Assembly: GCF_002197845.1 (NCBI RefSeq)
Contig: NZ_NIDE01000009.1
Location: 248,001 to 312,000, forward strand
Length of the DNA stretch: 64,000 bases
From: Fimbriiglobus ruber
GTDB taxonomy: Bacteria > Planctomycetota > Planctomycetia > Gemmatales > Gemmataceae
Direction: 5' to 3'
The position numbers were made by a program, and so were the translations under genes. The notes below the pieces were generated by a model, which saw only the letters and a list, made by a program, of their open reading frames with translations, was not told where the DNA came from and searched no databases. Below are positions 1 through 64,000 of this stretch, one piece after another. Each line of letters begins with the position of its first letter. The first letter of the stretch is position 1.

Positions 1-29
1 GACCGCTGATGCAGGAACAAAACGGGGCC

Positions 30-63
30 GGCTTCCGACCGTGATTTGAATAGTCGGAAAGCC
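30..63. terminator. GC-rich stem-loop upstream of SP1
   Basis: GGCTTCCGAC (30-39) pairs with GTCGGAAAGCC (53-63) with one bulged base and a 13-nt loop. There is no T-tract on the + strand. It could end a gene lying left of the window or be a leader structure of SP1, whose start is 82 nt downstream. No other feature is seen in 1-144. Confidence 0.35.
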
Positions 64-144
64 GAGAACTGATGCAGCTTTGCATCGACTTATTTTGCAC
101 CGACTTAATTAACAACACGTCTACATCATTGAGGGTGATTTCCG

Positions 145-1071
145 ATGGGGCACAACCACGGGCGGCAATCGTCTGCTACGCAAATCAGGCCAGTCGTCGA
201 CCAGTTAGAGGATCGCGTCACCCCGTCGTTCAGCTCGCAACTCCAAACGCTGATTGCCAACGCGGCGCAGTTCAGCAGCACGGGCGACGCCGTCGCGCAG
301 GCGACGGGTCTGGACACGCCCATCCCGATCATCGACCAGTCCCTGGATAGCATCCTCAACGTCCGCGGGGACTTCACCCGGATCGCGACCGCCCTGGCGG
401 CGATCAACCCATCGGGCATCACCGACAACGCCGACCTGGCCAGTGCCCTGCACGCCGTCGACCCGTCGGACTACTACGCTTATGACTCGGGGCCGGGCGG
501 CCCCCAGGTCGAGTTCTTTCCCAGTACTTCCGATAGCGCAGCCAACCCGACCGTCAGCGTGGCGAACACCGCGGCCGGGCTCGGAGGCGGCACCCCGGCG
601 TACTTTTCCAGTGCGGCCCTGAGCGGGTCTGGCACCCTGTCCGTACTCGTCTCCGGGGGGATTACCTTCGGGGCGAACGACAGCGGCGCGTACCTGCTGC
701 CCGGCACGTTCCTCTCTTCCTCGGTAAACGGTTCGACCACTTCCCCGGTGAGCGGGACGGTGCAAGTCGGGTCGGACAGCCTCCCCGAGATGTTCTCAGG
801 CTCCGCCACGATCTCGATGCTTCCCGCCTTCCACCTGTCCGACCCGACGGGAACCGGGCAAGTCCCGCTGACCGACGTGGCGGGGAACGTCGCGTTTACG
901 AATGCCTCCTCCCTCCAGAACAGCGACTCGGTCGTTTCCCTCTCCGGAGACGTGACGGTTGGCGTGCTGGGGGTCCCGCTCGTCACCTGGGGGACGACCA
1001 CGGGGCTCCGGGTCGCGGCCCCGCTGCTGTCGTGGTCGGCCGACGGCGCGGCCTTTAGTGCCCCCAGGTGA
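145..1071 (+). CDS. SP1, N-terminal part of frameshifted giant surface protein
   Basis: First part of one about 1311-aa protein spanning 145-4079. The ATG at 145 follows GAGG at 131-134. The short basic N-terminus has no obvious hydrophobic signal peptide and carries the planctomycete motif LEDRVTP at residues 21-27, seen in equivalent form in all seven giant proteins here. The remainder is Ser/Thr/Gly-rich, beta-predicted sequence that I cannot assign to a family. The frame stops at TGA 1069-1071, immediately after CCCCC (1061-1065). Adding one C restores the reading SAPQVILGSPQF into the next frame, so this is a single-base deletion and not a real end. Function: probably an extracytoplasmic structural or adhesive protein, inferred from its C-terminal propeller. 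Confidence 0.8.
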   Translation: MGHNHGRQSSATQIRPVVDQLEDRVTPSFSSQLQTLIANAAQFSSTGDAVAQATGLDTPIPIIDQSLDSILNVRGDFTRIATALAAINPSGITDNADLASALHAVDPSDYYAYDSGPGGPQVEFFPSTSDSAANPTVSVANTAAGLGGGTPAYFSSAALSGSGTLSVLVSGGITFGANDSGAYLLPGTFLSSSVNGSTTSPVSGTVQVGSDSLPEMFSGSATISMLPAFHLSDPTGTGQVPLTDVAGNVAFTNASSLQNSDSVVSLSGDVTVGVLGVPLVTWGTTTGLRVAAPLLSWSADGAAFSAPR

Positions 1072-4000
1072 TCCTCGGGAGCCCGCAGTTCGTCAGCTCG
1101 GACGCGGTCGCCCAGGCCGAGGCGGCCCTGTTCGCCACCGTCCCCGGCGATCCGTTCGGGAACAACCCGCTCCTGGCCGATCTGGCCGGGTTCCAGGAGG
1201 TCGGGGCCGCAATCCAACAGTTCGAGCCGCTGTTCGACCTCCTGACCAGCAACGTCGATGGCGGCCTCGCCGATTTGGGGAGTACCGACCCGGACGACGC
1301 CGACGGGTCGAACGACCAGTTCACCACCTTGCTCCTACCGTCCGACCCCTCGACGGACGGCGGTTCGTCCCCGTTCTCCGTCGCCGGCGACCAGGATTTG
1401 CTCGCGTTCGCCCAGGGGCAGAACGTGAACCTGATCACCTACGACAGCGGGGACATCCCCGGCACCTCGTTCGGGACATCGATCCAGATGAATCTGGCGG
1501 ACGCCGACTTGGGGCCGATCATCGTCAGCCTGGACGGGTCTGTCGGGGTGCAGTTCACTCCGCACTACCGGCTGACGCTCGGGCTGGACGGGAACGGGGT
1601 GTACGCCGGCACGGGCTCGGGCCAGTCGTACGCCGAGCTCGATACGACCGCCAGCGGGACCCTCACAGGCAGTGTCAGCCTGCTCGAACTGGACACCGTG
1701 TCGGACGCCGCACTCGGCCTGGCGGGGAGTCAGTCCGCCGGGTTCGCCCTGGCCCCGACCACGAGCGGCAAGTTGTACCTCCAGAAGCTGCTCGACCCCA
1801 ACCCGGACTGGCTGGCGAATGCCGTCCAGCCGGTGTCCGCCGCCGGCCCGAGTAGCGACGTGTTCTTCAGCTTCGGGCTAGACAATCCGACCGGCCAGGC
1901 GGCAGACGAGTCCGGGGTCGACCAGGTGCTCGACACGATCAGCACGGTCACCGGCCCCCTCACCGAGGCGGGTGCGGGGTTGGGCCTCATTGGCGGCATT
2001 GGCGGCAAGGTGCTCAGCGACGTCAGCGGTGGCGGCGGTGGCGGCGCGATCGTCGGCGCCGTCGCCGGTGGCGCCGTCCTCGGTCCGGTCGGTGCAATCA
2101 TCGGCGGGTACGTCGGCGGCGGCGGGGGCAGCGGTGCCATCAGCCAATACGCCGGTGACGTGCTCGGCGCGAGCTACGGGAACTATATCCCGACGGCCGA
2201 CACCATCGCCCAGGGTCTCAACATCTCACCGTCGGGGCCGATGACGGATCAGAACCTGTCGGACGAGACGAACTATGACCAGGGGGATGTGCCGCGGGAC
2301 GGCATCTACCACTACGGGCCGGGCACGTTGCCGAACGACGCGGACATCGAGCGGGCCGAGTACACCTGGAGCTGGCCACTCACCCCGGTGACCGCCCCGG
2401 CGGTGACCACCGTCCCGGCCGGCGGCTCCTACGCGAGCGCGCCGGGGGATTTGATCCCGGTCACGGACAACTCGGGCGGCATCCTGGAATTCGACCCGAC
2501 GAGCCCGAATGCCATCATTACGCTGTCCCCGGTCAACGGCGGCATCCAGGTGACCCGGGCCACGGCCAACGCCGACGGCACCGTCACCGACGACCCGCCG
2601 CTGATCTTCGACGGCGTCACGCAGGTGCAGGAGACGGCCCAGGGCGGGCACAACACGTTCGACGTCGCCTCCGGGGTAAACGTTCCGGTCATCTACACGA
2701 GCACCGGCGAGGACAACGTGCTCACCCAGGACGGCCCGGGCACCATTACCACAGCCGGCGGGATTATTCAGACCGGGAACGGGCCGAACACCATCATGAC
2801 CAGCGGCGGCCCTGGGATTGTGTTCGCCGGCACCGGGACGAACACAATCACCGCCGGGAACGCCTACGTGTCCGCCCTGGGGGCGACCACCATAAATAGC
2901 CTGGGCGGTTTGGAGGCCCGGATCGGCCCGGGGACTTACGCCCTCAAGGGCCTGCAAGCCGGGGACCAGATCATCAGCCAGACGAGCCCGGCCACTCCGA
3001 TCGGGCAGATCACGAGCCTGACGGGCGCTGCGACGTCGACTCCGACTCCGAACCTGGTCGGGGTGCCACAGGTCGCGGTCGGGGCGGATGCCGGTGGGAG
3101 CGGAACCGTCACCGTGTACAACCCGGACCAATCGGTGGCGTACACGGCCGTCCCGTTCGGGGCCGCCTTCACCGACGGCGTCCGGGTGGCCGTCGCCGAC
3201 TTGAACAACGACGGGGCTCCCGAACTGATCGCCGGAACCGGCCCGGGGGTGGCCAACCAAGTCGTCGTCCTGGACGGCACCACCCACCAGCAACTCTTAT
3301 CCTTCAACCCGTTCGAGACGACGTTCACCGGCGGCATCTTCGTGGCCGTCGGGGACGTCAACGGGGACGGGGTGCCGGACCTGATCGTGACCCCCGACCA
3401 GTCCGGGGGGCCGATCGTGGCCGTGTACGACGGGGCCGCCCTTGGGAAGGGCCAGGTGACCCAACTGGCCCGATTCTTCGGGATCAACGACCCGAACTTC
3501 CGGGGCGGGGCCCGGGCCGCCGTCGGGGACATCAACGGCGACGGATTCGGGGACGTGATCGTGTCGGCCGGGTTCGGCGGCGGCCCGCGGGTGGCCATCT
3601 ACAGCGGGGCGTCGGTCGCCACCAACACCCCGACCGAGTTGCTGCCCGACTTCTTCGCGTTCGAGTCGTCGCTCCGGAACGGGGCGTACGTGACGGCCGG
3701 GGATCTGACCGGGAAGGGGTACGCGGACTTGATCTTCGGGGCCGGTCCGGGCGGCGGTCCGCGGGTCCGGGCGGTCGACCCGGCGGTCCTACTGGCGGCC
3801 GCCGGGGACTTCTCGTCGCTGGACGACAGCACGGTGTCGGGGGCCGGGCTGGCCGACTTCTTCGCGGGCGACCCGACGAACCGGGGCGGGGTCCGGGTCG
3901 GGATCGCCGACCTGGACGCGAGTAACCAGGCGGGCTTGGTCGTGGGTTCGGGTACGGGGGCCGGGACGACCGTCACGACGTACACCGGGAAGGCGATCCT

Positions 4001-4079
4001 GGCCGACGCGGGGGCGCCGACATCGGACTTCGCGCTCGACGCCTTCCCCGGGTTCTCCGGCGGCGTCTTCGTGGGCTGA
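1068..4079 (+). CDS. SP1, C-terminal part with FG-GAP/VCBS propeller
   Basis: Continuation of SP1 after the frameshift at 1061-1065; the GTG at 1068 is only the first available start. About residues 300-365 of this part form a Gly-rich hydrophobic stretch (GGIGGK, AVAGGAVLGP, IIGGYVGG) resembling a glycine zipper. Residues 520-640 are short GxxNTI-type repeats like a degenerate beta-roll. From about nt 3050 to the end lies the FG-GAP/VCBS propeller, with calcium-loop motifs such as DLNNDGAPEL, DVNGDGVPDL and DINGDGFGDV. The protein ends PGFSGGVFVG. This matches the strand that begins other blades (FTGGIFVAVGD), so the last strand may close the ring. The C-terminal ~1 kb is nearly identical in DNA to SP2 and SP3. 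Either an intact gene with a consensus error or a genuine frameshift mutant. Confidence 0.85.
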   Translation: MILGSPQFVSSDAVAQAEAALFATVPGDPFGNNPLLADLAGFQEVGAAIQQFEPLFDLLTSNVDGGLADLGSTDPDDADGSNDQFTTLLLPSDPSTDGGSSPFSVAGDQDLLAFAQGQNVNLITYDSGDIPGTSFGTSIQMNLADADLGPIIVSLDGSVGVQFTPHYRLTLGLDGNGVYAGTGSGQSYAELDTTASGTLTGSVSLLELDTVSDAALGLAGSQSAGFALAPTTSGKLYLQKLLDPNPDWLANAVQPVSAAGPSSDVFFSFGLDNPTGQAADESGVDQVLDTISTVTGPLTEAGAGLGLIGGIGGKVLSDVSGGGGGGAIVGAVAGGAVLGPVGAIIGGYVGGGGGSGAISQYAGDVLGASYGNYIPTADTIAQGLNISPSGPMTDQNLSDETNYDQGDVPRDGIYHYGPGTLPNDADIERAEYTWSWPLTPVTAPAVTTVPAGGSYASAPGDLIPVTDNSGGILEFDPTSPNAIITLSPVNGGIQVTRATANADGTVTDDPPLIFDGVTQVQETAQGGHNTFDVASGVNVPVIYTSTGEDNVLTQDGPGTITTAGGIIQTGNGPNTIMTSGGPGIVFAGTGTNTITAGNAYVSALGATTINSLGGLEARIGPGTYALKGLQAGDQIISQTSPATPIGQITSLTGAATSTPTPNLVGVPQVAVGADAGGSGTVTVYNPDQSVAYTAVPFGAAFTDGVRVAVADLNNDGAPELIAGTGPGVANQVVVLDGTTHQQLLSFNPFETTFTGGIFVAVGDVNGDGVPDLIVTPDQSGGPIVAVYDGAALGKGQVTQLARFFGINDPNFRGGARAAVGDINGDGFGDVIVSAGFGGGPRVAIYSGASVATNTPTELLPDFFAFESSLRNGAYVTAGDLTGKGYADLIFGAGPGGGPRVRAVDPAVLLAAAGDFSSLDDSTVSGAGLADFFAGDPTNRGGVRVGIADLDASNQAGLVVGSGTGAGTTVTTYTGKAILADAGAPTSDFALDAFPGFSGGVFVG

Positions 4080-4190
4080 CGTGGGCGTTGTTCTTACCCA
4101 GGACGGGTCTGATAGCCGCAACCCGTTTACGGTGAACCTGAGCGGCTACTCGTCCGTAGTGGCGTCGGTGCCGTATTGCCGCGCCGGGTA

Positions 4191-4214
4191 ACGACACCCC
4201 GTCCGCGGGGTCGT
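4191..4214. terminator. Stem-loop between SP1 and SP2
   Basis: ACGA-CA-CCCCG (4191-4201) pairs with CGGGG-TCGT (4206-4214), loop TCCG, with a two-base bulge. It lies 111 nt after the SP1 stop and 36 nt before the SP2 start, without a T-tract. A weaker ACCC/GGGT hairpin shortly after the SP1 stop has a counterpart at the same place after SP2. Probable 3' end structure of SP1. Confidence 0.4.
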
Positions 4215-4250
4215 GACAAGCGGCTTTCCATCAAGCTTCGGAGATCGATT

Positions 4251-5291
4251 GTGATCGCGCACACCGTCTGGCGGAAGTGGTTGGCCCAATTGAACACCCG
4301 CGGGCGGCGGCCCAGTCCCCGACCGCGGCTCGATGTGACGCCCCTGGAAGACCGCGTGGTGCCGAACGGGACCGTGCAGTTCTCATCCGCCAGCGAGTCG
4401 GTCGACGCGAGTACCGGGGCGTTCAGCATTCCGGTCACGCTCACGGGCCGCACGCCCGATTCCACCCCCAGCACGTTTGCCACCTCGATCGATAATCCCA
4501 CGGGTCTGGCGTTCGACGCGGGCGGAAACCTGTACGTCGCCAATTCCGGCAACAACACGGTGAGCAAGGTGACCCCCGCGGGGGGCGTCAGCACCTTCGC
4601 CTCCGGGTTCGACGGGCCCGACGCTCTGGCGTTCGACGCGGGCGGAAACCTGTACGTCGCCAATTCCGGCAACAACACGGTAAGCGAGGTGACGCCCGCG
4701 GGCGTCGTCACGACCTTCGCCACCGGGCTCGACGGTCCCGACGCGCTGGCGTTCGACGCGGCCGGCAACCTGTTCGCCGCCAGCTTTACAGGTAACTCGG
4801 TGAGCGAGGTGACGCCCGCGGGCGTCGTCACGACCTTCGCCACCGGGTTCGACGGGCCCGACGCTCTGGTGTTCGACGCGGCCGGAAACCTGTACGTCGC
4901 CAACGACGGCAACAACACGGTGAGCGAGGTGACGCCCGCGGGAAACGTCACCACCTTCGCCACCGGGTTCGACGGGCCCGACGCTCTGGTGTTCGACGCG
5001 GCCGGAAACCTGTACGTCGCCAACGACGGCAACAACACGGTGAGCGAGGTGACGCCCGCGGGAAACGTCACCACCTTCGCCACCGGGTTCGACAACCCTG
5101 CTGGTCTGGCGTTCGACGTGACCGGAAACCTGTACGTCGCCAACTACGGCAATAGCACCGTGAGCAAGGTCACGCCCCCGGGGGCAACACCACCTTCGCC
5201 ACCGGGTTCGACTCTCCCACCGATCTGGCATTCGACGCAGCCGGGAACCTGTTCGTTTCCAACTCCGACAATGGCACGGTGGACGAGGTGA
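4251..5291 (+). CDS. SP2, N-terminal part: NHL propeller nested in Calx-beta
   Basis: First part of one about 1329-aa protein (4251-8239). I choose GTG 4251 because GGAG (4240-4243) lies 7 nt upstream; an in-frame ATG at 4176 lacks such a site. The motif LEDRVVP is at residues 32-38. Residues about 39-68 match the first strands of a Calx-beta domain (VQFSSASESV, SIPVTLTG). Then 40-residue (120-bp) NHL/SMP-30-like repeats begin: GFDGPDALAFDAAGNLYVAN followed by NNTVSEVTPAG. The frame is lost in CCCCCGGGGG (5175-5184), where one base is missing relative to every other repeat; the last ~35 residues of this frame are out-of-frame sequence. Inferred role: extracellular repeat protein. Confidence 0.82.
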   Translation: MIAHTVWRKWLAQLNTRGRRPSPRPRLDVTPLEDRVVPNGTVQFSSASESVDASTGAFSIPVTLTGRTPDSTPSTFATSIDNPTGLAFDAGGNLYVANSGNNTVSKVTPAGGVSTFASGFDGPDALAFDAGGNLYVANSGNNTVSEVTPAGVVTTFATGLDGPDALAFDAAGNLFAASFTGNSVSEVTPAGVVTTFATGFDGPDALVFDAAGNLYVANDGNNTVSEVTPAGNVTTFATGFDGPDALVFDAAGNLYVANDGNNTVSEVTPAGNVTTFATGFDNPAGLAFDVTGNLYVANYGNSTVSKVTPPGATPPSPPGSTLPPIWHSTQPGTCSFPTPTMARWTR

Positions 5292-8239
5292 CGCCCGCGG
5301 GCATCGTCACGACCTTCGCCACCGGGTTCGACGGGCCCACCGGTCTGGCGTTCGATGCGGCCGGAAACCTGTTCGTCGCCAACTACGACAATAACAAGGT
5401 GAGCGAGGTGACGCCGGCGGGGTCCGTCAGCACCTTCGCCACCGGATTCGACTTTCCAACCGCTCTGGCGTTCGACGCGGCCGGAAACCTGTATGTCGCC
5501 AACGACGGAAGACCGTACGACACCACCGCCGATGCCACGGTGAGCGAGGTGACGCCCGCGGGCGCCGTCAGCACCTTCGCCTCCGGGTTCGACCGGCCGG
5601 ACGCTCTGGCGTTCGACGCGGCCGGTAACCTGTACGTCGCCAACTTTGCAGGTAATACGGTGAGCGTGGTGACGCCCGCGGGGGTCGCCAGCACCTTCGC
5701 CGCCGGGTTCGACGACCCCACCGCCGTTGCGTTCGACGCGGCCGGCAACCTGTACGTCGCCAACGACGGCAACAACACGGTGAGTGAGGTGACGCCCGCG
5801 GGGGTCGTCAGCACCTTCGCCTCCGGGTTCGACGGGCCCGACGCGCTGGCGTTCGACGCGGCCGGCAACCTGTTCGTTGCCAACGAATCCAGTGTTACGG
5901 TGAGCGAGGTGCCAGCACCGGTCGTCAGCACCTTCGCCACCGGGTTCACCGCGCCCAACGGTCTGGCGTTCGGCGCGGCCGGAAACCTGTTCGTCGCCAA
6001 CGCCGGCAACAACTCGGTGAGCGAGGTGACGCCCGCGGGGGGTATCACCACCTTCGCCACCGGGTTCACCGGGCCCGCCGGTCTGGCGTTCGACGCGGCT
6101 GGAAACCTGTTCGTCACCAACTTCGGTGGTACCACGCTGAGCGAGGTGACGCCCGCGGGCGTCGTGACCACCTTCGCCTCCGAGTTCGACGACCCCGAAG
6201 GTTTGGTGTTCGACGCGGCCGGTAACCTGTACGTCGCCAACTTTGCAGGTAATACGGTGAGCGTGGTGACGCCCGCGGGGGTCGCCAGCACCTTCGCCGC
6301 CGGGTTCGACGACCCCACCGCCGTTGCGTTCGACGCGGCCGGCAACCTGTACGTCGCCAACGACGGCAACAACACGGTGAGTGAGGTGACGCCCGCGGGG
6401 GTCGTCAGCACCTTCGCCTCCGGGTTCGACGGGCCCGACGCGCTGGCGTTCGACGCGGCCGGCAACCTGTACGTCGCCAACCACGATGGTAACACGGTGG
6501 GTGTAGTCACACCCACGGGGTTCGTCGCCACCTTCGCCACCGGGTTCGACGGACCCAGAGCGCTGGCGTTCGACGCGGCCGGCGACCTGTTCGTCGCCAA
6601 CGTCAACAATAATACGGTGAGTCAGCTCTTGGTGCCCAGCGTGAGTGTGCCGTTCACCGTGGGCGGCACGGCCGTTGCGGGAACGGACTACTCCGGGCTG
6701 ACGGCCAGTCCGTTGGTCTTTGCCCCCGGGCAGACGACGGCCGACATCACCGGGACGATGGCACCCGGCAGCGGGGGTACGACGCTGACCGTCACCCTGG
6801 GGACGCCGACCAACGCCGCCTTCAGGGCCACCACGACCAACACCCTGACGATCACGGCACAGGCCCCCGCGGTCACCGCCCTCAGCCCGTCGAACGGCCC
6901 GGCGGGCGGCGGGACGACGGTCACCGTCACCGGGACCAACCTGGCCGCCGCCACGGCCGTCACGTTCGGGACGGTCGCGGGAACGATCGTCAGCGACACG
7001 GCCACCCAGATCGTGGCGACCGCCCCGGCCGGCACCGCGGGAACGGTCGACGTGACGGTGACGACGGCCGGCGGCACGTCGGCCGTGTCGCCCGCGGACC
7101 AGTTTACCTACGCTGCCGTTCCGCCGGTCAGCCCGCCGCCCGTCAGTCCACCACCGGTCAACCCGCCGCCGGTGCCCCCGACCAGCCCGCCACCGGCAAC
7201 CCCCAAGGCTACGCTCGTTGGCTACTCACAAGTCGCGGTGGGGGCGGACGCGGGCGGGACGGGAACCGTCACGGTGTACAACCCGGACCAGTCGGTCGCG
7301 TACACGGCCGCCCCGTTCGGGGCCGCGTTCACTGACGGCGTCCGGGTGGCCGTCGCCGATCTCAACAACGACGGGGCTCCCGAACTGATCGCCGGGACGG
7401 GCCCAGGGGTGGCCAACCAGGTCGTCGTCCTGGACGGCAACACGCACCTGCCCCTCGCCTCGTTCAACCCGTTCGAGACGACGTTCACCGGCGGCCTCTT
7501 CGTGGCCGTCGGGGACGTGAACGGGGACGGGGTTCCGGACCTGATCGTCACCCCCGACCAGTCGGGCGGGCCGATCGTGGCCGTGTACGACGGGGCCGCC
7601 CTCGGGAAGGGACAGGTCGTCCAACTGGCCCGGTTCTTCGGGATCAACGACCCGAACTTCCGGGGCGGGGCCCGGGCGGCGGTCGGGGACATCAACGGGG
7701 ACGGGTACGGCGACGTGATCGTGTCGGCCGGGTTCGGGGGCGGCCCGCGGGTGGCCATCTACGACGGCAAGTCGGTGGCCGCGAACGCCCCGACCGAGTT
7801 GATGCCGGACTTCTTTGCGTTCGAGCCGTCGCTGCGGAACGGGGCGTACGTGACGGCCGGGGACCTGACCGGGAAGGGGTACGCGGACCTGATCTTCGGG
7901 GCCGGCCCGGGCGGCGGTCCGCGGGTCCGGGCGGTCGACCCGGCGGTCCTGCTGGCGGCCGCCGGGGACTTCTCGTCGCTCGACGACGCGGCCGTGTCCG
8001 GGGCGAGTCTGGCGGACTTCTTCGCCGGGGACGTGAGCAACCGGGGCGGGGTGCGGGTCGGGGTCGCCGACCTGGACGCGAGTAACCAGGCGGGCCTGGT
8101 CGTGGGTTCGGGGACGGGGGCCGGGGCGACCGTCACGACGTACACCGGGAAGGCGATCCTGGCCAACCCCGCGGCGCCGACCGCGGACTCCTCGCTCGAC
8201 GCCTTCCCCGGGTTTACCGGCGGCGTCTTCGTGGGCTGA
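5186..8239 (+). CDS. SP2, C-terminal part: NHL repeats, Calx-beta end, TIG, FG-GAP
   Basis: Continuation of SP2 (first ATG in this frame is 5279). NHL repeats run to about nt 6630. The second half of the Calx-beta domain then appears (VPFTVGGTAVAGTDYSG, SPLVFAPGQTT, about 6640-6870), so the propeller sits inside that Ig-like fold. A TIG/IPT domain follows (6870-7110: ALSPSNGPAGGGTTVTVTG), then a Pro-rich linker (PPPVSPPPVNPPPVP), then the FG-GAP/VCBS cassette (7212-8239) ending PGFTGGVFVG. Two blocks of repeats (about 5630-5870 and 6220-6460) are almost identical in DNA, indicating recent duplication of two NHL units. Likely exported; localisation is inferred from domain content only. Confidence 0.87.
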   Translation, partial: NTTFATGFDSPTDLAFDAAGNLFVSNSDNGTVDEVTPAGIVTTFATGFDGPTGLAFDAAGNLFVANYDNNKVSEVTPAGSVSTFATGFDFPTALAFDAAGNLYVANDGRPYDTTADATVSEVTPAGAVSTFASGFDRPDALAFDAAGNLYVANFAGNTVSVVTPAGVASTFAAGFDDPTAVAFDAAGNLYVANDGNNTVSEVTPAGVVSTFASGFDGPDALAFDAAGNLFVANESSVTVSEVPAPVVSTFATGFTAPNGLAFGAAGNLFVANAGNNSVSEVTPAGGITTFATGFTGPAGLAFDAAGNLFVTNFGGTTLSEVTPAGVVTTFASEFDDPEGLVFDAAGNLYVANFAGNTVSVVTPAGVASTFAAGFDDPTAVAFDAAGNLYVANDGNNTVSEVTPAGVVSTFASGFDGPDALAFDAAGNLYVANHDGNTVGVVTPTGFVATFATGFDGPRALAFDAAGDLFVANVNNNTVSQLLVPSVSVPFTVGGTAVAGTDYSGLTASPLVFAPGQTTADITGTMAPGSGGTTLTVTLGTPTNAAFRATTTNTLTITAQAPAVTALSPSNGPAGGGTTVTVTGTNLAAATAVTFGTVAGTIVSDTATQIVATAPAGTAGTVDVTVTTAGGTSAVSPADQFTYAAVPPVSPPPVSPPPVNPPPVPPTSPPPATPKATLVGYSQVAVGADAGGTGTVTVYNPDQSVAYTAAPFGAAFTDGVRVAVADLNNDGAPELIAGTGPGVANQVVVLDGNTHLPLASFNPFETTFTGGLFVAVGDVNGDGVPDLIVTPDQSGGPIVAVYDGAALGKGQVVQLARFFGINDPNFRGGARAAVGDINGDGYGDVIVSAGFGGGPRVAIYDGKSVAANAPTELMPDFFAFEPSLRNGAYVTAGDLTGKGYADLIFGAGPGGGPRVRAVDPAVLLAAAGDFSSLDDAAVSGASLADFFAGDVSNRGGVRVGVADLDASNQAGLVVGSGTGAGATVTTYTGKAILANPAAPTADSSLDAFPGFTGGVFVG

Positions 8240-8277
8240 TCCGGGCATCGTTCTTACCCGAAACGGGTCTGACGCCA

Positions 8278-8326
8278 CGGCGCGTGTGTGGAGAATATGA
8301 TCGAAGTATTCACCGCACACGCGCCG
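8278..8326. terminator. Long imperfect hairpin after SP2
   Basis: CGGCGCGTGTG (8278-8288) is the exact reverse complement of CACACGCGCCG (8316-8326). Inside it, GGAGAATA and TATTCACC pair with one mismatch, leaving a short AT-containing loop. It lies 39 nt after the SP2 stop and 53 nt before SP3. It has no T-tract, so it may be a terminator-like 3' end structure or an operator-like palindrome. Confidence 0.45.
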
Positions 8327-8378
8327 GCGGTCGGCGGATCACGAGGGAAATGTCCAGCTATTTCACCAGGAGAACGAA

Positions 8379-9140
8379 ATGTTTCGCCCAATCTGGCGTT
8401 CGACGGCCGGATCATCGCGTAGCACGCGAAAGTCATTGCAATCTTCCCGGGAGTCACTCGATCTACTGGTTCTTGAAGACCGGACGACGCCCGCATTCTC
8501 CGAATTCGTCGATCCTCACCCGGCGCCGGGAAATGAGTTCGGTGCAACCGTGGTCCCGTTGAGTACGGGCAACGTCGTCATCACGGCTCCCGATGACAGT
8601 GCCGGGGGCACAGACGCTGGCGCGGTCTACCTCTTTAACGGGTCGACGGGAGCCTTAATCAGTACCCTGGTCGGGTCGCACGCGGACGACAAGATCGGGA
8701 CGGCGGGAGTAACAGTTCTGACGAACGGCAATTACGTCGTGGACAGTTCTTCCTGGTCCGGCAACATCGGTGCGGTGACGTTTGGGAGCGGGACGACCGG
8801 GGTGAGCGGGGTCGTGTCAGCCAGCAACAGCCTCGTCGGGAGTACCCCGGGTGACTTCATCGGAACTGGCGTTATGGTACTGCCGAACGGCAATTACGTA
8901 GTGGACTCATCGTCGTGGTCGAACAGTGCCGGCGCGGTGACATTCGGGAATGGGATGACCGGGGTGAGCGGGGTCGTGTCCGCCAGTAACAGCCTCGTTG
9001 GGAGTATCGCCAATGATTTTGTCGGGGGCGAGTTTGGCGGCAGTGTTGTGGTCCTGGCAAGCGGCAACTATCTGGTGGCCAGCCCGAACTGGTCCGGCAA
9101 CGAGGGTGCGGTGACGTTCGGGAGCGGGACGGCCGGGTGA
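8379..9140 (+). CDS. SP3, N-terminal part with DUF5650-like repeats
   Basis: First part of one about 1160-aa protein (8379-11860). The ATG at 8379 has a strong site AGGAGA (8368-8373) 5 nt upstream. LEDRTTP is at residues 32-38. From about residue 45 there are roughly 54-residue beta repeats: NSLVGS, then GNYVVASPNWSGNIGAVTFG and GVSGVVSAS. These resemble the repeat family described as DUF5650 and probably form a propeller or solenoid. The frame stops at TGA 9138-9140, where GGCCGGGTGAGC replaces the GGCCGGGGTGAGC found in the neighbouring repeats, so one G is missing. The true protein continues in the next frame. Confidence 0.82.
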   Translation: MFRPIWRSTAGSSRSTRKSLQSSRESLDLLVLEDRTTPAFSEFVDPHPAPGNEFGATVVPLSTGNVVITAPDDSAGGTDAGAVYLFNGSTGALISTLVGSHADDKIGTAGVTVLTNGNYVVDSSSWSGNIGAVTFGSGTTGVSGVVSASNSLVGSTPGDFIGTGVMVLPNGNYVVDSSSWSNSAGAVTFGNGMTGVSGVVSASNSLVGSIANDFVGGEFGGSVVVLASGNYLVASPNWSGNEGAVTFGSGTAG

Positions 9141-11860
9141 GCGGGGTCGTGTCCGCCAGCAACAGCCTCGTCGGGAGTACCGCCAATGATACTGTCGGGA
9201 GCGAGTTTGGTGGCAGTGTCGTGGTCCTGCCGAGTGGCAACTATCTGGTGGCCAGCCCGGACTGGTCCGGCAACGAGGGTGCGGTGACGTTCGGGAGCGG
9301 GACGGCCGGGGTGAGCGGGGTCGTGTCCGCCAGTAACAGCCTCGTCGGCAGCGCCGCGGGCGACAATGTAGGGAGCGCAGTCACGATACTGACGAGCGGC
9401 AACTATGCGGTGGCCAGCCCGGGCTGGTCCGGCGGCACCGGCGCGGTCACACTTGGGAGCGGAACGACCGGGATTAGCGGACTCGTGTCCGCCAGCAATA
9501 GCCTCGTCGGCAGTACCGCGGGCGACTCGATCGGAACCAGCGTCACGGCGCTGCCGAACGGCAATTACGTGGTGGCCAGCCCGAACTGGTCCGGCAACAT
9601 CGGGGCGGTGACGTTCGGGAGCGGGACGGCCGGTGTAAGTGGGGTCGTGTCCGTCAGCAACAGCCTCGTCGGCAGTACCTCGGGCGACGACGTCGGGAAA
9701 AGTGTTACGCCCCTGCCGAGCGGCAACTATGTAATGGCCAGCCCGGGCTGGTCCGGCGGCACCGGTGCGGTCACACTTGGGAGCGGAACGACCGGGATTA
9801 GCGGACTCGTGTCCGCCAGCAATAGCCTCGTCGGCAGTACTGCGGGCGACTCGATCGGAACCAGCGTCACGGCGCTGCCGAACGGCAATTACGTGGTGGC
9901 CAGCCCGAACTGGTCCGGCAACATCGGGGCGGTGACGTTCGGGAGCGGGACGGCCGGTGTAAGTGGGGTCGTGTCCGTCAGCAACAGCCTCGTCGGCAGT
10001 ACCTCGGGCGACGACGTCGGGAAAAGTGTTACGCCCCTGCCGAGCGGCAACTATGTAATGGCCAGCCCGGGCTGGTCCGGCGGCACCGGTGCGGTCACAC
10101 TTGGGAGCGGAACGACCGGGATTAGCGGACTCGTGTCCGCCAGCAATAGCCTCGTCGGCAGTACCGCGGGCGACTCGATCGGAACCAGCGTCACGGCGCT
10201 GCCGAACGGCAATTACGTGGTGGCCAGCCCGAACTGGTCCGGCAACATCGGGGCGGTGACGTTCGGGAGCGGGACGGCGGGCGTGAGTGGGGTCGTGTCC
10301 GCCAGCAACAGCCTCGTCGGCAGTACCGCGAATGACAGTGTCGGGAACAATGGCATCACGGCTTTAACGAACGGCAACTACGTGATCCCCAGCCCATACT
10401 GGTCCGGTGGCAAGGGTGCCGCGACTTTCGGCAACGGGACGACTGGTGTGATAGGAGTTGTCTCCGCCACCAACAGCCTCGTCGGGAGTACCGCGAGCGA
10501 CTTCATCGGGGCCGAAAATACCGGTCCCACGAATCACTTTAAAATTGCTATTCTGATTACTGCTTTTGCGAACGGTAATTACGTGGTGGCCAGCCCGAAC
10601 TGGTCCGGCGGCATTGGCGCGGTGACGTTCGGGAGCGGGACGGCGGGGGTGAGTGGGGCCGTGTCCGCCAGCAACAGTATCGTCGGAAGTGCCGCCAACG
10701 CGGGGCTGGGAACGTTGGTGATCGACAATACGAATGGCAACTTCTACGCGCCCTTTACCACCGACGGTGGCGGCCGGGTGCGGGTCGGCTCACTAACGAC
10801 CGGTCCGGTCGCGACCGGCTCACAGTCTCCGTTACTCCTCGGCTACCCGCAGGTGGCCGTCGGGGCCGATGCCGGGGGGACTGGGACGGTCACGGTGTAC
10901 AACCCGGACCAATCGGCCGCGTACACGGCCACCCCGTTCGGGGCCGCGTTCACCGACGGCGTCCGGGTGGCCGTCGCCGATCTGAACGGGGACGGGGCGC
11001 CCGAATTGATCGCCGGTACGGGCCCGGGGGTGGCCAACCAGGTCGTCGTCCTGGACGGCACCACGCACAACCAGTTGGCCTCATTCAACCCGTTCGAGAC
11101 GACGTTCACCGGCGGCTTGTACGTGACCGTCGGGGACGTCAACGGGGACGGGGTGCCGGACCTGATCGTGACGCCCGACGAGTCCGGGGGGCCGATCGTG
11201 GCCGTGTACGACGGGGCCGCCCTGGGGAAGGGGCAGGTGATGCAACTGGTCCGGTTCTTCGGGATCAACGACCCGAACTTCCGGGGCGGGGCCCGGGCGG
11301 CGGTCGGGGACATCAACGGGGACGGGTATGGGGACGTGATCGTGTCGGCCGGGTTCGGGGGTGGCCCGCGGGTCGCCATCTACAGCGGCAAGTCGGTGGC
11401 GGCCAATGCCCCGACCGAGTTGCTGCCCGACTTCTTCGCGTTCGAGCCGTCGTTGCGGAACGGGGCGTACGTGACGGCTGGGGATCTGACCGGCAAGGGG
11501 TTCGCGGACCTGATCTTCGGGGCCGGGCCGGGCGGCGGGCCGCGGGTCCGGGCGGTCGACCCGGCCGTGCTACTGGCCGCAGCTGGGGACCTCTCGTCGC
11601 TCGACGACGCGGCCGTGTCCGGGGCGAGTCTGGCGGACTTCTTCGCCGGGGACGTGAGCAACCGGGGCGGGGTGCGGGTCGGGGTCGCCGACCTGGACGC
11701 GAGTAACCAGGCGGGCCTGGTCGTGGGTTCGGGTACGGGGGCTGGAGCGACCGTGACGACGTACACCGGGAAGGCGATCGAAGCGAACCCCGAAGGGCCG
11801 GCGGAAGACTTTGCCATTGACTCCATGCCCGGGTTTACAGGGGGTATTTACGTCGGATAA
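9137..11860 (+). CDS. SP3, C-terminal part: repeats plus FG-GAP cassette
   Basis: Continuation of SP3 after the missing G at 9135-9137. It holds about ten more 54-residue repeats. Pairs of them form a 324-bp higher-order unit (9421-10280) that is almost identical between copies. From about nt 10830 the protein becomes the FG-GAP/VCBS cassette (AVGADAGGTGTVTVYNPDQS, DLNGDGAPEL, DVNGDGVPDL, DINGDGYGDV), ending PGFTGGIYVG. The cassette is very close to those of SP1 and SP2 while the heads are unrelated, which points to cassette shuffling or gene conversion. Probable extracellular protein; no anchor or transmembrane segment is visible. Confidence 0.86.
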   Translation: MSGVVSASNSLVGSTANDTVGSEFGGSVVVLPSGNYLVASPDWSGNEGAVTFGSGTAGVSGVVSASNSLVGSAAGDNVGSAVTILTSGNYAVASPGWSGGTGAVTLGSGTTGISGLVSASNSLVGSTAGDSIGTSVTALPNGNYVVASPNWSGNIGAVTFGSGTAGVSGVVSVSNSLVGSTSGDDVGKSVTPLPSGNYVMASPGWSGGTGAVTLGSGTTGISGLVSASNSLVGSTAGDSIGTSVTALPNGNYVVASPNWSGNIGAVTFGSGTAGVSGVVSVSNSLVGSTSGDDVGKSVTPLPSGNYVMASPGWSGGTGAVTLGSGTTGISGLVSASNSLVGSTAGDSIGTSVTALPNGNYVVASPNWSGNIGAVTFGSGTAGVSGVVSASNSLVGSTANDSVGNNGITALTNGNYVIPSPYWSGGKGAATFGNGTTGVIGVVSATNSLVGSTASDFIGAENTGPTNHFKIAILITAFANGNYVVASPNWSGGIGAVTFGSGTAGVSGAVSASNSIVGSAANAGLGTLVIDNTNGNFYAPFTTDGGGRVRVGSLTTGPVATGSQSPLLLGYPQVAVGADAGGTGTVTVYNPDQSAAYTATPFGAAFTDGVRVAVADLNGDGAPELIAGTGPGVANQVVVLDGTTHNQLASFNPFETTFTGGLYVTVGDVNGDGVPDLIVTPDESGGPIVAVYDGAALGKGQVMQLVRFFGINDPNFRGGARAAVGDINGDGYGDVIVSAGFGGGPRVAIYSGKSVAANAPTELLPDFFAFEPSLRNGAYVTAGDLTGKGFADLIFGAGPGGGPRVRAVDPAVLLAAAGDLSSLDDAAVSGASLADFFAGDVSNRGGVRVGVADLDASNQAGLVVGSGTGAGATVTTYTGKAIEANPEGPAEDFAIDSMPGFTGGIYVG
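9421..10280 (+). repeat. 324-bp tandem repeat inside SP3
   Basis: GGGCTGGTCCGGCGGCACC occurs at 9421, 9745 and 10069, exactly 324 bp (108 codons, two 54-residue repeats) apart, with near-identical sequence between. The third unit is partial. In-frame expansion without disruption indicates recent unequal exchange within a coding sequence. Confidence 0.85.
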
Positions 11861-11875
11861 TTCCGAAAGCCATAA

Positions 11876-11922
11876 CTCGATCCCGCTGTTCTGTCTTGTA
11901 GTAGACTAAACAGCGATCCGAG
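11876..11922. terminator. Imperfect hairpin after SP3
   Basis: GCTGTT (11885-11890) pairs with AACAGC (11909-11914), and the flanks CTCG (11876) and CGAG (11922) can also pair across mismatches. The loop is 18 nt. It starts 15 nt after the SP3 stop. No clear T-tract. Confidence 0.3.
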
Positions 11923-11973
11923 TCGGACATCAATATCACACAAGTAGGTGGTGATCGGGCCACACTTTGCGCC

Positions 11974-12275
11974 GAGTTAACACCGATAGATCTCTCCCCC
12001 GTGAGATAGACTTTTCCCATTTCCGTTCGTCCCGGGGAGCCGAGTTTTCCCGCTACGTACACTTCCGCCCGGCCAGTTAACCAAGCACGCCCCGGGCGAG
12101 ACACGACCGGGGCAGTCGCGTTTTGCCCCTTATCCTGTAAGCATTTACGCATTTTGGCAGAGATAGGATCTGAGGCTCTGGCACGGACGAGGCATGTCTG
12201 GAGTTGGCTGTTCTGCCCCTCCCAGACCCCGAAATACCTCTTCTGTGGGCGAAAAGTCTCGGAGACTCTGGGGTG
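11974..12275. repeat. 302-bp intergenic repeat, copy 1
   Basis: Begins GAGTTAACACCGAT and ends AGTCTCGGAGACTCTGGGGTG. A second copy of almost the same length lies at 44055-44357; more than three quarters of positions match by eye. Both copies lie a few hundred nt or less downstream of an FG-GAP surface gene. Conserved blocks include TTTTCCCGCTACGTACAC, CAGTTAACCAAGCACGCC and the terminal palindrome AGTCTC-G-GAGACT. On the - strand, about 45 codons are open in both copies in the same frame (start context MRKCLQDKG here), but this copy runs to 105 codons and the other stops early, so coding is doubtful. Possible mobile repeat, non-coding RNA or remnant of an insertion element. Confidence 0.7.
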
Positions 12276-12356
12276 TGGCAGGGCTATGCACTGATTGATC
12301 TTGGATAATTTGGTGGGGTTGGGTATGGGGTCGGCTCCTGAACCTGGAGTCGTGTC

Positions 12357-13501
12357 ATGGCCCGGTCCTTGATCGAACGGTTGGGCGAGTTAAAGGACCC
12401 GCGGGATCCGCGGGGTCTTCGCTACCCGCTGATCCCGGTCTTGGCTCTGTGCGTGGTCGGAATCCTCGCCGGGCACACGAGTTTGGCCGCCATCGCCCAG
12501 TTCGGTCGGCTCCGTAAGCACTGGCTCGGGCACGCCCTCGGATTTCGGAGCGGGCGGATTCCGGCGGCCACCACCTTGTCCCTGGTCCTGCGAGCCCTGG
12601 ATGCCGACGACCTCGACCGGATCATCGGGGCGTGGTTGGCCGACCGTCACGCCGACGGGTGGGACCACATCGCCCTGGACGGCAAGACGCTCCGGGGTCA
12701 CGCGAGGGGCGGTTCCGGGCGTTCACCTGCTGGCCGCCTACGCCCCCCAGGCGTCGGCCGTGATCGCCCAGTTGCGGGTCGACGCAACGACGAACGAACA
12801 CAAGGCGGCGTTGCGGTTGCTGGGTGTGTTGCCACCCCTGAAGGGGGCCGTGGTGACGGCCGACGCGATGTTCACCCACCGGGAAGTGTGCGAACAGGTG
12901 CTGGCGAACGGCGGGGACTACATCCTGTACGCGAAGGACAATCAGACGACCCTAGAGCGGGATCTGCGGGACCTCTTCGCGGCAGCCGAACTCGGCTGCC
13001 TTCCCCCCCCTCCAGCTGCGGTTATGAGCGGAGAATACGCAGACGGTCACCACCCGCAACAAGGGGCACGGGCGGATCGAGGTGCGGACGCTGACGACCA
13101 CGACGTGGTTGAACGACGACCTCGACTGGCCGCACGTCGGCCAAGTGTTCCGACTCGAGCGGGAGCGGCGAACCGGGGGCCAGAAGACGATCGAGGTGGT
13201 GTATGGGATCACCAGTCTGTCGCGGGACGAGGCGGACGCGGGCCGGTTGTTGGACTTCAACCGGGCTCATTGGGGCATTGAGAACGGTCTGCATTACACC
13301 CGGGATGAGACGTTGCGGGAAGATCGCTGCCAGGTGCGGAAGGGGAATGCCCAGCGGGTATTGGCGTCGTTGCGGAACGTGGCCGTCTACCTGCTACGGG
13401 GGATGGGCGGTTCGAGCGCGGCCGCCGTGACCCGCGAACTATCTGCCCACCCCCGGAAAGCTCTCGACCTCCTCCACGCTCCAAGTTCGACTTCTGAGTA
13501 G
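12357..13501 (+). pseudogene. Decayed ISAs1-family transposase
   Basis: An H-repeat/ISAs1-like transposase in three frames. Frame one (from ATG 12357) encodes the associated N-terminal domain (LKDPRDPRGLRYPLIPVLAL) and DGKTLRG. Near 12700-12714 one extra base shifts it to VPGVHLLAAYAPQ and VVTADAMFTHRE. In the C8 run near 13010 a second extra base leads to the C-terminal part (GHGRIEVRTL, HWGIENGLHYTRDET, NAQRVLASLRNVAVYLLRG). In addition a TGA stop lies at 13025-13027 in the last frame. With two frameshifts and one stop it is not functional. No convincing terminal inverted repeats were found. Confidence 0.8.
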
Positions 13502-14249
13502 CCCTGGCGGCAGTGAAGACCCACCTAAAAACCGCCGATCGATCCATCCTGTAACAGTCAAGAATGAGCCAATCGGAATTCCTTGGAGTCACCTTATGGC
13601 CCGAGTTCCACAACACTCGCTGAATCGGTGACCCACCGATAGCCAGTCGATCTGATTTCGTACTCGGTTCGGATGCGAGGTCAACAGCCGGAGCCACTCG
13701 CTGGCGGCCCGAAGATCAACCGCTGCTTCGAGCAACTCGGCTTTTCTGTCGCCAAGGATTGGAGCGAGGCGCCTCCACGCGCTTTGGTCTCGTAGTCGGC
13801 TGTCGTCGAGCAAGTGCCCGAATTGTCTGCAGCCGAGGACTGGGAACTGCTCCGACTGCGCCAACTACGAGAGCGTAGCCGGTCACTGGTTTACAATGGT
13901 AATTCTGCAAAACCCTGGTCCGAGTAGGGAGTTCCGGTGTCTAATGCGCGACCATCGGCTCCTGTACCTCCGACCGGGCTGCGTCGTGGCTTTGACACTC
14001 GCCGATTTTGGTTCGATTCTCGGAGAATCGTTGGCCTAGCCATCCCTTTTCCCGCCGATCGGTGGCCGGGAGCACGGGGCAAAGTTCACAGAGGCATGGA
14101 CTTACACTTGTCATATCATTGGAATCTTTCCTTAAATCTCTCTCTTGAACCGGTAACCGACCGAGGTTTTTTCCATTTTGATCCAGCAATTTGGACTTCA
14201 GTGGCATTTCTGTTAATAAAGGCACGGGAATCCGGGTCACAGGTCGCGA
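13502..14249. other. Gene-poor gap before first sigma module
   Basis: About 750 nt with no convincing gene. A - strand open frame at 13589-13864 (91 codons, containing ILGDRKAELLEAAVDL and SEWLRLLTSHP) reads like protein but I recognise no family, and it could be a remnant. The last ~90 nt (14160-14249) resemble the region just upstream of the second sigma gene (22254-22342) and so belong to the duplicated module, probably its promoter and leader. Confidence 0.5.
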
Positions 14250-15968
14250 ATGAGTCACTCTCTCATCGATTTTCTCCGCACGGCCGGCGGGCCATCGCCC
14301 GACCGGGCGGAGGCACTATGGGTGCGCTACCGTGAGACCGACGACGAAGCCGCTTTCACAACCCTCGTAGGGTGGTACGGAAGCGGCATCTACCGCAGGA
14401 TTCTGATCGCCACCGGGTTCGACCACCTGTTGGCCGAAGAGGTCTTTCAGACCACGTTGTTTAAACTCCACGAGCGGAGAAAGGTTCTCGCCTGTCCGAC
14501 TTTTACGGCGGCCCTGGCGTGGTGGCGGGTGACGGCCCGTAACGAAGTTCAGATGGCCCTGCGGGGCCGGCGGCGAGCCCGAGCCAGGGAGGAGCGGGTC
14601 GCCCGAAATCCCGCAATCGACGCCACCCCGGGCGCCGAGACCGAAGTTCTTCGGGCCGAATTGCTCACCGAACTCGGGACCGCGTTCAGCCGCCTCCGCC
14701 CCGAACACCGAGAAACCCTCTCACTGCTCTATTTTGAAAATCTTCCCGTATCCCGAGCGGCCGCGATTCTCGGCCGCAATCGGGAAACTGTCTCCCGGTG
14801 GGCCGAGCAGGGGTTGAGCTGCCTCCGCGATTTGCTCGCCGCGCGGGGCGTTTTGTCGGCGGCCGGAGGAGTGGCAGCCGCCCGACTTGTCTTGACCGAT
14901 GCGGTCCAGGCGGCAGTGCCAACCGTCCGGATCGCAGAATTTGCAACCGCGGCTTGGACTGCGAAGCCTGCGGGTACCTCGTTTCTGGCTGCCGGGTGGG
15001 TCAAAAAGGTCGCGGGTGTGCTTGGCGTGGTGGCTTTTGGGTGCGTTGTGGCCATTGGATGGCAGCTCGAACGAAGCGAGCCCCCGGCGCCCTCGCTCCC
15101 TAATCCTCCCGCCGCCCGAGCCGAGGACATCCCGCAGCGGAATTTGCATCTGTTCCACTTGGTGGTTACACCACGGATCCGAGCGGCACTCGCCGATCTG
15201 CTGACAGGCGACGGTGATGTGGTGCTTGAAGCGGTAGAGACATACGATACGCGGATTTTTTGTACGTTCAGCTTCAAGCATAAACTCCCTACCCCGCTGA
15301 CCTGGGTGCCACGGGTCCGGTTCATCTACGAAGCTCATGGACAGACGTTTCAGAGTAGCTTCGATCTCCACGAATGGGAGTACGATACTCCGGAATTCAA
15401 TCCGATCTTTATCCCCGAAAGCGAGGGTCGGATTTGGGATCGGCAAACGTTCTTGGAAATCGACCGACGCCGGCCGGACCTACCCAAAGGTGCGAGGCCT
15501 CGGTGGCGCAACCCGACGACCGAACGGACGTGGCCGGTCGACTCGATCCGAGGTGTCCTCACGCGCGTCGAGTCCGCGTTCCGGCTGATCCCGGCCGACC
15601 GGGAGACGGCGGCAGAAAAGGCGGCGACCGACGACCGGTTGAAAGCGGCGATCCGGCCCCACCTGGGGATATGGTACGGGCGGGGGCGACAGGATTTGCC
15701 GTGCGAACTTTCGGACAGCCCGGACGGACTCGTCTTGAAGCGCGGGTACAACTGGTCGCGGACCGTCAAAAAGGTACCGGCACCGGCGGTTTGCGGGAAC
15801 TGGTGGGTGCGCGTTCGGTCGGATGGCGCGCCGTCCGGACTGTTCACATGGGGGTTGACGGTCCGGTTCTCGCCGGACGGCCGGCGGATCAATTTCCCCG
15901 AGAGTGGCGACTGGTGGACGCGCGAGCCGATCCCCGAGCCCCAGAAGCAACGCCCCGACAAACCTTGA
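14250..15968 (+). CDS. Membrane-anchored ECF sigma factor with C-terminal sensor-like domain (copy 1)
   Basis: 572 aa, about three times the length of an ordinary ECF sigma factor. Residues 35-105 fit sigma region 2 (EAAFTTLVGWYG, EEVFQTTLFKLHER) and 135-195 fit region 4 (LRPEHRETLSLLYFENL, helix-turn-helix around AAILGRNRETVSRW). Residues 200-250 are an Ala-rich linker, 252-272 a single hydrophobic segment (VLGVVAFGCVVAIGW), and 295-572 a domain I cannot assign (RNLHLFH, TPLTWVPRVRFIYE, GIWYGRGRQDLPCE, SGDWWTREP). Expected topology: sigma domains in the cytoplasm, unknown domain outside. No anti-sigma gene is adjacent, so regulation may lie within the protein. It is followed after 147 nt by SP4. 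A paralogue is at 22343-24058. Confidence 0.88.
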   Translation: MSHSLIDFLRTAGGPSPDRAEALWVRYRETDDEAAFTTLVGWYGSGIYRRILIATGFDHLLAEEVFQTTLFKLHERRKVLACPTFTAALAWWRVTARNEVQMALRGRRRARAREERVARNPAIDATPGAETEVLRAELLTELGTAFSRLRPEHRETLSLLYFENLPVSRAAAILGRNRETVSRWAEQGLSCLRDLLAARGVLSAAGGVAAARLVLTDAVQAAVPTVRIAEFATAAWTAKPAGTSFLAAGWVKKVAGVLGVVAFGCVVAIGWQLERSEPPAPSLPNPPAARAEDIPQRNLHLFHLVVTPRIRAALADLLTGDGDVVLEAVETYDTRIFCTFSFKHKLPTPLTWVPRVRFIYEAHGQTFQSSFDLHEWEYDTPEFNPIFIPESEGRIWDRQTFLEIDRRRPDLPKGARPRWRNPTTERTWPVDSIRGVLTRVESAFRLIPADRETAAEKAATDDRLKAAIRPHLGIWYGRGRQDLPCELSDSPDGLVLKRGYNWSRTVKKVPAPAVCGNWWVRVRSDGAPSGLFTWGLTVRFSPDGRRINFPESGDWWTREPIPEPQKQRPDKP

Positions 15969-16115
15969 CGATTTACTGGGATAGGGAGCGGAAAAACTGT
16001 TCGTCCCTTGGCAGTCCGGAAGCGTGCCTCCGCAGTAACCCGGTAAGCGGGCGCGTCCGGCCCGATGCGCCAACGAGAGTATCGGGGCACACATCATTAA
16101 TTCCAGGAAGACATT
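15969..16115 (+). promoter_or_regulatory. Conserved 147-nt spacer between sigma gene 1 and SP4
   Basis: This spacer and the one at 24059-24205 have exactly the same length and are mostly identical, including TACTGGGATAGGGAGCGGAA, CTCCGCAGTAACCCGGTAAG and CAGGAAGAC just before the start codon. CCGC and GCGG in the central block can pair. AGGAAG (16105-16110) is the ribosome-binding site, 5 nt from ATG 16116. Conservation of a non-coding stretch between two otherwise divergent downstream genes suggests a promoter or leader, but it could also just reflect recent duplication. Confidence 0.6.
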
Positions 16116-19100
16116 ATGTTTTCGCTTCTAACCAATTGGATGAGCGGTCCGAGAAAAAATACAACCCGGCGCCAAAAGTCTCATCGTTTCAGGCCCATTG
16201 TTGAAAGACTCGACGATCGATTGGCGCCGGCCGCACCGGCGGTGTCAGCGATCAGTCCGTCGTCCGGGCCGGCCGCCGGGGGGACGACGGTCACCATCAC
16301 CGGGTCGAACCTGTTGGGTGGTGGTACGACGACGCTCGACCAACCGGGGTATGCGTCGACTTATCTCAGCGGAGTTAGCGGGGGCGATGTGGTCGGGTAC
16401 TCTCAATCCAGTAGTGGGACTATCACTGGGTTCAAGTATGACGGATCGACATTCACCTCGATCAACGACCCGAACGGTTCGAGCACCGATCCAATTGGCG
16501 TCAATGGAAACACGATCGTTGGACTCTATACGGCACCAGGCGGTCTGCTGGGACAGAGTCGGGGGTTCGAAGATGTCGGGGGGGTGTTCACGGATGTGGC
16601 CGACCCAGCGGGTACGGGGACCACGCCGCGTGGCGTCAGTGGGAACACGATCATCGGGTATTACATCAACTCGTCCGGCGTCGAGGTCGGTTTCGATGAT
16701 GTCGGCGGAACATACATCGATATCATCGACCCGACTCCCGGTGTGAAAGGAACTTTCCCGCTCGGTATCAGCGGCACTACTGTGGTCGGGTATTACAAAG
16801 ATTCCAGCAACCACCAACATGGCTTCATTTTCGACGGGCACACATACACCACCGTCGACGACCCTGACCCGGCGGCCAACTACGGCACCGTTTTGACCGG
16901 GATCAGCGGGGGCAATTACGTCGGGTACTATCTGTCCGAGGCCCAAAACGGCACGATCAGCAACGGCGCTTTAGCGTACAACGGGTCGACGTTCACTGAT
17001 TTGACATTCCCGATTGTTGATCTCCAGATCAGCGCCCAGGCTTCCAGCGTGAGCGATCAGCTTGTGGTTGGGAATTATACTAGTTTAAATTCCGTGACGC
17101 ACGGCTTTATCCTCGGACAGAACGTCAGCTTTGGGTCGGTCGTCGGCACCATCGTCAGCGATAACGGTTCGCAGATCGTGGCGACAGCCCCGGCAGGCAC
17201 GGCTGGAGCGTCGGTGGACGTGACGATGGCGACGACCGCCGGATTATCGACTCCGTCCGCAACCGACAAGTATACGTATGTGGCCACCGTTCCAGAAGTC
17301 ACTAGCATCAGCCCAAGTTCCGGCACAGTCGCAGGAGGAACTACCGTCACCATCACCGGGACCAACCTCGGCGGTGCCACGGCCGTCACTTTCGGCGGGA
17401 CGGCTGCCACCATTCTCTCCGACTCGGCCACCCAACTGGTTGTCACGGACCCGGCTGGCGCGGCGGGGACAGTGGATGTCGTCGTGACCACCTCCGGAGG
17501 CACCTCGCAGGCCGAGACGGCTGACAAGTTCACCTACCAGTCCGCCGCTCCGTACGTCACGTCCATCAACCCTTCGGTTGGCCCGACCGCCGGGGGAACG
17601 ACCGTGACACTTACTGGGACCGGCTTGGCCGGAGCCACCGCAGTGACGTTCGGCGGGACGTCCGCCACCATCGTCAGTGACTCGGCCAGCCAGATCGTCG
17701 TCACGACGCCGCCTGGGGCGGCCGGGATCGCCGATGTCCTTGTCACCACCTCGGCCGGGACTTCGGCCGGTTCACCCGCGTACGCCTTCGTTTACACGGC
17801 CCCTACTGGTCCGACCGTGGCCAGCGTCAGCCCGAGTTCGGGGCCGGCGGCCGGCGGAACCACCATCACGATTGCCGGGACCAACCTCGGCGGTGCCACG
17901 GCCGTCACTTTCGGCGGGACGACTGCCACCATTCTCTCCGACTCGGCCACCCAGCTGGTTGTCACGGACCCGGCTGGCGCAACGGGAACAGTGGATGTCG
18001 TCGTGACCACCCAGGCCGGTTCATCGCAGACGGGGGCAACCGACAAGTTCACTTATCAAGCCCCACTTCCGGTCGTGACCGGGGTCAGTCCGGGGAGTGG
18101 GCCGGCCACCGGCGGAATTACCGTAACCCTGACCGGAACCGACCTCGACGCGGCGACCACTGTAGACTTTAACAGCACACCGGCCACCATCGTGAGCGGC
18201 ACCGCAACCCAGCTCGTCGTTACCGTTCCGGCGGGGACGGCCGGGAATGCGGCTTACGTTACGGTCACAACCCCGGCCGGGACTTCGGCCGTGACCTCAG
18301 CTGATTACTTTACATATACCGCCCCAGCTCCCGTCATCACGGGGGTCAGCCCAAGTCTTGGTACCGCGGGGACGACGGTAACAGTCACCGGGCTCTATCT
18401 GAACGGGGCGGTGGGTGTCCAGTTCGGCGCCCTGGGAAATTTGGGTACGGCGACCATTCTCAGTGACACGGCGACTCAAATCGTGGTCACCGCCCCGACC
18501 GAGTCGCCGGGAACGGTGGACATCCGGGTCGAAAACTCCCTCGCCATCTCGGCCGTCACTCAGGCTGATCAGTACACCTATGCGGGGGTTCCCAACGTGA
18601 CGGTGGTCAGTCCAGCAAATGGGCCGGCATCCGGGGGAAATAGTGTCACCCTCACCGGGACCGATTTGGGAGGTGCCTCGGCCGTCTACTTCGGCGGCAC
18701 CCCCGGCACGATTGTCAGTGACTCGGCCACACAACTCGTCGCCACAGCCCCAGCCGGGACGGCTGGGTCCGGTCTGTTCGTGACCGTGACGACTCCGGGC
18801 GGCACGTCGGGGGATTTCGCGTCGGCGATGTACACCTACCAGACGGCCACGTCCCCACCCGCTCCGGCCCCGACCGTGACGGGAATTAGCCCGTCGTCCG
18901 GGTCGACGGTCGGCGGAACCCTTGTGACCATCGCCGGGACGGGTCTGGGGAACGCCACGGCCGTGGCGTTCGGCGGGACGGCCGGGACGATCGTGTCCGA
19001 CTCGGCCACCCAGATCGTGGCCGCCGCACCGGCCGGGGCCGCCGGGACAGTGTTTGTGACCGTGACTACCCCGGGCGGCACGTCGGGGGACCTCGCGGCA

Positions 19101-22058
19101 GCGGCGTACACCTACCAGACGGCAACTTCTCCTCCCGCCCCGGCCCCGACGGTGACGGGTATCAGCCCGTCGTTCGGGTCCACGGCCGGCGGGATTCTGG
19201 TCACGATCACCGGGACGGATCTGGGGAACGCCACGGCCGTGGCGTTCGGTGGGATCGGTGGGACGATCGTGTCCGACAACGCCACCCAAGTCGTGGCCAT
19301 CGCCCCGGCCGGAACGGCGGGGCCGGTGGACGTAACCGTGTTCACCGCAGCCGGCACGTCTGCGACCGGGCCCAACCAATTCACGTACGTCAGCCCGCCG
19401 CCGGCCGCTCCGAGCGTGACGGGCATCAGCCCGTCGTCCGGGTCGACGGCCGGCGGAACCCTAGTGACCATCATCGGGACGGACTTGGGGAACGCCACCG
19501 CCGTCGCGTTCGGCGGGATCGGCGGGACGATCGTGTCTGACAGCGCCACCCAGATCATGGCCACCGCACCGGCCGGGGCGGCGGGGGCAGTAAATGTGAC
19601 CGTGTTTACCGCAGCCGGTACGTCGGCGACCGGGCCCGACCCATTCACGTACGTCAGCCCGCCACCGATGGCCCCGACGGTGGCGGGGATCAGCCCATCG
19701 TCCGGGTCGACGGTCGGCGGAACCCTTGTGACCATCGCCGGGACGGGTCTGGGGAACGCCACGGCCGTGGCGTTCGGCGGGACGGCCGGGACGATCGTGT
19801 CCGACTCGGCCACCCAGATCGTGGCCGCCGCACCGGCCGGGGCCGCCGGGACAGTGTTTGTGACCGTGACTACCCCGGGCGGCACGTCGGGGGACCTCGC
19901 GGCAGCGGCGTACACCTACCAGACGGCAACTTCTCCTCCCGCCCCGGCCCCGACGGTGACGGGTATCAGCCCGTCGTTCGGGTCCACGGCCGGCGGGATT
20001 CTGGTCACGATCACCGGGACGGATCTGGGGAACGCCACGGCCGTGGCGTTCGGTGGGATCGGTGGGACGATCGTGTCCGACAACGCCACCCAAGTCGTGG
20101 CCATCGCCCCGGCCGGAACGGCGGGGCCGGTGGACGTAACCGTGTTCACCGCAGCCGGCACGTCTGCGACCGGGCCCAACCAATTCACGTACGTCAGCCC
20201 GCCGCCGGCCGCTCCGAGCGTGACGGGCATCAGCCCGTCGTCCGGGTCGACGGCCGGCGGAACCCTAGTGACCATCATCGGGACGGACTTGGGGAACGCC
20301 ACCGCCGTCGCGTTCGGCGGGATCGGCGGGACGATCGTGTCTGACAGCGCCACCCAGATCATGGCCACCGCACCGGCCGGGGCGGCGGGGGCAGTAAATG
20401 TGACCGTGTTTACCGCAGCCGGTACGTCGGCGACCGGGCTCGACCCATTCACGTACGTCAGCCCGCCACCGACGGCCCCGACGGTGGCGGGGGTTAGTCC
20501 ATCGTCCGGGTCCGCGGCGGGCGGAACCCTCGTGACGATCACCGGGGCGGGTCTGGCGAACGCCACGGCCGTCGCGTTCGGGGGGACGGCCGGGACGATC
20601 GTGAGTGACACGCTTACCCAGATCGTGGCCACCGCCCCGGCCGGTGTAGCCGGAACCGTAGACGTCGCCGTGACGACCGCTGGCGGCACCTCCGCGACCA
20701 GCACCGCCGACCAGTTCACGTATCTCATTATGGTCAGCCCGCCGCCGCCCGCCCCGGCCGTGACGGGGATCAGCCCGTCGTCCGGACCCACGGCAGGCGG
20801 AACCCTCGTGACGATCACTGGGTCGGGACTGGCGAACGCCACGGTCGTCGCGTTCGGGGGGGCGGCCGGCACGATCGTGAGCGACACTGCTACCCAGATT
20901 GTAGCCGCCGCCCCAGCCGGGGCGACGGGTACGGTGGACGTGGCTGTGTTCACCGCTGGCGGCACCTCGGCCGCCTCGACCGCCGACCACTTCACGTACA
21001 CTGCTCCCCCGGTCTCACGACCGCCGTCTTCCGTCCTCGTCGGTGCCTCCCAATTCGCCGTCGGGGCCGACGCCGGCGGGGTCCCGCTCGTCGAGTCGTT
21101 CAACGCCAATCAGACCCCGGTCCTCGGGGCGACGTCCGCGTTCGCGTCGTCGTTCACCGGCGGGGCCCGGGTCGTGGCCGCCGACTTCAACAACGACGGG
21201 GTCGCTGACATCGCCGTCGGGACCGGCCCGGGGGGCCCGAACGAGGTGACTATCCTGGACGGCAAGACGGGGGCCGTGATCACCACCTTCCAGCCGTTCG
21301 AGGCCTCGTTCACCGGGGGCATCTTCGTGGCCGCCGGGGACATCACCGGGGACGGCATCCCGGACCTGATCGTGACCCCCGACCAGACCGGCGGACCGGT
21401 CGTCGCCGTGTACGACGGGACCAAACTGGTCGAGGGCCTGGCGTCCGGTCAGCCCAACGGCCAGCCGGCCCAGATCAACCGCTTCTTCGGGATCCAGGAC
21501 CCGAACTTCCGGGGCGGGGCGCGGGCCGCCGCCGGCGACATCAACGGGGACGGGGTGGCCGACATCGTGGTCTCGGCCGGGTTCAGCGGAGGCCCGCGGA
21601 TCGCCGGGTTCGACGGGAAATCGGTCGCGTCCGGTGTGGCCGACCCGACCAAGCTGTTCGCCGACTTCTTCGCGTTCGAGCCGTCCCTGACGAATGGGGC
21701 GTACGTGGCCGTCGGAGACATCAACGGGGACGGGCACGCTGACGTGATCGCCGGCGGCGGACCGGGTGGCGGACCGCGGGTGACCGTATTCGACGGGGCG
21801 GCTCTCCTGTCGAACACCCAGACGCCGGTCGCCGACTTCTTCGCCGGGGACCCGAGCAACCGCGGGGGGGTGCGGGTGGCTGTCAAGGACCTGGACGGGA
21901 CCGCGGACGCGGGTCTGGTGGTCGGGTCGGGGACCGGAGCTGGGGCGACCGTCACCGGGTACACTGGGAAGGCGATCCTGGCCGACCCGGGGTCGCCCAC
22001 ATCTTTGTTCTCGCTCGACGCCTTCCCCGGATTTACCGGCGGCGTCTTTGTCGGGTAA
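16116..22058 (+). CDS. SP4, giant TIG/IPT-repeat surface protein with HAF insert and FG-GAP end
   Basis: 1980 aa, intact. ATG 16116 has AGGAAG 5 nt upstream. LDDRLAP is at residues 32-38. A TIG/IPT domain starts (AISPSSGPAAGGTTVTITG) but breaks off near residue 68. About 265 residues of HAF-type repeats follow (VVGYSQSSSG, GNTIVGLYTAPGG, TTVVGYYKDSSNHQHGF), and the same TIG domain resumes at VSFGSVVGTIVSDNGSQIVA. Fourteen more TIG/IPT domains follow (about 85 residues each). Then comes the FG-GAP/VCBS propeller (from about nt 21030; DFNNDGVADI, DITGDGIPDL, DINGDGVADI, DINGDGHADV), ending PGFTGGVFVG. An 804-bp internal duplication spans three TIG domains. The first ~10 residues equal those of SP5. 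Likely extracellular stalk-and-propeller protein controlled with the upstream sigma gene (inference). Confidence 0.9.
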   Translation: MFSLLTNWMSGPRKNTTRRQKSHRFRPIVERLDDRLAPAAPAVSAISPSSGPAAGGTTVTITGSNLLGGGTTTLDQPGYASTYLSGVSGGDVVGYSQSSSGTITGFKYDGSTFTSINDPNGSSTDPIGVNGNTIVGLYTAPGGLLGQSRGFEDVGGVFTDVADPAGTGTTPRGVSGNTIIGYYINSSGVEVGFDDVGGTYIDIIDPTPGVKGTFPLGISGTTVVGYYKDSSNHQHGFIFDGHTYTTVDDPDPAANYGTVLTGISGGNYVGYYLSEAQNGTISNGALAYNGSTFTDLTFPIVDLQISAQASSVSDQLVVGNYTSLNSVTHGFILGQNVSFGSVVGTIVSDNGSQIVATAPAGTAGASVDVTMATTAGLSTPSATDKYTYVATVPEVTSISPSSGTVAGGTTVTITGTNLGGATAVTFGGTAATILSDSATQLVVTDPAGAAGTVDVVVTTSGGTSQAETADKFTYQSAAPYVTSINPSVGPTAGGTTVTLTGTGLAGATAVTFGGTSATIVSDSASQIVVTTPPGAAGIADVLVTTSAGTSAGSPAYAFVYTAPTGPTVASVSPSSGPAAGGTTITIAGTNLGGATAVTFGGTTATILSDSATQLVVTDPAGATGTVDVVVTTQAGSSQTGATDKFTYQAPLPVVTGVSPGSGPATGGITVTLTGTDLDAATTVDFNSTPATIVSGTATQLVVTVPAGTAGNAAYVTVTTPAGTSAVTSADYFTYTAPAPVITGVSPSLGTAGTTVTVTGLYLNGAVGVQFGALGNLGTATILSDTATQIVVTAPTESPGTVDIRVENSLAISAVTQADQYTYAGVPNVTVVSPANGPASGGNSVTLTGTDLGGASAVYFGGTPGTIVSDSATQLVATAPAGTAGSGLFVTVTTPGGTSGDFASAMYTYQTATSPPAPAPTVTGISPSSGSTVGGTLVTIAGTGLGNATAVAFGGTAGTIVSDSATQIVAAAPAGAAGTVFVTVTTPGGTSGDLAAAAYTYQTATSPPAPAPTVTGISPSFGSTAGGILVTITGTDLGNATAVAFGGIGGTIVSDNATQVVAIAPAGTAGPVDVTVFTAAGTSATGPNQFTYVSPPPAAPSVTGISPSSGSTAGGTLVTIIGTDLGNATAVAFGGIGGTIVSDSATQIMATAPAGAAGAVNVTVFTAAGTSATGPDPFTYVSPPPMAPTVAGISPSSGSTVGGTLVTIAGTGLGNATAVAFGGTAGTIVSDSATQIVAAAPAGAAGTVFVTVTTPGGTSGDLAAAAYTYQTATSPPAPAPTVTGISPSFGSTAGGILVTITGTDLGNATAVAFGGIGGTIVSDNATQVVAIAPAGTAGPVDVTVFTAAGTSATGPNQFTYVSPPPAAPSVTGISPSSGSTAGGTLVTIIGTDLGNATAVAFGGIGGTIVSDSATQIMATAPAGAAGAVNVTVFTAAGTSATGLDPFTYVSPPPTAPTVAGVSPSSGSAAGGTLVTITGAGLANATAVAFGGTAGTIVSDTLTQIVATAPAGVAGTVDVAVTTAGGTSATSTADQFTYLIMVSPPPPAPAVTGISPSSGPTAGGTLVTITGSGLANATVVAFGGAAGTIVSDTATQIVAAAPAGATGTVDVAVFTAGGTSAASTADHFTYTAPPVSRPPSSVLVGASQFAVGADAGGVPLVESFNANQTPVLGATSAFASSFTGGARVVAADFNNDGVADIAVGTGPGGPNEVTILDGKTGAVITTFQPFEASFTGGIFVAAGDITGDGIPDLIVTPDQTGGPVVAVYDGTKLVEGLASGQPNGQPAQINRFFGIQDPNFRGGARAAAGDINGDGVADIVVSAGFSGGPRIAGFDGKSVASGVADPTKLFADFFAFEPSLTNGAYVAVGDINGDGHADVIAGGGPGGGPRVTVFDGAALLSNTQTPVADFFAGDPSNRGGVRVAVKDLDGTADAGLVVGSGTGAGATVTGYTGKAILADPGSPTSLFSLDAFPGFTGGVFVG
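18897..20504 (+). repeat. 804-bp tandem duplication inside SP4
   Basis: Sequence from 18897 recurs from 19701 with an offset of exactly 804 bp (268 codons, three TIG/IPT domains) and very few differences (for example CGGGCCCGACC versus CGGGCTCGACC). The near-identity shows a recent in-frame duplication. Confidence 0.88.
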
Positions 22059-22123
22059 AGCGAAGGAAAAGCACTCGGAACAAATAGCTGGTTCTCCCCG
22101 GAAGCACCCGTCTTTTCCTCCCC

Positions 22124-22150
22124 AGCGGCCGACTTTATGTCGGCAACGCT
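22124..22150. terminator. Stem-loop after SP4
   Basis: GCCGAC (22128-22133) pairs with GTCGGC (22139-22144) around TTTAT, extended by AGCG/CGCT with an AA bulge. It lies 66 nt after the SP4 stop. A weak T-containing stretch precedes rather than follows it, so termination is likely but not certain. Confidence 0.45.
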
Positions 22151-22291
22151 TGAGCCCGTACATTTATATTCTGGATAATGACAGATTAAAAAGTGGCAAG
22201 TCTCGAACGTTCCTTGAGACGCACTGCTTGGGTTGCTAACTGCGCAGGGGTGTACCGGCCGAGGATTTATTTTTATTTCGATCCGGCAAAT

Positions 22292-22316
22292 GGAACGCCG
22301 GCGGCATTTTATTGTC
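22292..22316 (+). promoter_or_regulatory. Candidate ECF-type promoter of sigma gene 2
   Basis: GGAAC (22292-22296) is followed after 17 nt by GTC (22314-22316), the spacing of a typical ECF promoter (GGAAC-N16/17-GTC), 27 nt before the ATG at 22343. The matching place upstream of copy 1 reads GGACT with a poorer -10, so the signal is not strictly conserved. If real it would suggest autoregulation; the short leader makes this tentative. Confidence 0.3.
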
Positions 22317-22342
22317 GGAAAGCCCGGACTTCTGGATCCCGC

Positions 22343-24058
22343 ATGAGTCATTCCCTCATCGATTTTCTCCGTACGGCTGGCGGACCATCGCCGGACCGGG
22401 CTGACGTGTTATGGGCTCGTTACCGCGACACGGGTGACGAGGACGCGTTCTCAATCCTCGTGGGATGGTACGGGAACGGCATCTACCGCCGGATTTTCAT
22501 CGCCTCCGGGTTCGATCACTCGCTGGCCGAGGAGGTCTTTCAGATCACGTTGTTCAAGTTGCACGAGCGGCGGCGGACCCTCGCCTGTCCGACGTTCGAC
22601 GCCGCGTTAGCGTGGTGGCGGGCGACAGCCGGGAATGAGGTCCGGATAACTCTCCGGGGGCGCCGGCGTGCCCGAACGCGGGAGGCCGAGGTCGCCCGGA
22701 ACCCCGCCACCGACGTTACCGCGGATGCCGAGACCGAGGTTCTTCGGGCCGAACTGCTTGCGGAACTCGGGACGGCGTTCAACCGCCTCCGCCCGGAACA
22801 ACAGGAAACCCTTGCCCTCCTCTATTTTGAAAATCTTTCCGAATCCCGGACGGCCGAGGTTCTCGGCCGGCACCGGGAGACCGTCTCCAGATGGGCCAAA
22901 CAAGGGTTAGAGCGACTTCGCGATTTGCTCGCGGCCCGGGGGGTGTTGTCGGCCGCCGGGGGGGCGTCGGCGGCCGAGGTCGTCCTGACCGACGCGGCCC
23001 GGGCTGCGACGCTGCCCGCGGCCCGGATCGCGGACATGATGGCCGCGGCTTGGACTGCGAATCCCGCGGGCGCGCCGCTTGCGGCCGCCGGGTGGGCGAA
23101 AAAGATCGTCGTCGTGTCCATGGCGGCGGTGGTCAGCGGCGGTGCGATCGCCGGGTGGCCGCGCGACCGACGCGAGCCCCCGCCGGCCGCAACCCCCGTC
23201 GCCGCTCAGGCCGCGAGCGTGCCGCGGCGGAATTTGCACCTGTTCCACTCGGAGGTCGTACCACGGCTCCGGGCAGCACTCGGCGGCTTCCTGACCGGCG
23301 ACGGCAACGTGACCCTCGAAAACGTCGAGGCATACGACACGAGAATCTTCTGTGCTTTTTCCTTAAATCACAAACTCCCGGTCCCACTGACGTGGGCACC
23401 ACGGGTCCGGTTCATTTACGAAACTCATGAGCAGACGTTTCAAAGCAGCTTGGACCTCCACGACTGGAACCACGACGCGCCGGAAATCAAGTGGATTTTT
23501 ATTTCCGAAAGTCCTGACCGGATCTGGGACCCGGAAACATTCCTGGAGGTCGACACCCGGCGGCCGGATCTGCCCATGTCCGCCAGACAAATGTGGTGCA
23601 ACCCGACGACCGGGCGGAGGTGGCCGGTCGATTCGATCCGTGACATCCTTGTCCAGGTCGAATCTGCATTTCGGCTAATCCCTGCCGACCAGGAAACGGC
23701 GGCGGAAAAGGCTGCGACCGACGGCCGTGTAGCGGTGGCGATCCGGCCCTACTTGGGGGTGTGGTACGGGCGGGGGCGACAGGATTTGCCGTGCGAACTC
23801 TCGGACGGCCCGGACAGACTCGTCTTGACGCGCGCGTACTACTGGTCGCGGACCGTCAAAAAGATGCCGTCACCGGCGCTTCGCGGGAACTGGTGGGTGC
23901 GCGTCCAGTCGGACGGCGCGCCGTCCGGACTGTTCACATGGGGAGTGACGGCCCGGTTCTCACCCGATCGCCGGCGGATCGATTTCCCCGAGAGCGGCGA
24001 CTGGTGGACGCGGGAGCCGCTTCCCGAGCCCCAGAAGCAACGTCCCGGCAAACCCTGA
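22343..24058 (+). CDS. Membrane-anchored ECF sigma factor with C-terminal sensor-like domain (copy 2)
   Basis: 571 aa from ATG 22343, the position equivalent to the copy 1 start (MSHSLIDFLRTAGGPSPDRA in both). A longer open frame from 22193 has no counterpart in copy 1. The architecture is the same: region 2 (EDAFSILVGWYG, EEVFQITLFKLHERR), region 4 (LRPEQQETLALLYFENL, AEVLGRHRETVSRW), Ala-rich linker, hydrophobic segment around residue 255-272 (VVVSMAAVVSGGAIAGW) and the same unassigned C-terminal domain (RNLHLFHSEV, TWAPRVRFIYE, GVWYGRGRQDLPCE). High similarity to copy 1 throughout shows a segmental duplication. It is followed after 147 nt by SP5. Confidence 0.88.
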   Translation: MSHSLIDFLRTAGGPSPDRADVLWARYRDTGDEDAFSILVGWYGNGIYRRIFIASGFDHSLAEEVFQITLFKLHERRRTLACPTFDAALAWWRATAGNEVRITLRGRRRARTREAEVARNPATDVTADAETEVLRAELLAELGTAFNRLRPEQQETLALLYFENLSESRTAEVLGRHRETVSRWAKQGLERLRDLLAARGVLSAAGGASAAEVVLTDAARAATLPAARIADMMAAAWTANPAGAPLAAAGWAKKIVVVSMAAVVSGGAIAGWPRDRREPPPAATPVAAQAASVPRRNLHLFHSEVVPRLRAALGGFLTGDGNVTLENVEAYDTRIFCAFSLNHKLPVPLTWAPRVRFIYETHEQTFQSSLDLHDWNHDAPEIKWIFISESPDRIWDPETFLEVDTRRPDLPMSARQMWCNPTTGRRWPVDSIRDILVQVESAFRLIPADQETAAEKAATDGRVAVAIRPYLGVWYGRGRQDLPCELSDGPDRLVLTRAYYWSRTVKKMPSPALRGNWWVRVQSDGAPSGLFTWGVTARFSPDRRRIDFPESGDWWTREPLPEPQKQRPGKP

Positions 24059-24205
24059 CGAACTACTGGGATAGGGAGCGGAAAAACTGTTCGCCCCTTG
24101 GCAGTTCGAAGATGTGCCTCCGCAGTAACCCGGTAAGCGGGCGCGCCCGGCTTGGTGTACTAACGAGAGTATCAAGACACGTGTCGTTAACTCCAGGAAG
24201 ACGTT
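24059..24205 (+). promoter_or_regulatory. Conserved 147-nt spacer between sigma gene 2 and SP5
   Basis: Near-copy of 15969-16115 with the same length, the same GGGATAGGGAGCGGAAAAAC block, the same CAGTAACCCGGTAAGCGGGC block and the same AGGAAG ribosome-binding site (24195-24200) 5 nt from ATG 24206. Differences cluster around 24137-24185. Candidate promoter/leader region of SP5. Confidence 0.6.
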
Positions 24206-25981
24206 ATGTTTTCGCTTTTAACCAGCTGGATGTCCCGTCCGAAATCCGGCACGATGCGGCGATTCGGGTCGGCTAATAATGTCGACCGCCGCCGGTCGAC
24301 AGTCCCCGTGTCGCTGGGCGTCTTGGAACTGGACAGCCGCATCGTTCCCGCCGCCACCGTGCAATTCAATACCGGCAGCGAAACCGTTGCCGCGACCGCC
24401 GGGACGTTCAGCATCCCGGTTACGCTCTCGGGGGCTCCATCGCCGACCGTCACGACCTTCGCGTCCGGGTTTACGGGACCCGAGGGTGTTGCGTTCGATG
24501 CGGCCGGTAATCTATACGTGGCCGACACCTTTGCCGATACGGTGGATAAGGTGACGCCGGGCGGGGTGGTCAGCACGTTCGCATCCGGGATTACGGCGCC
24601 CGAGGCTCTGGCGTTTAATGCGGCCGGGAACCTGTACGTCACCGGCGACGGAGTTCTCAGCGTTGGTGCGGTATACCAGGTGACGCCGGGCGGGGTGATC
24701 AGCACGTTCGCGTCCGGGTTTGCGGAATCAGCCGGGAACCCACCCAGGGGGTTGGCGTTCGATGCGGCCGGGAACCTGTACGTGGCCGACACTTTTGCCG
24801 GTCGGGTCGATAAGGTGACGCCGGGCGGGGTGGTCAGCACGTTCGCGTCCGGATTTCCTGACCCCGCCGGCCTGGCGTTCGATGCGGCCGGGAACTTGTA
24901 CGTGGCCGATGGCACCGCCAACAGGGTAGATAAGGTGACCCCGAACGGAGTGGTCAGCACGTTTACCTCCGGGGTCAACAGCCCGTACGGTCTGGCGATC
25001 GACGCCGGCGGCGACCTCTACGTGACTGCTTACGATCCGGGCAGCACGGGCGCCGACTTGGTGGACAAGGTGACACCGGGCGGGGTGGTCAGTACGTTCG
25101 CGTCCGGGTTCCTGAACGCTGCCGCTTTGGCGTTCGATGCGTCCGGGAACCTGTACGCCGCCGACTCGGCCGCCGGCACGATAAACCAAATCGGCACCGC
25201 GGTACCGATCCCGTTCACCCTCGGCGGGACGGCTGTCGCCGGGACCGATTACAGCGGCGTCACGACGAGCCCGCTGGTGTTCGCGGCCGGGCAGACGACC
25301 GCCACCATCACCGGCACCCTGGCCCCCGGGAGCGGGGGCAAGACGCTGACCATCACCCTAGTTCCGCCGACCAACGCAACCCTCGGCAGCCCTTCGACCA
25401 ACACGCTGACGATTAGTGCGGTTCCCCCGCCGCCGCCGGCGGCCCCCACTCTCACAAGTATCAGTCCCGCATCCGGCCCGACGGCCGGTGGCACCACGGT
25501 CACCATCACCGGGACCGACCTGGGCAACGCCACGGCGGTCGCGTTCGGCGGGGTGGCCGGGGCGATCGTGTCCGACACGGCCACCCAGATCGTGGCCACC
25601 GCCCCGGTTGAGTCTGCGGGTGTCGTGGACGTGACCGTGACCACCGCGGGCGGGACGTCCGTTACCTCGTCCGCCGACCAGTTCACCTACGCGATCCCTC
25701 CGACCGTTCAGTTCGTTGCCGGGAGCGAGACGACCGCGGCAGGGAGTGGGACGTTCCGTGTTCAGGTTAGCCTTTCAGCCCCGTGGACCCCGACCGTGGC
25801 TACCGTCGCGTCCGGGTTCACGAACCCGTCCGGTTTAGCGTTCGATACCGCCGGCAACTTGTACATGGCCGACGCGTCCGCGAACACGATCAGCAAAATC
25901 GTGCCGGGGGGAACCGTCACGACGTTCGCGACCGGACTCGCCGGTCCGGACGGGCTAGCGTTCGATACCGCCGGCAACCTA
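24206..25981 (+). CDS. SP5, N-terminal part, interrupted by IS630
   Basis: First 592 codons of a protein that would be about 1862 aa without the insertion element. LDSRIVP is at residues 42-48; the first residues (MFSLLT-WMS) equal SP4. Calx-beta first half (VQFNTGSETVAATAG, SIPVTLSG) is followed by NHL repeats (24446-25190: GLAFDAAGNLYVADT). The Calx-beta second half (PFTLGGTAVAGTDYSG) is at 25200-25420, and a TIG/IPT domain (SISPASGPTAGGTTVTITG) at 25440-25690. A second Calx-beta first half (VQFVAGSETTAAGSG) and a second NHL set then run into the insertion at AGNL. In the present DNA the frame continues 66 nt into the element and stops at 26047, so the product is truncated and lacks the FG-GAP cassette. 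Confidence 0.85.
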
Positions 25982-26080
25982 TTCTCGGACTCGCCTGAAG
26001 TGACACAAGTCGGCCTTGAGCAACCAGGCCTGGATAGCGGAGGATAGATCCTTCACCGATCCGTCTGCGGGAGGGCAAGG

Positions 26081-26605
26081 ATGCGTCCCCAATATTCGTT
26101 TCCCGAACCCGTGGTCCAAGCGATCGCGGACGCGCGCTATCGGCACCCGGACCCGCGTGTCCAAGAGCGGATGGAGATTCTCTGGCTCAAGACCCGGAAC
26201 GTGACGCACAGTCGGATCGCGGAGTTGGCCAACGTGTCGCGCTCCACGGTGCAGCGGACCCTGCGGATCTATGCGGCGAAGGGTCTGGATGGGGTCCGAT
26301 CGTTCGGCTGGAAGGGCCAACCCAGTGCGCTGACACCGCATCACGGGACGATCGAAGACGCGTTTCGCCGGCACCCGCCGCACACGGCCCACGAGGCGGC
26401 GCGGCGGATCGAGGACCTGACGGGCGTCCGACGCAAGGCGTCGCGGGTGCGCCAGTTCTTGAAAGAGGATCTGGGGATGAAATGCCTGAAGGTGGCACCC
26501 ATCCCGGTGCCGCCCAAGAAAACGGTCGACGAACACGCCCGCACGCAGGCGGATTTTTTAAAAGACGGAACTGGAACCGAAGTTGGCGGAAGCCCGCGAC
26601 GGTAA
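26081..26605 (+). CDS. IS630-family transposase, ORF A (DNA-binding part), copy 1
   Basis: 174 aa. N-terminal helix-turn-helix region (RIAELANVSRSTVQRTLRIY) followed by a winged-helix-like part (RRIEDLTGVRRKASRVRQFL), as in IS630 transposases split over two frames. The in-frame tail after ADFLKDG is probably not used, because the catalytic part continues in the +1 frame after a T6A4 run (26553-26562). ATG 26081 follows GGGAGGGCAAGG. Confidence 0.82.
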   Translation: MRPQYSFPEPVVQAIADARYRHPDPRVQERMEILWLKTRNVTHSRIAELANVSRSTVQRTLRIYAAKGLDGVRSFGWKGQPSALTPHHGTIEDAFRRHPPHTAHEAARRIEDLTGVRRKASRVRQFLKEDLGMKCLKVAPIPVPPKKTVDEHARTQADFLKDGTGTEVGGSPRR

Positions 26606-27149
26606 GCGGACGGTGTACTTCGTGGACGCGTCGCACTTCGTCTTGGCGTCGTTCCTGGGGTGGGTGTGGTGCTTCGTCCGGTTACATGTCCGGGCCGCGT
26701 CGGGACGGCAGAGGTACAACGTGCTGGGTGCGCTGAACGCGGTCACGCACGAGCTGGTGACAGAAATCAACACGACGTACATCACGGCCACCTCGGTGTG
26801 TGCGTTGCTCCGCAAGATCGCGGCCCTCGGTGGGTCATTGCCGATCACGCTGGTACTCGACAACGCCCGCTACCAGCGGTGCGCGCTGGTGGAGCACACG
26901 GCCAAGGCACTCGGGATCGAGTTGTTGTTCCTGCCGTCGTATTCGCCGAACCTGAACTTGATCGAGCGACTCTGGAAGTTCGTGAAGAAGGAGGCGTTGA
27001 ACAGCCGCCACCATCAGGACTTCAAGAAGTTCCAGGAGGCCATCGACCATTGCTTGGCGGATCTGCCGACGAAACACCGAGAGAAACTGGCGACCCTGAT
27101 GACCCACAAATTCCAGACGTGGGACAATGTGTCACTCCTGGACGCGTAA
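26583..27149 (+). CDS. IS630-family transposase, ORF B (DDE catalytic part), copy 1
   Basis: 188 aa with the DDE triad: D in FVDASHF, D in LVLDNARYQ and E in LIERLWKFVKKE. It overlaps ORF A in the +1 frame. In-frame sequence upstream of the ATG reads KTELEPKLAEARDG back to the T6A4 run, so a full transposase would arise by +1 (or -2) slippage at AAAA-G. Both copies have this same arrangement, which supports programmed frameshifting over mutation. Confidence 0.85.
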   Translation: MAEARDGKRTVYFVDASHFVLASFLGWVWCFVRLHVRAASGRQRYNVLGALNAVTHELVTEINTTYITATSVCALLRKIAALGGSLPITLVLDNARYQRCALVEHTAKALGIELLFLPSYSPNLNLIERLWKFVKKEALNSRHHQDFKKFQEAIDHCLADLPTKHREKLATLMTHKFQTWDNVSLLDA

Positions 27150-27155
27150 AGTATA

Positions 27156-30100
27156 TACGTGGCCAATACCGGGGACGGGACGGTCAGCCGGATCACCCCG
27201 GCGGGCGTCGTCACGACGTTCGCGACCGGGTTCACGGTTCCATCCGGCCTGGCGTTCGACGCAGCCGGCAACTTGTACGTGGCCGACTCGACCGCAAACA
27301 CCGTCAGCCGGGTCACCCCGGCGGGCATAGTCTCGACGTACGCGTCCGGGTTCAGCGCGCCCGTCGGACTGGTATTCGATGCGGCCGGCGACCTGTACGT
27401 GGTCAATGATGGTCTCGGGAACGTGAGTGAGGTGACCCCGGCGGGAGTGGTTACAACGTTCGCGTCCGGATTCGCTGGTGCTGACGGCTTGACATCCGAC
27501 GCGGCCGGAAACTTGTATGTCTCAAATTATGTGACCGGCACGGTTAACGCGGTGTCTCCGGCCGGTGTGGTCACGACTTACGCGACCGGGTTCTCCGGAC
27601 CCGTCGGCCTGGCGTTCGACGCGGCCGGTCGTTTGTACGTGGCCAACTACAAGGCCGGGACGTTGAGTATGGCTACGGCGGTAACCGCGACCGTTCCGTT
27701 CACGCTGGGCGGGACGGCCGTCGCCGGGACCGACTACAGCGGGGTGACGGCCAGCCCACTGGTGTTCGCACCCGGGCAGACGACCGCCGACATCGCCGGA
27801 ACCCTGGCGCCCGGGAGCGGGGGCCAGACGCTGACCGTGACCCTGGGGACGCCGACCAACGCAACCCTCGGAGCCACCACGACCAACACGCTGATGGTCC
27901 TGCCGCCGACGCCCGCCGTGACCGGCCTCAGCCCGTCGTCCGGGCCGACCACCGGGGGCACCACGGTCACCATAACGGGAACCAGCCTGGGCAACGCCAC
28001 GGCAGTTGCGTTCGGCGGGGTGGTCGGGGCGATCGTGTCCGACACCCCGACCCAGATCGTGGCCACCGCCCCGACCGGGACCGTGGGGACGGTCGACGCG
28101 ACCGTGACCACCGCGGGCGGAACGACCATTACCTCGGCCGCCGACCAATTCACGTACTTCGCGCTCCCCGCGAGTCCTCCCCCTGCAAGTTTGCCCCCCG
28201 CGAGTCCGCCCCCGACCAGTCAAGCCGTGTCGGCCCCGGCTGGCGGGACGGCACCCGTCAGCTTGACGGCGACCGGGGCCGATACCGGCGGGGCGCCCAT
28301 TGTGTGGGTGTATAACGCCGACGGGTCGCCGCGGTTTTCCATCATGGCTTACGATCCGACGTTTACCGGCGGGGTCCGAGTGGCCGTCGGGGACGTCAAC
28401 GGCGACGGTATCCCGGATATTATCACCGTTCCCGGGCCCGGCGGCGGACCAATCGTCAAGGTCTTCAGCGGGGTCGACGGGACGCTGCTGCAGACCTTCG
28501 CCGCACTGGACGGGAAATTCACTGGTGGTTTGTATGTGGCGGCCGGGGATTTCAATGGCGACGGGCACGCGGACATCGTGACGTCGGCCGACATCGGCGG
28601 CGGCCCCCGCGTGACGGTGTACAACGGCAGTGACGATTCCGTCATGGCCGACTTTTTCGGGATCGCCGACCCGAATTTCCGGGGCGGCGCTCGGGTCGCG
28701 GTCGGAGACATCAATTACGACGGGGTGCCCGATTTGATCGTGGCCGCCGGATTCGGCGGCGGGCCCCGCGTGACCATCTATGACGGCCGTGAGATCGCGG
28801 CGGCCGGCGGGGGTACACCCGCCGGGACTGCCCTAGCGAACTTCTTTGCGTTCGAGCAGACACTTCGGAATGGGGTTTACGTCGGGTCTGGGGATTTGAC
28901 CGACGGCGGCTTCGCCGACCTCGTCTTCGGTGCCGGCCCCGGCGGTGCCCCTCGGGTCCGGGTGATCGACGGGCAGCAGCTCCTGGCGGCGAGTAACTTT
29001 AGCGACCTGGACACGGCCGTGGCCGCCAACCCGGCGATGCAGGTAGCGAACTTCTTCGCCGGCGACCCGAGCAGCCGGGTCGGCGTTCGGGTGGGCATCG
29101 CGGACGGCAGCAGCGGGACGGCCGACATTCTAACCTCCCCCGGGACGGGCGGGGGCAGCGCTGTCAGCATGTACAACGCAGCCGGTACCGTGGTCGGTAC
29201 CGAAAACCCGTTTCCGGGGTTCACGGGCGGGTCGTTCGTGGACGGGTCCGAGGATCCGACTCAGGCTCTCTTCGCCCGGGGCACGTCGGCACCGCTCGGT
29301 CAACTCGTCATCCGCGGCCAGTTCGTAACCGGGGTTCCGACGGAGGTCGTTTTCGCGGACAATGAGGGGTACCGCGTCGTCGTTCAACCGGCGATCGTGA
29401 CCACTACCCGGGTATCGGTCGGGGTACCGGTTTACGTGAATCCGAGTACCGGCCAGGTCGGGGCGTCCGGTCCGGACCTGACGGTCTCGGTGATCCAGAC
29501 TTTCAACGGCGGGCAGGTGGTCACCGCCTCGATTCCGTACCAAATCACCGCGCCGACCCCGGTCGCCGGCACCCCGGGAACGCTGACAACGGCGTACCTG
29601 ACGGCCCTCCAGAACTTGGCTGACAACGCGATTCAGGGCGTGCAGCGCGTCGGAGCCGCCACCCCCGGGGCGGGCGGGACAGCCATCAGCGGATTGACCC
29701 AACAACTGGCGGCCGTCAAACAAACCCTGGCGACACTAGCGTCGCAGATTCAACAACTGATGTCCGGCCAAATCGCCAGCATCCCTCTCGGGACGGTGAA
29801 TGGTGCCCAGATCGTCTTGACTGTAGCCGAACTGGCACTGCTCGACGCACTCATCGGGAACCTGCTCCAGAGCGCCGGGTTTGACATCGGTGGCGATCCG
29901 AATCAGATTCTCACGAATTTGATCGCATGGTTGGAGAATGGCCAAACCAAGACGGATGGAACTGCCGGCGGCTGGTCGCCATTGCCGCTAATAACGGCCG
30001 GCCCGGCACTCGGGGGCGGCATCAACGTAAGCAAGAACGGGGCCGAAGGGGCCGCCGCGATTGTCGACAACGCATCTGTACCCATCGGGGATGCGGCCGA

Positions 30101-30968
30101 TGCCGCCAACTCAGTGGCGGGGAGCGGACTTGACCCGGACTTCTTCAAGAATCTCACCCTAGACAACGATCCGGAGGTTGGGCAGGACACGCCACATATT
30201 CCTCCTCCCGATAGCATCTCTACTCCCCCCTTGTCTCCCGATGAGACTCCCGACCCGAATGACCCGAGTTCCGAGAACGACAACGACCCGAACATTGAGG
30301 CGCAGGACGAATCGGAAGGGGACACCACTGCCGAGGAGAACCCGGAAGACGAAATGACGGGCGAGGCTCCAGACCAGGTCGACGATCAAAACCCTGGCGA
30401 CGAACTCGGAGCCGATCTAGGCACCGATAGCAATGCCATCCAACAGAACCAAACCGTGGGTAATACGGTGCTGGAGGAAAACGACAGCCCACCCGCGTCG
30501 CCTCCTGTGTCGCTGCCTCCGTCACCACCGTCACCCCCTACGGTGCCCCAGATCCAGGGCACATACACGGGATCGTATTCTGGAGTCTGGGAAACCGCGA
30601 TACCCGTGGGGCAGAATGTGTCCGGATCCATTGCCGTGACAATAAGCCAAATTTCTTCTCCCGACACCAATGGACATACAGCCATTTCGGGCAATATAAG
30701 TATAACTGGGCTGCCAAATGAAGCTCCTGCTTCCTATGCAGCTAGTGGTTATTACAATGCACAAGATAATACATTAATATTTGACTCACTGTCAGGCGAC
30801 TCCATCTTGGGCGAACAAATATTAAATGGATTCTATGAAAATACAACGCTTGTAAACGGTCAAATTCATGGTTCTTTTGCTGAAACCAGTCCGAATGGTG
30901 ATTCTCTGATGATCAACACGGATAGCACGGCAATTCCGTATGCGGTTACGCTTAATAAATCTAATTAG
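27156..30968 (+). CDS. SP5, C-terminal part: NHL, Calx-beta, TIG, FG-GAP and unique tail
   Basis: Continues SP5 in frame with codon 592 once the IS630 copy is removed. NHL repeats run to about 27670. The Calx-beta second half (PFTLGGTAVAGTDYSG, SPLVFAPGQTT) is at 27690-27900, a TIG/IPT domain (LSPSSGPTTGGTTVTITG) at 27905-28160, a Pro-rich linker next, and FG-GAP blades (DVNGDGIPDI, DFNGDGHADI, DINYDGVPDL) to about 29235. Unlike the other SP genes it does not stop at PGFTGGSF. It goes on for ~570 residues: a beta-rich part, an Ala/Gln helical part (LAAVKQTLATLASQIQQL), an acidic Asp/Glu/Pro-rich stretch, a Pro linker and a beta-rich end (IQGTYTGSYSGVW). The last ~330 nt are clearly AT-richer, suggesting a separately acquired tail. 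It probably has no promoter now. Confidence 0.82.
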   Translation, partial: YVANTGDGTVSRITPAGVVTTFATGFTVPSGLAFDAAGNLYVADSTANTVSRVTPAGIVSTYASGFSAPVGLVFDAAGDLYVVNDGLGNVSEVTPAGVVTTFASGFAGADGLTSDAAGNLYVSNYVTGTVNAVSPAGVVTTYATGFSGPVGLAFDAAGRLYVANYKAGTLSMATAVTATVPFTLGGTAVAGTDYSGVTASPLVFAPGQTTADIAGTLAPGSGGQTLTVTLGTPTNATLGATTTNTLMVLPPTPAVTGLSPSSGPTTGGTTVTITGTSLGNATAVAFGGVVGAIVSDTPTQIVATAPTGTVGTVDATVTTAGGTTITSAADQFTYFALPASPPPASLPPASPPPTSQAVSAPAGGTAPVSLTATGADTGGAPIVWVYNADGSPRFSIMAYDPTFTGGVRVAVGDVNGDGIPDIITVPGPGGGPIVKVFSGVDGTLLQTFAALDGKFTGGLYVAAGDFNGDGHADIVTSADIGGGPRVTVYNGSDDSVMADFFGIADPNFRGGARVAVGDINYDGVPDLIVAAGFGGGPRVTIYDGREIAAAGGGTPAGTALANFFAFEQTLRNGVYVGSGDLTDGGFADLVFGAGPGGAPRVRVIDGQQLLAASNFSDLDTAVAANPAMQVANFFAGDPSSRVGVRVGIADGSSGTADILTSPGTGGGSAVSMYNAAGTVVGTENPFPGFTGGSFVDGSEDPTQALFARGTSAPLGQLVIRGQFVTGVPTEVVFADNEGYRVVVQPAIVTTTRVSVGVPVYVNPSTGQVGASGPDLTVSVIQTFNGGQVVTASIPYQITAPTPVAGTPGTLTTAYLTALQNLADNAIQGVQRVGAATPGAGGTAISGLTQQLAAVKQTLATLASQIQQLMSGQIASIPLGTVNGAQIVLTVAELALLDALIGNLLQSAGFDIGGDPNQILTNLIAWLENGQTKTDGTAGGWSPLPLITAGPALGGGINVSKNGAEGAAAIVDNASVPIGDAADAANSVAGSGLDPDFFKNLTLDNDPEVGQDTPHIPPPDSISTPPLSPDETPDPNDPSSENDNDPNIEAQDESEGDTTAEENPEDEMTGEAPDQVDDQNPGDELGADLGTDSNAIQQNQTVGNTVLEENDSPPASPPVSLPPSPPSPPTVPQIQGTYTGSYSGVWETAIPVGQNVSGSIAVTISQISSPDTNGHTAISGNISITGLPNEAPASYAASGYYNAQDNTLIFDSLSGDSILGEQILNGFYENTTLVNGQIHGSFAETSPNGDSLMINTDSTAIPYAVTLNKSN

Positions 30969-31278
30969 CTAGGTATATAATCTGATGGTTCATGAGCCCG
31001 GAGAGGCGCCGAGGGCTTTTCTCCCGAGCAGCACTCGCAAGCATGGTCGGCACGTCCGATTTGAGATTGTAGGCCCATTGAAAGGTGGCCGCATACTGCT
31101 TGAGTAGGGTGAAGTCTCTCTGGCGCCGTGAAACGCCGGGGTTTTTGGTCTTCGGGCTCGGGAAACAAGCCGCGAGTCCCTTTTTCGCCCCGGCGCCGAT
31201 CTCTGTTTGTGCTTGAAAAGGTGCGGCGTTCCGACTCTCGTTGGGTTTACTACGACTCCTCGAGCGAAGGAACGCCGC
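30969..31278. other. Gap between SP5 and ISKra4 remnant
   Basis: No convincing complete gene. On the - strand, a frame ending at 30961 reads RRQRDFTLLKQYAATFQWAY and then DVPTMLASAAREKSPRRL. This looks like the C-terminal end of a protein whose upstream part is lost at the ISKra4 remnant; I do not recognise the family. No clear terminator is visible for SP5. Confidence 0.35.
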
Positions 31279-32722
31279 ATGTCCCTTTCTATCCCCCTGA
31301 CCCTCGTCATGGCCACCTGTGCGGCCTCCTCCGACGCCGATGCGCCCGGCCACCCGGACCGAACCCTCGACGATGTGTGGGCCGCGTCCGGGGAACAACT
31401 CCGGGCTCTCGTCGATTCCTTCCTGACGGAGCCCGTCACCCCGGCACGGACCCTTTAGTTCGAACACGATGTCCAGATCGTGGTCCGCGAGTTGGGCCGA
31501 CAGGTCGTCCAATTCCGCTACGACCGCGTCGAACCCGCCGCGGTCGCCGATCACCCCAAATCCGCCCACTTCGAACGCGAGCGGTACACCCGGGGCTACG
31601 CAAAAACCCCACAGAACGTCTGGACTCTGTTCGGCCAGATTCGCGTCGGGCGGGTCGGCTACCGGCCGTCCCAGGCGGGCGAGCCGATGCTCTTCCCGTT
31701 GGCCCACCGACTCGGGTTGGTCCACGGGGCGAGTCCGGCCCTGGCCGCCCGGGCGTGCCAGTTCCTGGCCGAGGCTGGGTCCAACCAGCAGCGGGTTATG
31801 GACCGTCTGCGGACGGACCACGGGGTCGGTTGAGGGGTCAAGAAATTGCGGCAGGTGAGCCGAGCCGTGTCGGACGAGATGGCCGAATACCGGCACGACG
31901 CCAGGTCGACCAACTCCTGACCTGGGTGGCCGCAGCCGGGGCCTCAAATGGCCGCCACAAGCCGGTCGTGTGCGTCGGTCGGGACGGGATCACCCTCCGC
32001 CTGCGGACGACACGCGGGAGTCTGTACGAGGTGGCCAGCACGGGCACGATCAGTGTGTACGACCGCCGTGGGACGCGGCTGGGGACGGGGTACCTGGCGT
32101 ACACGCCCGAACCCGGTCAACCCACGATGAGTGGGGCGTTGACGGCCGTCATCCGCGACGTCCTCACCCGGTGGGATGGCCCGCTACGCCGGTTGTGCTA
32201 TGTGACCGACGCCGGGGACAACGAGAGGGGGTACAACGACCGCGTCCTCCGGAGGTTGACACACCCGCGGACCGAGGCCGCAATCGAATAGGTCCGGGTG
32301 GTCGATTAATACCACACGAGCGAGCGAGTGTGGACGCTGGCGAACGTGTTGTTCGGCGACGGCCCGCGAGCCGCGGATTGGGCGAAGACGATGTTGAAAT
32401 GGCTCCTCCAACCGGGGGGGTGAACCGGGTCTTGCACTCGGCCGCGGCGTTCCAGACCGCCCGAACGTGGACCCGGGGCCAGAAGACGGAGTACGACCGC
32501 GTGTACGCCTACCTGCGGAATCGGATGGGTCACATGGAGTACGCGACGTACCGACGAGTGGGTGTACCGTTGGGCAGTGTAGTGACCGAGGCGGCGTGCA
32601 AGACGGTATCCACCCAGCGGTTGAGGCTCAGTGGGATGCGATGGACGAAGAAGGCGGTGCAGACGATCTTGAACCTGCGGGTGGTCCTCTTGAGTTTGAC
32701 TGGGGTGTGGGTGGTCGTGTAA
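31279..32722 (+). pseudogene. Decayed ISKra4-type transposase
   Basis: Starts MSLSIPLTLVMATC. Frame one has a TAG at 31456-31458 (TL-stop-FEHDVQIVVRELGRQ), then VVQFRYDRVEP and FGQIRVGRVGYR, then a TGA at 31831-31833 where GVGWGVKK would be expected. One missing C near 31900 moves it to VDQLLTWVAAAG, HKPVVCVGRDGITL and LCYVTDAGDNERGY, with further stops at 32289-32291 and 32313-32315. A last missing base near 32420 gives VNRVLHSAAAFQ, GQKTEYDRVYAYLRNRMGHM and GSGMRWTKKAVQ-like sequence. Four stops and two frameshifts make it non-functional. Confidence 0.75.
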
Positions 32723-33037
32723 GGGCGGGTGTCGCCCGCGCGGCCATAGTCTATCCTGAGAGGTCACGTCGCTTCGAAGCTAAACGAGCAGGGATCGCCT
32801 CTTACCAACGCGCCGGTAGGTCTTCACCCGAATATTCTTTGACGGCGGGGATTTACAGAAGACGCAGATATTCGACCCTTTCGGAGATACCAAGCCGAGC
32901 CCCAACAGTATGTTCTTGATATGATCGCCGCTCTCGGGTACGGATCGAGGGCTGATGATGCTGCAGTGCCCTATTCGGTACAGCATCACAAAACTTGGCC
33001 ACCAATTCGGTCGGAAGTGGGGAACTGCTTCCATACC
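32723..33037. other. Gap between ISKra4 remnant and halogenase
   Basis: About 315 nt at the 3' end of the - strand halogenase gene. Short open frames here show no recognisable domain or ribosome-binding site. Near 32725-32740 GGGCGGGTGTCGCCCGC can form a small hairpin. Nothing else is seen. Confidence 0.4.
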
Positions 33038-34540
33038 TCAAACGCGGAATACGTCTGTATTCCACTGCCAAGAGGGTGCCGATACGGCTTGATATGCGTC
33101 CGCGACATCGACCGCGGTTAGTGCTTTGACTCGGTTCTCGGCCTGGATTCCTCGCCACAGCAGGCGCTCTTGCGGCGTCGGCTTGTGGGCTCTGTTGTAC
33201 GGAACTTTTTGACCGACCAAGAGGCAGAGGTAGCCTTCCATGCCGAAGATGTCGTTGGTTCCCAACACTGTAGTTTTGGCGTATGGCGTCGGGCCGTTCT
33301 CCCGGTAAAAGTCGACGACGGCGGCTGCGGAGCCGATGTCGATGTCCGCCCGGCAGGCCCGCCAGTAGGGCGTGTCGAACCGTGTGTTGTACTTGAAGTG
33401 GATCGCCAGGAAGAAGCGGATCGCGTCCCACTCCCGGGCAAAGATGTCATTGTAAGCGGCCATCAGGGATGGCGTCGGGTGACAATCCGCGTCGGACAGC
33501 GCTTCGGCCAAAAGGCGGCTCTCGTCACAGATCACCGCCAACCCGGTGGACTCCAGGGGCTCCACAAACCCCGCGGAGTTGCCGATCCCGACGACGTTTT
33601 TGACCCACGATCGGTGATACCGACCGGTGGAGAACCGCACGAGCCGAGTTGACGTGACCTCGGGATTTTTGCGGCGAAACTCGGCTTCCGCCTCGGAATC
33701 GCTAACGAAATCGGTCGAATAGACGTAACCGCGGTTAATTCGGTCGAGGTGGTCGATCTGCCAGCACCACCCGTGATCCATCGACTCGGCCGTCGTGTAC
33801 GGCTTGACCGGTTCGTCGGACCCGCGGGCCCACCCGCCGGTCACGGCACGATCGTTGTAAAGCGACGACTTGAAGCTGGTGTACGGCTCTCCGAGCGTCT
33901 TCCCGAGTAGGGTCGAGCGGAACCCCGAGCAATCGACGTACAGGTCCGCGGCGCGGACGACGCCGGAAGCGACGCGGAGGCCAGCGATGCCGGCGTCGTC
34001 CTGGAGAACTTCGTCGACCGTCTCGTCGCGGACCGTGACGCCTCGCTCCAGGGCCTTCTGGTGCAGAAATTCGACGAATTTTTGGTTTTCGATGTGATAG
34101 GCGTAGTTGTTGATCCCGACCATTGGGCTGCCGTCCGGGCGGCGGACGAACGCCTTGTTGTGAGACATGAGGGCCGACTGGGTGTCGACGTACGAGAAGT
34201 CGTCGTCGCAATAGAACCCGTTGAACTTACCAAGGTTTGCCCACTTCCAATCGAGTTGGAAACCGAACGTGTAATCGAAGTAAGGTCGGGGCCCCCACAG
34301 GAAGCGGATGCCGAGCTTCCAGGTCGTCTCGACGCGGCGGTAGAAGTCACCAGGATCGAAGCTGAGATACCCGTGTAGAAGCTTTGGCAGCGCGACGGTC
34401 GTGGCCTCGCCGACGCCGATGATGCCGATGTCCTTCGAGTGAATGACCATGATGTTGAGTTGCGGCAGCTTCGTCTTGAGCGTCAGGGCCGCGAGGAAGC
34501 CGGCACTGCCACCGCCGAGTACGATCACGCTTCGGATCAT
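33038..34540 (-). CDS. Flavin-dependent tryptophan-halogenase family protein
   Basis: 500 aa, the usual length. The FAD-binding motif GGGSAG is at residues 9-14. GEATTVALP at 44-52 corresponds to the FAD-contact strap, and K75 in WKLGIRF sits where the catalytic lysine is expected. W258-C-W-Q-I262 fits the WxWxI halogenase signature (the usual Pro is Asp). GNSAGFVEPLESTGL at 320-334 is the typical C-terminal motif. These enzymes need FADH2 from a separate reductase and halogenate an aromatic substrate through HOCl and a lysine chloramine; many family members act on carrier-bound or unknown substrates, so tryptophan is not implied. No flavin reductase or biosynthetic genes are adjacent. It is divergent from the TPR-sulfotransferase gene 128 nt away, with GGGGGG upstream of the ATG. 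Confidence 0.9.
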   Translation of the reverse strand: MIRSVIVLGGGSAGFLAALTLKTKLPQLNIMVIHSKDIGIIGVGEATTVALPKLLHGYLSFDPGDFYRRVETTWKLGIRFLWGPRPYFDYTFGFQLDWKWANLGKFNGFYCDDDFSYVDTQSALMSHNKAFVRRPDGSPMVGINNYAYHIENQKFVEFLHQKALERGVTVRDETVDEVLQDDAGIAGLRVASGVVRAADLYVDCSGFRSTLLGKTLGEPYTSFKSSLYNDRAVTGGWARGSDEPVKPYTTAESMDHGWCWQIDHLDRINRGYVYSTDFVSDSEAEAEFRRKNPEVTSTRLVRFSTGRYHRSWVKNVVGIGNSAGFVEPLESTGLAVICDESRLLAEALSDADCHPTPSLMAAYNDIFAREWDAIRFFLAIHFKYNTRFDTPYWRACRADIDIGSAAAVVDFYRENGPTPYAKTTVLGTNDIFGMEGYLCLLVGQKVPYNRAHKPTPQERLLWRGIQAENRVKALTAVDVADAYQAVSAPSWQWNTDVFRV

Positions 34541-34668
34541 GGGTTCCCCCCTACCGGTCCGGATCGGCCCGCCGACTGCGCGGGGCCGTCCGACGCGGCA
34601 CCGCTACGATAGACAAGACCCGGCAGCCGGACAACGCCCGGGCCTCTTTCCATCCAGGACCGGGTGCC
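34541..34668. promoter_or_regulatory. Divergent promoter region, halogenase/sulfotransferase
   Basis: 128 nt separate two divergently read starts, so promoters for both must lie here or inside the genes. I see no clear -35/-10 pair or palindrome; the assignment rests on gene arrangement. Confidence 0.35.
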
Positions 34669-36867
34669 ATGCTAGCCGTCATGCAGTCAGCCATCTCCCA
34701 CCATCAAGCGGGCCGCCTCGATGCGGCCGAGTCGCTGTACCAGCAGGTGTTGCGCGCCGAGCCGAACCACGCCGACGCGATCCACCTCTTCGGCGTACTC
34801 CTCCACCAACGCGGGCGACATGCGGAGGCTCTCGACCTGATCCGGCGGGCTGCCGACCTTAACCCTGGGCAAGCCGCGTATCACGTCAACCTCGCCGACG
34901 TACGCCGGGCCCTGGGAGACTTCGCCGGGGCCGAGGCGGATTGCCGAGAGGCCCTACGGTTTCAGCCTGCCAATGCCGACGCGGCATACAACCTCGGCCT
35001 GGTGTTGGAAGCCGTCGGCCGATCCGACGAAGCGTTGGCGCAATACGAATCGGCGATGGCAGCGCGGTTCGGGTGGACCGCCCCCTACCTGAATGCGGGA
35101 AACTTTCTACGCTCCACCGGCCGCCTTTACGAAGCGGCCGCCTACTATCGGGAAGCCGTCAGGGTTTGCGGGGACGCGCCAATGGTGCGCTACCAGCTCG
35201 GACAACTCCTTCTAGAACTCGGGCTCCACGACGAGGCCCTTATTCACGCGACCGAGGCGGCCCGCCTGCGGCCGGACCGACCGGAAGCCCTGAGCGGGCT
35301 CGGCGACGCCTTCACCGCCGTCGGCCGCCACGACGAGGCCCTGGCGGTGTACCGGCAGGCCGTTCGCCTCGCCCCCGGGCTGGCGTCGACGCATTCGCAG
35401 ATGGGCAGGCTCCTCACGGGCATCGGCCAACGCGCGGAGGCACTGGTGTGCTTCGCCGAAGCGTCTCGGTGCGACCCCGTCGCGGCCGAGCCCCACGTGT
35501 TTGCCGCCGCCACTCTTTACGAACTAGGCCATGTGGCCGAAGCGGCCGACCGCTACCGCGAGGCAATCCGGCTGGGGCCGGACGACGCCCGTACGCACAA
35601 CAGCCTCGGCTACGTCCTCCAAGACGCTGGCGATCTCATCGCGGCCGCGGCCGCCTACCGCGAGGCGATCCGCCTCGACCCGGCCGGGTCTGCCGACGCA
35701 CGACTTAATCTGGGTTTACTCCTAACGGAGTCGGGCGACCCGACCGGGGCCATCGAGTCTTTCCGGGCGTCCCTGCAACTCGATCCGTACCACCCCGAGG
35801 CGTTGTCGGCGCTGGGGATGACGTTGCGGGACAAGATCGACCCCGCCGAGGTCGCGGCGGCCGAGGTGGCACTGGCCCGCGGGCGATTGACTCCCGAACG
35901 GCAGGCGACCCTGGAATACGGCCTGGCTCAGGTTATGGACGCCCGTGGCGACTACGCCCGGGCTGCCGCCCTGGTTGCCGACGCCAACGGCATCTTCACG
36001 GGTCTCGCGCGGCGGACCGGGCAGGAGTACACCCCGGCCGAACACCACGATTACGTCGACCAAATCATCCGTTCCTACCCCGCCGAACATTTCGCCCGCG
36101 TCCGCGGTTGGGGGCTCGACACCGACGTCCCGGTCTTCGTGCTCGGCCTGCCGCGCTCGGGGACGTCGCTGGTCGAGCAAATCCTCGCCAGCCACCCCCG
36201 GGTCTTCGGGGCCGGCGAGTTGAACGACGTGCGCGACTTGTACCGCTCGCTTCCCAATCTGACGAGAAAGTCGGCCCCCGGCGTCGAGTGCGTGGCCGAC
36301 CTGACCCGAGATGGTGTTGAGTCGCTGGCCCGCCGCTACATCGACAGGGTCCGCGGATTAGCGCCGGAGGCGGCCCGCGTCGTCGACAAGATGCCCGACA
36401 ACTACCTGATGATCGGCCTAATCGCTACCCTCTTTCCGACCGCCCGCATTATCCACACCCGGCGGGACGTTCGCGATACCGGGCTGTCGTGCTGGCTAAC
36501 GAACTTCAAGCACATTCGCTGGGCAGCCGACCAAGTGGCGATCGGCGAGCGGGTCCGGGAGTACGTCCGGCTGATGGATCACTGGCGGACTGTGCTGCCG
36601 GGGCGGATGCTCGAAGTGGACTATGAGCAGATTGTGGCCGATCTGGAGGCAAATGCCCGCCGACTGCTCGCGTGGTGCGGGCTAGAGTGGGAACCGGCTT
36701 GCCTGGCATTCCACCAGACCAGACGCGTCGTCCGCACATCGAGCATGGTACAAGTGCGTGAGCCACTTTACAGCCGGTCGGTACGTCGTTGGGAGCGCTA
36801 CCGGGAATTCATTGGCCCTTTGTTGGCGACAATCGGAGAAGTTATTGATCGCGAAAACGACCAATGA
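34669..36867 (+). CDS. TPR-repeat sulfotransferase
   Basis: 732 aa. Residues about 1-410 are tandem TPR repeats (AIHLFGVLLHQRGRHAEALD, NLGLVLEAVGRSDEALAQYE, NSLGYVLQDAGDLIAAAAAY). The C-terminal ~250 residues are a PAPS-dependent sulfotransferase: FVLGLPRSGTSLVEQILASH near residue 490 is the 5'-phosphosulfate loop, and TRRDVRDTGLSCW near 600 is the 3'-phosphate motif. It transfers sulfate from PAPS to an unknown acceptor; the TPR part probably binds a protein partner or substrate. ATG 34669 is used; an ATG four codons later is an alternative. It is divergent from the halogenase. No sulfate-activation genes are in the window. Confidence 0.9.
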   Translation: MLAVMQSAISHHQAGRLDAAESLYQQVLRAEPNHADAIHLFGVLLHQRGRHAEALDLIRRAADLNPGQAAYHVNLADVRRALGDFAGAEADCREALRFQPANADAAYNLGLVLEAVGRSDEALAQYESAMAARFGWTAPYLNAGNFLRSTGRLYEAAAYYREAVRVCGDAPMVRYQLGQLLLELGLHDEALIHATEAARLRPDRPEALSGLGDAFTAVGRHDEALAVYRQAVRLAPGLASTHSQMGRLLTGIGQRAEALVCFAEASRCDPVAAEPHVFAAATLYELGHVAEAADRYREAIRLGPDDARTHNSLGYVLQDAGDLIAAAAAYREAIRLDPAGSADARLNLGLLLTESGDPTGAIESFRASLQLDPYHPEALSALGMTLRDKIDPAEVAAAEVALARGRLTPERQATLEYGLAQVMDARGDYARAAALVADANGIFTGLARRTGQEYTPAEHHDYVDQIIRSYPAEHFARVRGWGLDTDVPVFVLGLPRSGTSLVEQILASHPRVFGAGELNDVRDLYRSLPNLTRKSAPGVECVADLTRDGVESLARRYIDRVRGLAPEAARVVDKMPDNYLMIGLIATLFPTARIIHTRRDVRDTGLSCWLTNFKHIRWAADQVAIGERVREYVRLMDHWRTVLPGRMLEVDYEQIVADLEANARRLLAWCGLEWEPACLAFHQTRRVVRTSSMVQVREPLYSRSVRRWERYREFIGPLLATIGEVIDRENDQ

Positions 36868-37046
36868 AAGAGGGTGGTGACCACTTTTAACAGATAGGTT
36901 TGTAACGAAATCCCATTGTGCCATCTCGGTATTGCCAACTTTTGCCAAAATGCCCAAATTGACTCCCCGTTAGGCTCTATTAATGCTGGACTCCACCGGT
37001 TCTTTGTCGCCATTAACGGGCAAAGAGTACAGCGGCAATCGGACTA

Positions 37047-40000
37047 ATGTCATCACGTCCTGCGAGTAAGTTTCCAATGCAGCACCTTCTTCGAATGTTT
37101 TGGTCGCGCCCCCGGGCCAGTCGGAAGATTGTTACGACCAACGGCGCAGAAGGGACGATCATCCGCTGGCGGAAGCCACTATTAGAATTGCTCGACGACC
37201 GCATCCTCCTCAACGCATACCTCGTTAACGCACCCGGTGATGCCGGGATTGGAACGGGACTTAACGGCGATATCCGGTACGCCATCGCCCAGGCGAACGC
37301 CAACTCCGGCAGCACGATCACATTCGATCCGGCCGACGCCGGCTCGATCATCACGCTGTCTCACGGTCAATTGGCGATCACGGCGGATGTGACGATTAGC
37401 GGCCCCGGTGCGGCCGCAGAAACGATCACCGGGTCGAGCGGAGTCACTTCTAGCCGCGTCCTCAGCATTTCGTCCGGGACGGTCTCCATCTCGGGCTTGA
37501 CCATCTCCGGCGGCAACGCTTCGTCGACGCCCTCGGCCACGCCGGGCACCGCCGGCGGTGACATTTCGAACCAAAGCACACTGACTCTGACCGGGGACGT
37601 GGTTACCGGCGGGACAGCCGTTGGCAGCCCCGGTATCAGCGGCGGCGGCACGGGCGGATCGGCCTATGGCGGCGGTATTTACAACTCGGTCGGCGGCACG
37701 CTGACCATCGACAGCACCACCCTCAGTGGCAACACGGCCACTGGTGGAGCCGGCGGCAACGGGACAGTCGGCGGAACCGGCGGCAATGGGGGTTCGGCTC
37801 AGGGCGGCGGTGTGTTCAACGTCGCGGGCGCAACCCTGACAAGCCAGAATAACAGTACGTTTAGTGGGAATGTCGCTTCCGGCGGGGCCGGTGGTTTCGG
37901 CGGGGACGGAAGCGCTACCTCGCTCGGCGGCGGCAACGGCGGCAACGGTAGCGCCGCCACCGGCGGTGCCGTCACGAGTCTCGGTTCACTTGTCATCACA
38001 GCTACCACATTCACTAGCAACCATGCCTCCGGCGGTCTCGGCGGGGCTGGCGGCAACGGCATGACTGGAGCAACAGGCGCGGGCGGTGGAACGGGCGGTA
38101 CCGGTGGGAGCGGCGGTGCGGCCAGTGGTGGCGGAGTCACCAACACCACCGGCACTTTGACGATTGCGGGCACCACATTCTCCGGCAACGGCGCGGCCGC
38201 CGGCGACGGTGGGGACGGCGGCAACGGTGGGGACGGCGGCGCGGCGACTATCGGGAACGGCGGGAACGGCGGGAACGGCGGGAACGGCGGGTCGCCCGGG
38301 ACGTCGACCGGCGGGGCATTGTTCAACAGCAGTACGGCCGGCGATGTCACGATCACCGGCGGCTCGTTCGTCAACAACTTGGCGCAATCCGGCACCGGCG
38401 GTGATGGCGGGGCCGGGGGGAGCGGCGGAACGACTACCGACGTGGCGGGCATTCAGGGGACCGGCGGCTCCGGTGCGACGGCCGGCCAGGCCCGCGGCTC
38501 CCATTCGGCCTTTGGCGGCGGCGTGGCCGTTTCCGCCGGCCTGCTGACCCTCAACGGCACAACCTTCACGGGCAACACAGTCGTCGGCGGATCGGGCGGC
38601 GCCGGCGGATCGGGCGGCACCGGCGGATCGGGTGGCACCGGCGGCGGCAACGGCAATGGCGGAGGAGCTGAGGGCTGGGGTGGGGGCGTCTTCATCGGGA
38701 ACGCCGCGACCGGCCTAACCTCCACGAACGCCACCTTCACTAACAACGTAGCCTCTGGCGGTAACGACGGGGGCGGCGGCAGTGGCGGTGCTGCCACGGC
38801 CGGCGGTACGGGCGGGGCTGGCGGAAACGGATCCACTTCCGGTTCCGGTTGGGGTGGGGGCGTTTCCTACGAAACCAACGTCACGCACGCGGCCACGCAC
38901 GCTCTGAGCTTTACCGGCGGCTCGTTCGTCGGTAACTCCGCGACCGGCGGTGCCGGCGGCAGTGGTGGGAACGGTGGCAACTCCGCCGCCGGGACAGGCG
39001 GCAAGGGCGGAAATGGCAACAACGGTTACTCCGCCTGGGGTGGCGGCATCTCGATGTATGAACGGAGCAACAACGGGCCATCAACCCTTTCGCTCGACAA
39101 TACCCCCGTGACAGGCAACGTCGCCCGCGGCGGTCTCGGTGGCACCGGTGGCACCGGCGGGTCCGGAGCGACCGGCGGCGGCACCGGCGGTAGCGGTGAC
39201 CGTGGCGGTTCGGCCTGGGGCGGCGGCATCCAGATGTCCGACACCAGCAGTTACTCCCTAACGAACAGCCCCGTCACCGGCAATAACCTTTTCGGCGGCA
39301 CCGGTTCGGCCGGCGGCGGCGGTGGTAACGCGACCATTAGTGGCAACGGAGGGGGCGGGGGCAATAGCGGGGGCGGGGGCGAGATTTGGGGTGGCGGCAT
39401 CTCCTTCGACTCCAATAACACCTCCGGCTCGCTCGCCAGTACGCTTACCAATAGCCCCGTTGCCGGCAACATTAGCGTTGCCGGCAACGCAGCCAACGGC
39501 GGAGCCGGAGGGACCGCGACCCCGATCGGCACCGGCGGCACCGGCGGCACCGGCGGCGACGCCGAGTCGCTGTGGGGCGGCGGCATCTATCAGTACGCAA
39601 ACGCTGCCGGTGGCAGCTTGACGCTGTTGAATAGCCCCGTCGGCTCGAACACGATGACCGGGGGCACGGCCGGCGACGGTGGAAAGGGCGGAAATGGCGG
39701 GACCGGGGGGGCCGGTGGGACTGGGGGTAGTGGCTACTCCTCATGGGGCGGCGGGATTGAACTGAGTGCGGGTAATCTTACCTTGATCAACAGTCCCGTC
39801 AGCAACAACACCTCGGTCGGATCCAAGGCCGGTAACGGCGGCACCGGCGGCACCGGCTCCGCCAACGGCGGGAACGGCGGCACCGGTGGCAAAGCCAACT
39901 CGTCTTGGGGCGGTGGTATCGCCGTCGACCGCTCCGGCATCACCGTGACACTGAACAACAGCGATGTCAACTTCAACACGCTCGTGGCCGCAACCGGCGG

Positions 40001-43000
40001 GGCGGGTGGAGCCGGTGGCGGCGGCACCATTAACGGCGGTAACGGAGGCAGTGCCGCAGGCAACTCTAGCACCGCCTACGGAGGCGGCATCGCCTTGGAG
40101 GCATCCGACACTGTCCTCATCACCAACAGCGCCGTCGTAGGCAACTCGATCATCGGGGGCGCCGGCGGGGCAGGCGGGACTGGCGGCACGGGCGGCACCG
40201 GTCCTGGAGGCTCTGGCGGCGCCGGAGCCGACGGCAGCCCCGTCTTCGGCGGCGGTCTCTACCTCACTGCAAGTTCAACCGTTACCTTGACTGACGTCAC
40301 CACTGGCAACTCGATGGCCACCGGCGGCAGCGCGGGTAACGGCGGCAACGCCGGCACTGGTACAGGCGCCGCCAATGGAGGGAACGGCGGAACTGCAGGC
40401 AACGCTTCCGGCGGCGGAGTTTATGACGCCGGTTCGACGGCCACCGTGACCAACGACACCATTACGGGCAATAGCGCGGTTGCCGGTCTGGCCGGCCTCG
40501 GGGGGACTGCCACCGGCGGGGGCACGGGCGGCACGGGCGGCACGACCGGCACGGCGACCGGCGGCGGCTACTTTGCGAAAAGCGGTACCATAACCGTCGG
40601 GAATAGTATCCTTGCGCTGAATCAGGCGTCGACCGATCCCGACGTCAGCGGTGCGTTCACGAGTGCAGGGCACAACCTCATTTCCGCGATCGGTGCCGCG
40701 ACCGGCTTTACGGCGGCTGGCGACCAGACGGCCGTCACGGCCGCCCAACTCAACCTCAGTTCGATCCAGAATAACGGCGGCACCACCCTTACCAGTGCCC
40801 TACTTCCCGGCTCCATCGCGATCGATACGGGTGACAACGCGTTAGTCGGTCTGCAGACCACCGACCAACGCGGTACCGGATTCGCCCGTGTCGTAAACGG
40901 TACGGTCGACATTGGAGCGTTTGAAGCCCAGACTCCTATCAACACGACGACAACTGTCGCGACATCAGGGTCGCCGTCGAATTTTGGCGATTCCGTGACA
41001 TTCACGGCGACGGTCACTCCCGCCAGTACGGGCACAGCGTCCTTCCAGGGCAATGTAACCTTTTTCGACGGCAGCACTCAACTCGGCAATCCCGTTACGA
41101 TTACCGGAAATACCGCCACGATGATCACGACTGCGCTCACTGCCGGTTCGCACTTGATCACAGCTAGTTATGACGGCTTCAGTCAGGGGGCCGCCGAAGT
41201 TTACGCGCCGAGTACCAGTGTTGCCATCACCCAACAGGTCAACGTCCCCACCACCACGACGCTAATGGCGGCCCCGAACCCGTCCACGTTCGGCCAGTCG
41301 GTCACCTTCACCGCGGCCGTGGCCGCGGCCGACGGCGAGACCCCGGGCGGGACCGTCACGTTCGTCGTCGACGGCACCGACGCGGCCACCGTCGCCCTAG
41401 CCGGCGGGACGGCCGCGTTCACCACAACCACCTTGACGGCCGGCAGCCATACCGTGACGGCCGACTACGCCGGCAGCGGCAACTTCATTACCAGCGCCAG
41501 CCCGGCGGCCACCCCACAGGTCAACGTCCCCACCACCACGACGCTAACGGCGGCCCCGAACCCATCCACGTTCGGCCAGTCGGTCACCTTCACCGCGGCC
41601 GTGGCCGCGGCCGACGGCGAGACCCCGGGCGGGACCGTCACGTTCGTCGTCGACGGCACCGACGCGGCCACCGTCACCCTGGCCGGCGGGACGGCCGCGT
41701 TCACCACAACCACCTTGACGGCCGGCAGCCATATCGTGACGGCCGACTACGCCGGCAGCGGCAACTTCATTACCAGCGCCAGCCCGGCGGCCACCCCACA
41801 GGTCAACGTCCCCACCACCACGACGCTAACGGCGGCCCCGAACCCGTCCACGTTCGGCCAGTCGGTCACCTTCACCGCGGCCGTGGCCGCGGCCGACGGC
41901 GAGACCCCGGGCGGGACCGTCACGTTCGTCGTCGACGGCACCGACGCGGCCACCGTCGCCCTGGCCGGCGGGACGGCCGCGTTCACCACAACCACCTTGA
42001 CGGCCGGCAGCCATACCGTGACGGCCGACTACGTCGGCAGCGGCAACTTCATTACCAGCGCCAGCCCGGCGGCCACCCCACAGGTCAACGTCCCCACCAC
42101 CACGACGCTAACGGCGGCCCCGAACCCGTCCACGTTCGGCCAGTCGGTCACCTTCACCGCGGCCGTGGCCGCGGCCGACGGCGAGACCCCGGGCGGGACC
42201 GTCACGTTCGTCGTCGACGGCACCGACGCGGCCACCGTCGCCCTGGTCGGCGGGACGGCCGCGTTTAGTACCAGTTCGCTGACGACGGGCAATAACACTG
42301 TAGTGGCTCAATACATCGGCAGCGGCAACGATCTCGCGAGCGTTAGTTCAGCTTCGGCCCAACAAGTCTCTTCTTCGACACCGACGACAACAACAACAAC
42401 AACTGTGTCTTCGTCCGCTAATCCGTCGACATCCGGCCAATCTGTCACCTTCAACGCGACCGTAACTGGGGGAACCCCGGGAACAACGGTAACATTCACT
42501 CTAGATGGTGCGGCCAGTCCGTTCGGGTCGGCTCAATTGGACGCGTCCGGAAACGCAACTGTGTCGACGACAACCCTCACGGGTGGCACTCACACGATCA
42601 CGGTTAACTACCCGGGCGACGCGACCACGACGTCCAGCTCTGCCAGTATCACGCAAACGGTCAACCAGACGCCGACGGTAACCTCCGGGGCTATCCCGGG
42701 GTCGGCGACCGTGGGCACTCCGTTTACGTTCACCATCACCTCCATTGGCTACCCCAGCCCGACGTTCTCGATTCAGTCTGGACAGTTGCCGGCGGGGTTA
42801 AACCTGGACTCGATGACCGGGACGATTACGGGCACGCCGACCCAGTCCGGTACCTACTCCGGGGACATCCAGGTGGCCAACTCCACCGGGACAACGGAGG
42901 TGCCGTTCTCGATCGCAGTCGTTTCTCGCCCGGTCGGGCAGAACACCATTTCTCAGTTCGCAATTTCCGGCGAACCGACGCCGACTCTGGTTAACGCCGA

Positions 43001-43904
43001 CGGTACCTCGGCGGGTACGGCCACGGACCCGTTCGGTCCAAACATCACTTCCCAGGCGGTAATGGCAGACGTGACCGGCGATGGGATTCCGGACGTGATC
43101 TACGGCTCTGGTCCAGGTATTCCTGCTCAAGTAATTGTGGTCGATGGAGCGACCAAGCAAGTCGTTTTCACCTTCTCCCCGTTTGAATCGACATACACCG
43201 GCGGCGTGTTCGTGGCAGCTGGTGATGTGAACGGGGACGGGCACGCCGACATTGCCGTGAGTGCCAACGTGACAGGCGGAGCACGGGTGGTCGTTTATGA
43301 TGGGAAAACGGGTGCAAAACTAGCCGACTTCTTCGGGATTGCGGACCCTGGGTTCCGAGGTGGAGCCAGGGTTGCGCTGGGCGATATCAACGGGGACGGC
43401 TTGGACGATCTGGTTGTAGCGGCCGGAACCGGTGGCGGGCCCCGAATCGCGATATTCAACGGCGCCACCCTCCGGACCGGGGATACCCCCGTCCGTTTGA
43501 CCGCGGACTTCTTCGCATTCGAGTCGTCGCTTCGTGACGGCGCCTACGTTTCCGTCGGGGATGTAAACGGCGATGGGATCGGTGACATTATCCTTGGCGG
43601 CGGTCCGACCGGCGGCCCGAGGGTTCTGGTCCTGGACGGTGAGAGTTTGTTGACCAGTAACAGCCAGACGCTGACCCCGTTGGCCAACTTCTTCGCTGGG
43701 GATACGACGGCGCGTGGAGGCGTGACGGTGGCCGCCAAGGATCTGGACGGGGACGCCAAGGCCGATGTGGTCGTCGATTTCACGACTCCCGCTGAAACCA
43801 AGGTGGTCTCGTACCTCGGTTCCACCCTGACGGCGACCGGGACGCCGCCCGTGGCCCACGATTTCAGCGACGTGACCGAACCGCTCGGCGCGTACGTCGG
43901 GTAG
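37047..43904 (+). CDS. SP6, Gly-rich beta-helix, Ig-repeat and FG-GAP giant protein
   Basis: 2285 aa from ATG 37047 (or 2275 from ATG 37077, equally plausible), uninterrupted. The N-terminal motif is LLDDRILLN, closer to LEPR-XLL. Residues 50-160 resemble the start of a right-handed beta-helix (GDIRYAIAQANANSGSTITF). Residues about 160-1185 are a PGRS-like array of GG[AT]GG and NGGNG repeats punctuated by W/Y-GGG[IV] and Thr/Asn beta strands. A choice-of-anchor-Q-like end follows (GSIAIDTGD, DQRG, VDIGAFE). Next come six Ig-like repeats, four of them near-identical 94-residue units, then a putative-Ig (He_PIG-like) domain (YPSPTFSIQSGQLPAGLNLD). FG-GAP blades (DVTGDGIPDV, DVNGDGHADI, DINGDGLDDL) end LGAYVG. 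A large extracellular protein; adhesive or matrix role is inference. Confidence 0.88.
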   Translation: MSSRPASKFPMQHLLRMFWSRPRASRKIVTTNGAEGTIIRWRKPLLELLDDRILLNAYLVNAPGDAGIGTGLNGDIRYAIAQANANSGSTITFDPADAGSIITLSHGQLAITADVTISGPGAAAETITGSSGVTSSRVLSISSGTVSISGLTISGGNASSTPSATPGTAGGDISNQSTLTLTGDVVTGGTAVGSPGISGGGTGGSAYGGGIYNSVGGTLTIDSTTLSGNTATGGAGGNGTVGGTGGNGGSAQGGGVFNVAGATLTSQNNSTFSGNVASGGAGGFGGDGSATSLGGGNGGNGSAATGGAVTSLGSLVITATTFTSNHASGGLGGAGGNGMTGATGAGGGTGGTGGSGGAASGGGVTNTTGTLTIAGTTFSGNGAAAGDGGDGGNGGDGGAATIGNGGNGGNGGNGGSPGTSTGGALFNSSTAGDVTITGGSFVNNLAQSGTGGDGGAGGSGGTTTDVAGIQGTGGSGATAGQARGSHSAFGGGVAVSAGLLTLNGTTFTGNTVVGGSGGAGGSGGTGGSGGTGGGNGNGGGAEGWGGGVFIGNAATGLTSTNATFTNNVASGGNDGGGGSGGAATAGGTGGAGGNGSTSGSGWGGGVSYETNVTHAATHALSFTGGSFVGNSATGGAGGSGGNGGNSAAGTGGKGGNGNNGYSAWGGGISMYERSNNGPSTLSLDNTPVTGNVARGGLGGTGGTGGSGATGGGTGGSGDRGGSAWGGGIQMSDTSSYSLTNSPVTGNNLFGGTGSAGGGGGNATISGNGGGGGNSGGGGEIWGGGISFDSNNTSGSLASTLTNSPVAGNISVAGNAANGGAGGTATPIGTGGTGGTGGDAESLWGGGIYQYANAAGGSLTLLNSPVGSNTMTGGTAGDGGKGGNGGTGGAGGTGGSGYSSWGGGIELSAGNLTLINSPVSNNTSVGSKAGNGGTGGTGSANGGNGGTGGKANSSWGGGIAVDRSGITVTLNNSDVNFNTLVAATGGAGGAGGGGTINGGNGGSAAGNSSTAYGGGIALEASDTVLITNSAVVGNSIIGGAGGAGGTGGTGGTGPGGSGGAGADGSPVFGGGLYLTASSTVTLTDVTTGNSMATGGSAGNGGNAGTGTGAANGGNGGTAGNASGGGVYDAGSTATVTNDTITGNSAVAGLAGLGGTATGGGTGGTGGTTGTATGGGYFAKSGTITVGNSILALNQASTDPDVSGAFTSAGHNLISAIGAATGFTAAGDQTAVTAAQLNLSSIQNNGGTTLTSALLPGSIAIDTGDNALVGLQTTDQRGTGFARVVNGTVDIGAFEAQTPINTTTTVATSGSPSNFGDSVTFTATVTPASTGTASFQGNVTFFDGSTQLGNPVTITGNTATMITTALTAGSHLITASYDGFSQGAAEVYAPSTSVAITQQVNVPTTTTLMAAPNPSTFGQSVTFTAAVAAADGETPGGTVTFVVDGTDAATVALAGGTAAFTTTTLTAGSHTVTADYAGSGNFITSASPAATPQVNVPTTTTLTAAPNPSTFGQSVTFTAAVAAADGETPGGTVTFVVDGTDAATVTLAGGTAAFTTTTLTAGSHIVTADYAGSGNFITSASPAATPQVNVPTTTTLTAAPNPSTFGQSVTFTAAVAAADGETPGGTVTFVVDGTDAATVALAGGTAAFTTTTLTAGSHTVTADYVGSGNFITSASPAATPQVNVPTTTTLTAAPNPSTFGQSVTFTAAVAAADGETPGGTVTFVVDGTDAATVALVGGTAAFSTSSLTTGNNTVVAQYIGSGNDLASVSSASAQQVSSSTPTTTTTTTVSSSANPSTSGQSVTFNATVTGGTPGTTVTFTLDGAASPFGSAQLDASGNATVSTTTLTGGTHTITVNYPGDATTTSSSASITQTVNQTPTVTSGAIPGSATVGTPFTFTITSIGYPSPTFSIQSGQLPAGLNLDSMTGTITGTPTQSGTYSGDIQVANSTGTTEVPFSIAVVSRPVGQNTISQFAISGEPTPTLVNADGTSAGTATDPFGPNITSQAVMADVTGDGIPDVIYGSGPGIPAQVIVVDGATKQVVFTFSPFESTYTGGVFVAAGDVNGDGHADIAVSANVTGGARVVVYDGKTGAKLADFFGIADPGFRGGARVALGDINGDGLDDLVVAAGTGGGPRIAIFNGATLRTGDTPVRLTADFFAFESSLRDGAYVSVGDVNGDGIGDIILGGGPTGGPRVLVLDGESLLTSNSQTLTPLANFFAGDTTARGGVTVAAKDLDGDAKADVVVDFTTPAETKVVSYLGSTLTATGTPPVAHDFSDVTEPLGAYVG
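41238..42264 (+). repeat. 282-bp tandem repeats inside SP6
   Basis: GTCAACGTCCCCACCACC recurs at 41238, 41520, 41802 and 42084, exactly 282 bp (94 codons, one Ig-like domain) apart. Units differ by only a handful of bases; the fourth diverges after about 42264. Recent in-frame domain amplification. Confidence 0.9.
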
Positions 43905-43927
43905 GACGAGGGGGAAATAGTAGGGTG

Positions 43928-43963
43928 GTATACCGCGAGTAAGTTTGCTGCGGTGTACTTTTT
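43928..43963 (+). terminator. Rho-independent terminator of SP6
   Basis: GTATACCGC (43928-43936) pairs with GCGGTGTAC (43950-43958), one G-U pair, 13-nt loop, followed directly by TTTTT (43959-43963). It starts 24 nt after the SP6 stop. Confidence 0.8.
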
Positions 43964-44054
43964 GCTACGTGAGGCCGATTAATGCCTGCCGTCCATGAAC
44001 CGCGTTATGCGACTGGTCGGTCCTCGAAGTACTCGATGACAACGAACTTACGTC

Positions 44055-44357
44055 GAGTTAACACCGATGAATCTCGCGCCCGTGAGATGGTGTTTTTACC
44101 TTTTCCGTTCGGCTCGGGGAGCTGAGTTTTCCCGCTACGTACACGTCCGCCCCGCCAGTTAACCAAGCACGCCCCGGGCGAGACACGGCCGGGGTCGTCG
44201 CATTTTCCCCCTTATCCTGCAAGCATTTACGCACTTTGGCAGCGACAGGATTTGAGTCTCTGGCTCGGCTGAGACACGTCCGAACTTGGCGCTTCTACCC
44301 CTCCCGAACCTCGATTTACCCCTTTTAGTGCCGAAAAGTCTCGGAGACTCTGGGGTG
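44055..44357. repeat. 303-bp intergenic repeat, copy 2
   Basis: Second copy of 11974-12275, lying between the convergent 3' ends of SP6 and SP7. The left boundary GAGTTAACACC (44055-44065) recurs at 44369-44379, just outside the right boundary, like an 11-bp direct repeat around the element; copy 1 lacks the right one. The palindrome AGTCTC-G-GAGACT is kept near the right end. No transposase lies next to it. Confidence 0.7.
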
Positions 44358-44434
44358 CGCTGTCGTTCGAGTTAACACCCCTCTTCGTCTCGGACACCGG
44401 GCGAGATCCGAACACGGAGGTGCTTTGTATTGCA

Positions 44435-44468
44435 CGAGAGGCCTCGAATAACCAACATCGAGGTCTCG
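44435..44468 (-). terminator. Stem-loop after SP7
   Basis: Read on the - strand, CGAGACCTCG pairs with CGAGG-CC-TCTCG around a 12-nt loop with a two-base bulge. It lies about 42 nt downstream of the SP7 stop. There is no clear T-run after it. Confidence 0.45.
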
Positions 44469-44509
44469 TAGACCTTTCACCGATCCCCTATCGTTGAGCC
44501 GGCCAAACG

Positions 44510-47500
44510 TCAGCCAATAAAGATTCCCCCCAGGAAGCCGGGGTCGGGGTCGATCTCGGTGGTCGTCGGCCCGCTGGTGGGTCCGATGTTCGCCCCGAGC
44601 ACTACGGACACCTGTGATCCGGCCGCCGTCGGAATCGATTCGATCAGGTCGGCTTTCCCGTCGCCGTCCACGTCCTTGGCCGCCAACCGGACGCCGGCCC
44701 GTAGGGAGGAGTCACCCGCGAAGTAACTGGTGATGGTCACGACCGACCCGCCCGGTCCGGTCAGGGACGCCCCGGCCAGGGCGAGAACCCGCGGGCCGCC
44801 GGTCGGACCGCCGCCGAAGATCAGGTCGTCGAACCCGTCCCCGTTCAGGTCGCCGGCCGTCACGTATGCCCCGTCCCGCAGGCTCGAATCGAACGCGAAG
44901 AAGTCGGCCACCAGCTTGACCGGGGACTGACCGGGCCGGAGCGACACGCCGTCGTACACGGCAATCCGCGGCCCGCCGCCGGCCCCGGCCGAGACGATCA
45001 GGTCGGCGAGGCCGTCCCCGTTCACGTCTCCGACCGCCACCCGCGCGCCGCCGCGGAACGCGGGGTCCTGGATGCCGAAGAAGTCGGCCAGGGTATTCCC
45101 GGTCGCCCCGTCGTACACCACCACGCGCGGGCCGCCGGTCTCGTCGGCCGAGACCACGATGTCGGCTTTCCCGTCGCCGTTCACGTCCCCGGCGGCCACG
45201 TACGCCCCGCCGGTGAACGACGTCTCGAAGGGCGAGAACGTCCGGATGACGGCCTTGGTCACCCCGTCGATCACCACGACCTGAACGGGCACGCCGGGGC
45301 CGGTCGTCGCGATCACGTCGGGCACGCCGTCCCCGTTGACGTCGGCGAGGGTGGCCCGGACGCCGGTCCCGTTCGGGAATGCCTGGACGGTGTAGCTGAG
45401 CGTGCCGGTGCCGTTGTACACGGACACTATCCCATTCCCGCCGGTTTCCTCACTGGTCACGAACTGGGCGAACTCGTTGCTGTTAACGGGGGCGTCGTTC
45501 CCGTTCTTGTGCTCGGTGACGGTGATCGTGAACGTCTGGGAGGGCGACACGTCCTGCCCGCTCATTGACTCGACGGAGACCGTCGCCGTCCCGAACCCGT
45601 GTACGGTCGGGGTGAAGGTGAGCGTCCCGGTGGTCGGGTCGATGGCCGGTGGCACGGCGAACAGGCCGGGGTCGTTCGTCGTGACGACGAACGTCGGGGC
45701 CGGGCCGGTTCCGCCGGACGGCAATGGGGCCGTCCACCCGGGGACCGCGACCGTGCCCGGGTCACGGCCGACCGTTTGGTTTGGCCCGACGGTGAAATTC
45801 GGCGCCTGGTTCGCGGGATTGACTGTGACCGAGACGGTGGCGGCCGCACTCGTCGCAACACCGTTGGTGGCGGAAAACTGGAAGCTGTCCGGGCCGGAGT
45901 ACCCGGCGTCCGGGGCGTACGTCAGGTCCGGGGCGGCGCCCGACAGGGTTCCGTGAGATGGCCCCGCGATGACCGTGAAGGTGAGAGGGAGTGCCGGTTC
46001 GTTCGGGTCGGTCCCCGTTAGGGTCACCGCGACCGTACCGTTTTCGCCCGCGGTGACGGCCTGGACGTCGGCCGTCGGCGTGCCGACGACGTTGAGCGTG
46101 ACCGTAGCCGCCGCGCTAGCGGCCGCGCCGTTCGTGGCCGCGAACTGGAACGAGTCGCTGCCGAAGTACCCGGCGTCCGGGGTGTACGTCAGGTTCGGGG
46201 CCGTCCCCGACAGCGTCCCGTGGGCCGGACCGGTGGTGACCACGTACGACAACGGCCGGGTTGGCGTGTTCGGATCGGTCCCGGTCAGGGTGACGGCGGC
46301 CGCCGTCCCTTCCGCGGTCGTCACTGTCTGGGCGGTCGCGGTCGGCGTGCCGACGACGGTGAGCGACACTATGGCCGGCGTGCTGGTGGCCGTCCCGTTG
46401 GTGTCGGTGAACTGGAACGAGTCGCTACCGAAGTACCCGGCGTCCGGAGTGTACGTGAGATTCGGGGCTGTTCCCGACAGGGTGCCGTGGGCCGGGCCGG
46501 TGGTCACCGTATACGTCAGGGACAAGGGCGGCGCGTTCGGATCGCCGCCCGCCAGCGTGACCGGCGCGCCCGTCGAGCCCTCGGCCAGGGTGATCGATTG
46601 GGCGTCGGCCGTGGGCGCCCCGACGACGACGAGGGTGACGGCGGCGGGAGTACTGGTGGCGGTGCCGTTGGTGGCGGTAAACTGGAACGAGTCACTGCCG
46701 AAGTACCCGACGTCGGGTGTATACGTCAAATTCGCCCCGGCCCCGGTGAGCGTTCCGTGGGCCGGACCGGTGGTGACGGTAAAGGTCAACGACTGGGCCG
46801 GCGTGTTCGGGTCGGTCCCGGCCAGGGTGACGGCGACCGCCGTTCCCTCCGCAGTCGTCACTGTCTGGGCGGTCGCGGTGGGCGTGCCGACGACGATGAG
46901 GGACACTGTGGCGGGGGCACTGGTGGCCGTCCCGTTGGTGTCGGTGAACTGGAACGAGTCGCTACCGAAGTACCCGGCGTCCGGGGTGTACGTCAGGTTC
47001 GGAGCAGAGCCCGATAAGGTCCCGTGAGTCGGCCCGGTGGTAATCGTGTACGTTAGCGACAAGGCGGGCGAGTTCGGATCGGTCCCGGTCAGGGTGGTGC
47101 CCACTGATCCGTTCTCGCCGACCGTGTCAGTCTGATCGTCGACCGTCGGCGTGCCGACGATCGTGAGAGTGACCGCGGCTGGCGTGCTGGTGGCCGTCCC
47201 GTTGGTGTCGGTAAACTGGAACGAATCGGTTCCGTAGTACCCGGCGTCCGGAGTGTAGGTCAAGTTCGGGGCGGTACCCGACAACGTCCCGTGAGTCGGA
47301 TTGGCGGTGATCGCGTAGGTCAGCGACTGGGGCGGCGTGTTCGGGTCGGTGCCGGTCAGCATGACGGTCGCGGCCGTCCCCTGAGCCGTGGTCACGGTCT
47401 GGGCGTTCGCGGTGGGCGTACCGACGACGGTCAGCGTGACCGTGGCCGACGTGCTGGTAGCCGTCCCGTTGGTGTCGGTAAACTGGAAGCTGTCGGGTCC

Positions 47501-48307
47501 GAAGTACCCGGCGTCCGGGGTGTACGTCAGGTCCGGGGCGGTGCCCGACAGGATACCATGCACTGGGGCGGTCGTCACGCTGTACGCCAAGGCCAAAGGC
47601 GGGGTGTTCGGGTCGGTCCCGGTCAGGGTGACGGCGGTGGCCGTCCCCTGGGCCGTGGTGACCGTCTGGGCGTCCGCGGTAGGCCTGCCGACAACCGCGA
47701 TTGTCACCGCGGCCGGCATGCTGGTGGCGGTTCCGTTGGTGTCCGTAAACTGGAACGAGTCGGGTCCGAAATATCCGGCTTCGGGGGTGTACGTCAGGTC
47801 CGGAGCCGTCCCCGACAGGGTGCCGTGTGCAGGGGCGATCGTCACCGCGTAGGTCAACGCCCGAGGGGGCGTATTCGAGTCGGCCCCGGTCAAGGTGATG
47901 GCCGCGTTTCCGCCTTCGGCCAGGGTCACCGACTGGGCGTTGGCGGTCGGCGTGCCAACGACGGTGAGAGTGACCGTGGCGGGGATGCTGTCGGCCGTAC
48001 CGTTGTTGACCTTAAATTGGAACGCATCGGGTCCGAAGTACCCGGCGTCCGGGGCGTACGTCAGGTTCGGGGCGGTGCCCGACAACGTCCCGTGAGTCGG
48101 ATTGGCGGTGACGAGGTACGTCAGGGACCGAGGCGGCGCGTTCGGGTCGCTACCCGTCAGGGTGACCGCCGCGGCCGCCCCTTCCGCGGTCGTCACTGAC
48201 TGAGCGTTGGCGGTCGGCGTCCCGACGACAGTCAAGGTGATCGTGGCGGCGGCACTGGTGGTGACGCCGTTGTCGACCTCAAATTGGAACGAATCGGGCC
48301 CGAAGTA
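44510..48307 (-). CDS. SP7, C-terminal part: cadherin-like repeats and FG-GAP
   Basis: Last part of one about 2434-aa protein (51812 down to 44510). Coding in this frame starts just after the missing base near 48308; the first ATG is at 48235. It carries nine of ten tandem repeats of about 95 residues, of the Ig/cadherin-like type: AQTVTTAEGTAVAVTLTGTD, HGTLSGTAPNLTYTPDAGYF, DSFQFTDTNGTATS. A further Ig-like region follows (NFTVGPNQTVGRDPGTVAVP). The FG-GAP/VCBS cassette (DVNGDGVPDV, DVNGDGKADI, DVNGDGLADL, DLNGDGFDDL) ends PGFLGGIFIG. Such repeats usually bind calcium or form rods; an extracellular role is inferred. Confidence 0.86.
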   Translation of the reverse strand, partial: YFGPDSFQFEVDNGVTTSAAATITLTVVGTPTANAQSVTTAEGAAAAVTLTGSDPNAPPRSLTYLVTANPTHGTLSGTAPNLTYAPDAGYFGPDAFQFKVNNGTADSIPATVTLTVVGTPTANAQSVTLAEGGNAAITLTGADSNTPPRALTYAVTIAPAHGTLSGTAPDLTYTPEAGYFGPDSFQFTDTNGTATSMPAAVTIAVVGRPTADAQTVTTAQGTATAVTLTGTDPNTPPLALAYSVTTAPVHGILSGTAPDLTYTPDAGYFGPDSFQFTDTNGTATSTSATVTLTVVGTPTANAQTVTTAQGTAATVMLTGTDPNTPPQSLTYAITANPTHGTLSGTAPNLTYTPDAGYYGTDSFQFTDTNGTATSTPAAVTLTIVGTPTVDDQTDTVGENGSVGTTLTGTDPNSPALSLTYTITTGPTHGTLSGSAPNLTYTPDAGYFGSDSFQFTDTNGTATSAPATVSLIVVGTPTATAQTVTTAEGTAVAVTLAGTDPNTPAQSLTFTVTTGPAHGTLTGAGANLTYTPDVGYFGSDSFQFTATNGTATSTPAAVTLVVVGAPTADAQSITLAEGSTGAPVTLAGGDPNAPPLSLTYTVTTGPAHGTLSGTAPNLTYTPDAGYFGSDSFQFTDTNGTATSTPAIVSLTVVGTPTATAQTVTTAEGTAAAVTLTGTDPNTPTRPLSYVVTTGPAHGTLSGTAPNLTYTPDAGYFGSDSFQFAATNGAAASAAATVTLNVVGTPTADVQAVTAGENGTVAVTLTGTDPNEPALPLTFTVIAGPSHGTLSGAAPDLTYAPDAGYSGPDSFQFSATNGVATSAAATVSVTVNPANQAPNFTVGPNQTVGRDPGTVAVPGWTAPLPSGGTGPAPTFVVTTNDPGLFAVPPAIDPTTGTLTFTPTVHGFGTATVSVESMSGQDVSPSQTFTITVTEHKNGNDAPVNSNEFAQFVTSEETGGNGIVSVYNGTGTLSYTVQAFPNGTGVRATLADVNGDGVPDVIATTGPGVPVQVVVIDGVTKAVIRTFSPFETSFTGGAYVAAGDVNGDGKADIVVSADETGGPRVVVYDGATGNTLADFFGIQDPAFRGGARVAVGDVNGDGLADLIVSAGAGGGPRIAVYDGVSLRPGQSPVKLVADFFAFDSSLRDGAYVTAGDLNGDGFDDLIFGGGPTGGPRVLALAGASLTGPGGSVVTITSYFAGDSSLRAGVRLAAKDVDGDGKADLIESIPTAAGSQVSVVLGANIGPTSGPTTTEIDPDPGFLGGIFIG

Positions 48308-49554
48308 CCGGCGTCCGGGGTGTACGTCGGGTTCGGGGCGGTGCCCGACAGCGTCCCGTGGGCCGGGTTGGCGGTGACGGTGTAGGTCAGGGGCAGGGGC
48401 GGGGTGTCCGGGTCAGTCCCGGTCAGGGTAATGGCGGTGACCGTTCCTTCGGCGGTGGTGACCGATTGGGCGTTGGCGGTCGGAATGCCGATCACCGTCG
48501 CGACTTGAACGGGGCCGCCGCTATTTACGGTGTTGGTGGTGACGACGGCGGTCAGACTGCCGGGGCTGGTCGGAGGGGCGGAGAAGCTGACGGTCAGCGC
48601 GGTCGGGGTCGCGGCCGTCACGGTACCGGCGGCGCCGTCGCTGAAAGTCACGCTGTCGTTCGCCTGATCGGGATCGAAGCCGGTGCCGTCGATGACGATA
48701 CTGACCGCGTTGATGGCCAGGTCGGCCGTGCTGGGCGTGACCACGGGGGACGGGGCCTCGTCGTTCGTCAGATGGAACGCGGCGGTGTACGCCGGGCTCC
48801 CGCCGGCCGACGCGGTCACCGTGTACGATCCGGCCTTCCCGTTCGCCGTGGCCGTCACGCTCGCCGTGTCGGTGCTCGTCAGGGTGACGGAGGTAACCGA
48901 CAAGGCGGCGGTCGACCCGGACCCCGGGGCGGCGAACGTCACCACCCCGCCGGACAGGTCGGTCAGCCCCGGGTCGTCAGACGCCACGGCGACGGCCAGC
49001 GGGTCGGCGAACGCGTTATTGACCGGGGCCGACTGGGGGGTGCCGCCGGCGGCCGGGGTGAGAGTGAACCCGCGGCTCTCGAACGCCCCGATGTCCCGGA
49101 CCCCGTTCTGGAACAGGACCCCCCGCTGGTCGGGAGACCGGTCGTTCGGGCTACCGGCGTCGAGGGCCGGGCTGCCGGGCAGGAGGGCCATCGTCGGGGT
49201 CGGCCCGCCGTAGTCCCCGAGCGGGGCCAGACCCGGGGTGTCGGACGACACGTCCCCCGTGGCCGTGCCACCGATGGCCGTGCCGAACAGGTTGTACCCG
49301 CCGTCGGTGAAAACGTAGAAGCTGTAGGAGTCAAAGAGATCCTTCCGGCCGGTGTTGCCGCTGACGATACTCCCGGCGATATCCATGCTGGAACTTGTCA
49401 ACCCGAGGTCGTAGTACACGCCGCTGCCGTCGCTGCTGGCGGTGTTGCCGGTGATGGTGCTGTCGGTGATTGTGGCCGTCCCACCGTCGACGCACATGCC
49501 ACCACCGTCATCACCGGCGGTGTTGCCAGTGAGGGTGTCGGTGATCGTGACCAC
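48232..49554 (-). CDS. SP7, middle part between two frameshifts
   Basis: In-frame coding from just after the G8 run (49556-49563 on +) to the missing C near 48308; it would read GGVVTITDTLTGNT at the start. It contains the second half of a right-handed beta-helix, then a choice-of-anchor-Q-like motif (GDYGGPTPTMALLPGSPALD, DQRG, RDIGAFES), an Ig-like region and the first cadherin-like repeat (AQSVTTAEGTVTAITLTGTD). At its 3' end PNPTYTPDAG is followed by out-of-frame residues where other repeats continue YFGPDSFQF. One C is missing compared with AAGTACCCGGCGTCC in the neighbouring repeats. Confidence 0.75.
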   Translation of the reverse strand: MVTITDTLTGNTAGDDGGGMCVDGGTATITDSTITGNTASSDGSGVYYDLGLTSSSMDIAGSIVSGNTGRKDLFDSYSFYVFTDGGYNLFGTAIGGTATGDVSSDTPGLAPLGDYGGPTPTMALLPGSPALDAGSPNDRSPDQRGVLFQNGVRDIGAFESRGFTLTPAAGGTPQSAPVNNAFADPLAVAVASDDPGLTDLSGGVVTFAAPGSGSTAALSVTSVTLTSTDTASVTATANGKAGSYTVTASAGGSPAYTAAFHLTNDEAPSPVVTPSTADLAINAVSIVIDGTGFDPDQANDSVTFSDGAAGTVTAATPTALTVSFSAPPTSPGSLTAVVTTNTVNSGGPVQVATVIGIPTANAQSVTTAEGTVTAITLTGTDPDTPPLPLTYTVTANPAHGTLSGTAPNPTYTPDAGTSGPIRSNLRSTTASPPVPPPRSP

Positions 49555-51812
49555 GCCCCCCCCAATTCGACGTCCACGCCGCCGCCGTCGTCGGCGGTGT
49601 TGTTGGTGATGGTGGTGTCGGTGATCGTGGCCGACCCACCGAAGACGCACACGCCGCCGCCTTCGCCGTTGTCGGCGTGGTTGTCGGAGAGGGTGCTGCC
49701 GGTGATCGTGACCGACCCACCGTCGACTTCCACGCCGCCGCCGGTGTCGTCGGTGATGTTGCCGGTGATGGTGCTGTCGGTGATCGTGGCCGCCCCACCG
49801 GAAAGAACTTCCACGCCGCCGCCGGAGAAGCTGGCGGTGTTGCCGGTGATGGTGCCGTCGGTGATCGTGACCGTCCCGGCGACGTACACGCCGCCGCCGG
49901 AGGTAGCGTCGCCGTCCTCAATGGTAAGCCCGGTCAGGGCCGTCGTCACCCCGCCGTCTACCTGGAACACCCGGCTGGTGTCGCTCCCGCTGACGGTGAC
50001 GCCCGCGGCCCCATTCGCCGTCCCGTCGATCGTCACCGGGACGGTCGTGTTGGTGATCTCCAGTTGGGTCCCGCCCAGGATGATCGGCATCTGGGCGCCG
50101 TCGAACACGGTCGGGTCGAACGTGATCGTCGGGGTGCCGGTGGTGAACGTGTCGGCGTACGTCAGGGCCTCGCGGAGGCTGGTCAGCCCGTCGGTCGGGT
50201 CGACAATGTCGGCCGTGGTTGTGACCACCAGGGACGGGGCCTCGTCATTGTCGTTCGTCAGATGGAACGCGGCGGTGTACGCCGGGTTCCCGCCGGCCGA
50301 CGCGGTCGCCCTATACGACCCGACCGCCCCGTTCGCCGTGGCCGTCACGCTCGCCGAGTCGGTACTCGTCAGGGTGACGGAGGTGGCCGACAGGGCGGCG
50401 GTCGCCCCGGTGGCCGGGGCGGCGAACATGACCACCCCGCCGGACAGGTCGGTCAGCCCCGGATCGTCGGCCGCCACAGCGACGGCCAGCGGTTGGGCGA
50501 ACGCGGTCCCGACCGGGGCCGACTGGGGGGTGCCGCTGGCGGCCGGGGTGAGGGTGAACCCGCGGCTCTCGAACGCACCGATGTCCCGGGTCTGGTTCTG
50601 GACGAACACCCCCCGCTGGTCGGGCGACGAGTCGGCCGGGTTCCCGGCGTCGAGGGCCGGGCTCCCAGGCAGGATGGCCATCGTCCGCGTCGGCCCACCG
50701 TAGTCCCCGAGCGGGGCCAGGCCCGGGGTGTCGGACGACACGTCCCCCGTGGCCGTGCCACCGACGGCCGTGCCGAACAGGTTGTATCCGCCGTCGGTGA
50801 AACCGAAGAAGCCCTCGGAGTCAGAGAGATCCTTCCCGCCGGTGTTGCCGCTGACGATACTCCCGGCGATATCCATGCTGTCACCGGGGAAGGAGAGTTG
50901 GCATAACACGCCGCTGCCGTCGCTGCTGGCGGTGTTGCCGGTGACGGTGCTGTCGGTGATCGTGGCCCCAGCAAAGTCGTCCACGCCGCCGCCGTAATTC
51001 GCGGTGTTGCCTGTGATGGTGGTGTCGGTGATCGTGACCGTCCCATTCTCGACTTCCACACCGCCGCCGTAGCCGTTGTCGGCGTGGTTGTCGGCGAGGG
51101 TGCTACCGGTGATCGCGACCGCCCCACTTACGTCGTCCACGCCGCCGCCGTCGCCGGCGGTGTTGCTGGTGAGGGTGGTGTCGGTGATCGTGGCCGTCCC
51201 ACCGTCGACGGCCACGCCACCGCCGCCACCGTTGCCGGCGGTGTTATCGGTGAGGGTGGTGTCGGTGATCGTGGCCATCCCACCGCCGACCAACACGCCT
51301 CCTCCGCCGCCGGTGCCGCCGGCGGTGTTATCGGTGATAGTGGCGTCGGTGATCGTGGCCATCCCACCGGCGACGAACACGCCACCACCACCGCCGGAGC
51401 TGACAGCGTTGCCGTTCTCGATAGTTAGCCCGGTCAGGGTGGCGGTCACCCCGCCGTCCACCTCGAACACCCGGCTGGTCCCACCCCCGCTAACGGCAAC
51501 AGCGTTCCCACCGCCGTCGATCGTCACAGGCCCGGACGTCCGGGAGATTTCTAGCTGGCCCTGGGTCAGCGTGACCGTCCCGGGCCTGGTGAAGGTAATG
51601 GTGTCGGCCGCCGACGAGGCGTCGGCGTTCACCTGGTCGAGGACGCTCCGGAGCGTCCCGGCCGACCCGTCGTCGGTGAAGCTGTTAACCGTGAAAGCGG
51701 CCGGCGTGGTGCGGTCCTCCAGGGTCTCGGCCCGCAACCGGGTCGGGCCTGCCGGAATTGGGCCGGTGCGGAACAGCGGCTTGAGCCACCAGTGGTTGGA
51801 GCGGGATGACAT
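49398..51812 (-). CDS. SP7, N-terminal part: beta-helix surface protein
   Basis: First part of SP7, starting at 51812. LEDRTTP is at residues 31-37. Residues 40-280 form a right-handed beta-helix with repeats such as GGMATITDTTLTDNTAGNGG, starting with the typical GTLRSVLDQVNADASSAADT. A choice-of-anchor-Q-like block follows (GDYGGPTRTMAILPGSPALD), then an Ig-like part and a second complete beta-helix start (LTSLREALTYADTF). So two helix/anchor-Q units are arranged in tandem. Real coding ends at the G8 run (49563-49556), where a ninth G would continue as LGGGVVTITDT; the residues after that are out of frame. SP7 is transcribed away from the sigma/kinase genes. Confidence 0.82.
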   Translation of the reverse strand: MSSRSNHWWLKPLFRTGPIPAGPTRLRAETLEDRTTPAAFTVNSFTDDGSAGTLRSVLDQVNADASSAADTITFTRPGTVTLTQGQLEISRTSGPVTIDGGGNAVAVSGGGTSRVFEVDGGVTATLTGLTIENGNAVSSGGGGGVFVAGGMATITDATITDNTAGGTGGGGGVLVGGGMATITDTTLTDNTAGNGGGGGVAVDGGTATITDTTLTSNTAGDGGGVDDVSGAVAITGSTLADNHADNGYGGGVEVENGTVTITDTTITGNTANYGGGVDDFAGATITDSTVTGNTASSDGSGVLCQLSFPGDSMDIAGSIVSGNTGGKDLSDSEGFFGFTDGGYNLFGTAVGGTATGDVSSDTPGLAPLGDYGGPTRTMAILPGSPALDAGNPADSSPDQRGVFVQNQTRDIGAFESRGFTLTPAASGTPQSAPVGTAFAQPLAVAVAADDPGLTDLSGGVVMFAAPATGATAALSATSVTLTSTDSASVTATANGAVGSYRATASAGGNPAYTAAFHLTNDNDEAPSLVVTTTADIVDPTDGLTSLREALTYADTFTTGTPTITFDPTVFDGAQMPIILGGTQLEITNTTVPVTIDGTANGAAGVTVSGSDTSRVFQVDGGVTTALTGLTIEDGDATSGGGVYVAGTVTITDGTITGNTASFSGGGVEVLSGGAATITDSTITGNITDDTGGGVEVDGGSVTITGSTLSDNHADNGEGGGVCVFGGSATITDTTITNNTADDGGGVDVELGGAWSRSPTPSLATPPVMTVVACASTVGRPQSPTAPSPATPPAATAAACTTTSG

Positions 51813-52130
51813 CGGCAGGCCTTGAGGTTGTCAGCCCCGGCCGGGCACGGGTGGCCCGAATGCCAGGAGCTGAGGGTGAGGGTGGTCCGGGCAAGTTCGT
51901 GCGGTTTCGGTAGCCCCGTAGCGCATTCGCCCCTGACGACCTGACCGGGGTCGAGAGCGCATGGCGTGCAGGGGAAGTCGGTGGGCCTCCGGGCCCTGGC
52001 ACGGGTGGCCACCGACCCGACGGCCGAGTTGGCCGACCGGTTAGCCGTCGGACCGGCCGGGGTGTGGCGGGTCGCGGACGCGGCACCGGGGTGGAACGGA
52101 CGCGGGTCTGGCACGCAGGCGGCCCGGCGG
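51813..52130. other. Gap between kinase gene and SP7
   Basis: 318 nt without a credible gene; open frames here are extensions from the neighbours. It should hold the SP7 promoter (- strand) and the 3' end of the kinase transcript. AAGG lies about 7 nt upstream of the SP7 ATG as a weak ribosome-binding site. I see no strong hairpin. Confidence 0.4.
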
Positions 52131-54500
52131 TCACGGCTTCTTCGCGTCGACGTCCGCCCAGTACGCCCCGTGCGGCTTGTCGTTGATCGTCTCCAGGGTG
52201 GGCGTTGCCTCCAGCAGCTTGCGGGCGGCCGCGACCGCGGCGTCGGGGGCGAACAGGGCGCGGACCGGGGCGCCCTTCAGCGGGCCCAGATCGGCCACCC
52301 CGGTCCCCTCGACGTTCACGCCCTCCAGCGGCATCCCCTTCAGTGGCCCCAGGTCCGCCAATCGCTTGCAGTTGCCGCACCAGATTTCCACCAGCCGTAT
52401 CCCCGCCAGCGGCCCCAGGTCGGTCACCTTCGAGTCGTTGGCCCGGAACCGCGTCAGCGGGAGGCCCTTGAGTGGGGCCAGGTTGGTGACCTTCGTCGAC
52501 CCGACGTCGAGGATGGTCAGCGGGCACTTTTGGAGTGGGACCAGGTCGACGACCACGGTGCCATAGCAGTACAGTTCCTCCAGTGGCATCTCCTCCAGCG
52601 GCCCCAGGTCGGACAGGTGGATGTTGTTGGCCACCGACAGCACCCGCAGCCGCAGCCCGGCGAGGGGCTTCAGGTCGGTCACCCAGCCCGGGTTGTCGTG
52701 CGTGCCGGCGCACGACAGTTCCCGCAGACCCGCCAGCCCGCGGACCGGCGACACGTTCGTGACCCGGTGGGCGGGGAACTCCAACCCGACGACCACGCCG
52801 TCCTCGACCCGCGGCGTGACCGGCCCCTCGAACCCGGGGTTTATCTCCTTGAGCCGGGCGGTCACGGCCGCGACCTGCTCGTCCGCCGGCAGCCGGGCGA
52901 CGCGCGTGAGCCAGTCCCGGTCGGGGCCGGAGGCGGGCGGTTCGACCCCCTTGACCCCGGCCGGCCCCCGGGGCTGGTCGGGCCGGCGGGCCGACGCCCG
53001 CATGGCGACCCGCTCGCCCCGCTTGACAGTGAGCGTCTTGGTGCTGAACTGGATCCCGGCGACCGGCTCGGTGACGTCGACCTCGTACTCCCCGGTGGCG
53101 GGGTCGTACCGGCCGACCTTGAGCTGATACCGGCGCTCGGTCTTTCGGTCCTCCAGGTCCACGCCGCCCTTCCCGTCCACCCGGAACGCGAAGTCCGGGT
53201 CGTCGGTGTCGATGACGAACTCGGCCGGCCCGTGGGGGGTGCGGATGACGACGACCGCCGCGGCGACGGCGGCGGCGACCAGGACCGCGGCGAGGCCGAG
53301 GGCGAGGCCGAACCGGCGGCGCCGCTTCGCGGGCCGGGCGGATGAGGGGAGCGTCTGCCCGATCCCCCGCAGGGCGGTCGCCACCTCTTCGGCGGAGGCC
53401 GGCCGGCGGGCCGGGTCCTTCGCGAGCAGCCGGTGGACGAGGGCCGCGAGGGCGGGCGGCGCGGCCGGATTGATCTCCCGGACCGGGAGCGGTTCGCGGG
53501 TGGCCAGGGCCGTCAGGATGGCTAACACGTCGGTCGCCGGGAACGGGAGCCGGCCGGTACACATCCGGTACAGGACACACCCGAGGCCGAACAGGTCGGC
53601 CCGGTGGTCGACCGGCCGGCCGGCGGCCTGCTCGGGGGCCATGTACGCCGGCGTGCCGATCACGACCCCGTCCCGGGTCAGCTGCGTGTCGAGCCGGCCC
53701 GCCCGGGCCAGCCCGAAGTCCAACAACTTCACCCGGCGGGCCTCGCCCTCCAGCCAGATGTTGTCGGGCTTGACGTCGCGGTGGATCACCCCCGCCCGGT
53801 GGGCCGCGTCCAGCCCCTCACAGATCTCGCGGCCGATGCGGACCACTTCCGCCGTGGGGATGGGACCGCGGGCCAGGGCTTGGCCCAGCGACTCCCCTTC
53901 GAGCAGTTCCATCGCCAGGAACGGGACCGGCCCGGCCGGCCCGTCCGCCTCGCCCACCTGGTAGATCGTGACCACCCGCTCGTGGCGAAGGGCGGCCGCC
54001 GCGCGGGCTTCGCGGAGGAATCGGGCGGCCCCGTCCGGCCGGCGTGCGAGGTCCGGGTCGAGGACCTTGAGGGCGACCGGCCGCCGCAGTGAGGTGTCTT
54101 CGGCCAGGAACACCACGCCCATCCCGCCCCGGCCCAGCATCCGGAGTACCCGGAACGGACCGAGCCGGCCGACCTCGTCGGCCTCCTGCGGCGGGGCCAG
54201 GATCTCGCCCGGGTCCGCCGGGGCCGGGCCGGGCCCGGCGCCCCAGCACAGCGTGTCCGCCCGCTGGACGACGTGGCTGATGACCCGGTCCGCCGTGGGA
54301 TCGGGCGGCTCGGGGGGCAGGTTCAGTCGCGTCCGCAGGTCGGCGACGAGGGTGTCCTCGCCGGACGCCTGTTCGAGCTGGCGCAGACAGTCCGGGCAGC
54401 TCGCCAAGTGGGCATCGAGGACGTGCTGTTCGGGCTCGTCGACTCGGCCGAGCACGTACCGCTCCCAGACGTCCGGGCTTGGGCAGCAATTCACGTCCAT
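52131..54500 (-). CDS. Transmembrane Ser/Thr kinase with zinc-finger-like start and LRR ectodomain
   Basis: 789 aa from ATG 54500, chosen because GAGGT lies just upstream; an upstream in-frame ATG at 54665 lacks one. Residues 1-40 contain H31-x3-C35-x2-C38, the pattern of anti-sigma zinc fingers (zf-HC2). The kinase domain follows: P-loop LGRGGMGVVFLAED (122-135), K145, HRDVKPDN (240-247), DFG (261-263), APE (288-290), all key residues present. Residues 397-419 are a transmembrane segment after KRRRR. The outside part ends with leucine-rich repeats of about 23 residues (LGPLEEMPLEELYCYG, LVPLQKCPLTILDVGSTKVT). It lies 113 nt downstream of an ECF sigma gene on the same strand, so the zinc-finger-like region may hold that sigma factor. 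Confidence 0.9.
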   Translation of the reverse strand: MDVNCCPSPDVWERYVLGRVDEPEQHVLDAHLASCPDCLRQLEQASGEDTLVADLRTRLNLPPEPPDPTADRVISHVVQRADTLCWGAGPGPAPADPGEILAPPQEADEVGRLGPFRVLRMLGRGGMGVVFLAEDTSLRRPVALKVLDPDLARRPDGAARFLREARAAAALRHERVVTIYQVGEADGPAGPVPFLAMELLEGESLGQALARGPIPTAEVVRIGREICEGLDAAHRAGVIHRDVKPDNIWLEGEARRVKLLDFGLARAGRLDTQLTRDGVVIGTPAYMAPEQAAGRPVDHRADLFGLGCVLYRMCTGRLPFPATDVLAILTALATREPLPVREINPAAPPALAALVHRLLAKDPARRPASAEEVATALRGIGQTLPSSARPAKRRRRFGLALGLAAVLVAAAVAAAVVVIRTPHGPAEFVIDTDDPDFAFRVDGKGGVDLEDRKTERRYQLKVGRYDPATGEYEVDVTEPVAGIQFSTKTLTVKRGERVAMRASARRPDQPRGPAGVKGVEPPASGPDRDWLTRVARLPADEQVAAVTARLKEINPGFEGPVTPRVEDGVVVGLEFPAHRVTNVSPVRGLAGLRELSCAGTHDNPGWVTDLKPLAGLRLRVLSVANNIHLSDLGPLEEMPLEELYCYGTVVVDLVPLQKCPLTILDVGSTKVTNLAPLKGLPLTRFRANDSKVTDLGPLAGIRLVEIWCGNCKRLADLGPLKGMPLEGVNVEGTGVADLGPLKGAPVRALFAPDAAVAAARKLLEATPTLETINDKPHGAYWADVDAKKP

Positions 54501-54613
54501 AACGCCACCTCGTGTCGGGCCGGGGGTAGGGTCACCTTCCTTACGGCGGCCGGTCCGGAACCTGAAAGGAAAAAGTGGCAAAAGGGCGGGGTCGCCACCG
54601 GAAGTGACCGACA

Positions 54614-55165
54614 TCAGTCGAGCAGGCCGTCCAGTTCTTGCCGCAACCGCCGCAGAATCCGGCACTTAGCGGAGTACACGACGTCGACGGACACCCCCAG
54701 CTCCGCCGCGACCGCGGCGGCCGGGCGGTCGGCGGCGAAGAACTCCCAGAACGCCCGCCAGACGTGCGGGTGGAAGTCGCCGCGGATGAGGTCGAGGGCC
54801 CGGGCGACCAGCCGCTGCCGCTCCTCCCGCTCCTCTTGGTCGTCGGCCGGCGCCGGGAGGGCGTCGAGATCTTGGACGACGAGTCGGGCGGCCAGGAGCC
54901 GTCGGCCGTCACGCCACTTGTTGAGGAGGATCGTCCGAACCCAGCTCCGGAAGCTCCGGTCCTCGTCGTACTGAAACGCGGGCAGCTTGTTCACGAGTAT
55001 GAGAAGAACGTCCTGGACCAGGTCCGCGGCGTCGGCGTCCTGGGCCCCGGCCCGACGTGCCCAGTCGAGAAGGAGTGGCGTGTACAGCCGTACGAACCGA
55101 TGCCAGTCCCCCGGGTCGGTACCCCTCCGGAGACGCTGTAAAAGGCTAACAGACGTGGTGAGCAA
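54614..55165 (-). CDS. ECF-type sigma factor
   Basis: 183 aa if started at TTG 55165, preferred because GGGGAG lies 5-6 nt upstream and the sequence then begins LTTSVSLLQRLRR, the usual start of this planctomycete sigma family. An ATG at 55219 would add 18 residues without a good site. Region 2 is at 24-86 (FVRLYTPLLLDWARRAG, ADLVQDVLLILVNKL, SFRSWVRTILLNKWRD) and region 4 at about 133-178 (PAAAVAAELGVSVDVVYSAK). Likely partner of the downstream kinase with its zinc-finger-like N-terminus (inference from gene order). Confidence 0.88.
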   Translation of the reverse strand: MLTTSVSLLQRLRRGTDPGDWHRFVRLYTPLLLDWARRAGAQDADAADLVQDVLLILVNKLPAFQYDEDRSFRSWVRTILLNKWRDGRRLLAARLVVQDLDALPAPADDQEEREERQRLVARALDLIRGDFHPHVWRAFWEFFAADRPAAAVAAELGVSVDVVYSAKCRILRRLRQELDGLLD

Positions 55166-55489
55166 GCCGTCTCCCCTGGACCTCCTGGGCGAAAAACACA
55201 CCCCGCTCAATATACTCATCGTTGACCGCCCGGCATGGGAGTGCGGAGACCCAAGATGGCGTGCGGGAGACAGCGGGATACCACTCTCGACAACGAAGCG
55301 CACGGGAGGTGTGTCATGGCCTGGAACCGGAATATCCCGAGCCGGCAAATCGCTCGCCCGAGGGTTGCGGCCCGGTGGTCGCACGGCAAAGGACATGCCG
55401 AACCAGGGAACGTGATGTCGCGAGGCGAAAACGCATGATTCATCTGCCGGAGGGAATGTTCATTCGTAACCCCGACCGTCGGACGAACC
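55166..55489. other. Gap upstream of ECF sigma gene
   Basis: It should contain the promoter of the - strand sigma gene. A 40-codon + strand frame at 55316-55438 (MAWNRNIPSRQ...) has a strong GGAGGT 6-7 nt upstream, but no recognisable family and a Gly/Arg-rich composition. I regard it as an uncertain small ORF. Confidence 0.3.
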
Positions 55490-56125
55490 ATGCTCTACGC
55501 CAGATCGAACGGGTTCCATAAGGACTGGGAGTATGGACACGCAACTGAGTTGAACCGCCCGAGGTCAATCGCGATAATCGTGTCCGTGGCCATCTCAAGC
55601 CTCCCGTGTGCGAAAGGGCGATACCCTTTTCGATACCCCCAAGGCTTGCATGGATTCTTTCGGCCGGAGGGGGCTTTCGGGGTGGCAATCAACCCGTTTC
55701 CAGGATGGCTCCCCGAGGTCGCCGCGGATGCTATCGTGGTCCGGCCCGATGGCCTTATTGCTGAAGCCCGCGGCAACCAGTGGGGGTTTGGCCTAGACGA
55801 CGAACAGCGAGTTGCAGTCACCCCGACCGACGCAGAAGGGTTCATTAGGGCCGTCGCCGAGGCGCGAGGGCGGTGGCTTGCAGAGCATAGGGCGGGGCCA
55901 ATGTGGTTCTACTGCTGGCACGATCCACAGGCTGAGCAGATTCGGTTCAGTTTAGTGTCAGCCGGCCGCATCCGATCGCTGTTCGCCTGCACGGTCGAGC
56001 CGGTGTCGTTGCTGAGTGCGGTGGTCCGAGACTTTCTTGGCGGAGGTGAGTCGAGTCGCCCACTGTTGGTGTGGGTAGAGGTCGTTCCATACGACCTCAG
56101 AGGCCGCCACAGGAACTTCAAATGA
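55490..56125 (+). CDS. Unknown protein, 5' end replaced by an IS110 fragment
   Basis: The open frame is 211 codons, but codons up to about nt 55660 read through an IS110-type fragment on the other strand and are unlikely to be native. The convincing part starts at about FGVAINPFPGWLPEVAADAI and continues VVRPDGLIAEA, GPMWFYCWHDPQAEQIRFSL, LLVWVEVVPYDLRG. I recognise no domain; it is Trp/Val-rich and looks like a globular cytoplasmic protein. Probably a gene that lost its start when the IS110 sequence arrived. Confidence 0.5.
   Translation: MLYARSNGFHKDWEYGHATELNRPRSIAIIVSVAISSLPCAKGRYPFRYPQGLHGFFRPEGAFGVAINPFPGWLPEVAADAIVVRPDGLIAEARGNQWGFGLDDEQRVAVTPTDAEGFIRAVAEARGRWLAEHRAGPMWFYCWHDPQAEQIRFSLVSAGRIRSLFACTVEPVSLLSAVVRDFLGGGESSRPLLVWVEVVPYDLRGRHRNFK
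55560..55660 (-). repeat. IS110-type 5' end fragment, copy 1 (101 bp)
   Basis: Shares 101 bp with 61985-62085 with only two differences seen. On the - strand it carries the start of an IS110-family transposase, ATG at 55593: MATDTIIAIDLGRFNSVAC, the typical first RuvC-like strand, after which the frame loses homology near 55537. The ~67 bp before the ATG would be the left-end non-coding region. A truncated element remnant. Confidence 0.65.
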
Positions 56126-56274
56126 GTCGTGAGTGTTGACGCGGCGTGGTTTGTTTCTCCGCGCGCACACTCCCACGGGCGGCCGACCTCATCGGCGTCC
56201 CGTTGAATTCTGGGGCTCGTTCGTCGGGGCCTCAACACCTCCCTTCGGTTCGGCGTTTCCCCGCGGGTAGGTCA

Positions 56275-56520
56275 TCACCGCGGGCGCCGGCGTGGGTGTG
56301 CGATCTTCCGCAGCTTGTACTCCAACTCTTTGGCCCGCCGGTGCGACTGCTTCTCCAGTCGCTGGCGGACCTGGTCGGCGTACTCGGCTTCCTCCTTCTG
56401 GGCGTACGCCAGCCCGTACCGCATCAGGTTGTAGACGATCCGGGCCAGCTTTGGGCCGTCGCCGTGACCGACTTCGGGGCCCCCAGCCGGGACCGCTGCC
56501 GCCGCAGGTACGTGCCTAGC
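56275..56520 (-). pseudogene. C-terminal remnant of an IS110-type transposase
   Basis: The - strand reads YLRRQRSRLGAPKSVTATA, then after a frameshift KLARIVYNLMRYGLAYAQKE and QVRQRLEKQSHRRAKELEY, ending at 56275. This resembles the C-terminal end of IS110-family transposases (Transposase_20 part). Its upstream end is cut by the second IS630 copy, whose target TA lies at 56521-56522. It cannot be the same element as the 5' fragment at 55560, because the order is reversed. Family assignment is moderate. Confidence 0.5.
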
Positions 56521-56621
56521 TATTCTCGGACTCGCCTGAAGTGACACAAGTCGGCCTTGAGCAACCAGGCCTGGATAGCGGAGGATAGATCCTTCACCGA
56601 TCCGTCTGCGGGAGGGCAAGG

Positions 56622-57146
56622 ATGCGTCCCCAATATTCGTTTCCCGAACCCGTGGTCCAAGCGATCGCGGACGCGCGCTATCGGCACCCGGACCCGCGTG
56701 TCCAAGAGCGGATGGAGATTCTCTGGCTCAAGACCCGGAACGTGACGCACAGTCGGATCGCGGAGTTGGCCAACGTGTCGCGCTCCACGGTGCAGCGGAC
56801 CCTGCGGATCTATGCGGCGAAGGGTCTGGATGGGGTCCGATCGTTCGGCTGGAAGGGCCAACCCAGTGCGCTGACACCGCATCACGGGACGATCGAAGAC
56901 GCGTTTCGCCGGCACCCGCCGCACACGGCCCACGAGGCGGCGCGGCGGATCGAGGACCTGACGGGCGTCCGACGCAAGGCGTCGCGGGTGCGCCAGTTCT
57001 TGAAAGAGGATCTGGGGATGAAATGCCTGAAGGTGGCACCCATCCCGGTGCCGCCCAAGAAAACGGTCGACGAACACGCCCGCACGCAGGCGGATTTTTT
57101 AAAAGACGGAACTGGAACCGAAGTTGGCGGAAGCCCGCGACGGTAA
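56622..57146 (+). CDS. IS630-family transposase, ORF A (DNA-binding part), copy 2
   Basis: 174 aa, identical to the product of 26081-26605: helix-turn-helix RIAELANVSRSTVQRTLRIY, then the second DNA-binding part. The T6A4 run at 57094-57103 is the presumed frameshift site joining it to ORF B. Confidence 0.82.
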   Translation: MRPQYSFPEPVVQAIADARYRHPDPRVQERMEILWLKTRNVTHSRIAELANVSRSTVQRTLRIYAAKGLDGVRSFGWKGQPSALTPHHGTIEDAFRRHPPHTAHEAARRIEDLTGVRRKASRVRQFLKEDLGMKCLKVAPIPVPPKKTVDEHARTQADFLKDGTGTEVGGSPRR

Positions 57147-57690
57147 GCGGACGGTGTACTTCGTGGACGCGTCGCACTTCGTCTTGGCGTCGTTCCTGGG
57201 GTGGGTGTGGTGCTTCGTCCGGTTACATGTCCGGGCCGCGTCGGGACGGCAGAGGTACAACGTGCTGGGTGCGCTGAACGCGGTCACGCACGAGCTGGTG
57301 ACAGAAATCAACACGACGTACATCACGGCCACCTCGGTGTGTGCGTTGCTCCGCAAGATCGCGGCCCTCGGTGGGTCATTGCCGATCACGCTGGTACTCG
57401 ACAACGCCCGCTACCAGCGGTGCGCGCTGGTGGAGCACACGGCCAAGGCACTCGGGATCGAGTTGTTGTTCCTGCCGTCGTATTCGCCGAACCTGAACTT
57501 GATCGAGCGACTCTGGAAGTTCGTGAAGAAGGAGGCGTTGAACAGCCGCCACCATCAGGACTTCAAGAAGTTCCAGGAGGCCATCGACCATTGCTTGGCG
57601 GATCTGCCGACGAAACACCGAGAGAAACTGGCGACCCTGATGACCCACAAATTCCAGACGTGGGACAATGTGTCACTCCTGGACGCGTAA
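57124..57690 (+). CDS. IS630-family transposase, ORF B (DDE part), copy 2
   Basis: 188 aa, identical to the product of 26583-27149, with D in FVDASHF, D in LVLDNARYQ and E in LIERLWKFVKK. The stop codon is 4 nt from the right end of the element. Confidence 0.85.
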   Translation: MAEARDGKRTVYFVDASHFVLASFLGWVWCFVRLHVRAASGRQRYNVLGALNAVTHELVTEINTTYITATSVCALLRKIAALGGSLPITLVLDNARYQRCALVEHTAKALGIELLFLPSYSPNLNLIERLWKFVKKEALNSRHHQDFKKFQEAIDHCLADLPTKHREKLATLMTHKFQTWDNVSLLDA

Positions 57691-57923
57691 AGTATAGGTG
57701 TGGCTCCGTATCAGGCTTGACCGAATGAGTGGCTGCGGTAGCCGACGGCAGGAAAGAGCAACACCGACCGCCGCGCCGGCCACCGGATGCGCCCCAGCGG
57801 CCGTGGCAAAAGCAACCACGGCAGCGCCCCCACGACCGCACGGATCGGAGGGAACCCGCGAGACGGATCGCTCGCCGGTCGGCTATACTGACTCGGATAT
57901 CGTCACGCATCCCGGAGCCGACC

Positions 57924-59573
57924 GTGCCCGACCCGATGCACCCAGCTGAACAGACGGCCACGAAATCCGTCGCCGACCCAGCCGTAACCGCCAGCGGCCC
58001 CTCCGATCTTTCGGCCGCCGCCACCCACGTTGACGACCCCGCCACTCGCGCCCCCGTTCCGCCGACTGCCCCGTCCGGCCGCTACGAACTCGGTGACGAG
58101 ATCGCCCACGGCGGGATGGGCGCCGTCTACCGGGCCACCGACACCGCCTTCGGTCGCGAGGTCGCCGTTAAGCTGCTCCTCGACCGGTACGGGCCGCAGT
58201 CCGGGACCGCCCGCCGGTTCGCCGACGAGGCCCGCATCACCGGGCAGTTGCAGCACCCGAACATCCCGGCCGTGTTCGACCTCGGCACCCTGCCCGACGG
58301 CCGCCCGTTCCTGGCCATGAAGCTTATCAAGGGCGACACCCTCGACGCCCTGCTCAAGGCCCGCCCCGACCCGGCGGCCGAGCGGGGGCGGTTCGTGGCC
58401 GCGTTCGAGCTGGTGTGCCAGGCGGTGGCCTACGCCCACGCCCACGACGTCATCCACCGCGACCTGAAGCCGGCCAACGTGATGGTGGGGGCGTTCGGCG
58501 AGGTGCAGGTCATGGACTGGGGCCTCGCCAAGGTCCTCCGCACCGGCGGCGACGGGGCGGCCGACCCGGAAGCCACGTCCGTCGCCTCCGCGGTGGTCAG
58601 CCTGCGGGACGCCGACGACCTGATGACCCAGGCCGGGAGCGTCCTCGGCACCCCGGCGTTCATGCCCCCCGAGCAGGCGGTCGGGGCGGTCCACAAGGTC
58701 GACGCCCGGAGTGACGTGTTCGGCCTCGGCGGCATCCTGGCCGTCATCCTGACCGGCATGCCGCCGTTCGCGGCCGGCTCGGCCGAGACGACCCGGGTGA
58801 AGGCGGCCACCGGGGACGTGGCCGACTGCTTCGCCCGGTTGGACGCGTGCGGGGCCGACCCGGAACTGGTCGCCCTCTGCAAGCGGTGTTTGTCCCCGAG
58901 GACGCCCGACCGCCCGGCCGACGCCGGGGAGGTGGCGAGGGCAGTGGCCGCGCTGCGGGCGGCGGCCGACGACCGGGCCCGGCAGGCGGAACTGGACAAG
59001 GTGCGGGTGGAAGGCGACCTGCGGGCCGCCGACGCCCGGACGGCCGAGCAGCGGAAGCGGCGGAAGGCACAAGCCGCCCTCGGGCTGACGTTCACTGCCC
59101 TGGTGGTACTCGGGGGCTTGTTCACCTGGTGGGCCCGGGAGCAGGAGCGGGGCCGCCGCGAGCAAGCCGAGCGGGAGGTGACCAGGCCGTCGAGACGGCG
59201 GTCGCCCGGTACGCACAGGCCCGCGGGGCAGACCGCGACCCGGCCCTGTGGGCCGAGGCGCGAGCGGCCGCTCTCCAGGCCCGGGACCGGGCCGGGCTCG
59301 CCGCCGCCCCGCCCGAGGTCCGGGACCGCGTCCGCGACCTGCTCGCCGAGATCGAGCAGGTCGAGAAGAACCGTCGGCTCAGCGGCACCCTACTGGAGAT
59401 CCAGGCCGGCATGGGCGACGGGCTCGCCTTCAACAGCAACCAGGACTTCGACGGGGCCGACGCCCGGTACGAGCGGGCGTTCCGCGACTACGGCACCGAC
59501 CTGTTCGCCCTCTCCCCGGAGGCGGGCGCCGACCTGCTCCGGTCCCTCGGCGGCGATCGCACCGTCGAGCTAG
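57924..59573 (+). CDS. Ser/Thr kinase-TPR receptor, N-terminal part (frameshifted)
   Basis: First part of one about 1324-aa protein (57924-61897). GTG 57924 is chosen: GGAG (57914-57917) lies 6 nt upstream; an in-frame ATG at 57936 is too far, and sequence upstream of 57924 is low-complexity Arg/Pro. Kinase domain: ELGDEIAHGGMGAVYRATD (55-73), K83 in VAVKLL, HRDLKPAN (178-185), D198 in DWG (a common planctomycete variant of DFG), GTPAFMPPEQ. A transmembrane segment lies near 383-400 (LGLTFTALVVLGGLFTWW). The frame goes wrong at 59182-59183: ACCAGGCC where ACCCAGGCC would read TQAVETAV into the next frame. Residues after this are out of frame. Confidence 0.87.
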   Translation: MPDPMHPAEQTATKSVADPAVTASGPSDLSAAATHVDDPATRAPVPPTAPSGRYELGDEIAHGGMGAVYRATDTAFGREVAVKLLLDRYGPQSGTARRFADEARITGQLQHPNIPAVFDLGTLPDGRPFLAMKLIKGDTLDALLKARPDPAAERGRFVAAFELVCQAVAYAHAHDVIHRDLKPANVMVGAFGEVQVMDWGLAKVLRTGGDGAADPEATSVASAVVSLRDADDLMTQAGSVLGTPAFMPPEQAVGAVHKVDARSDVFGLGGILAVILTGMPPFAAGSAETTRVKAATGDVADCFARLDACGADPELVALCKRCLSPRTPDRPADAGEVARAVAALRAAADDRARQAELDKVRVEGDLRAADARTAEQRKRRKAQAALGLTFTALVVLGGLFTWWAREQERGRREQAEREVTRPSRRRSPGTHRPAGQTATRPCGPRRERPLSRPGTGPGSPPPRPRSGTASATCSPRSSRSRRTVGSAAPYWRSRPAWATGSPSTATRTSTGPTPGTSGRSATTAPTCSPSPRRRAPTCSGPSAAIAPSS

Positions 59574-61897
59574 CGGCGGCCCTCGACGACTGGGCGTACG
59601 TCCAGCGGTTCGCGATCGCCCCCAAGGCGGGCCGGGAGGCCCACCTGTTCCGGGTGACCCGCGCGCTCGACCCGGACCCGGTCCGCAACCGGATCCGCGA
59701 CGCCATCACGGCCGGCGACCCGGCCGCCCTACTCGCCATCGCCGGCGAGATCGACCCTGCCCGGCAGCCCGTCCAAACGGTGAACCTGATCCCCGTCTAC
59801 CTGTACATCCTAAGCGGCGCCCCCGACCACTCCGCCCCGATCCGGTTCCTAACGCGGGCCCAGCCGCACCACCCCGGGGACTTCCAGATCAACCACAACC
59901 TCGGCTGGTTCCTGAACCGCGACCGCCGCTCCGCGGAGGCCCTCCCGTATTGCATGGCGGCGATCGCCGTGCGGCCGAACAGCGCGGTGGCCTGGCTCGA
60001 CTATGCGACGGCGCTGGACGGCCTGGGCGACACCGCCGACTGGACCCCCATTCTGCGGCGGATTTGCGCCCTCGCCCCGAAGTCCGTGGTCGCCCGCCAA
60101 ATCCTGGCGCGCACGCTCTTCCGCGCCGGCGACCGGCCCGGCGGCGCCGCGGCCCTGCGGGACGCCGCCGCCGTCTCCCGGGCGGCCCTCCGGCAGCAGC
60201 CGAACCACGGCCCGCTCGTCCAGTTGTCGCGGGGCGTGGCGGCCGAACTGGGCCGGGCCCTCCACACCGATGGCGACCTGGCCGGGGCCGTCGCCGCCTA
60301 CCGGGATGCGACCCGGCTCGACCCCGAGGATCTCGACTCGCTCGCCGAACTGGCGAAGCTGCTCCGCGCCCAGGGGGACGAGGGCGCCGCCGCCGAGGTC
60401 ACCCACCGGGCCCAAAAACTCGCGGACGCGCGGTCAATGAACTCGCTCTGCGACCGTGCAGTCGCCCTGCTCAAGGACGGGAAGCCCGACGCGGCCCTCG
60501 CCCTGCTCCCCCGAATCACCGACGTGCGGAAGCGCCAACCGAAGGAGACAATCGCCCTCTCGAACGCCCTGGCCCGCGTCGGCGAAGGGCTGGTGGACCA
60601 CGACCGGCCGGCGGAGGCCGAGTCCTTCCTGCGCGACTGCCTGACGATCCGCCTGGCGCTCGCGCCGGGCTCATGGATGACAGCGTACACCCAGACTTAC
60701 CTGGGGGAGTCGTTGGCGGCCCGCATGCGGTTTGCGGAGGCCGAGGCGGTCACGCGCCAAGGCTTCGAGGCGCTCGTCGCGGCGAGTTGTCCGGACGATT
60801 GGCGGTCGTCCGTCCGCTACCGCCTCCGCCAGACGGCCGGCACGCTGGCCGGCCTCGCCGAAGCGACTGGGAAGCCGGACGAGGCCCGGAAATGGAGGGC
60901 CGAAGCCGCAAAGTACGTCGACCATCAGGCCCGGGGGCGTGCGCTGTATGAGCAGGGTGACCCGGACGGGGCCGTCGCGGCCTTTCGGACGGCCGTCCAA
61001 TTCGACCCGAAGGCCACCAACGCGCGTATAAACCTGGGGCTGGCCCTGCAGAAGATAGGAAGCTGGGACGAGGCGATGGCGGTCTACCGGGCGGCGGCCC
61101 GCCTCGACCCGAAAAACGCCAGCGCCCCCCTCCGGATCGCCTTGGTCTCTATCAACATACAGAACGATTATGCGGCCGCCCTCCCCTTTGCTCAGAAGGC
61201 GGTGGAACTTGCCCCGAAAGACGCTCAGGCGCATTCGAGCCTGGGCCTCGCCCGGCTGGGGGTCGGCGACGAGAGGGGTGCCGTCGCCGCCTACGAGGAG
61301 GCCTGCGGCCTCAACCCGAACGACGCCGCCGCCAAGAACGGGCTCGCCCGGTCACGATTACTCCCCCGTCTCCCGGGCGTTCTTGCGGGGATCGACCGGC
61401 CCGCCACTCCGGCCGAGGCCGCCCAATTCGCCTGGCTGTTCGGCCTGCCGTCCCACAAGCGCTACCTGGCCGCCGCCCGGCTGTACGAGAAGTCGTTCGT
61501 CAACGACCCGAAGCAGAACACGGCCGACCGCTACAACGCCGCCTGTTGCGCCGTCCGAGCGGCCCGCGGGGACGGGGGCGACGCCCCACCCGACCCCGCC
61601 GAGCGGGCCGCGTGGCGGGCCAAGGCCTTGGCCTGGCTGCGGGCCAACCTGGTTGTGCGGGAGAAGAAGGCCGCCTTGCCCAGCCGTGCCGACCGGCAGG
61701 CCTCCGCCGACAGGCTCGTCGAGTGGCTGGGGGATGCGAAGCTATCGGGCGTGCGGCCGGGGTTGGCCCGGATCGCCATGACCCCGGCCGAGCGGGCCGA
61801 CTGGGACGCCCTGTGGGCCGAGGTGCGGGCGACCATCTCCGCCGCCCGCCAGCCGCCCTCGACGCCGGACACGGCCCCCCCGCCGCGACGGAAATAA
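59184..61897 (+). CDS. Ser/Thr kinase-TPR receptor, C-terminal TPR part
   Basis: Continuation of the kinase after one missing C. Starts QAVETAVARYAQARGADRDP. About 900 residues, mostly helical with several TPR groups (AVAYRDATRLDPEDLDSLAE-like repeats around nt 60290-60400 and 60960-61330: GDPDGAVAAFRTAVQFDPKA, SSLGLARLGVGDERGAVAAY). It ends in a helical region (NTADRYNAACCAVRAARGDG) and a Pro-rich tail. In planctomycete kinases of this type the TPR part faces outward or binds partners, probably as ligand- or protein-binding module. Expressed as a separate protein only if it uses an internal start; I see no good one close to 59184. Confidence 0.82.
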
Positions 61898-61984
61898 CCC
61901 CGGCCTGCGTGCCGAGGGGAGGGCCGGGCGTGAGACGGTCAGCGGGACGTGGCGGCGGATATGATCGCTAACCAGGAACACGAA

Positions 61985-62085
61985 CGAGGTCAATCGCGAT
62001 AATTGTGTCCGTGGCCATCTCAAGCCTCCCGTATGCGAAAGGGCGATACCCTTTTCGATACCCCCAAGGCTTGCATGGATTCTTT
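61985..62085 (-). repeat. IS110-type 5' end fragment, copy 2 (101 bp)
   Basis: Same 101 bp as 55560-55660. On the - strand it gives MATDTIIAIDL and then unrelated sequence. It lies between the kinase-TPR gene and the transglutaminase gene, abutting the stop of the latter (62089). Two truncated pieces with the same outer boundary suggest the element's left end is near 55660/62085. Confidence 0.62.
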
Positions 62086-62088
62086 GAA

Positions 62089-62928
62089 CTAACCCGCATC
62101 GTTAGGCGACCCCGCCACCTCAATCGTCCCGACCCGGAACCACTCCAACTGGTTCACCCCGAACGCTGTTGTCATGGCGACGTCGGCCGCGTCCCGACCG
62201 CGGGCGACCACTACCCGACCAATCCGCGGCACGTTGTGCCGGGCGTCGAACGTGTGCCACTGCCCGCCGAGGTAAACCTCGAACCACGCGCTGACGTCCA
62301 TTGGTTCGGGGGCCACCGGAACGCCGATGTCGCCCAGGTATCCGGTGCAATACCGGGCCGGCACGTTCAGACACCGACAGAGTGTTATCGCCAGGTGGGT
62401 GAAGTCGCGGCAAACCCCGACGCGCTCCCGGAAAACATCCAGCGCCGTCCGGTTCGCCCGTGCTTGCTGATAGTCGAACCGAATGTGTTGGTGGACGAAC
62501 GTGCAAACGGCGCGGACCAGGGGCCACCCGGCCGGCAGGGCGCCGAACATGGCCCAGGCGGCCTCCTTCAACTCGCTGTCCACTTCACAATACCGGCTGG
62601 CGAGGAGAAACAACAGAGCGTCGTCCGGCAATTCTTGTACCCGGTGGTGGTAGGCGTCCCACACCTGGGGGTCCGGCAGGCCGGAATTCTCGACCACCGC
62701 AAAATGGCGGAACACTACCTGTCCGGCCGGCACGAACACCCGCGCGCAACGATTTCCGTACACGTCGGCGAACCGGTGCAGTCCGACCGCGGGTTCCACT
62801 TCCAGTCGCTCGGACCCACGGGCGGCGGGGGCGATCGACGGGTGCAGCGATAGCATCAAGACTACGGCCGCTGGTTCGGGGAAGGTGAGGGCGATCTCGC
62901 ATTCGACTTGAATGTGCATGGTGACCAT
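62089..62928 (-). CDS. Transglutaminase-like cysteine protease/transferase family protein
   Basis: 279 aa (276 if started at the ATG at 62919). N-terminal beta-rich part (MHIQVECEIALTFPEPA), then the transglutaminase core: C173 in GVCRDFTHLAITLCR, H225 and D228 in WHTFDARHN, forming the Cys-His-Asp triad. ARYCTGYLGD before the His is also typical. These proteins cleave or remodel peptide bonds and often accompany peptide-ligase genes, none of which is here. No signal peptide, so probably cytoplasmic. The stop lies directly beside an IS110 fragment; the C-terminus looks normal. Confidence 0.85.
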   Translation of the reverse strand: MVTMHIQVECEIALTFPEPAAVVLMLSLHPSIAPAARGSERLEVEPAVGLHRFADVYGNRCARVFVPAGQVVFRHFAVVENSGLPDPQVWDAYHHRVQELPDDALLFLLASRYCEVDSELKEAAWAMFGALPAGWPLVRAVCTFVHQHIRFDYQQARANRTALDVFRERVGVCRDFTHLAITLCRCLNVPARYCTGYLGDIGVPVAPEPMDVSAWFEVYLGGQWHTFDARHNVPRIGRVVVARGRDAADVAMTTAFGVNQLEWFRVGTIEVAGSPNDAG

Positions 62929-63087
62929 AACGGTTTCGCGGCCGCCCGGTTGAACGGTCGGCCCGCGGATGGAGGATCGGAGAGGCGGCCAGACCGATTC
63001 GGCCGAAGGTTCTCACGTCAGGAAATCAGCTATATTATCCGGGCCGGCCACGGGGCTGAGGGTGTCTCCGATGACGGCCCAGATCGT

Positions 63088-63381
63088 TTACTCAACCACG
63101 AAGCCGAGGGCTTCTTTGGCGGACTCCATATCGTCTTCGAGGTCCGGTCTCGCCAGATCAGGCGAGATCGACAACAGGACATGGATCCTCTCCAGACTGA
63201 ACGTGATGAGCGTCTGAGCCCACCTTAATGCAGCGGCTCTCCCACGTCTGTGCGAGTCGGTTGCGTAAATCAGGGCCGCGACAAGTTCAATGTGAGCGTC
63301 GACCAGTTTATCTTCGGGGGGCACGTACGCACTCAGCGATTCCCAGCGGGACGGAGACGCTATGCCCAAAGCATACGACAT
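63088..63381 (-). CDS. Small unknown protein
   Basis: 97 aa, predicted mostly alpha-helical (DKLVDAHIELVAALIYATDS, RWAQTLITFSLERIHVLL, DLEDDMESAKEALGF). No family recognised and no strong ribosome-binding site, but composition and the absence of a better frame on the other strand make it plausible. It could be a small regulatory or structural protein. Confidence 0.4.
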   Translation of the reverse strand: MSYALGIASPSRWESLSAYVPPEDKLVDAHIELVAALIYATDSHRRGRAAALRWAQTLITFSLERIHVLLSISPDLARPDLEDDMESAKEALGFVVE

Positions 63382-63448
63382 GCCAAAGATGACAATCGCC
63401 AGCCTATATTGCGTCGGTTGCGGTGAGTCGTTGGTTGTGGGAAATGAA

Positions 63449-63479
63449 AGACCCGCGAGGGGGATTGCACCGCGGGTCT
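63449..63479 (-). terminator. Hairpin with T-rich tail on - strand
   Basis: AGACCCGCG (63449-63457) pairs perfectly with CGCGGGTCT (63471-63479), 13-nt loop. Read on the - strand the stem is followed by TTCATTTCCC, weakly T-rich, so it could end a - strand transcript or act in the leader of the 63088-63381 gene. Confidence 0.45.
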
Positions 63480-63658
63480 CTGAGCCGCAGGGCTCTCGTC
63501 AGCCGTCGCTCTGCTCGATACCGACGGAGTCAACCAGGACCACGGCGGGCCGAGCGCGAAGCTGATATCACCACTCTTTGACGACGTCAAGATATTGACA
63601 CGGATTTTCGACCCAAGTTAAATTCTTCTCGTCTTGGTGCGTCGTCGCGATACTACCA

Positions 63659-63696
63659 GACCCTCGCCCCGATTCTCACGGTGTCGGGGCGGGGTC
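63659..63696. terminator. Strong GC hairpin
   Basis: GACCC-T-CGCCCCGA (63659-63672) pairs with TCGGGGCG-GGGTC (63684-63696): 13 base pairs, one bulged T, 11-nt loop. No T-tract on either side. It could be a terminator-like or processing structure upstream of the response regulator. Confidence 0.4.
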
Positions 63697-63821
63697 GTCT
63701 GATATGCCCGCTCATCGTCGGGACGGAAGCGTTGATTTTAATTTGTGGCTATGTTAGCCTTTCATTTCTCACCGAGTTATCACGTTCATTCCCGCCTGCG
63801 CAGTGAGTGAGGGGGAACCGC

Positions 63822-64000
63822 ATGGCAGAAGAAACCGCCAGTCCGCTCGCCGTTTTGATAGTCGAAGATAACGAAGACGTCGCGATGAGCACCGATTTCC
63901 TGCTGAGCAGTTGTGGGTACCGCGTTTTGCTTGCCAAGAACGGTCCCGATGCTTTGAAATCCGTCGAAGCAGACCCGCCGGACGTCGTCCTGATGGACAT
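63822..64000 (+). CDS. Response regulator receiver domain (partial, runs off the window)
   Basis: 59 codons are visible. ATG 63822 has AGGGGGA 5 nt upstream. The receiver-domain start is typical: VLIVEDNEDV with acidic residues E15-D16, and the phosphorylated aspartate expected at D59 in VVLMD, the last complete codon. The output domain lies beyond the window, so its role (DNA binding, kinase-linked or stand-alone) cannot be told. Confidence 0.85.
   Translation, partial: MAEETASPLAVLIVEDNEDVAMSTDFLLSSCGYRVLLAKNGPDALKSVEADPPDVVLMD

Follow-up and report, generated by a model that had tools for sequence, protein, structure and literature searches.

Two sigma genes with a predicted membrane-spanning extension

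The window, by which we mean the whole 64,000-nt stretch of DNA analyzed, carries on its forward strand two related modules, each composed of an ECF sigma gene, a leader of 147 nt and a giant surface-protein gene. Sigma gene A (14250-15968, 572 aa) and sigma gene B (22343-24058, 571 aa) encode the same fusion of an ECF sigma domain, a transmembrane (TM) segment and an outer region, recognized from the sequence, from ECF signatures and, for A, from hydropathy. The two proteins are 73% identical over their full length, and coordinates and identity alike bear out the original prediction of two sigma ORFs with a common design. TIGR02937 scores 47.7 and 49.8 bits in sigma A and B (cutoff 42.9), and Pfam Sigma70_r4 is found with E values of 1e-6 to 1e-7, with Sigma70_r4 or r4_2 above cutoff, while region 2 is weak by Pfam. 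Regions 2 and 4 are present and regions 1 and 3 are lacking, the composition by which ECF sigma factors are defined. The TM segment predicted in sigma A (15006-15068, about residues 253-273) gives a hydropathy peak of 2.07 and corresponds to a single hydrophobic segment near residues 251-273, whose position is common to sigma A, to sigma B, to a third copy (C) described below and to five homologues examined. Lying after region 4 and before a further outer domain, it marks both proteins, judging by sequence, as ECFs with a membrane-spanning C-terminal extension of predicted topology.

The linker of 56 aa leading from sigma region 4 to the TM segment had no match in a Pfam search, a result compatible with a highly diverged or minimal anti-sigma domain. 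Beside the modules no anti-sigma gene was seen in the list of ORFs and their translations, in agreement with the claim that the system has no separate anti-sigma factor. A Pfam search of the extensions of A, B and two homologues from other genomes (G115a and G034) gave no match to WD40. On the minus strand of the window, at 52131-55396, a further ECF-like gene adjoins a protein with a zinc-finger-regulator-like start; this pair is unrelated to the modules.

Surface genes and a third copy of the module

Surface gene A (16116-22058) encodes a protein of 1980 aa with an LDDR motif, 15 TIG domains and FG-GAP repeats. Surface gene B (24206-30968), with NHL, TIG and FG-GAP repeats, is split by an insertion carrying the two ORFs of an IS630-type transposase (26081-27149), which leaves flanking pieces at 24206-26047 and 27159-30968. 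A giant surface gene does follow each sigma gene, but that of B is not intact. ORFs similar to the IS630-type transposase occur in the same genome also at L091 and L111. Downstream of surface gene B, positions 31107-32730 share 75% identity over 1.6 kb with L054:1670-3278, about 9 kb 3′ of copy C, and the reading frames of this segment seem broken and transposase-like. A DDE_Tnp_1-associated transposase fragment (12357-13094) lies between a surface gene and sigma A, and two LEDR surface genes are split over overlapping frames (145-1071/1068-4079 and 8379-9140/9137-11860), reflecting a frameshift or a sequencing error. The 3′ ends of giant surface genes on different contigs (21023-22062 and L053:6230-7269) are 92% identical over 1,040 nt and their middles differ, as if C-terminal modules of the surface proteins were recombining between contigs.

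A third sigma gene is found on another contig (G000:C5:390158) of the 12.36-Mb Gemmataceae genome that holds the window. Sigma C shows 70% identity over residues 1-276 and is divergent thereafter; its outer part is shorter and bears a weak resemblance to a bacterial Ig domain (Big_1, E 0.002). The sigma gene is followed by a leader with 79% identity to leader A over 135 nt, and then by a surface gene reduced to a 33-codon remnant that begins MFPLLTSWMVS. Sigma gene, leader and surface-gene start have therefore travelled together, while outer domain and surface gene were altered or lost. Since sigma C is intact, the sigma gene can evidently persist without its neighbor, and because C groups with B in the ECF-domain tree (86/73), its different outer domain was most likely acquired later, in place of the original one.

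The outer region

The outer region had been taken for one domain of about 275 residues, a description that has to be given up in favor of two domains. An N-domain (15129-15644, about residues 294-465), for which we obtained a weak cystatin/NTF2-like model, is common to all homologues, and is followed by a variable distal domain, in sigma A the outer C-domain (15645-15929, about residues 466-560), with a weak lipocalin-like barrel model. The distal domain is short in A, B, G068, G114a, G087 and G039, and a longer replacement is found in G034, G115 and G114b. An AlphaFold model of the outer region is of modest quality (mean pLDDT 64.9), and the best VIA-align Z values are 7.4 for 181-275 and 5.5 for 8-90, every fold match staying below Z 8. 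The models suggest a cystatin/NTF2-like N-domain and a lipocalin-like barrel as the distal domain, and the matches may reflect common arrangements only. Pfam searches of the outer region gave nothing convincing, and an enzyme signature was not found. The outer domain is under purifying selection between A and B (dN 0.14, dS 0.80).

The leader

Leader A (15969-16115) and leader B (24059-24205) are both 147 nt long and 84% identical, with the homology continuing into the surface-gene start MFSLLT-WMS, as originally described. The leaders of A, B and C can be aligned without gaps over 113 columns, and all of them retain a hairpin of 8 bp (16061-16068/16079-16086 in A, 24151-24158/24169-24176 in B) that includes two compensatory pairs, an outcome equalled by 31 of 4000 column shuffles. 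RNAalifold, applied to the same leaders, returned an unfavorable covariation term and a different fold and did not favor the hairpin. In A and B, the 5′ end of the leader is able to pair with the Shine-Dalgarno region.

The identity between A and B is uneven, reaching 88-91% over about 15650-16050 as against 60-85% through most of the sigma gene. Likewise, dS is 0.27 in this tract (residues 471-572), 1.36 for residues 300-470 and 0.88-1.36 elsewhere. The tract of about 400 nt, which comprises the 3′-terminal part of the sigma gene together with the beginning of the leader, fits gene conversion between A and B. Given such conversion, the equal length of 147 nt is no strong sign of selection, and for the same reason conservation of the leader relative to synonymous sites was not used as proof of function.

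Rfam searches with the leader and with the window gave no match that reached the gathering score. A covariance model of the leader, run against 95 genomes of the family, recovered the three copies of this genome only, and a search of plasmids returned one 37-nt match, attributable to chance. The idea of a similar spacer at homologous loci is therefore not sustained: among the genomes searched the leader is confined to this one, and at the G039 locus the gap between sigma and surface gene is just 5 nt. This excludes the leader as a conserved component of the system; it may instead be a local regulatory RNA.

An element upstream of the sigma genes

Sigma genes A, B and C are each preceded, within 33-64 nt of the start codon, by the sequence GCAAW-N11-YGGCATTT (14186-14209 for A, 22286-22309 for B), which has only four sites in the 12.36-Mb genome; in the same genome, the reversed pattern has one site and a pattern with wrong spacing two. 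In copies B and C the element overlaps an ECF-like TGGAAC-N16-TGTC, which comes near the usual ECF promoter pattern of a -35 AAC and a -10 CGT (PMC8103513). Copy A has lost the TGGAAC box and is without clear boxes. The fourth site (L053:13841-13864) lies about 240 nt after leader C and before a 52-codon lipoprotein-like ORF (MKRLLTILAALTIHLLSGCD), possibly a further target. As the three sigma-gene sites are related by descent, the fourth alone is partly independent. No copy of the element was found within the leader; as the one conserved upstream element, it lies before the sigma gene, which speaks for one operon rather than for a promoter in the spacer. The simplest reading is that the element would serve as an autoregulated promoter ahead of a sigma-surface operon.

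Homologues, their neighbors and the ECF-domain tree

We searched 95 genomes of the family and 397 of the class with a profile of the outer region. Homologues turned out to be rare and confined to Gemmatales, with two each in G068, G114 and G115 and one each in G087 and G039, the last belonging to another family of the order; a homologue in G034 was found with the full protein. All of them have the outer region attached to a TM segment and, provided that the contig extends far enough, to an ECF domain as well (the contig of G114b starts just before the TM segment, so that the sigma part falls outside it); every homologue with enough sequence has the fusion. One match, in G022, was rejected because it falls within the reading frame of a MurQ/GlcNAc-kinase-like protein. 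Searches with the sigma alignment found none in viral contigs or in genome contigs, and a scan of genome contigs with the N-domain recovered three already-known loci in Gemmataceae MAGs.

In three of the nine outside loci the next gene on the same strand is a LEDR giant surface gene, at a distance of 68 nt in G034, 93 nt in G114a and 5 nt in G039, where sigma and surface gene are, given this gap, almost surely one transcript. Another five (G087, G115a, G114b, G115b, G068b) are followed by some other apparently exported protein, a PEP-CTERM protein in G115b and, in the remaining four, one with an apparent signal peptide judged by eye; the next gene in G068a encodes a non-LEDR membrane protein. 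A LEDR gene therefore does not always follow. Among 29 further ECF loci in the genome of the window, called with a simple gene caller and scored for LEDR neighbors, none has a LEDR gene next, compared with four of ten loci carrying the fusion when the lineage of the window is counted once (Fisher probability near 0.003). An adjacent same-strand gene for a surface or exported protein is thus kept across genera, as would characterize a dedicated sigma/surface-gene operon. A secreted protein encoded on the minus strand 3′ of one G068 homologue (L065:3-1586) looks MACPF-type by eye and has no match in Pfam.

In a tree of ECF domains, A, B, C, G034, G115a, G068a, G068b and G114a come together (95/80, 96/90), with a comparison set of 23 other ECF-TM proteins of the same genome on the other side. 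G087 and G039, both on long branches, fall outside this main clade. By this tree, most carriers have ECF domains belonging to a clade of their own.

A probable membrane-bound sensor-sigma and its candidate target gene

We regard it as somewhat better than an even chance (roughly 0.55) that the module is a single-protein sensor-sigma at the membrane, forming an operon with the surface gene that it targets. We infer a topology in which the ECF sigma domain, tethered to the membrane by the TM segment of the same protein, would face the cytoplasm, and the outer region, with the N-domain next to the membrane and the variable distal domain beyond, would sense a ligand or monitor the cell-surface state. 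A signal would then free or expose the sigma domain, most likely through regulated proteolysis at the membrane, by analogy with IutY; M50 proteases occur in this genome and also in every one of 14 control genomes. The freed sigma factor would recognize the promoter upstream of its own gene and co-transcribe that gene with the one for the surface or exported protein behind it, and in this genome the additional structured leader may adjust how well the surface gene is translated. What survives of the dedicated sensor-sigma/surface-protein system first proposed is the fusion, the clade and the LEDR neighbor in G034, G114 and G039 as opposed to the control loci; an invariable LEDR partner and a conserved leader do not. 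Points against the operon reading are that copy A is without clear TGGAAC/TGTC boxes, the G068a neighbor is non-LEDR, the surface gene of copy C is gone, no anti-sigma-like domain is recognized in the linker, and G087 and G039 stand outside the main clade.

Some of the same observations could be explained by a sigma factor that runs a wider regulon, with the surface gene a mere neighbor acquired by duplication within surface-gene arrays and by recombination. The copies do sit within arrays of LEDR genes, surface-gene 3′ ends seem to be exchanged between contigs, sigma C has been kept without a surface gene, and the fourth site of the upstream element lies ahead of a small lipoprotein-like ORF. 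However, G034, G114 and G039 repeat the arrangement with a LEDR gene without sharing the leader, and this arrangement is missing from all the control loci. We hold this explanation to be unlikely, though a serious one. Less probable still is that the outer domain acts as a structural or enzymatic module that assists in exporting or mounting the surface protein, sigma activity being tied to assembly: the downstream genes nearly always encode exported proteins, and the lipocalin-like barrels that the distal domain weakly resembles include the inhibitor U-Omp19 (Z 6.4), but all fold matches are low, Pfam offers nothing convincing and an enzyme signature is missing. That the leader is a separate regulated promoter or a riboswitch, controlling the surface gene independently of sigma, is very improbable, since the hairpin shared by the three copies and the Shine-Dalgarno pairing in A and B are set against the lack of an Rfam match, the confinement of the leader to this genome, the RNAalifold result and an A-B identity owed in part to gene conversion.

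Returning to the sensor-sigma operon, a bolder generalization can be put forward only tentatively, and we think it rather less likely than not to hold in full: that this is a new clade of membrane-anchored ECFs in which the outer sensor may be exchanged between copies while sigma, leader and surface-gene start are kept, such that each giant surface protein would have its own sensor-sigma and need no separate anti-sigma factor.

Comparison with known systems

Planctomycetes possess very many ECFs with long extensions, and regulation by these extensions was described as barely characterized in a 2021 review (PMC8103513). Against this background, the present group is a small clade with an obvious candidate target, the adjoining giant surface or exported gene conserved across genera, which opens to direct experiment both the signal and the targets of a membrane-anchored planctomycete sigma factor, as well as the control of giant surface proteins.

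ECFs carrying a membrane-spanning extension have been described before, among them IutY, ECF52, ECF48 and ECF53 (PMC8999054). IutY of Pseudomonas putida (ECF243), a sigma-anti-sigma fusion activated by Prc/RseP proteolysis, likewise unites ECF domain, TM segment and outer part in one protein and belongs to a cell-surface signalling system (PMC8999054). It differs in having an anti-sigma part and in serving siderophore uptake, whereas no such part is recognized here and the outer domain has no Pfam family. The actinobacterial ECF52 (SCO4117), ECF48 and ECF53 also arrange ECF, TM segment and outer sensor in one chain (PMC8999054; PMC5826349), but with a zinc-finger anti-sigma domain before the TM segment, where the linker of the present proteins is without a Pfam match.

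In planctomycetes, ECFs with WD40 extensions are common, and some ECFs were found in detergent-soluble fractions of Tuwongella (PMC8567305); in this genome, ECFs with WD40, CarboxypepD_reg, peptidase or DUF1559 extensions are common as well. The ECF57-like WD40 type shares the general plan of a long C-terminal extension with the sigma factors described here, which are set apart by a separate ECF clade, another outer domain and adjoining genes for surface or exported proteins. In the SigI/RsgI system of Clostridium thermocellum, genes for surface (cellulosome) enzymes are under the control of a transmembrane protein whose outer domain acts as sensor (PMC12203970); there sigma and sensor are two proteins, whereas here they are one. 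The clade and the outer domain are new, as are the exchange of that domain for another in copy C and the conserved neighborhood of surface or exported genes.

Follow-up and report, generated by a model that had tools for sequence, protein, structure and literature searches.

A predicted HAF-like propeller domain interrupts the first TIG domain of a modular protein in Fimbriiglobus ruber

Results

Gene and domain layout of SP4

The window (the whole stretch of Fimbriiglobus ruber DNA analyzed here, 64,000 nucleotides in length) carries on its forward strand the gene for SP4, a modular protein of 1,980 residues. A Pfam scan of SP4 returned 15 significant TIG stretches and a C-terminal FG-GAP region, and profile scans with Pfam and TIGRFAM gave no match to a PEP-CTERM signal. 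The features of the gene are listed below in window coordinates.

16105..16110, + strand: Shine-Dalgarno-like AGGAAG, 5 bases 5′ of the SP4 ATG, read directly
16116..22058, + strand: SP4, 1,980 aa, modular; basic N-terminal motif, TIG1 with the predicted propeller, 14 more TIG domains, C-terminal FG-GAP domain
16116..16235, + strand: residues 1-40 of SP4 (N-terminal segment), carrying the RPxxExLDDRLAPA motif; paralogues in the same genome begin with variants of it
16236..16325, + strand: TIG1 N-terminal half, residues 41-70, strands A, A′ and B (Pfam TIG positions 1-26; strands predicted)
16326..17123, + strand: inserted HAF-like domain, residues 71-336, 266 aa, in frame; six repeats, predicted six-bladed beta-propeller
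16326..16451, + strand: propeller repeat 1, residues 71-112 (predicted structure)
16452..16583, + strand: propeller repeat 2, residues 113-156 (predicted structure)
16584..16709, + strand: propeller repeat 3, residues 157-198 (predicted structure)
16710..16844, + strand: propeller repeat 4, residues 199-243 (predicted structure)
16845..16991, + strand: propeller repeat 5, residues 244-292 (predicted structure)
16992..17120, + strand: propeller repeat 6, residues 293-335 (predicted structure)
17124..17285, + strand: TIG1 C-terminal half, residues 337-390, strands C, C′, E, F and G (Pfam TIG positions 35-84; window TIG profile; strands predicted)
17286..21005, + strand: TIG2 to TIG15, tandem and uninterrupted (Pfam)
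21023..22058, + strand: SP4 C-terminal FG-GAP domain (Pfam), common to dozens of proteins of the same genome

Within the TIG row, TIG8-10 recur as a tandem copy, TIG11-13 (window 18866-20472; 803 bp, 99.3% identical, with 6 mismatches, five of them at the first edge).

TIG1 consists of two complementary halves

The original prediction, made from the DNA letters, placed a HAF-repeat propeller of about 265 residues inside the first TIG domain of SP4. Our analysis confirmed the interruption and supports the nesting: TIG1 breaks off after residue 70, an insert of 266 residues (71-336) follows, and TIG1 resumes at residue 337. Scored separately against the Pfam TIG profile (PF01833; curated cutoff, 20.9 bits), the N-terminal half gave 36.1 bits over profile positions 1-26, and the C-terminal half gave 16.0 bits over positions 35-84, which is below the cutoff. 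Joined in silico, the two halves yielded a single full-length match (positions 1-84 of 84) at 49.6 bits, above the cutoff; a domain search with the HAF segment removed thus gave the one complete TIG match across the junction that had been anticipated. On the same scale, the intact TIG2 scored 69.6 bits, and the single intact TIG domains of three other window proteins scored 45.6 to 58.1 bits. We also built a window-specific profile from the 17 intact TIG domains of the window, each being left out in turn for its own score. Against this profile, the N-terminal half scored 37.1 bits (positions 1-28), the C-terminal half 59.2 bits (positions 33-84), and the joined domain 95.1 bits (positions 1-84), whereas the N-terminal half followed by a shuffled C-terminal half reached 38.2 bits at best. 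The joined score lies inside the range of the intact domains left out in turn (71.6 to 126.5 bits), which argues that TIG1 has not decayed. Because it is also approximately the sum of the scores of the halves, it demonstrates TIG homology and complementarity, not contact between the halves.

As the original prediction had stated, the halves align with the uninterrupted TIG domains of SP4. In a MAFFT alignment, nine intact TIG domains match TIG1 on both sides of the insert with one clean gap, located between NL-GGATA and VTFG, and the halves are up to 64 to 73% identical to intact TIG domains. The edges of the insert are uncertain by about 3 to 5 residues, with GGGTT and ILGQN readable either way. 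In uncut SP4, the Pfam TIG match continues from the N-terminal half into the propeller, and annotation can for this reason miss split domains.

The insert is a complete HAF-like domain

Against TIGR02913 (HAF repeat; curated cutoff, 22.65 bits), the inserted segment scored 16.8 bits and the whole of SP4 scored 12.2 bits. Since the segment falls below the cutoff, we call it HAF-like: the name "HAF repeats" originally proposed stands by homology but not by the score of the segment itself. One relative of the insert (L072) clears the cutoff with 34.1 bits, and another (L069) scored 21.3 bits. No Pfam family matched the segment at E ≤ 1. The domain is single copy in the 12.4-Mb genome by both sequence search and profile search. 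Matches were detected in 19 of 248 genomes of the class and 5 of 294 genomes of the phylum, the genome itself being included in each count. A collection-wide locus scan recovered zero relatives with the insert sequence alone and seven loci with a two-row alignment (from Planctomycetes, Verrucomicrobia, and related MAGs). Among the sources of relatives are a Gemmataceae MAG and other planctomycetes.

The relatives whose proteins were read are stand-alone, mostly of ~310 to 520 residues, and bear PEP-CTERM or signal-peptide sequences, many of them PEP-CTERM. No TIG domain was found in the seven relatives scanned with Pfam, nor by eye in the others read. The best relatives match residues 2-262 of the 266 inserted residues, from the start of the mature protein to the last blade, just before the PEP-CTERM signal; because the match runs from first blade to last, the guest corresponds to one complete domain. 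Over the domain as a whole, identity to these best relatives reaches only about 45%, and no recent donor was identified. The insert shares the repeat GISGNxVVGYY...HGFxYDGSTFTTIDxP with the HAF-repeat proteins of TIGR02913 and with the HAF-like PEP-CTERM proteins (L033/G131 and L068-L074). Most of these proteins contain six or seven repeats, and they match the insert over its full length at about 30 to 45% identity. Whereas these proteins are stand-alone and exported, the SP4 domain has no signal peptide, anchor, or PEP-CTERM of its own and sits inside a TIG domain.

Predicted structure of the propeller and its host domain

We predicted the structure with AlphaFold2, using in a first run an alignment of seven propeller relatives and no TIG rows. 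The model of the insert has 24 strands, four in each of six groups, and a pLDDT near 90 over most of its length; the insert is thus predicted to fold as a six-bladed beta-propeller with approximately four antiparallel strands per blade. Foldseek matched the propeller model to six-bladed propellers, such as Pizza6 and the RSL and AAL lectins. VIA-align gave Z scores of about 20 to 22 and rmsd values of 3.0 to 3.9 over 240 to 266 aligned residues (model residues 24-306), the top rows being mostly sialidases; the matches listed were propellers throughout, and the listing is uninformative about the TIG domain. We rejected a sialidase (GH33) identity for the insert, as there was no sequence-family match and the likeness to sialidases is one of fold only. 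A PDB sequence search with the insert alignment returned one weak match to a choline-binding protein and nothing else.

In this first run, the pLDDT of TIG1 was about 37 to 47, and the intact control TIG2 was also poorly predicted (about 40 to 82), which makes the run uninformative about the split of TIG1. A second run combined four propeller rows with three tandem-TIG rows spanning the insert. The row set was chosen by screening for alignments with both the propeller and TIG in register, since mixed alignments often misplaced one of them, and this selection is a source of bias. In the resulting model, whose alignment presupposes the split, the mean pLDDT was 86.9, TIG1 comprised strands at residues 42-47, 50-52, 58-64, 336-339, 345-349, 353-357, 366-373, and 385-389, and the intact TIG2 had the same eight strands in the same sequence contexts. 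The pLDDT was 75 to 91 in the TIG1 halves and 84 to 96 in TIG2. Corresponding TIG1 and TIG2 strands were offset by 352 on the N-terminal side of the insert and, for strands 1 to 3 of the C-terminal half, by 87; the difference amounts to 265 inserted residues, in agreement with the length originally proposed. The insert sits between strand B, which ends at residue 64, and strand C, which starts at residue 336, with essentially no TIG residues lost. Structure prediction, the check suggested at the outset, therefore returned a six-bladed propeller and, in both halves, TIG strands matching those of TIG2, the latter from an alignment with TIG rows that presupposes the split.

These models bear on whether the propeller disrupted TIG1, leaving the halves as linker remnants that do not fold together and the propeller as simply an N-terminal head joined to TIG2. 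The halves were not predicted as a sandwich when TIG rows were absent from the alignment, and a protein with 14 other TIG domains may tolerate the loss of one. However, the halves keep TIG sequence at the identities given above and score inside the intact range, without sign of decay, and with TIG rows all eight TIG1 strands were predicted, including the short A′. In Ig-like folds, strand A′ pairs with strand G, which in TIG1 comes from the other half. We therefore regard disruption as unlikely; most likely, the two halves fold as one Ig-like sandwich, with which the predicted strands are compatible.

Origin of the split domain

We consider it likely that the first TIG domain of SP4, probably a secreted or surface protein, took a whole HAF-like six-bladed propeller, derived from a stand-alone exported protein, into its B-C loop. 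Because the first and last strands of a closed propeller lie side by side, the guest would hang from the loop without pulling the host TIG apart, and both halves of TIG1 would still fold together around it. The GC content at third codon positions (GC3) is 0.68 in the insert versus 0.83 and 0.76 in the N- and C-terminal halves of TIG1, respectively. The lower value is in line with a separate origin, yet it falls within the spread seen across the window, where other stretches are similar in codon usage. Searches of relatives, of the genus, and via the flanking sigma-factor gene yielded no empty-site orthologue. The best match to the joined TIG domains (57%), a paralogue on contig C4, was rejected as an empty-site orthologue, since it contains two intact TIG domains and is otherwise unrelated upstream. 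The direction of the event (insertion into SP4 rather than loss elsewhere) accordingly rests on the 14 intact TIG domains of SP4 and the many in paralogues.

Could the halves instead stem from two different truncated TIG domains that recombination brought to the two flanks of a propeller gene? Recombination among paralogues is extensive in this genome: the last 1,040 bp of SP4 (window 21023-22062) are 92% identical to a gene on contig C5 (L094) and 90% identical to one on C4 (L095), with unrelated upstream parts. Halves produced by independent truncations, however, would seldom abut to within about 4 profile positions (1-28 and 33-84) without overlap or loss, which makes this origin highly improbable; even if it were true, the present product would still be the same split TIG. 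An assembly artifact that wrongly joined a stand-alone propeller gene inside SP4 would fit the stand-alone status of HAF-like domains elsewhere and the lower GC of the insert than of its flanks, but it is scarcely credible for a segment that is in frame at both ends, lacks a signal peptide and PEP-CTERM, is situated in a loop, and is present as a single copy in the assembly.

Comparison with nested and stalked propellers

Insertion of the propeller into TIG1, the first domain after the N-terminal motif, would make it the N-terminal tip of a fifteen-domain TIG row that terminates in FG-GAP. Most likely, this row serves as a stalk that would display a ligand-binding or adhesive propeller head. 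The top Foldseek matches of the second model were Met and plexin ectodomains, in which a Sema propeller head is followed by a PSI and IPT/TIG stalk. The likeness lies in the head-plus-IPT-stalk arrangement; the Sema propeller comes ahead of the IPT domains in the linear order of the chain, whereas that of SP4 is nested. The Sema propeller has seven blades, compared with the six predicted for the SP4 insert. A binding or adhesive head is our best guess because of this analogy and because propellers commonly bind ligands. It is also conceivable, although quite improbable, that the split TIG is more than a passive carrier and works as a sensor or latch, with propeller binding or stalk tension passing through the B-C loop by mechanical coupling to the host TIG.

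Nested ligand-binding domains are familiar from integrins, in which the beta I domain sits in an Ig-like hybrid domain. The integrin alpha I domain is a vWFA domain that interrupts the alpha-subunit beta-propeller between its blades 2 and 3 (PMC12422189). As in SP4, a complete domain, in integrins one that binds ligands, occupies a surface loop of an extracellular host domain; integrins are nevertheless unrelated to SP4, in which the propeller is the guest and TIG the host. We found no description of a propeller inside a TIG domain in the literature searched, which covers only part of the field, and no such arrangement in the relatives searched. Domain insertion is a well-known kind of event, and the pairing of propeller guest with TIG host is an unusual new combination of known parts. 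SP4 offers a clean natural case of a closed propeller as guest in an Ig-like domain, for which the intact sister TIG domains of the protein itself serve as built-in controls, and thus lends itself well to testing domain-insertion rules and split-domain detection.

Paralogues and genomic context

The tandem TIG and FG-GAP paralogues of SP4 (for example, window 5279-8239, L090, and L091) resemble it in their TIG domains, in a C-terminal FG-GAP domain homologous to that of SP4, and in the N-terminal motif, of which they carry variants. In the TIG and FG-GAP paralogues of the same genome, the TIG domains are uninterrupted, and the NHL repeats of 5279-8239 precede TIG, in contrast to the propeller inside TIG in SP4. 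Three window genes (5279-8239, 24206-26047, and 27159-30968) encode NHL-type propeller repeats and one intact TIG domain, with the main propeller repeats preceding TIG. Dozens of proteins in the genome possess an SP4-type C-terminal FG-GAP domain (150 match rows), and from sequence comparison this C terminus looks like a constant cassette with variable fronts. Cassette exchange appears to be active, as judged from the near-identical FG-GAP ends with unrelated fronts and the TIG8-10 duplication at 99%. Domain shuffling has been reported in the Gemmataceae (PMC8567305), and the SP4 genome is in line with this. SP4 illustrates how a genome of the Gemmataceae type may assemble surface proteins by cassette exchange.

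SP4 is flanked by two sigma-70 region 4 paralogues (14250-15968 and 22193-24058) that are 71% identical over their last 323 residues. A TIG gene on contig C5 (L091) likewise has sequence related to these sigma-factor genes next to it, suggesting that sigma-factor and surface-protein pairs may be repeated in the genome. Elsewhere in the window, a 2,285-residue open reading frame (37047-43904) contains a near-perfect 282-bp tandem repeat of 3.7 copies with 98% matches (41228-42265).
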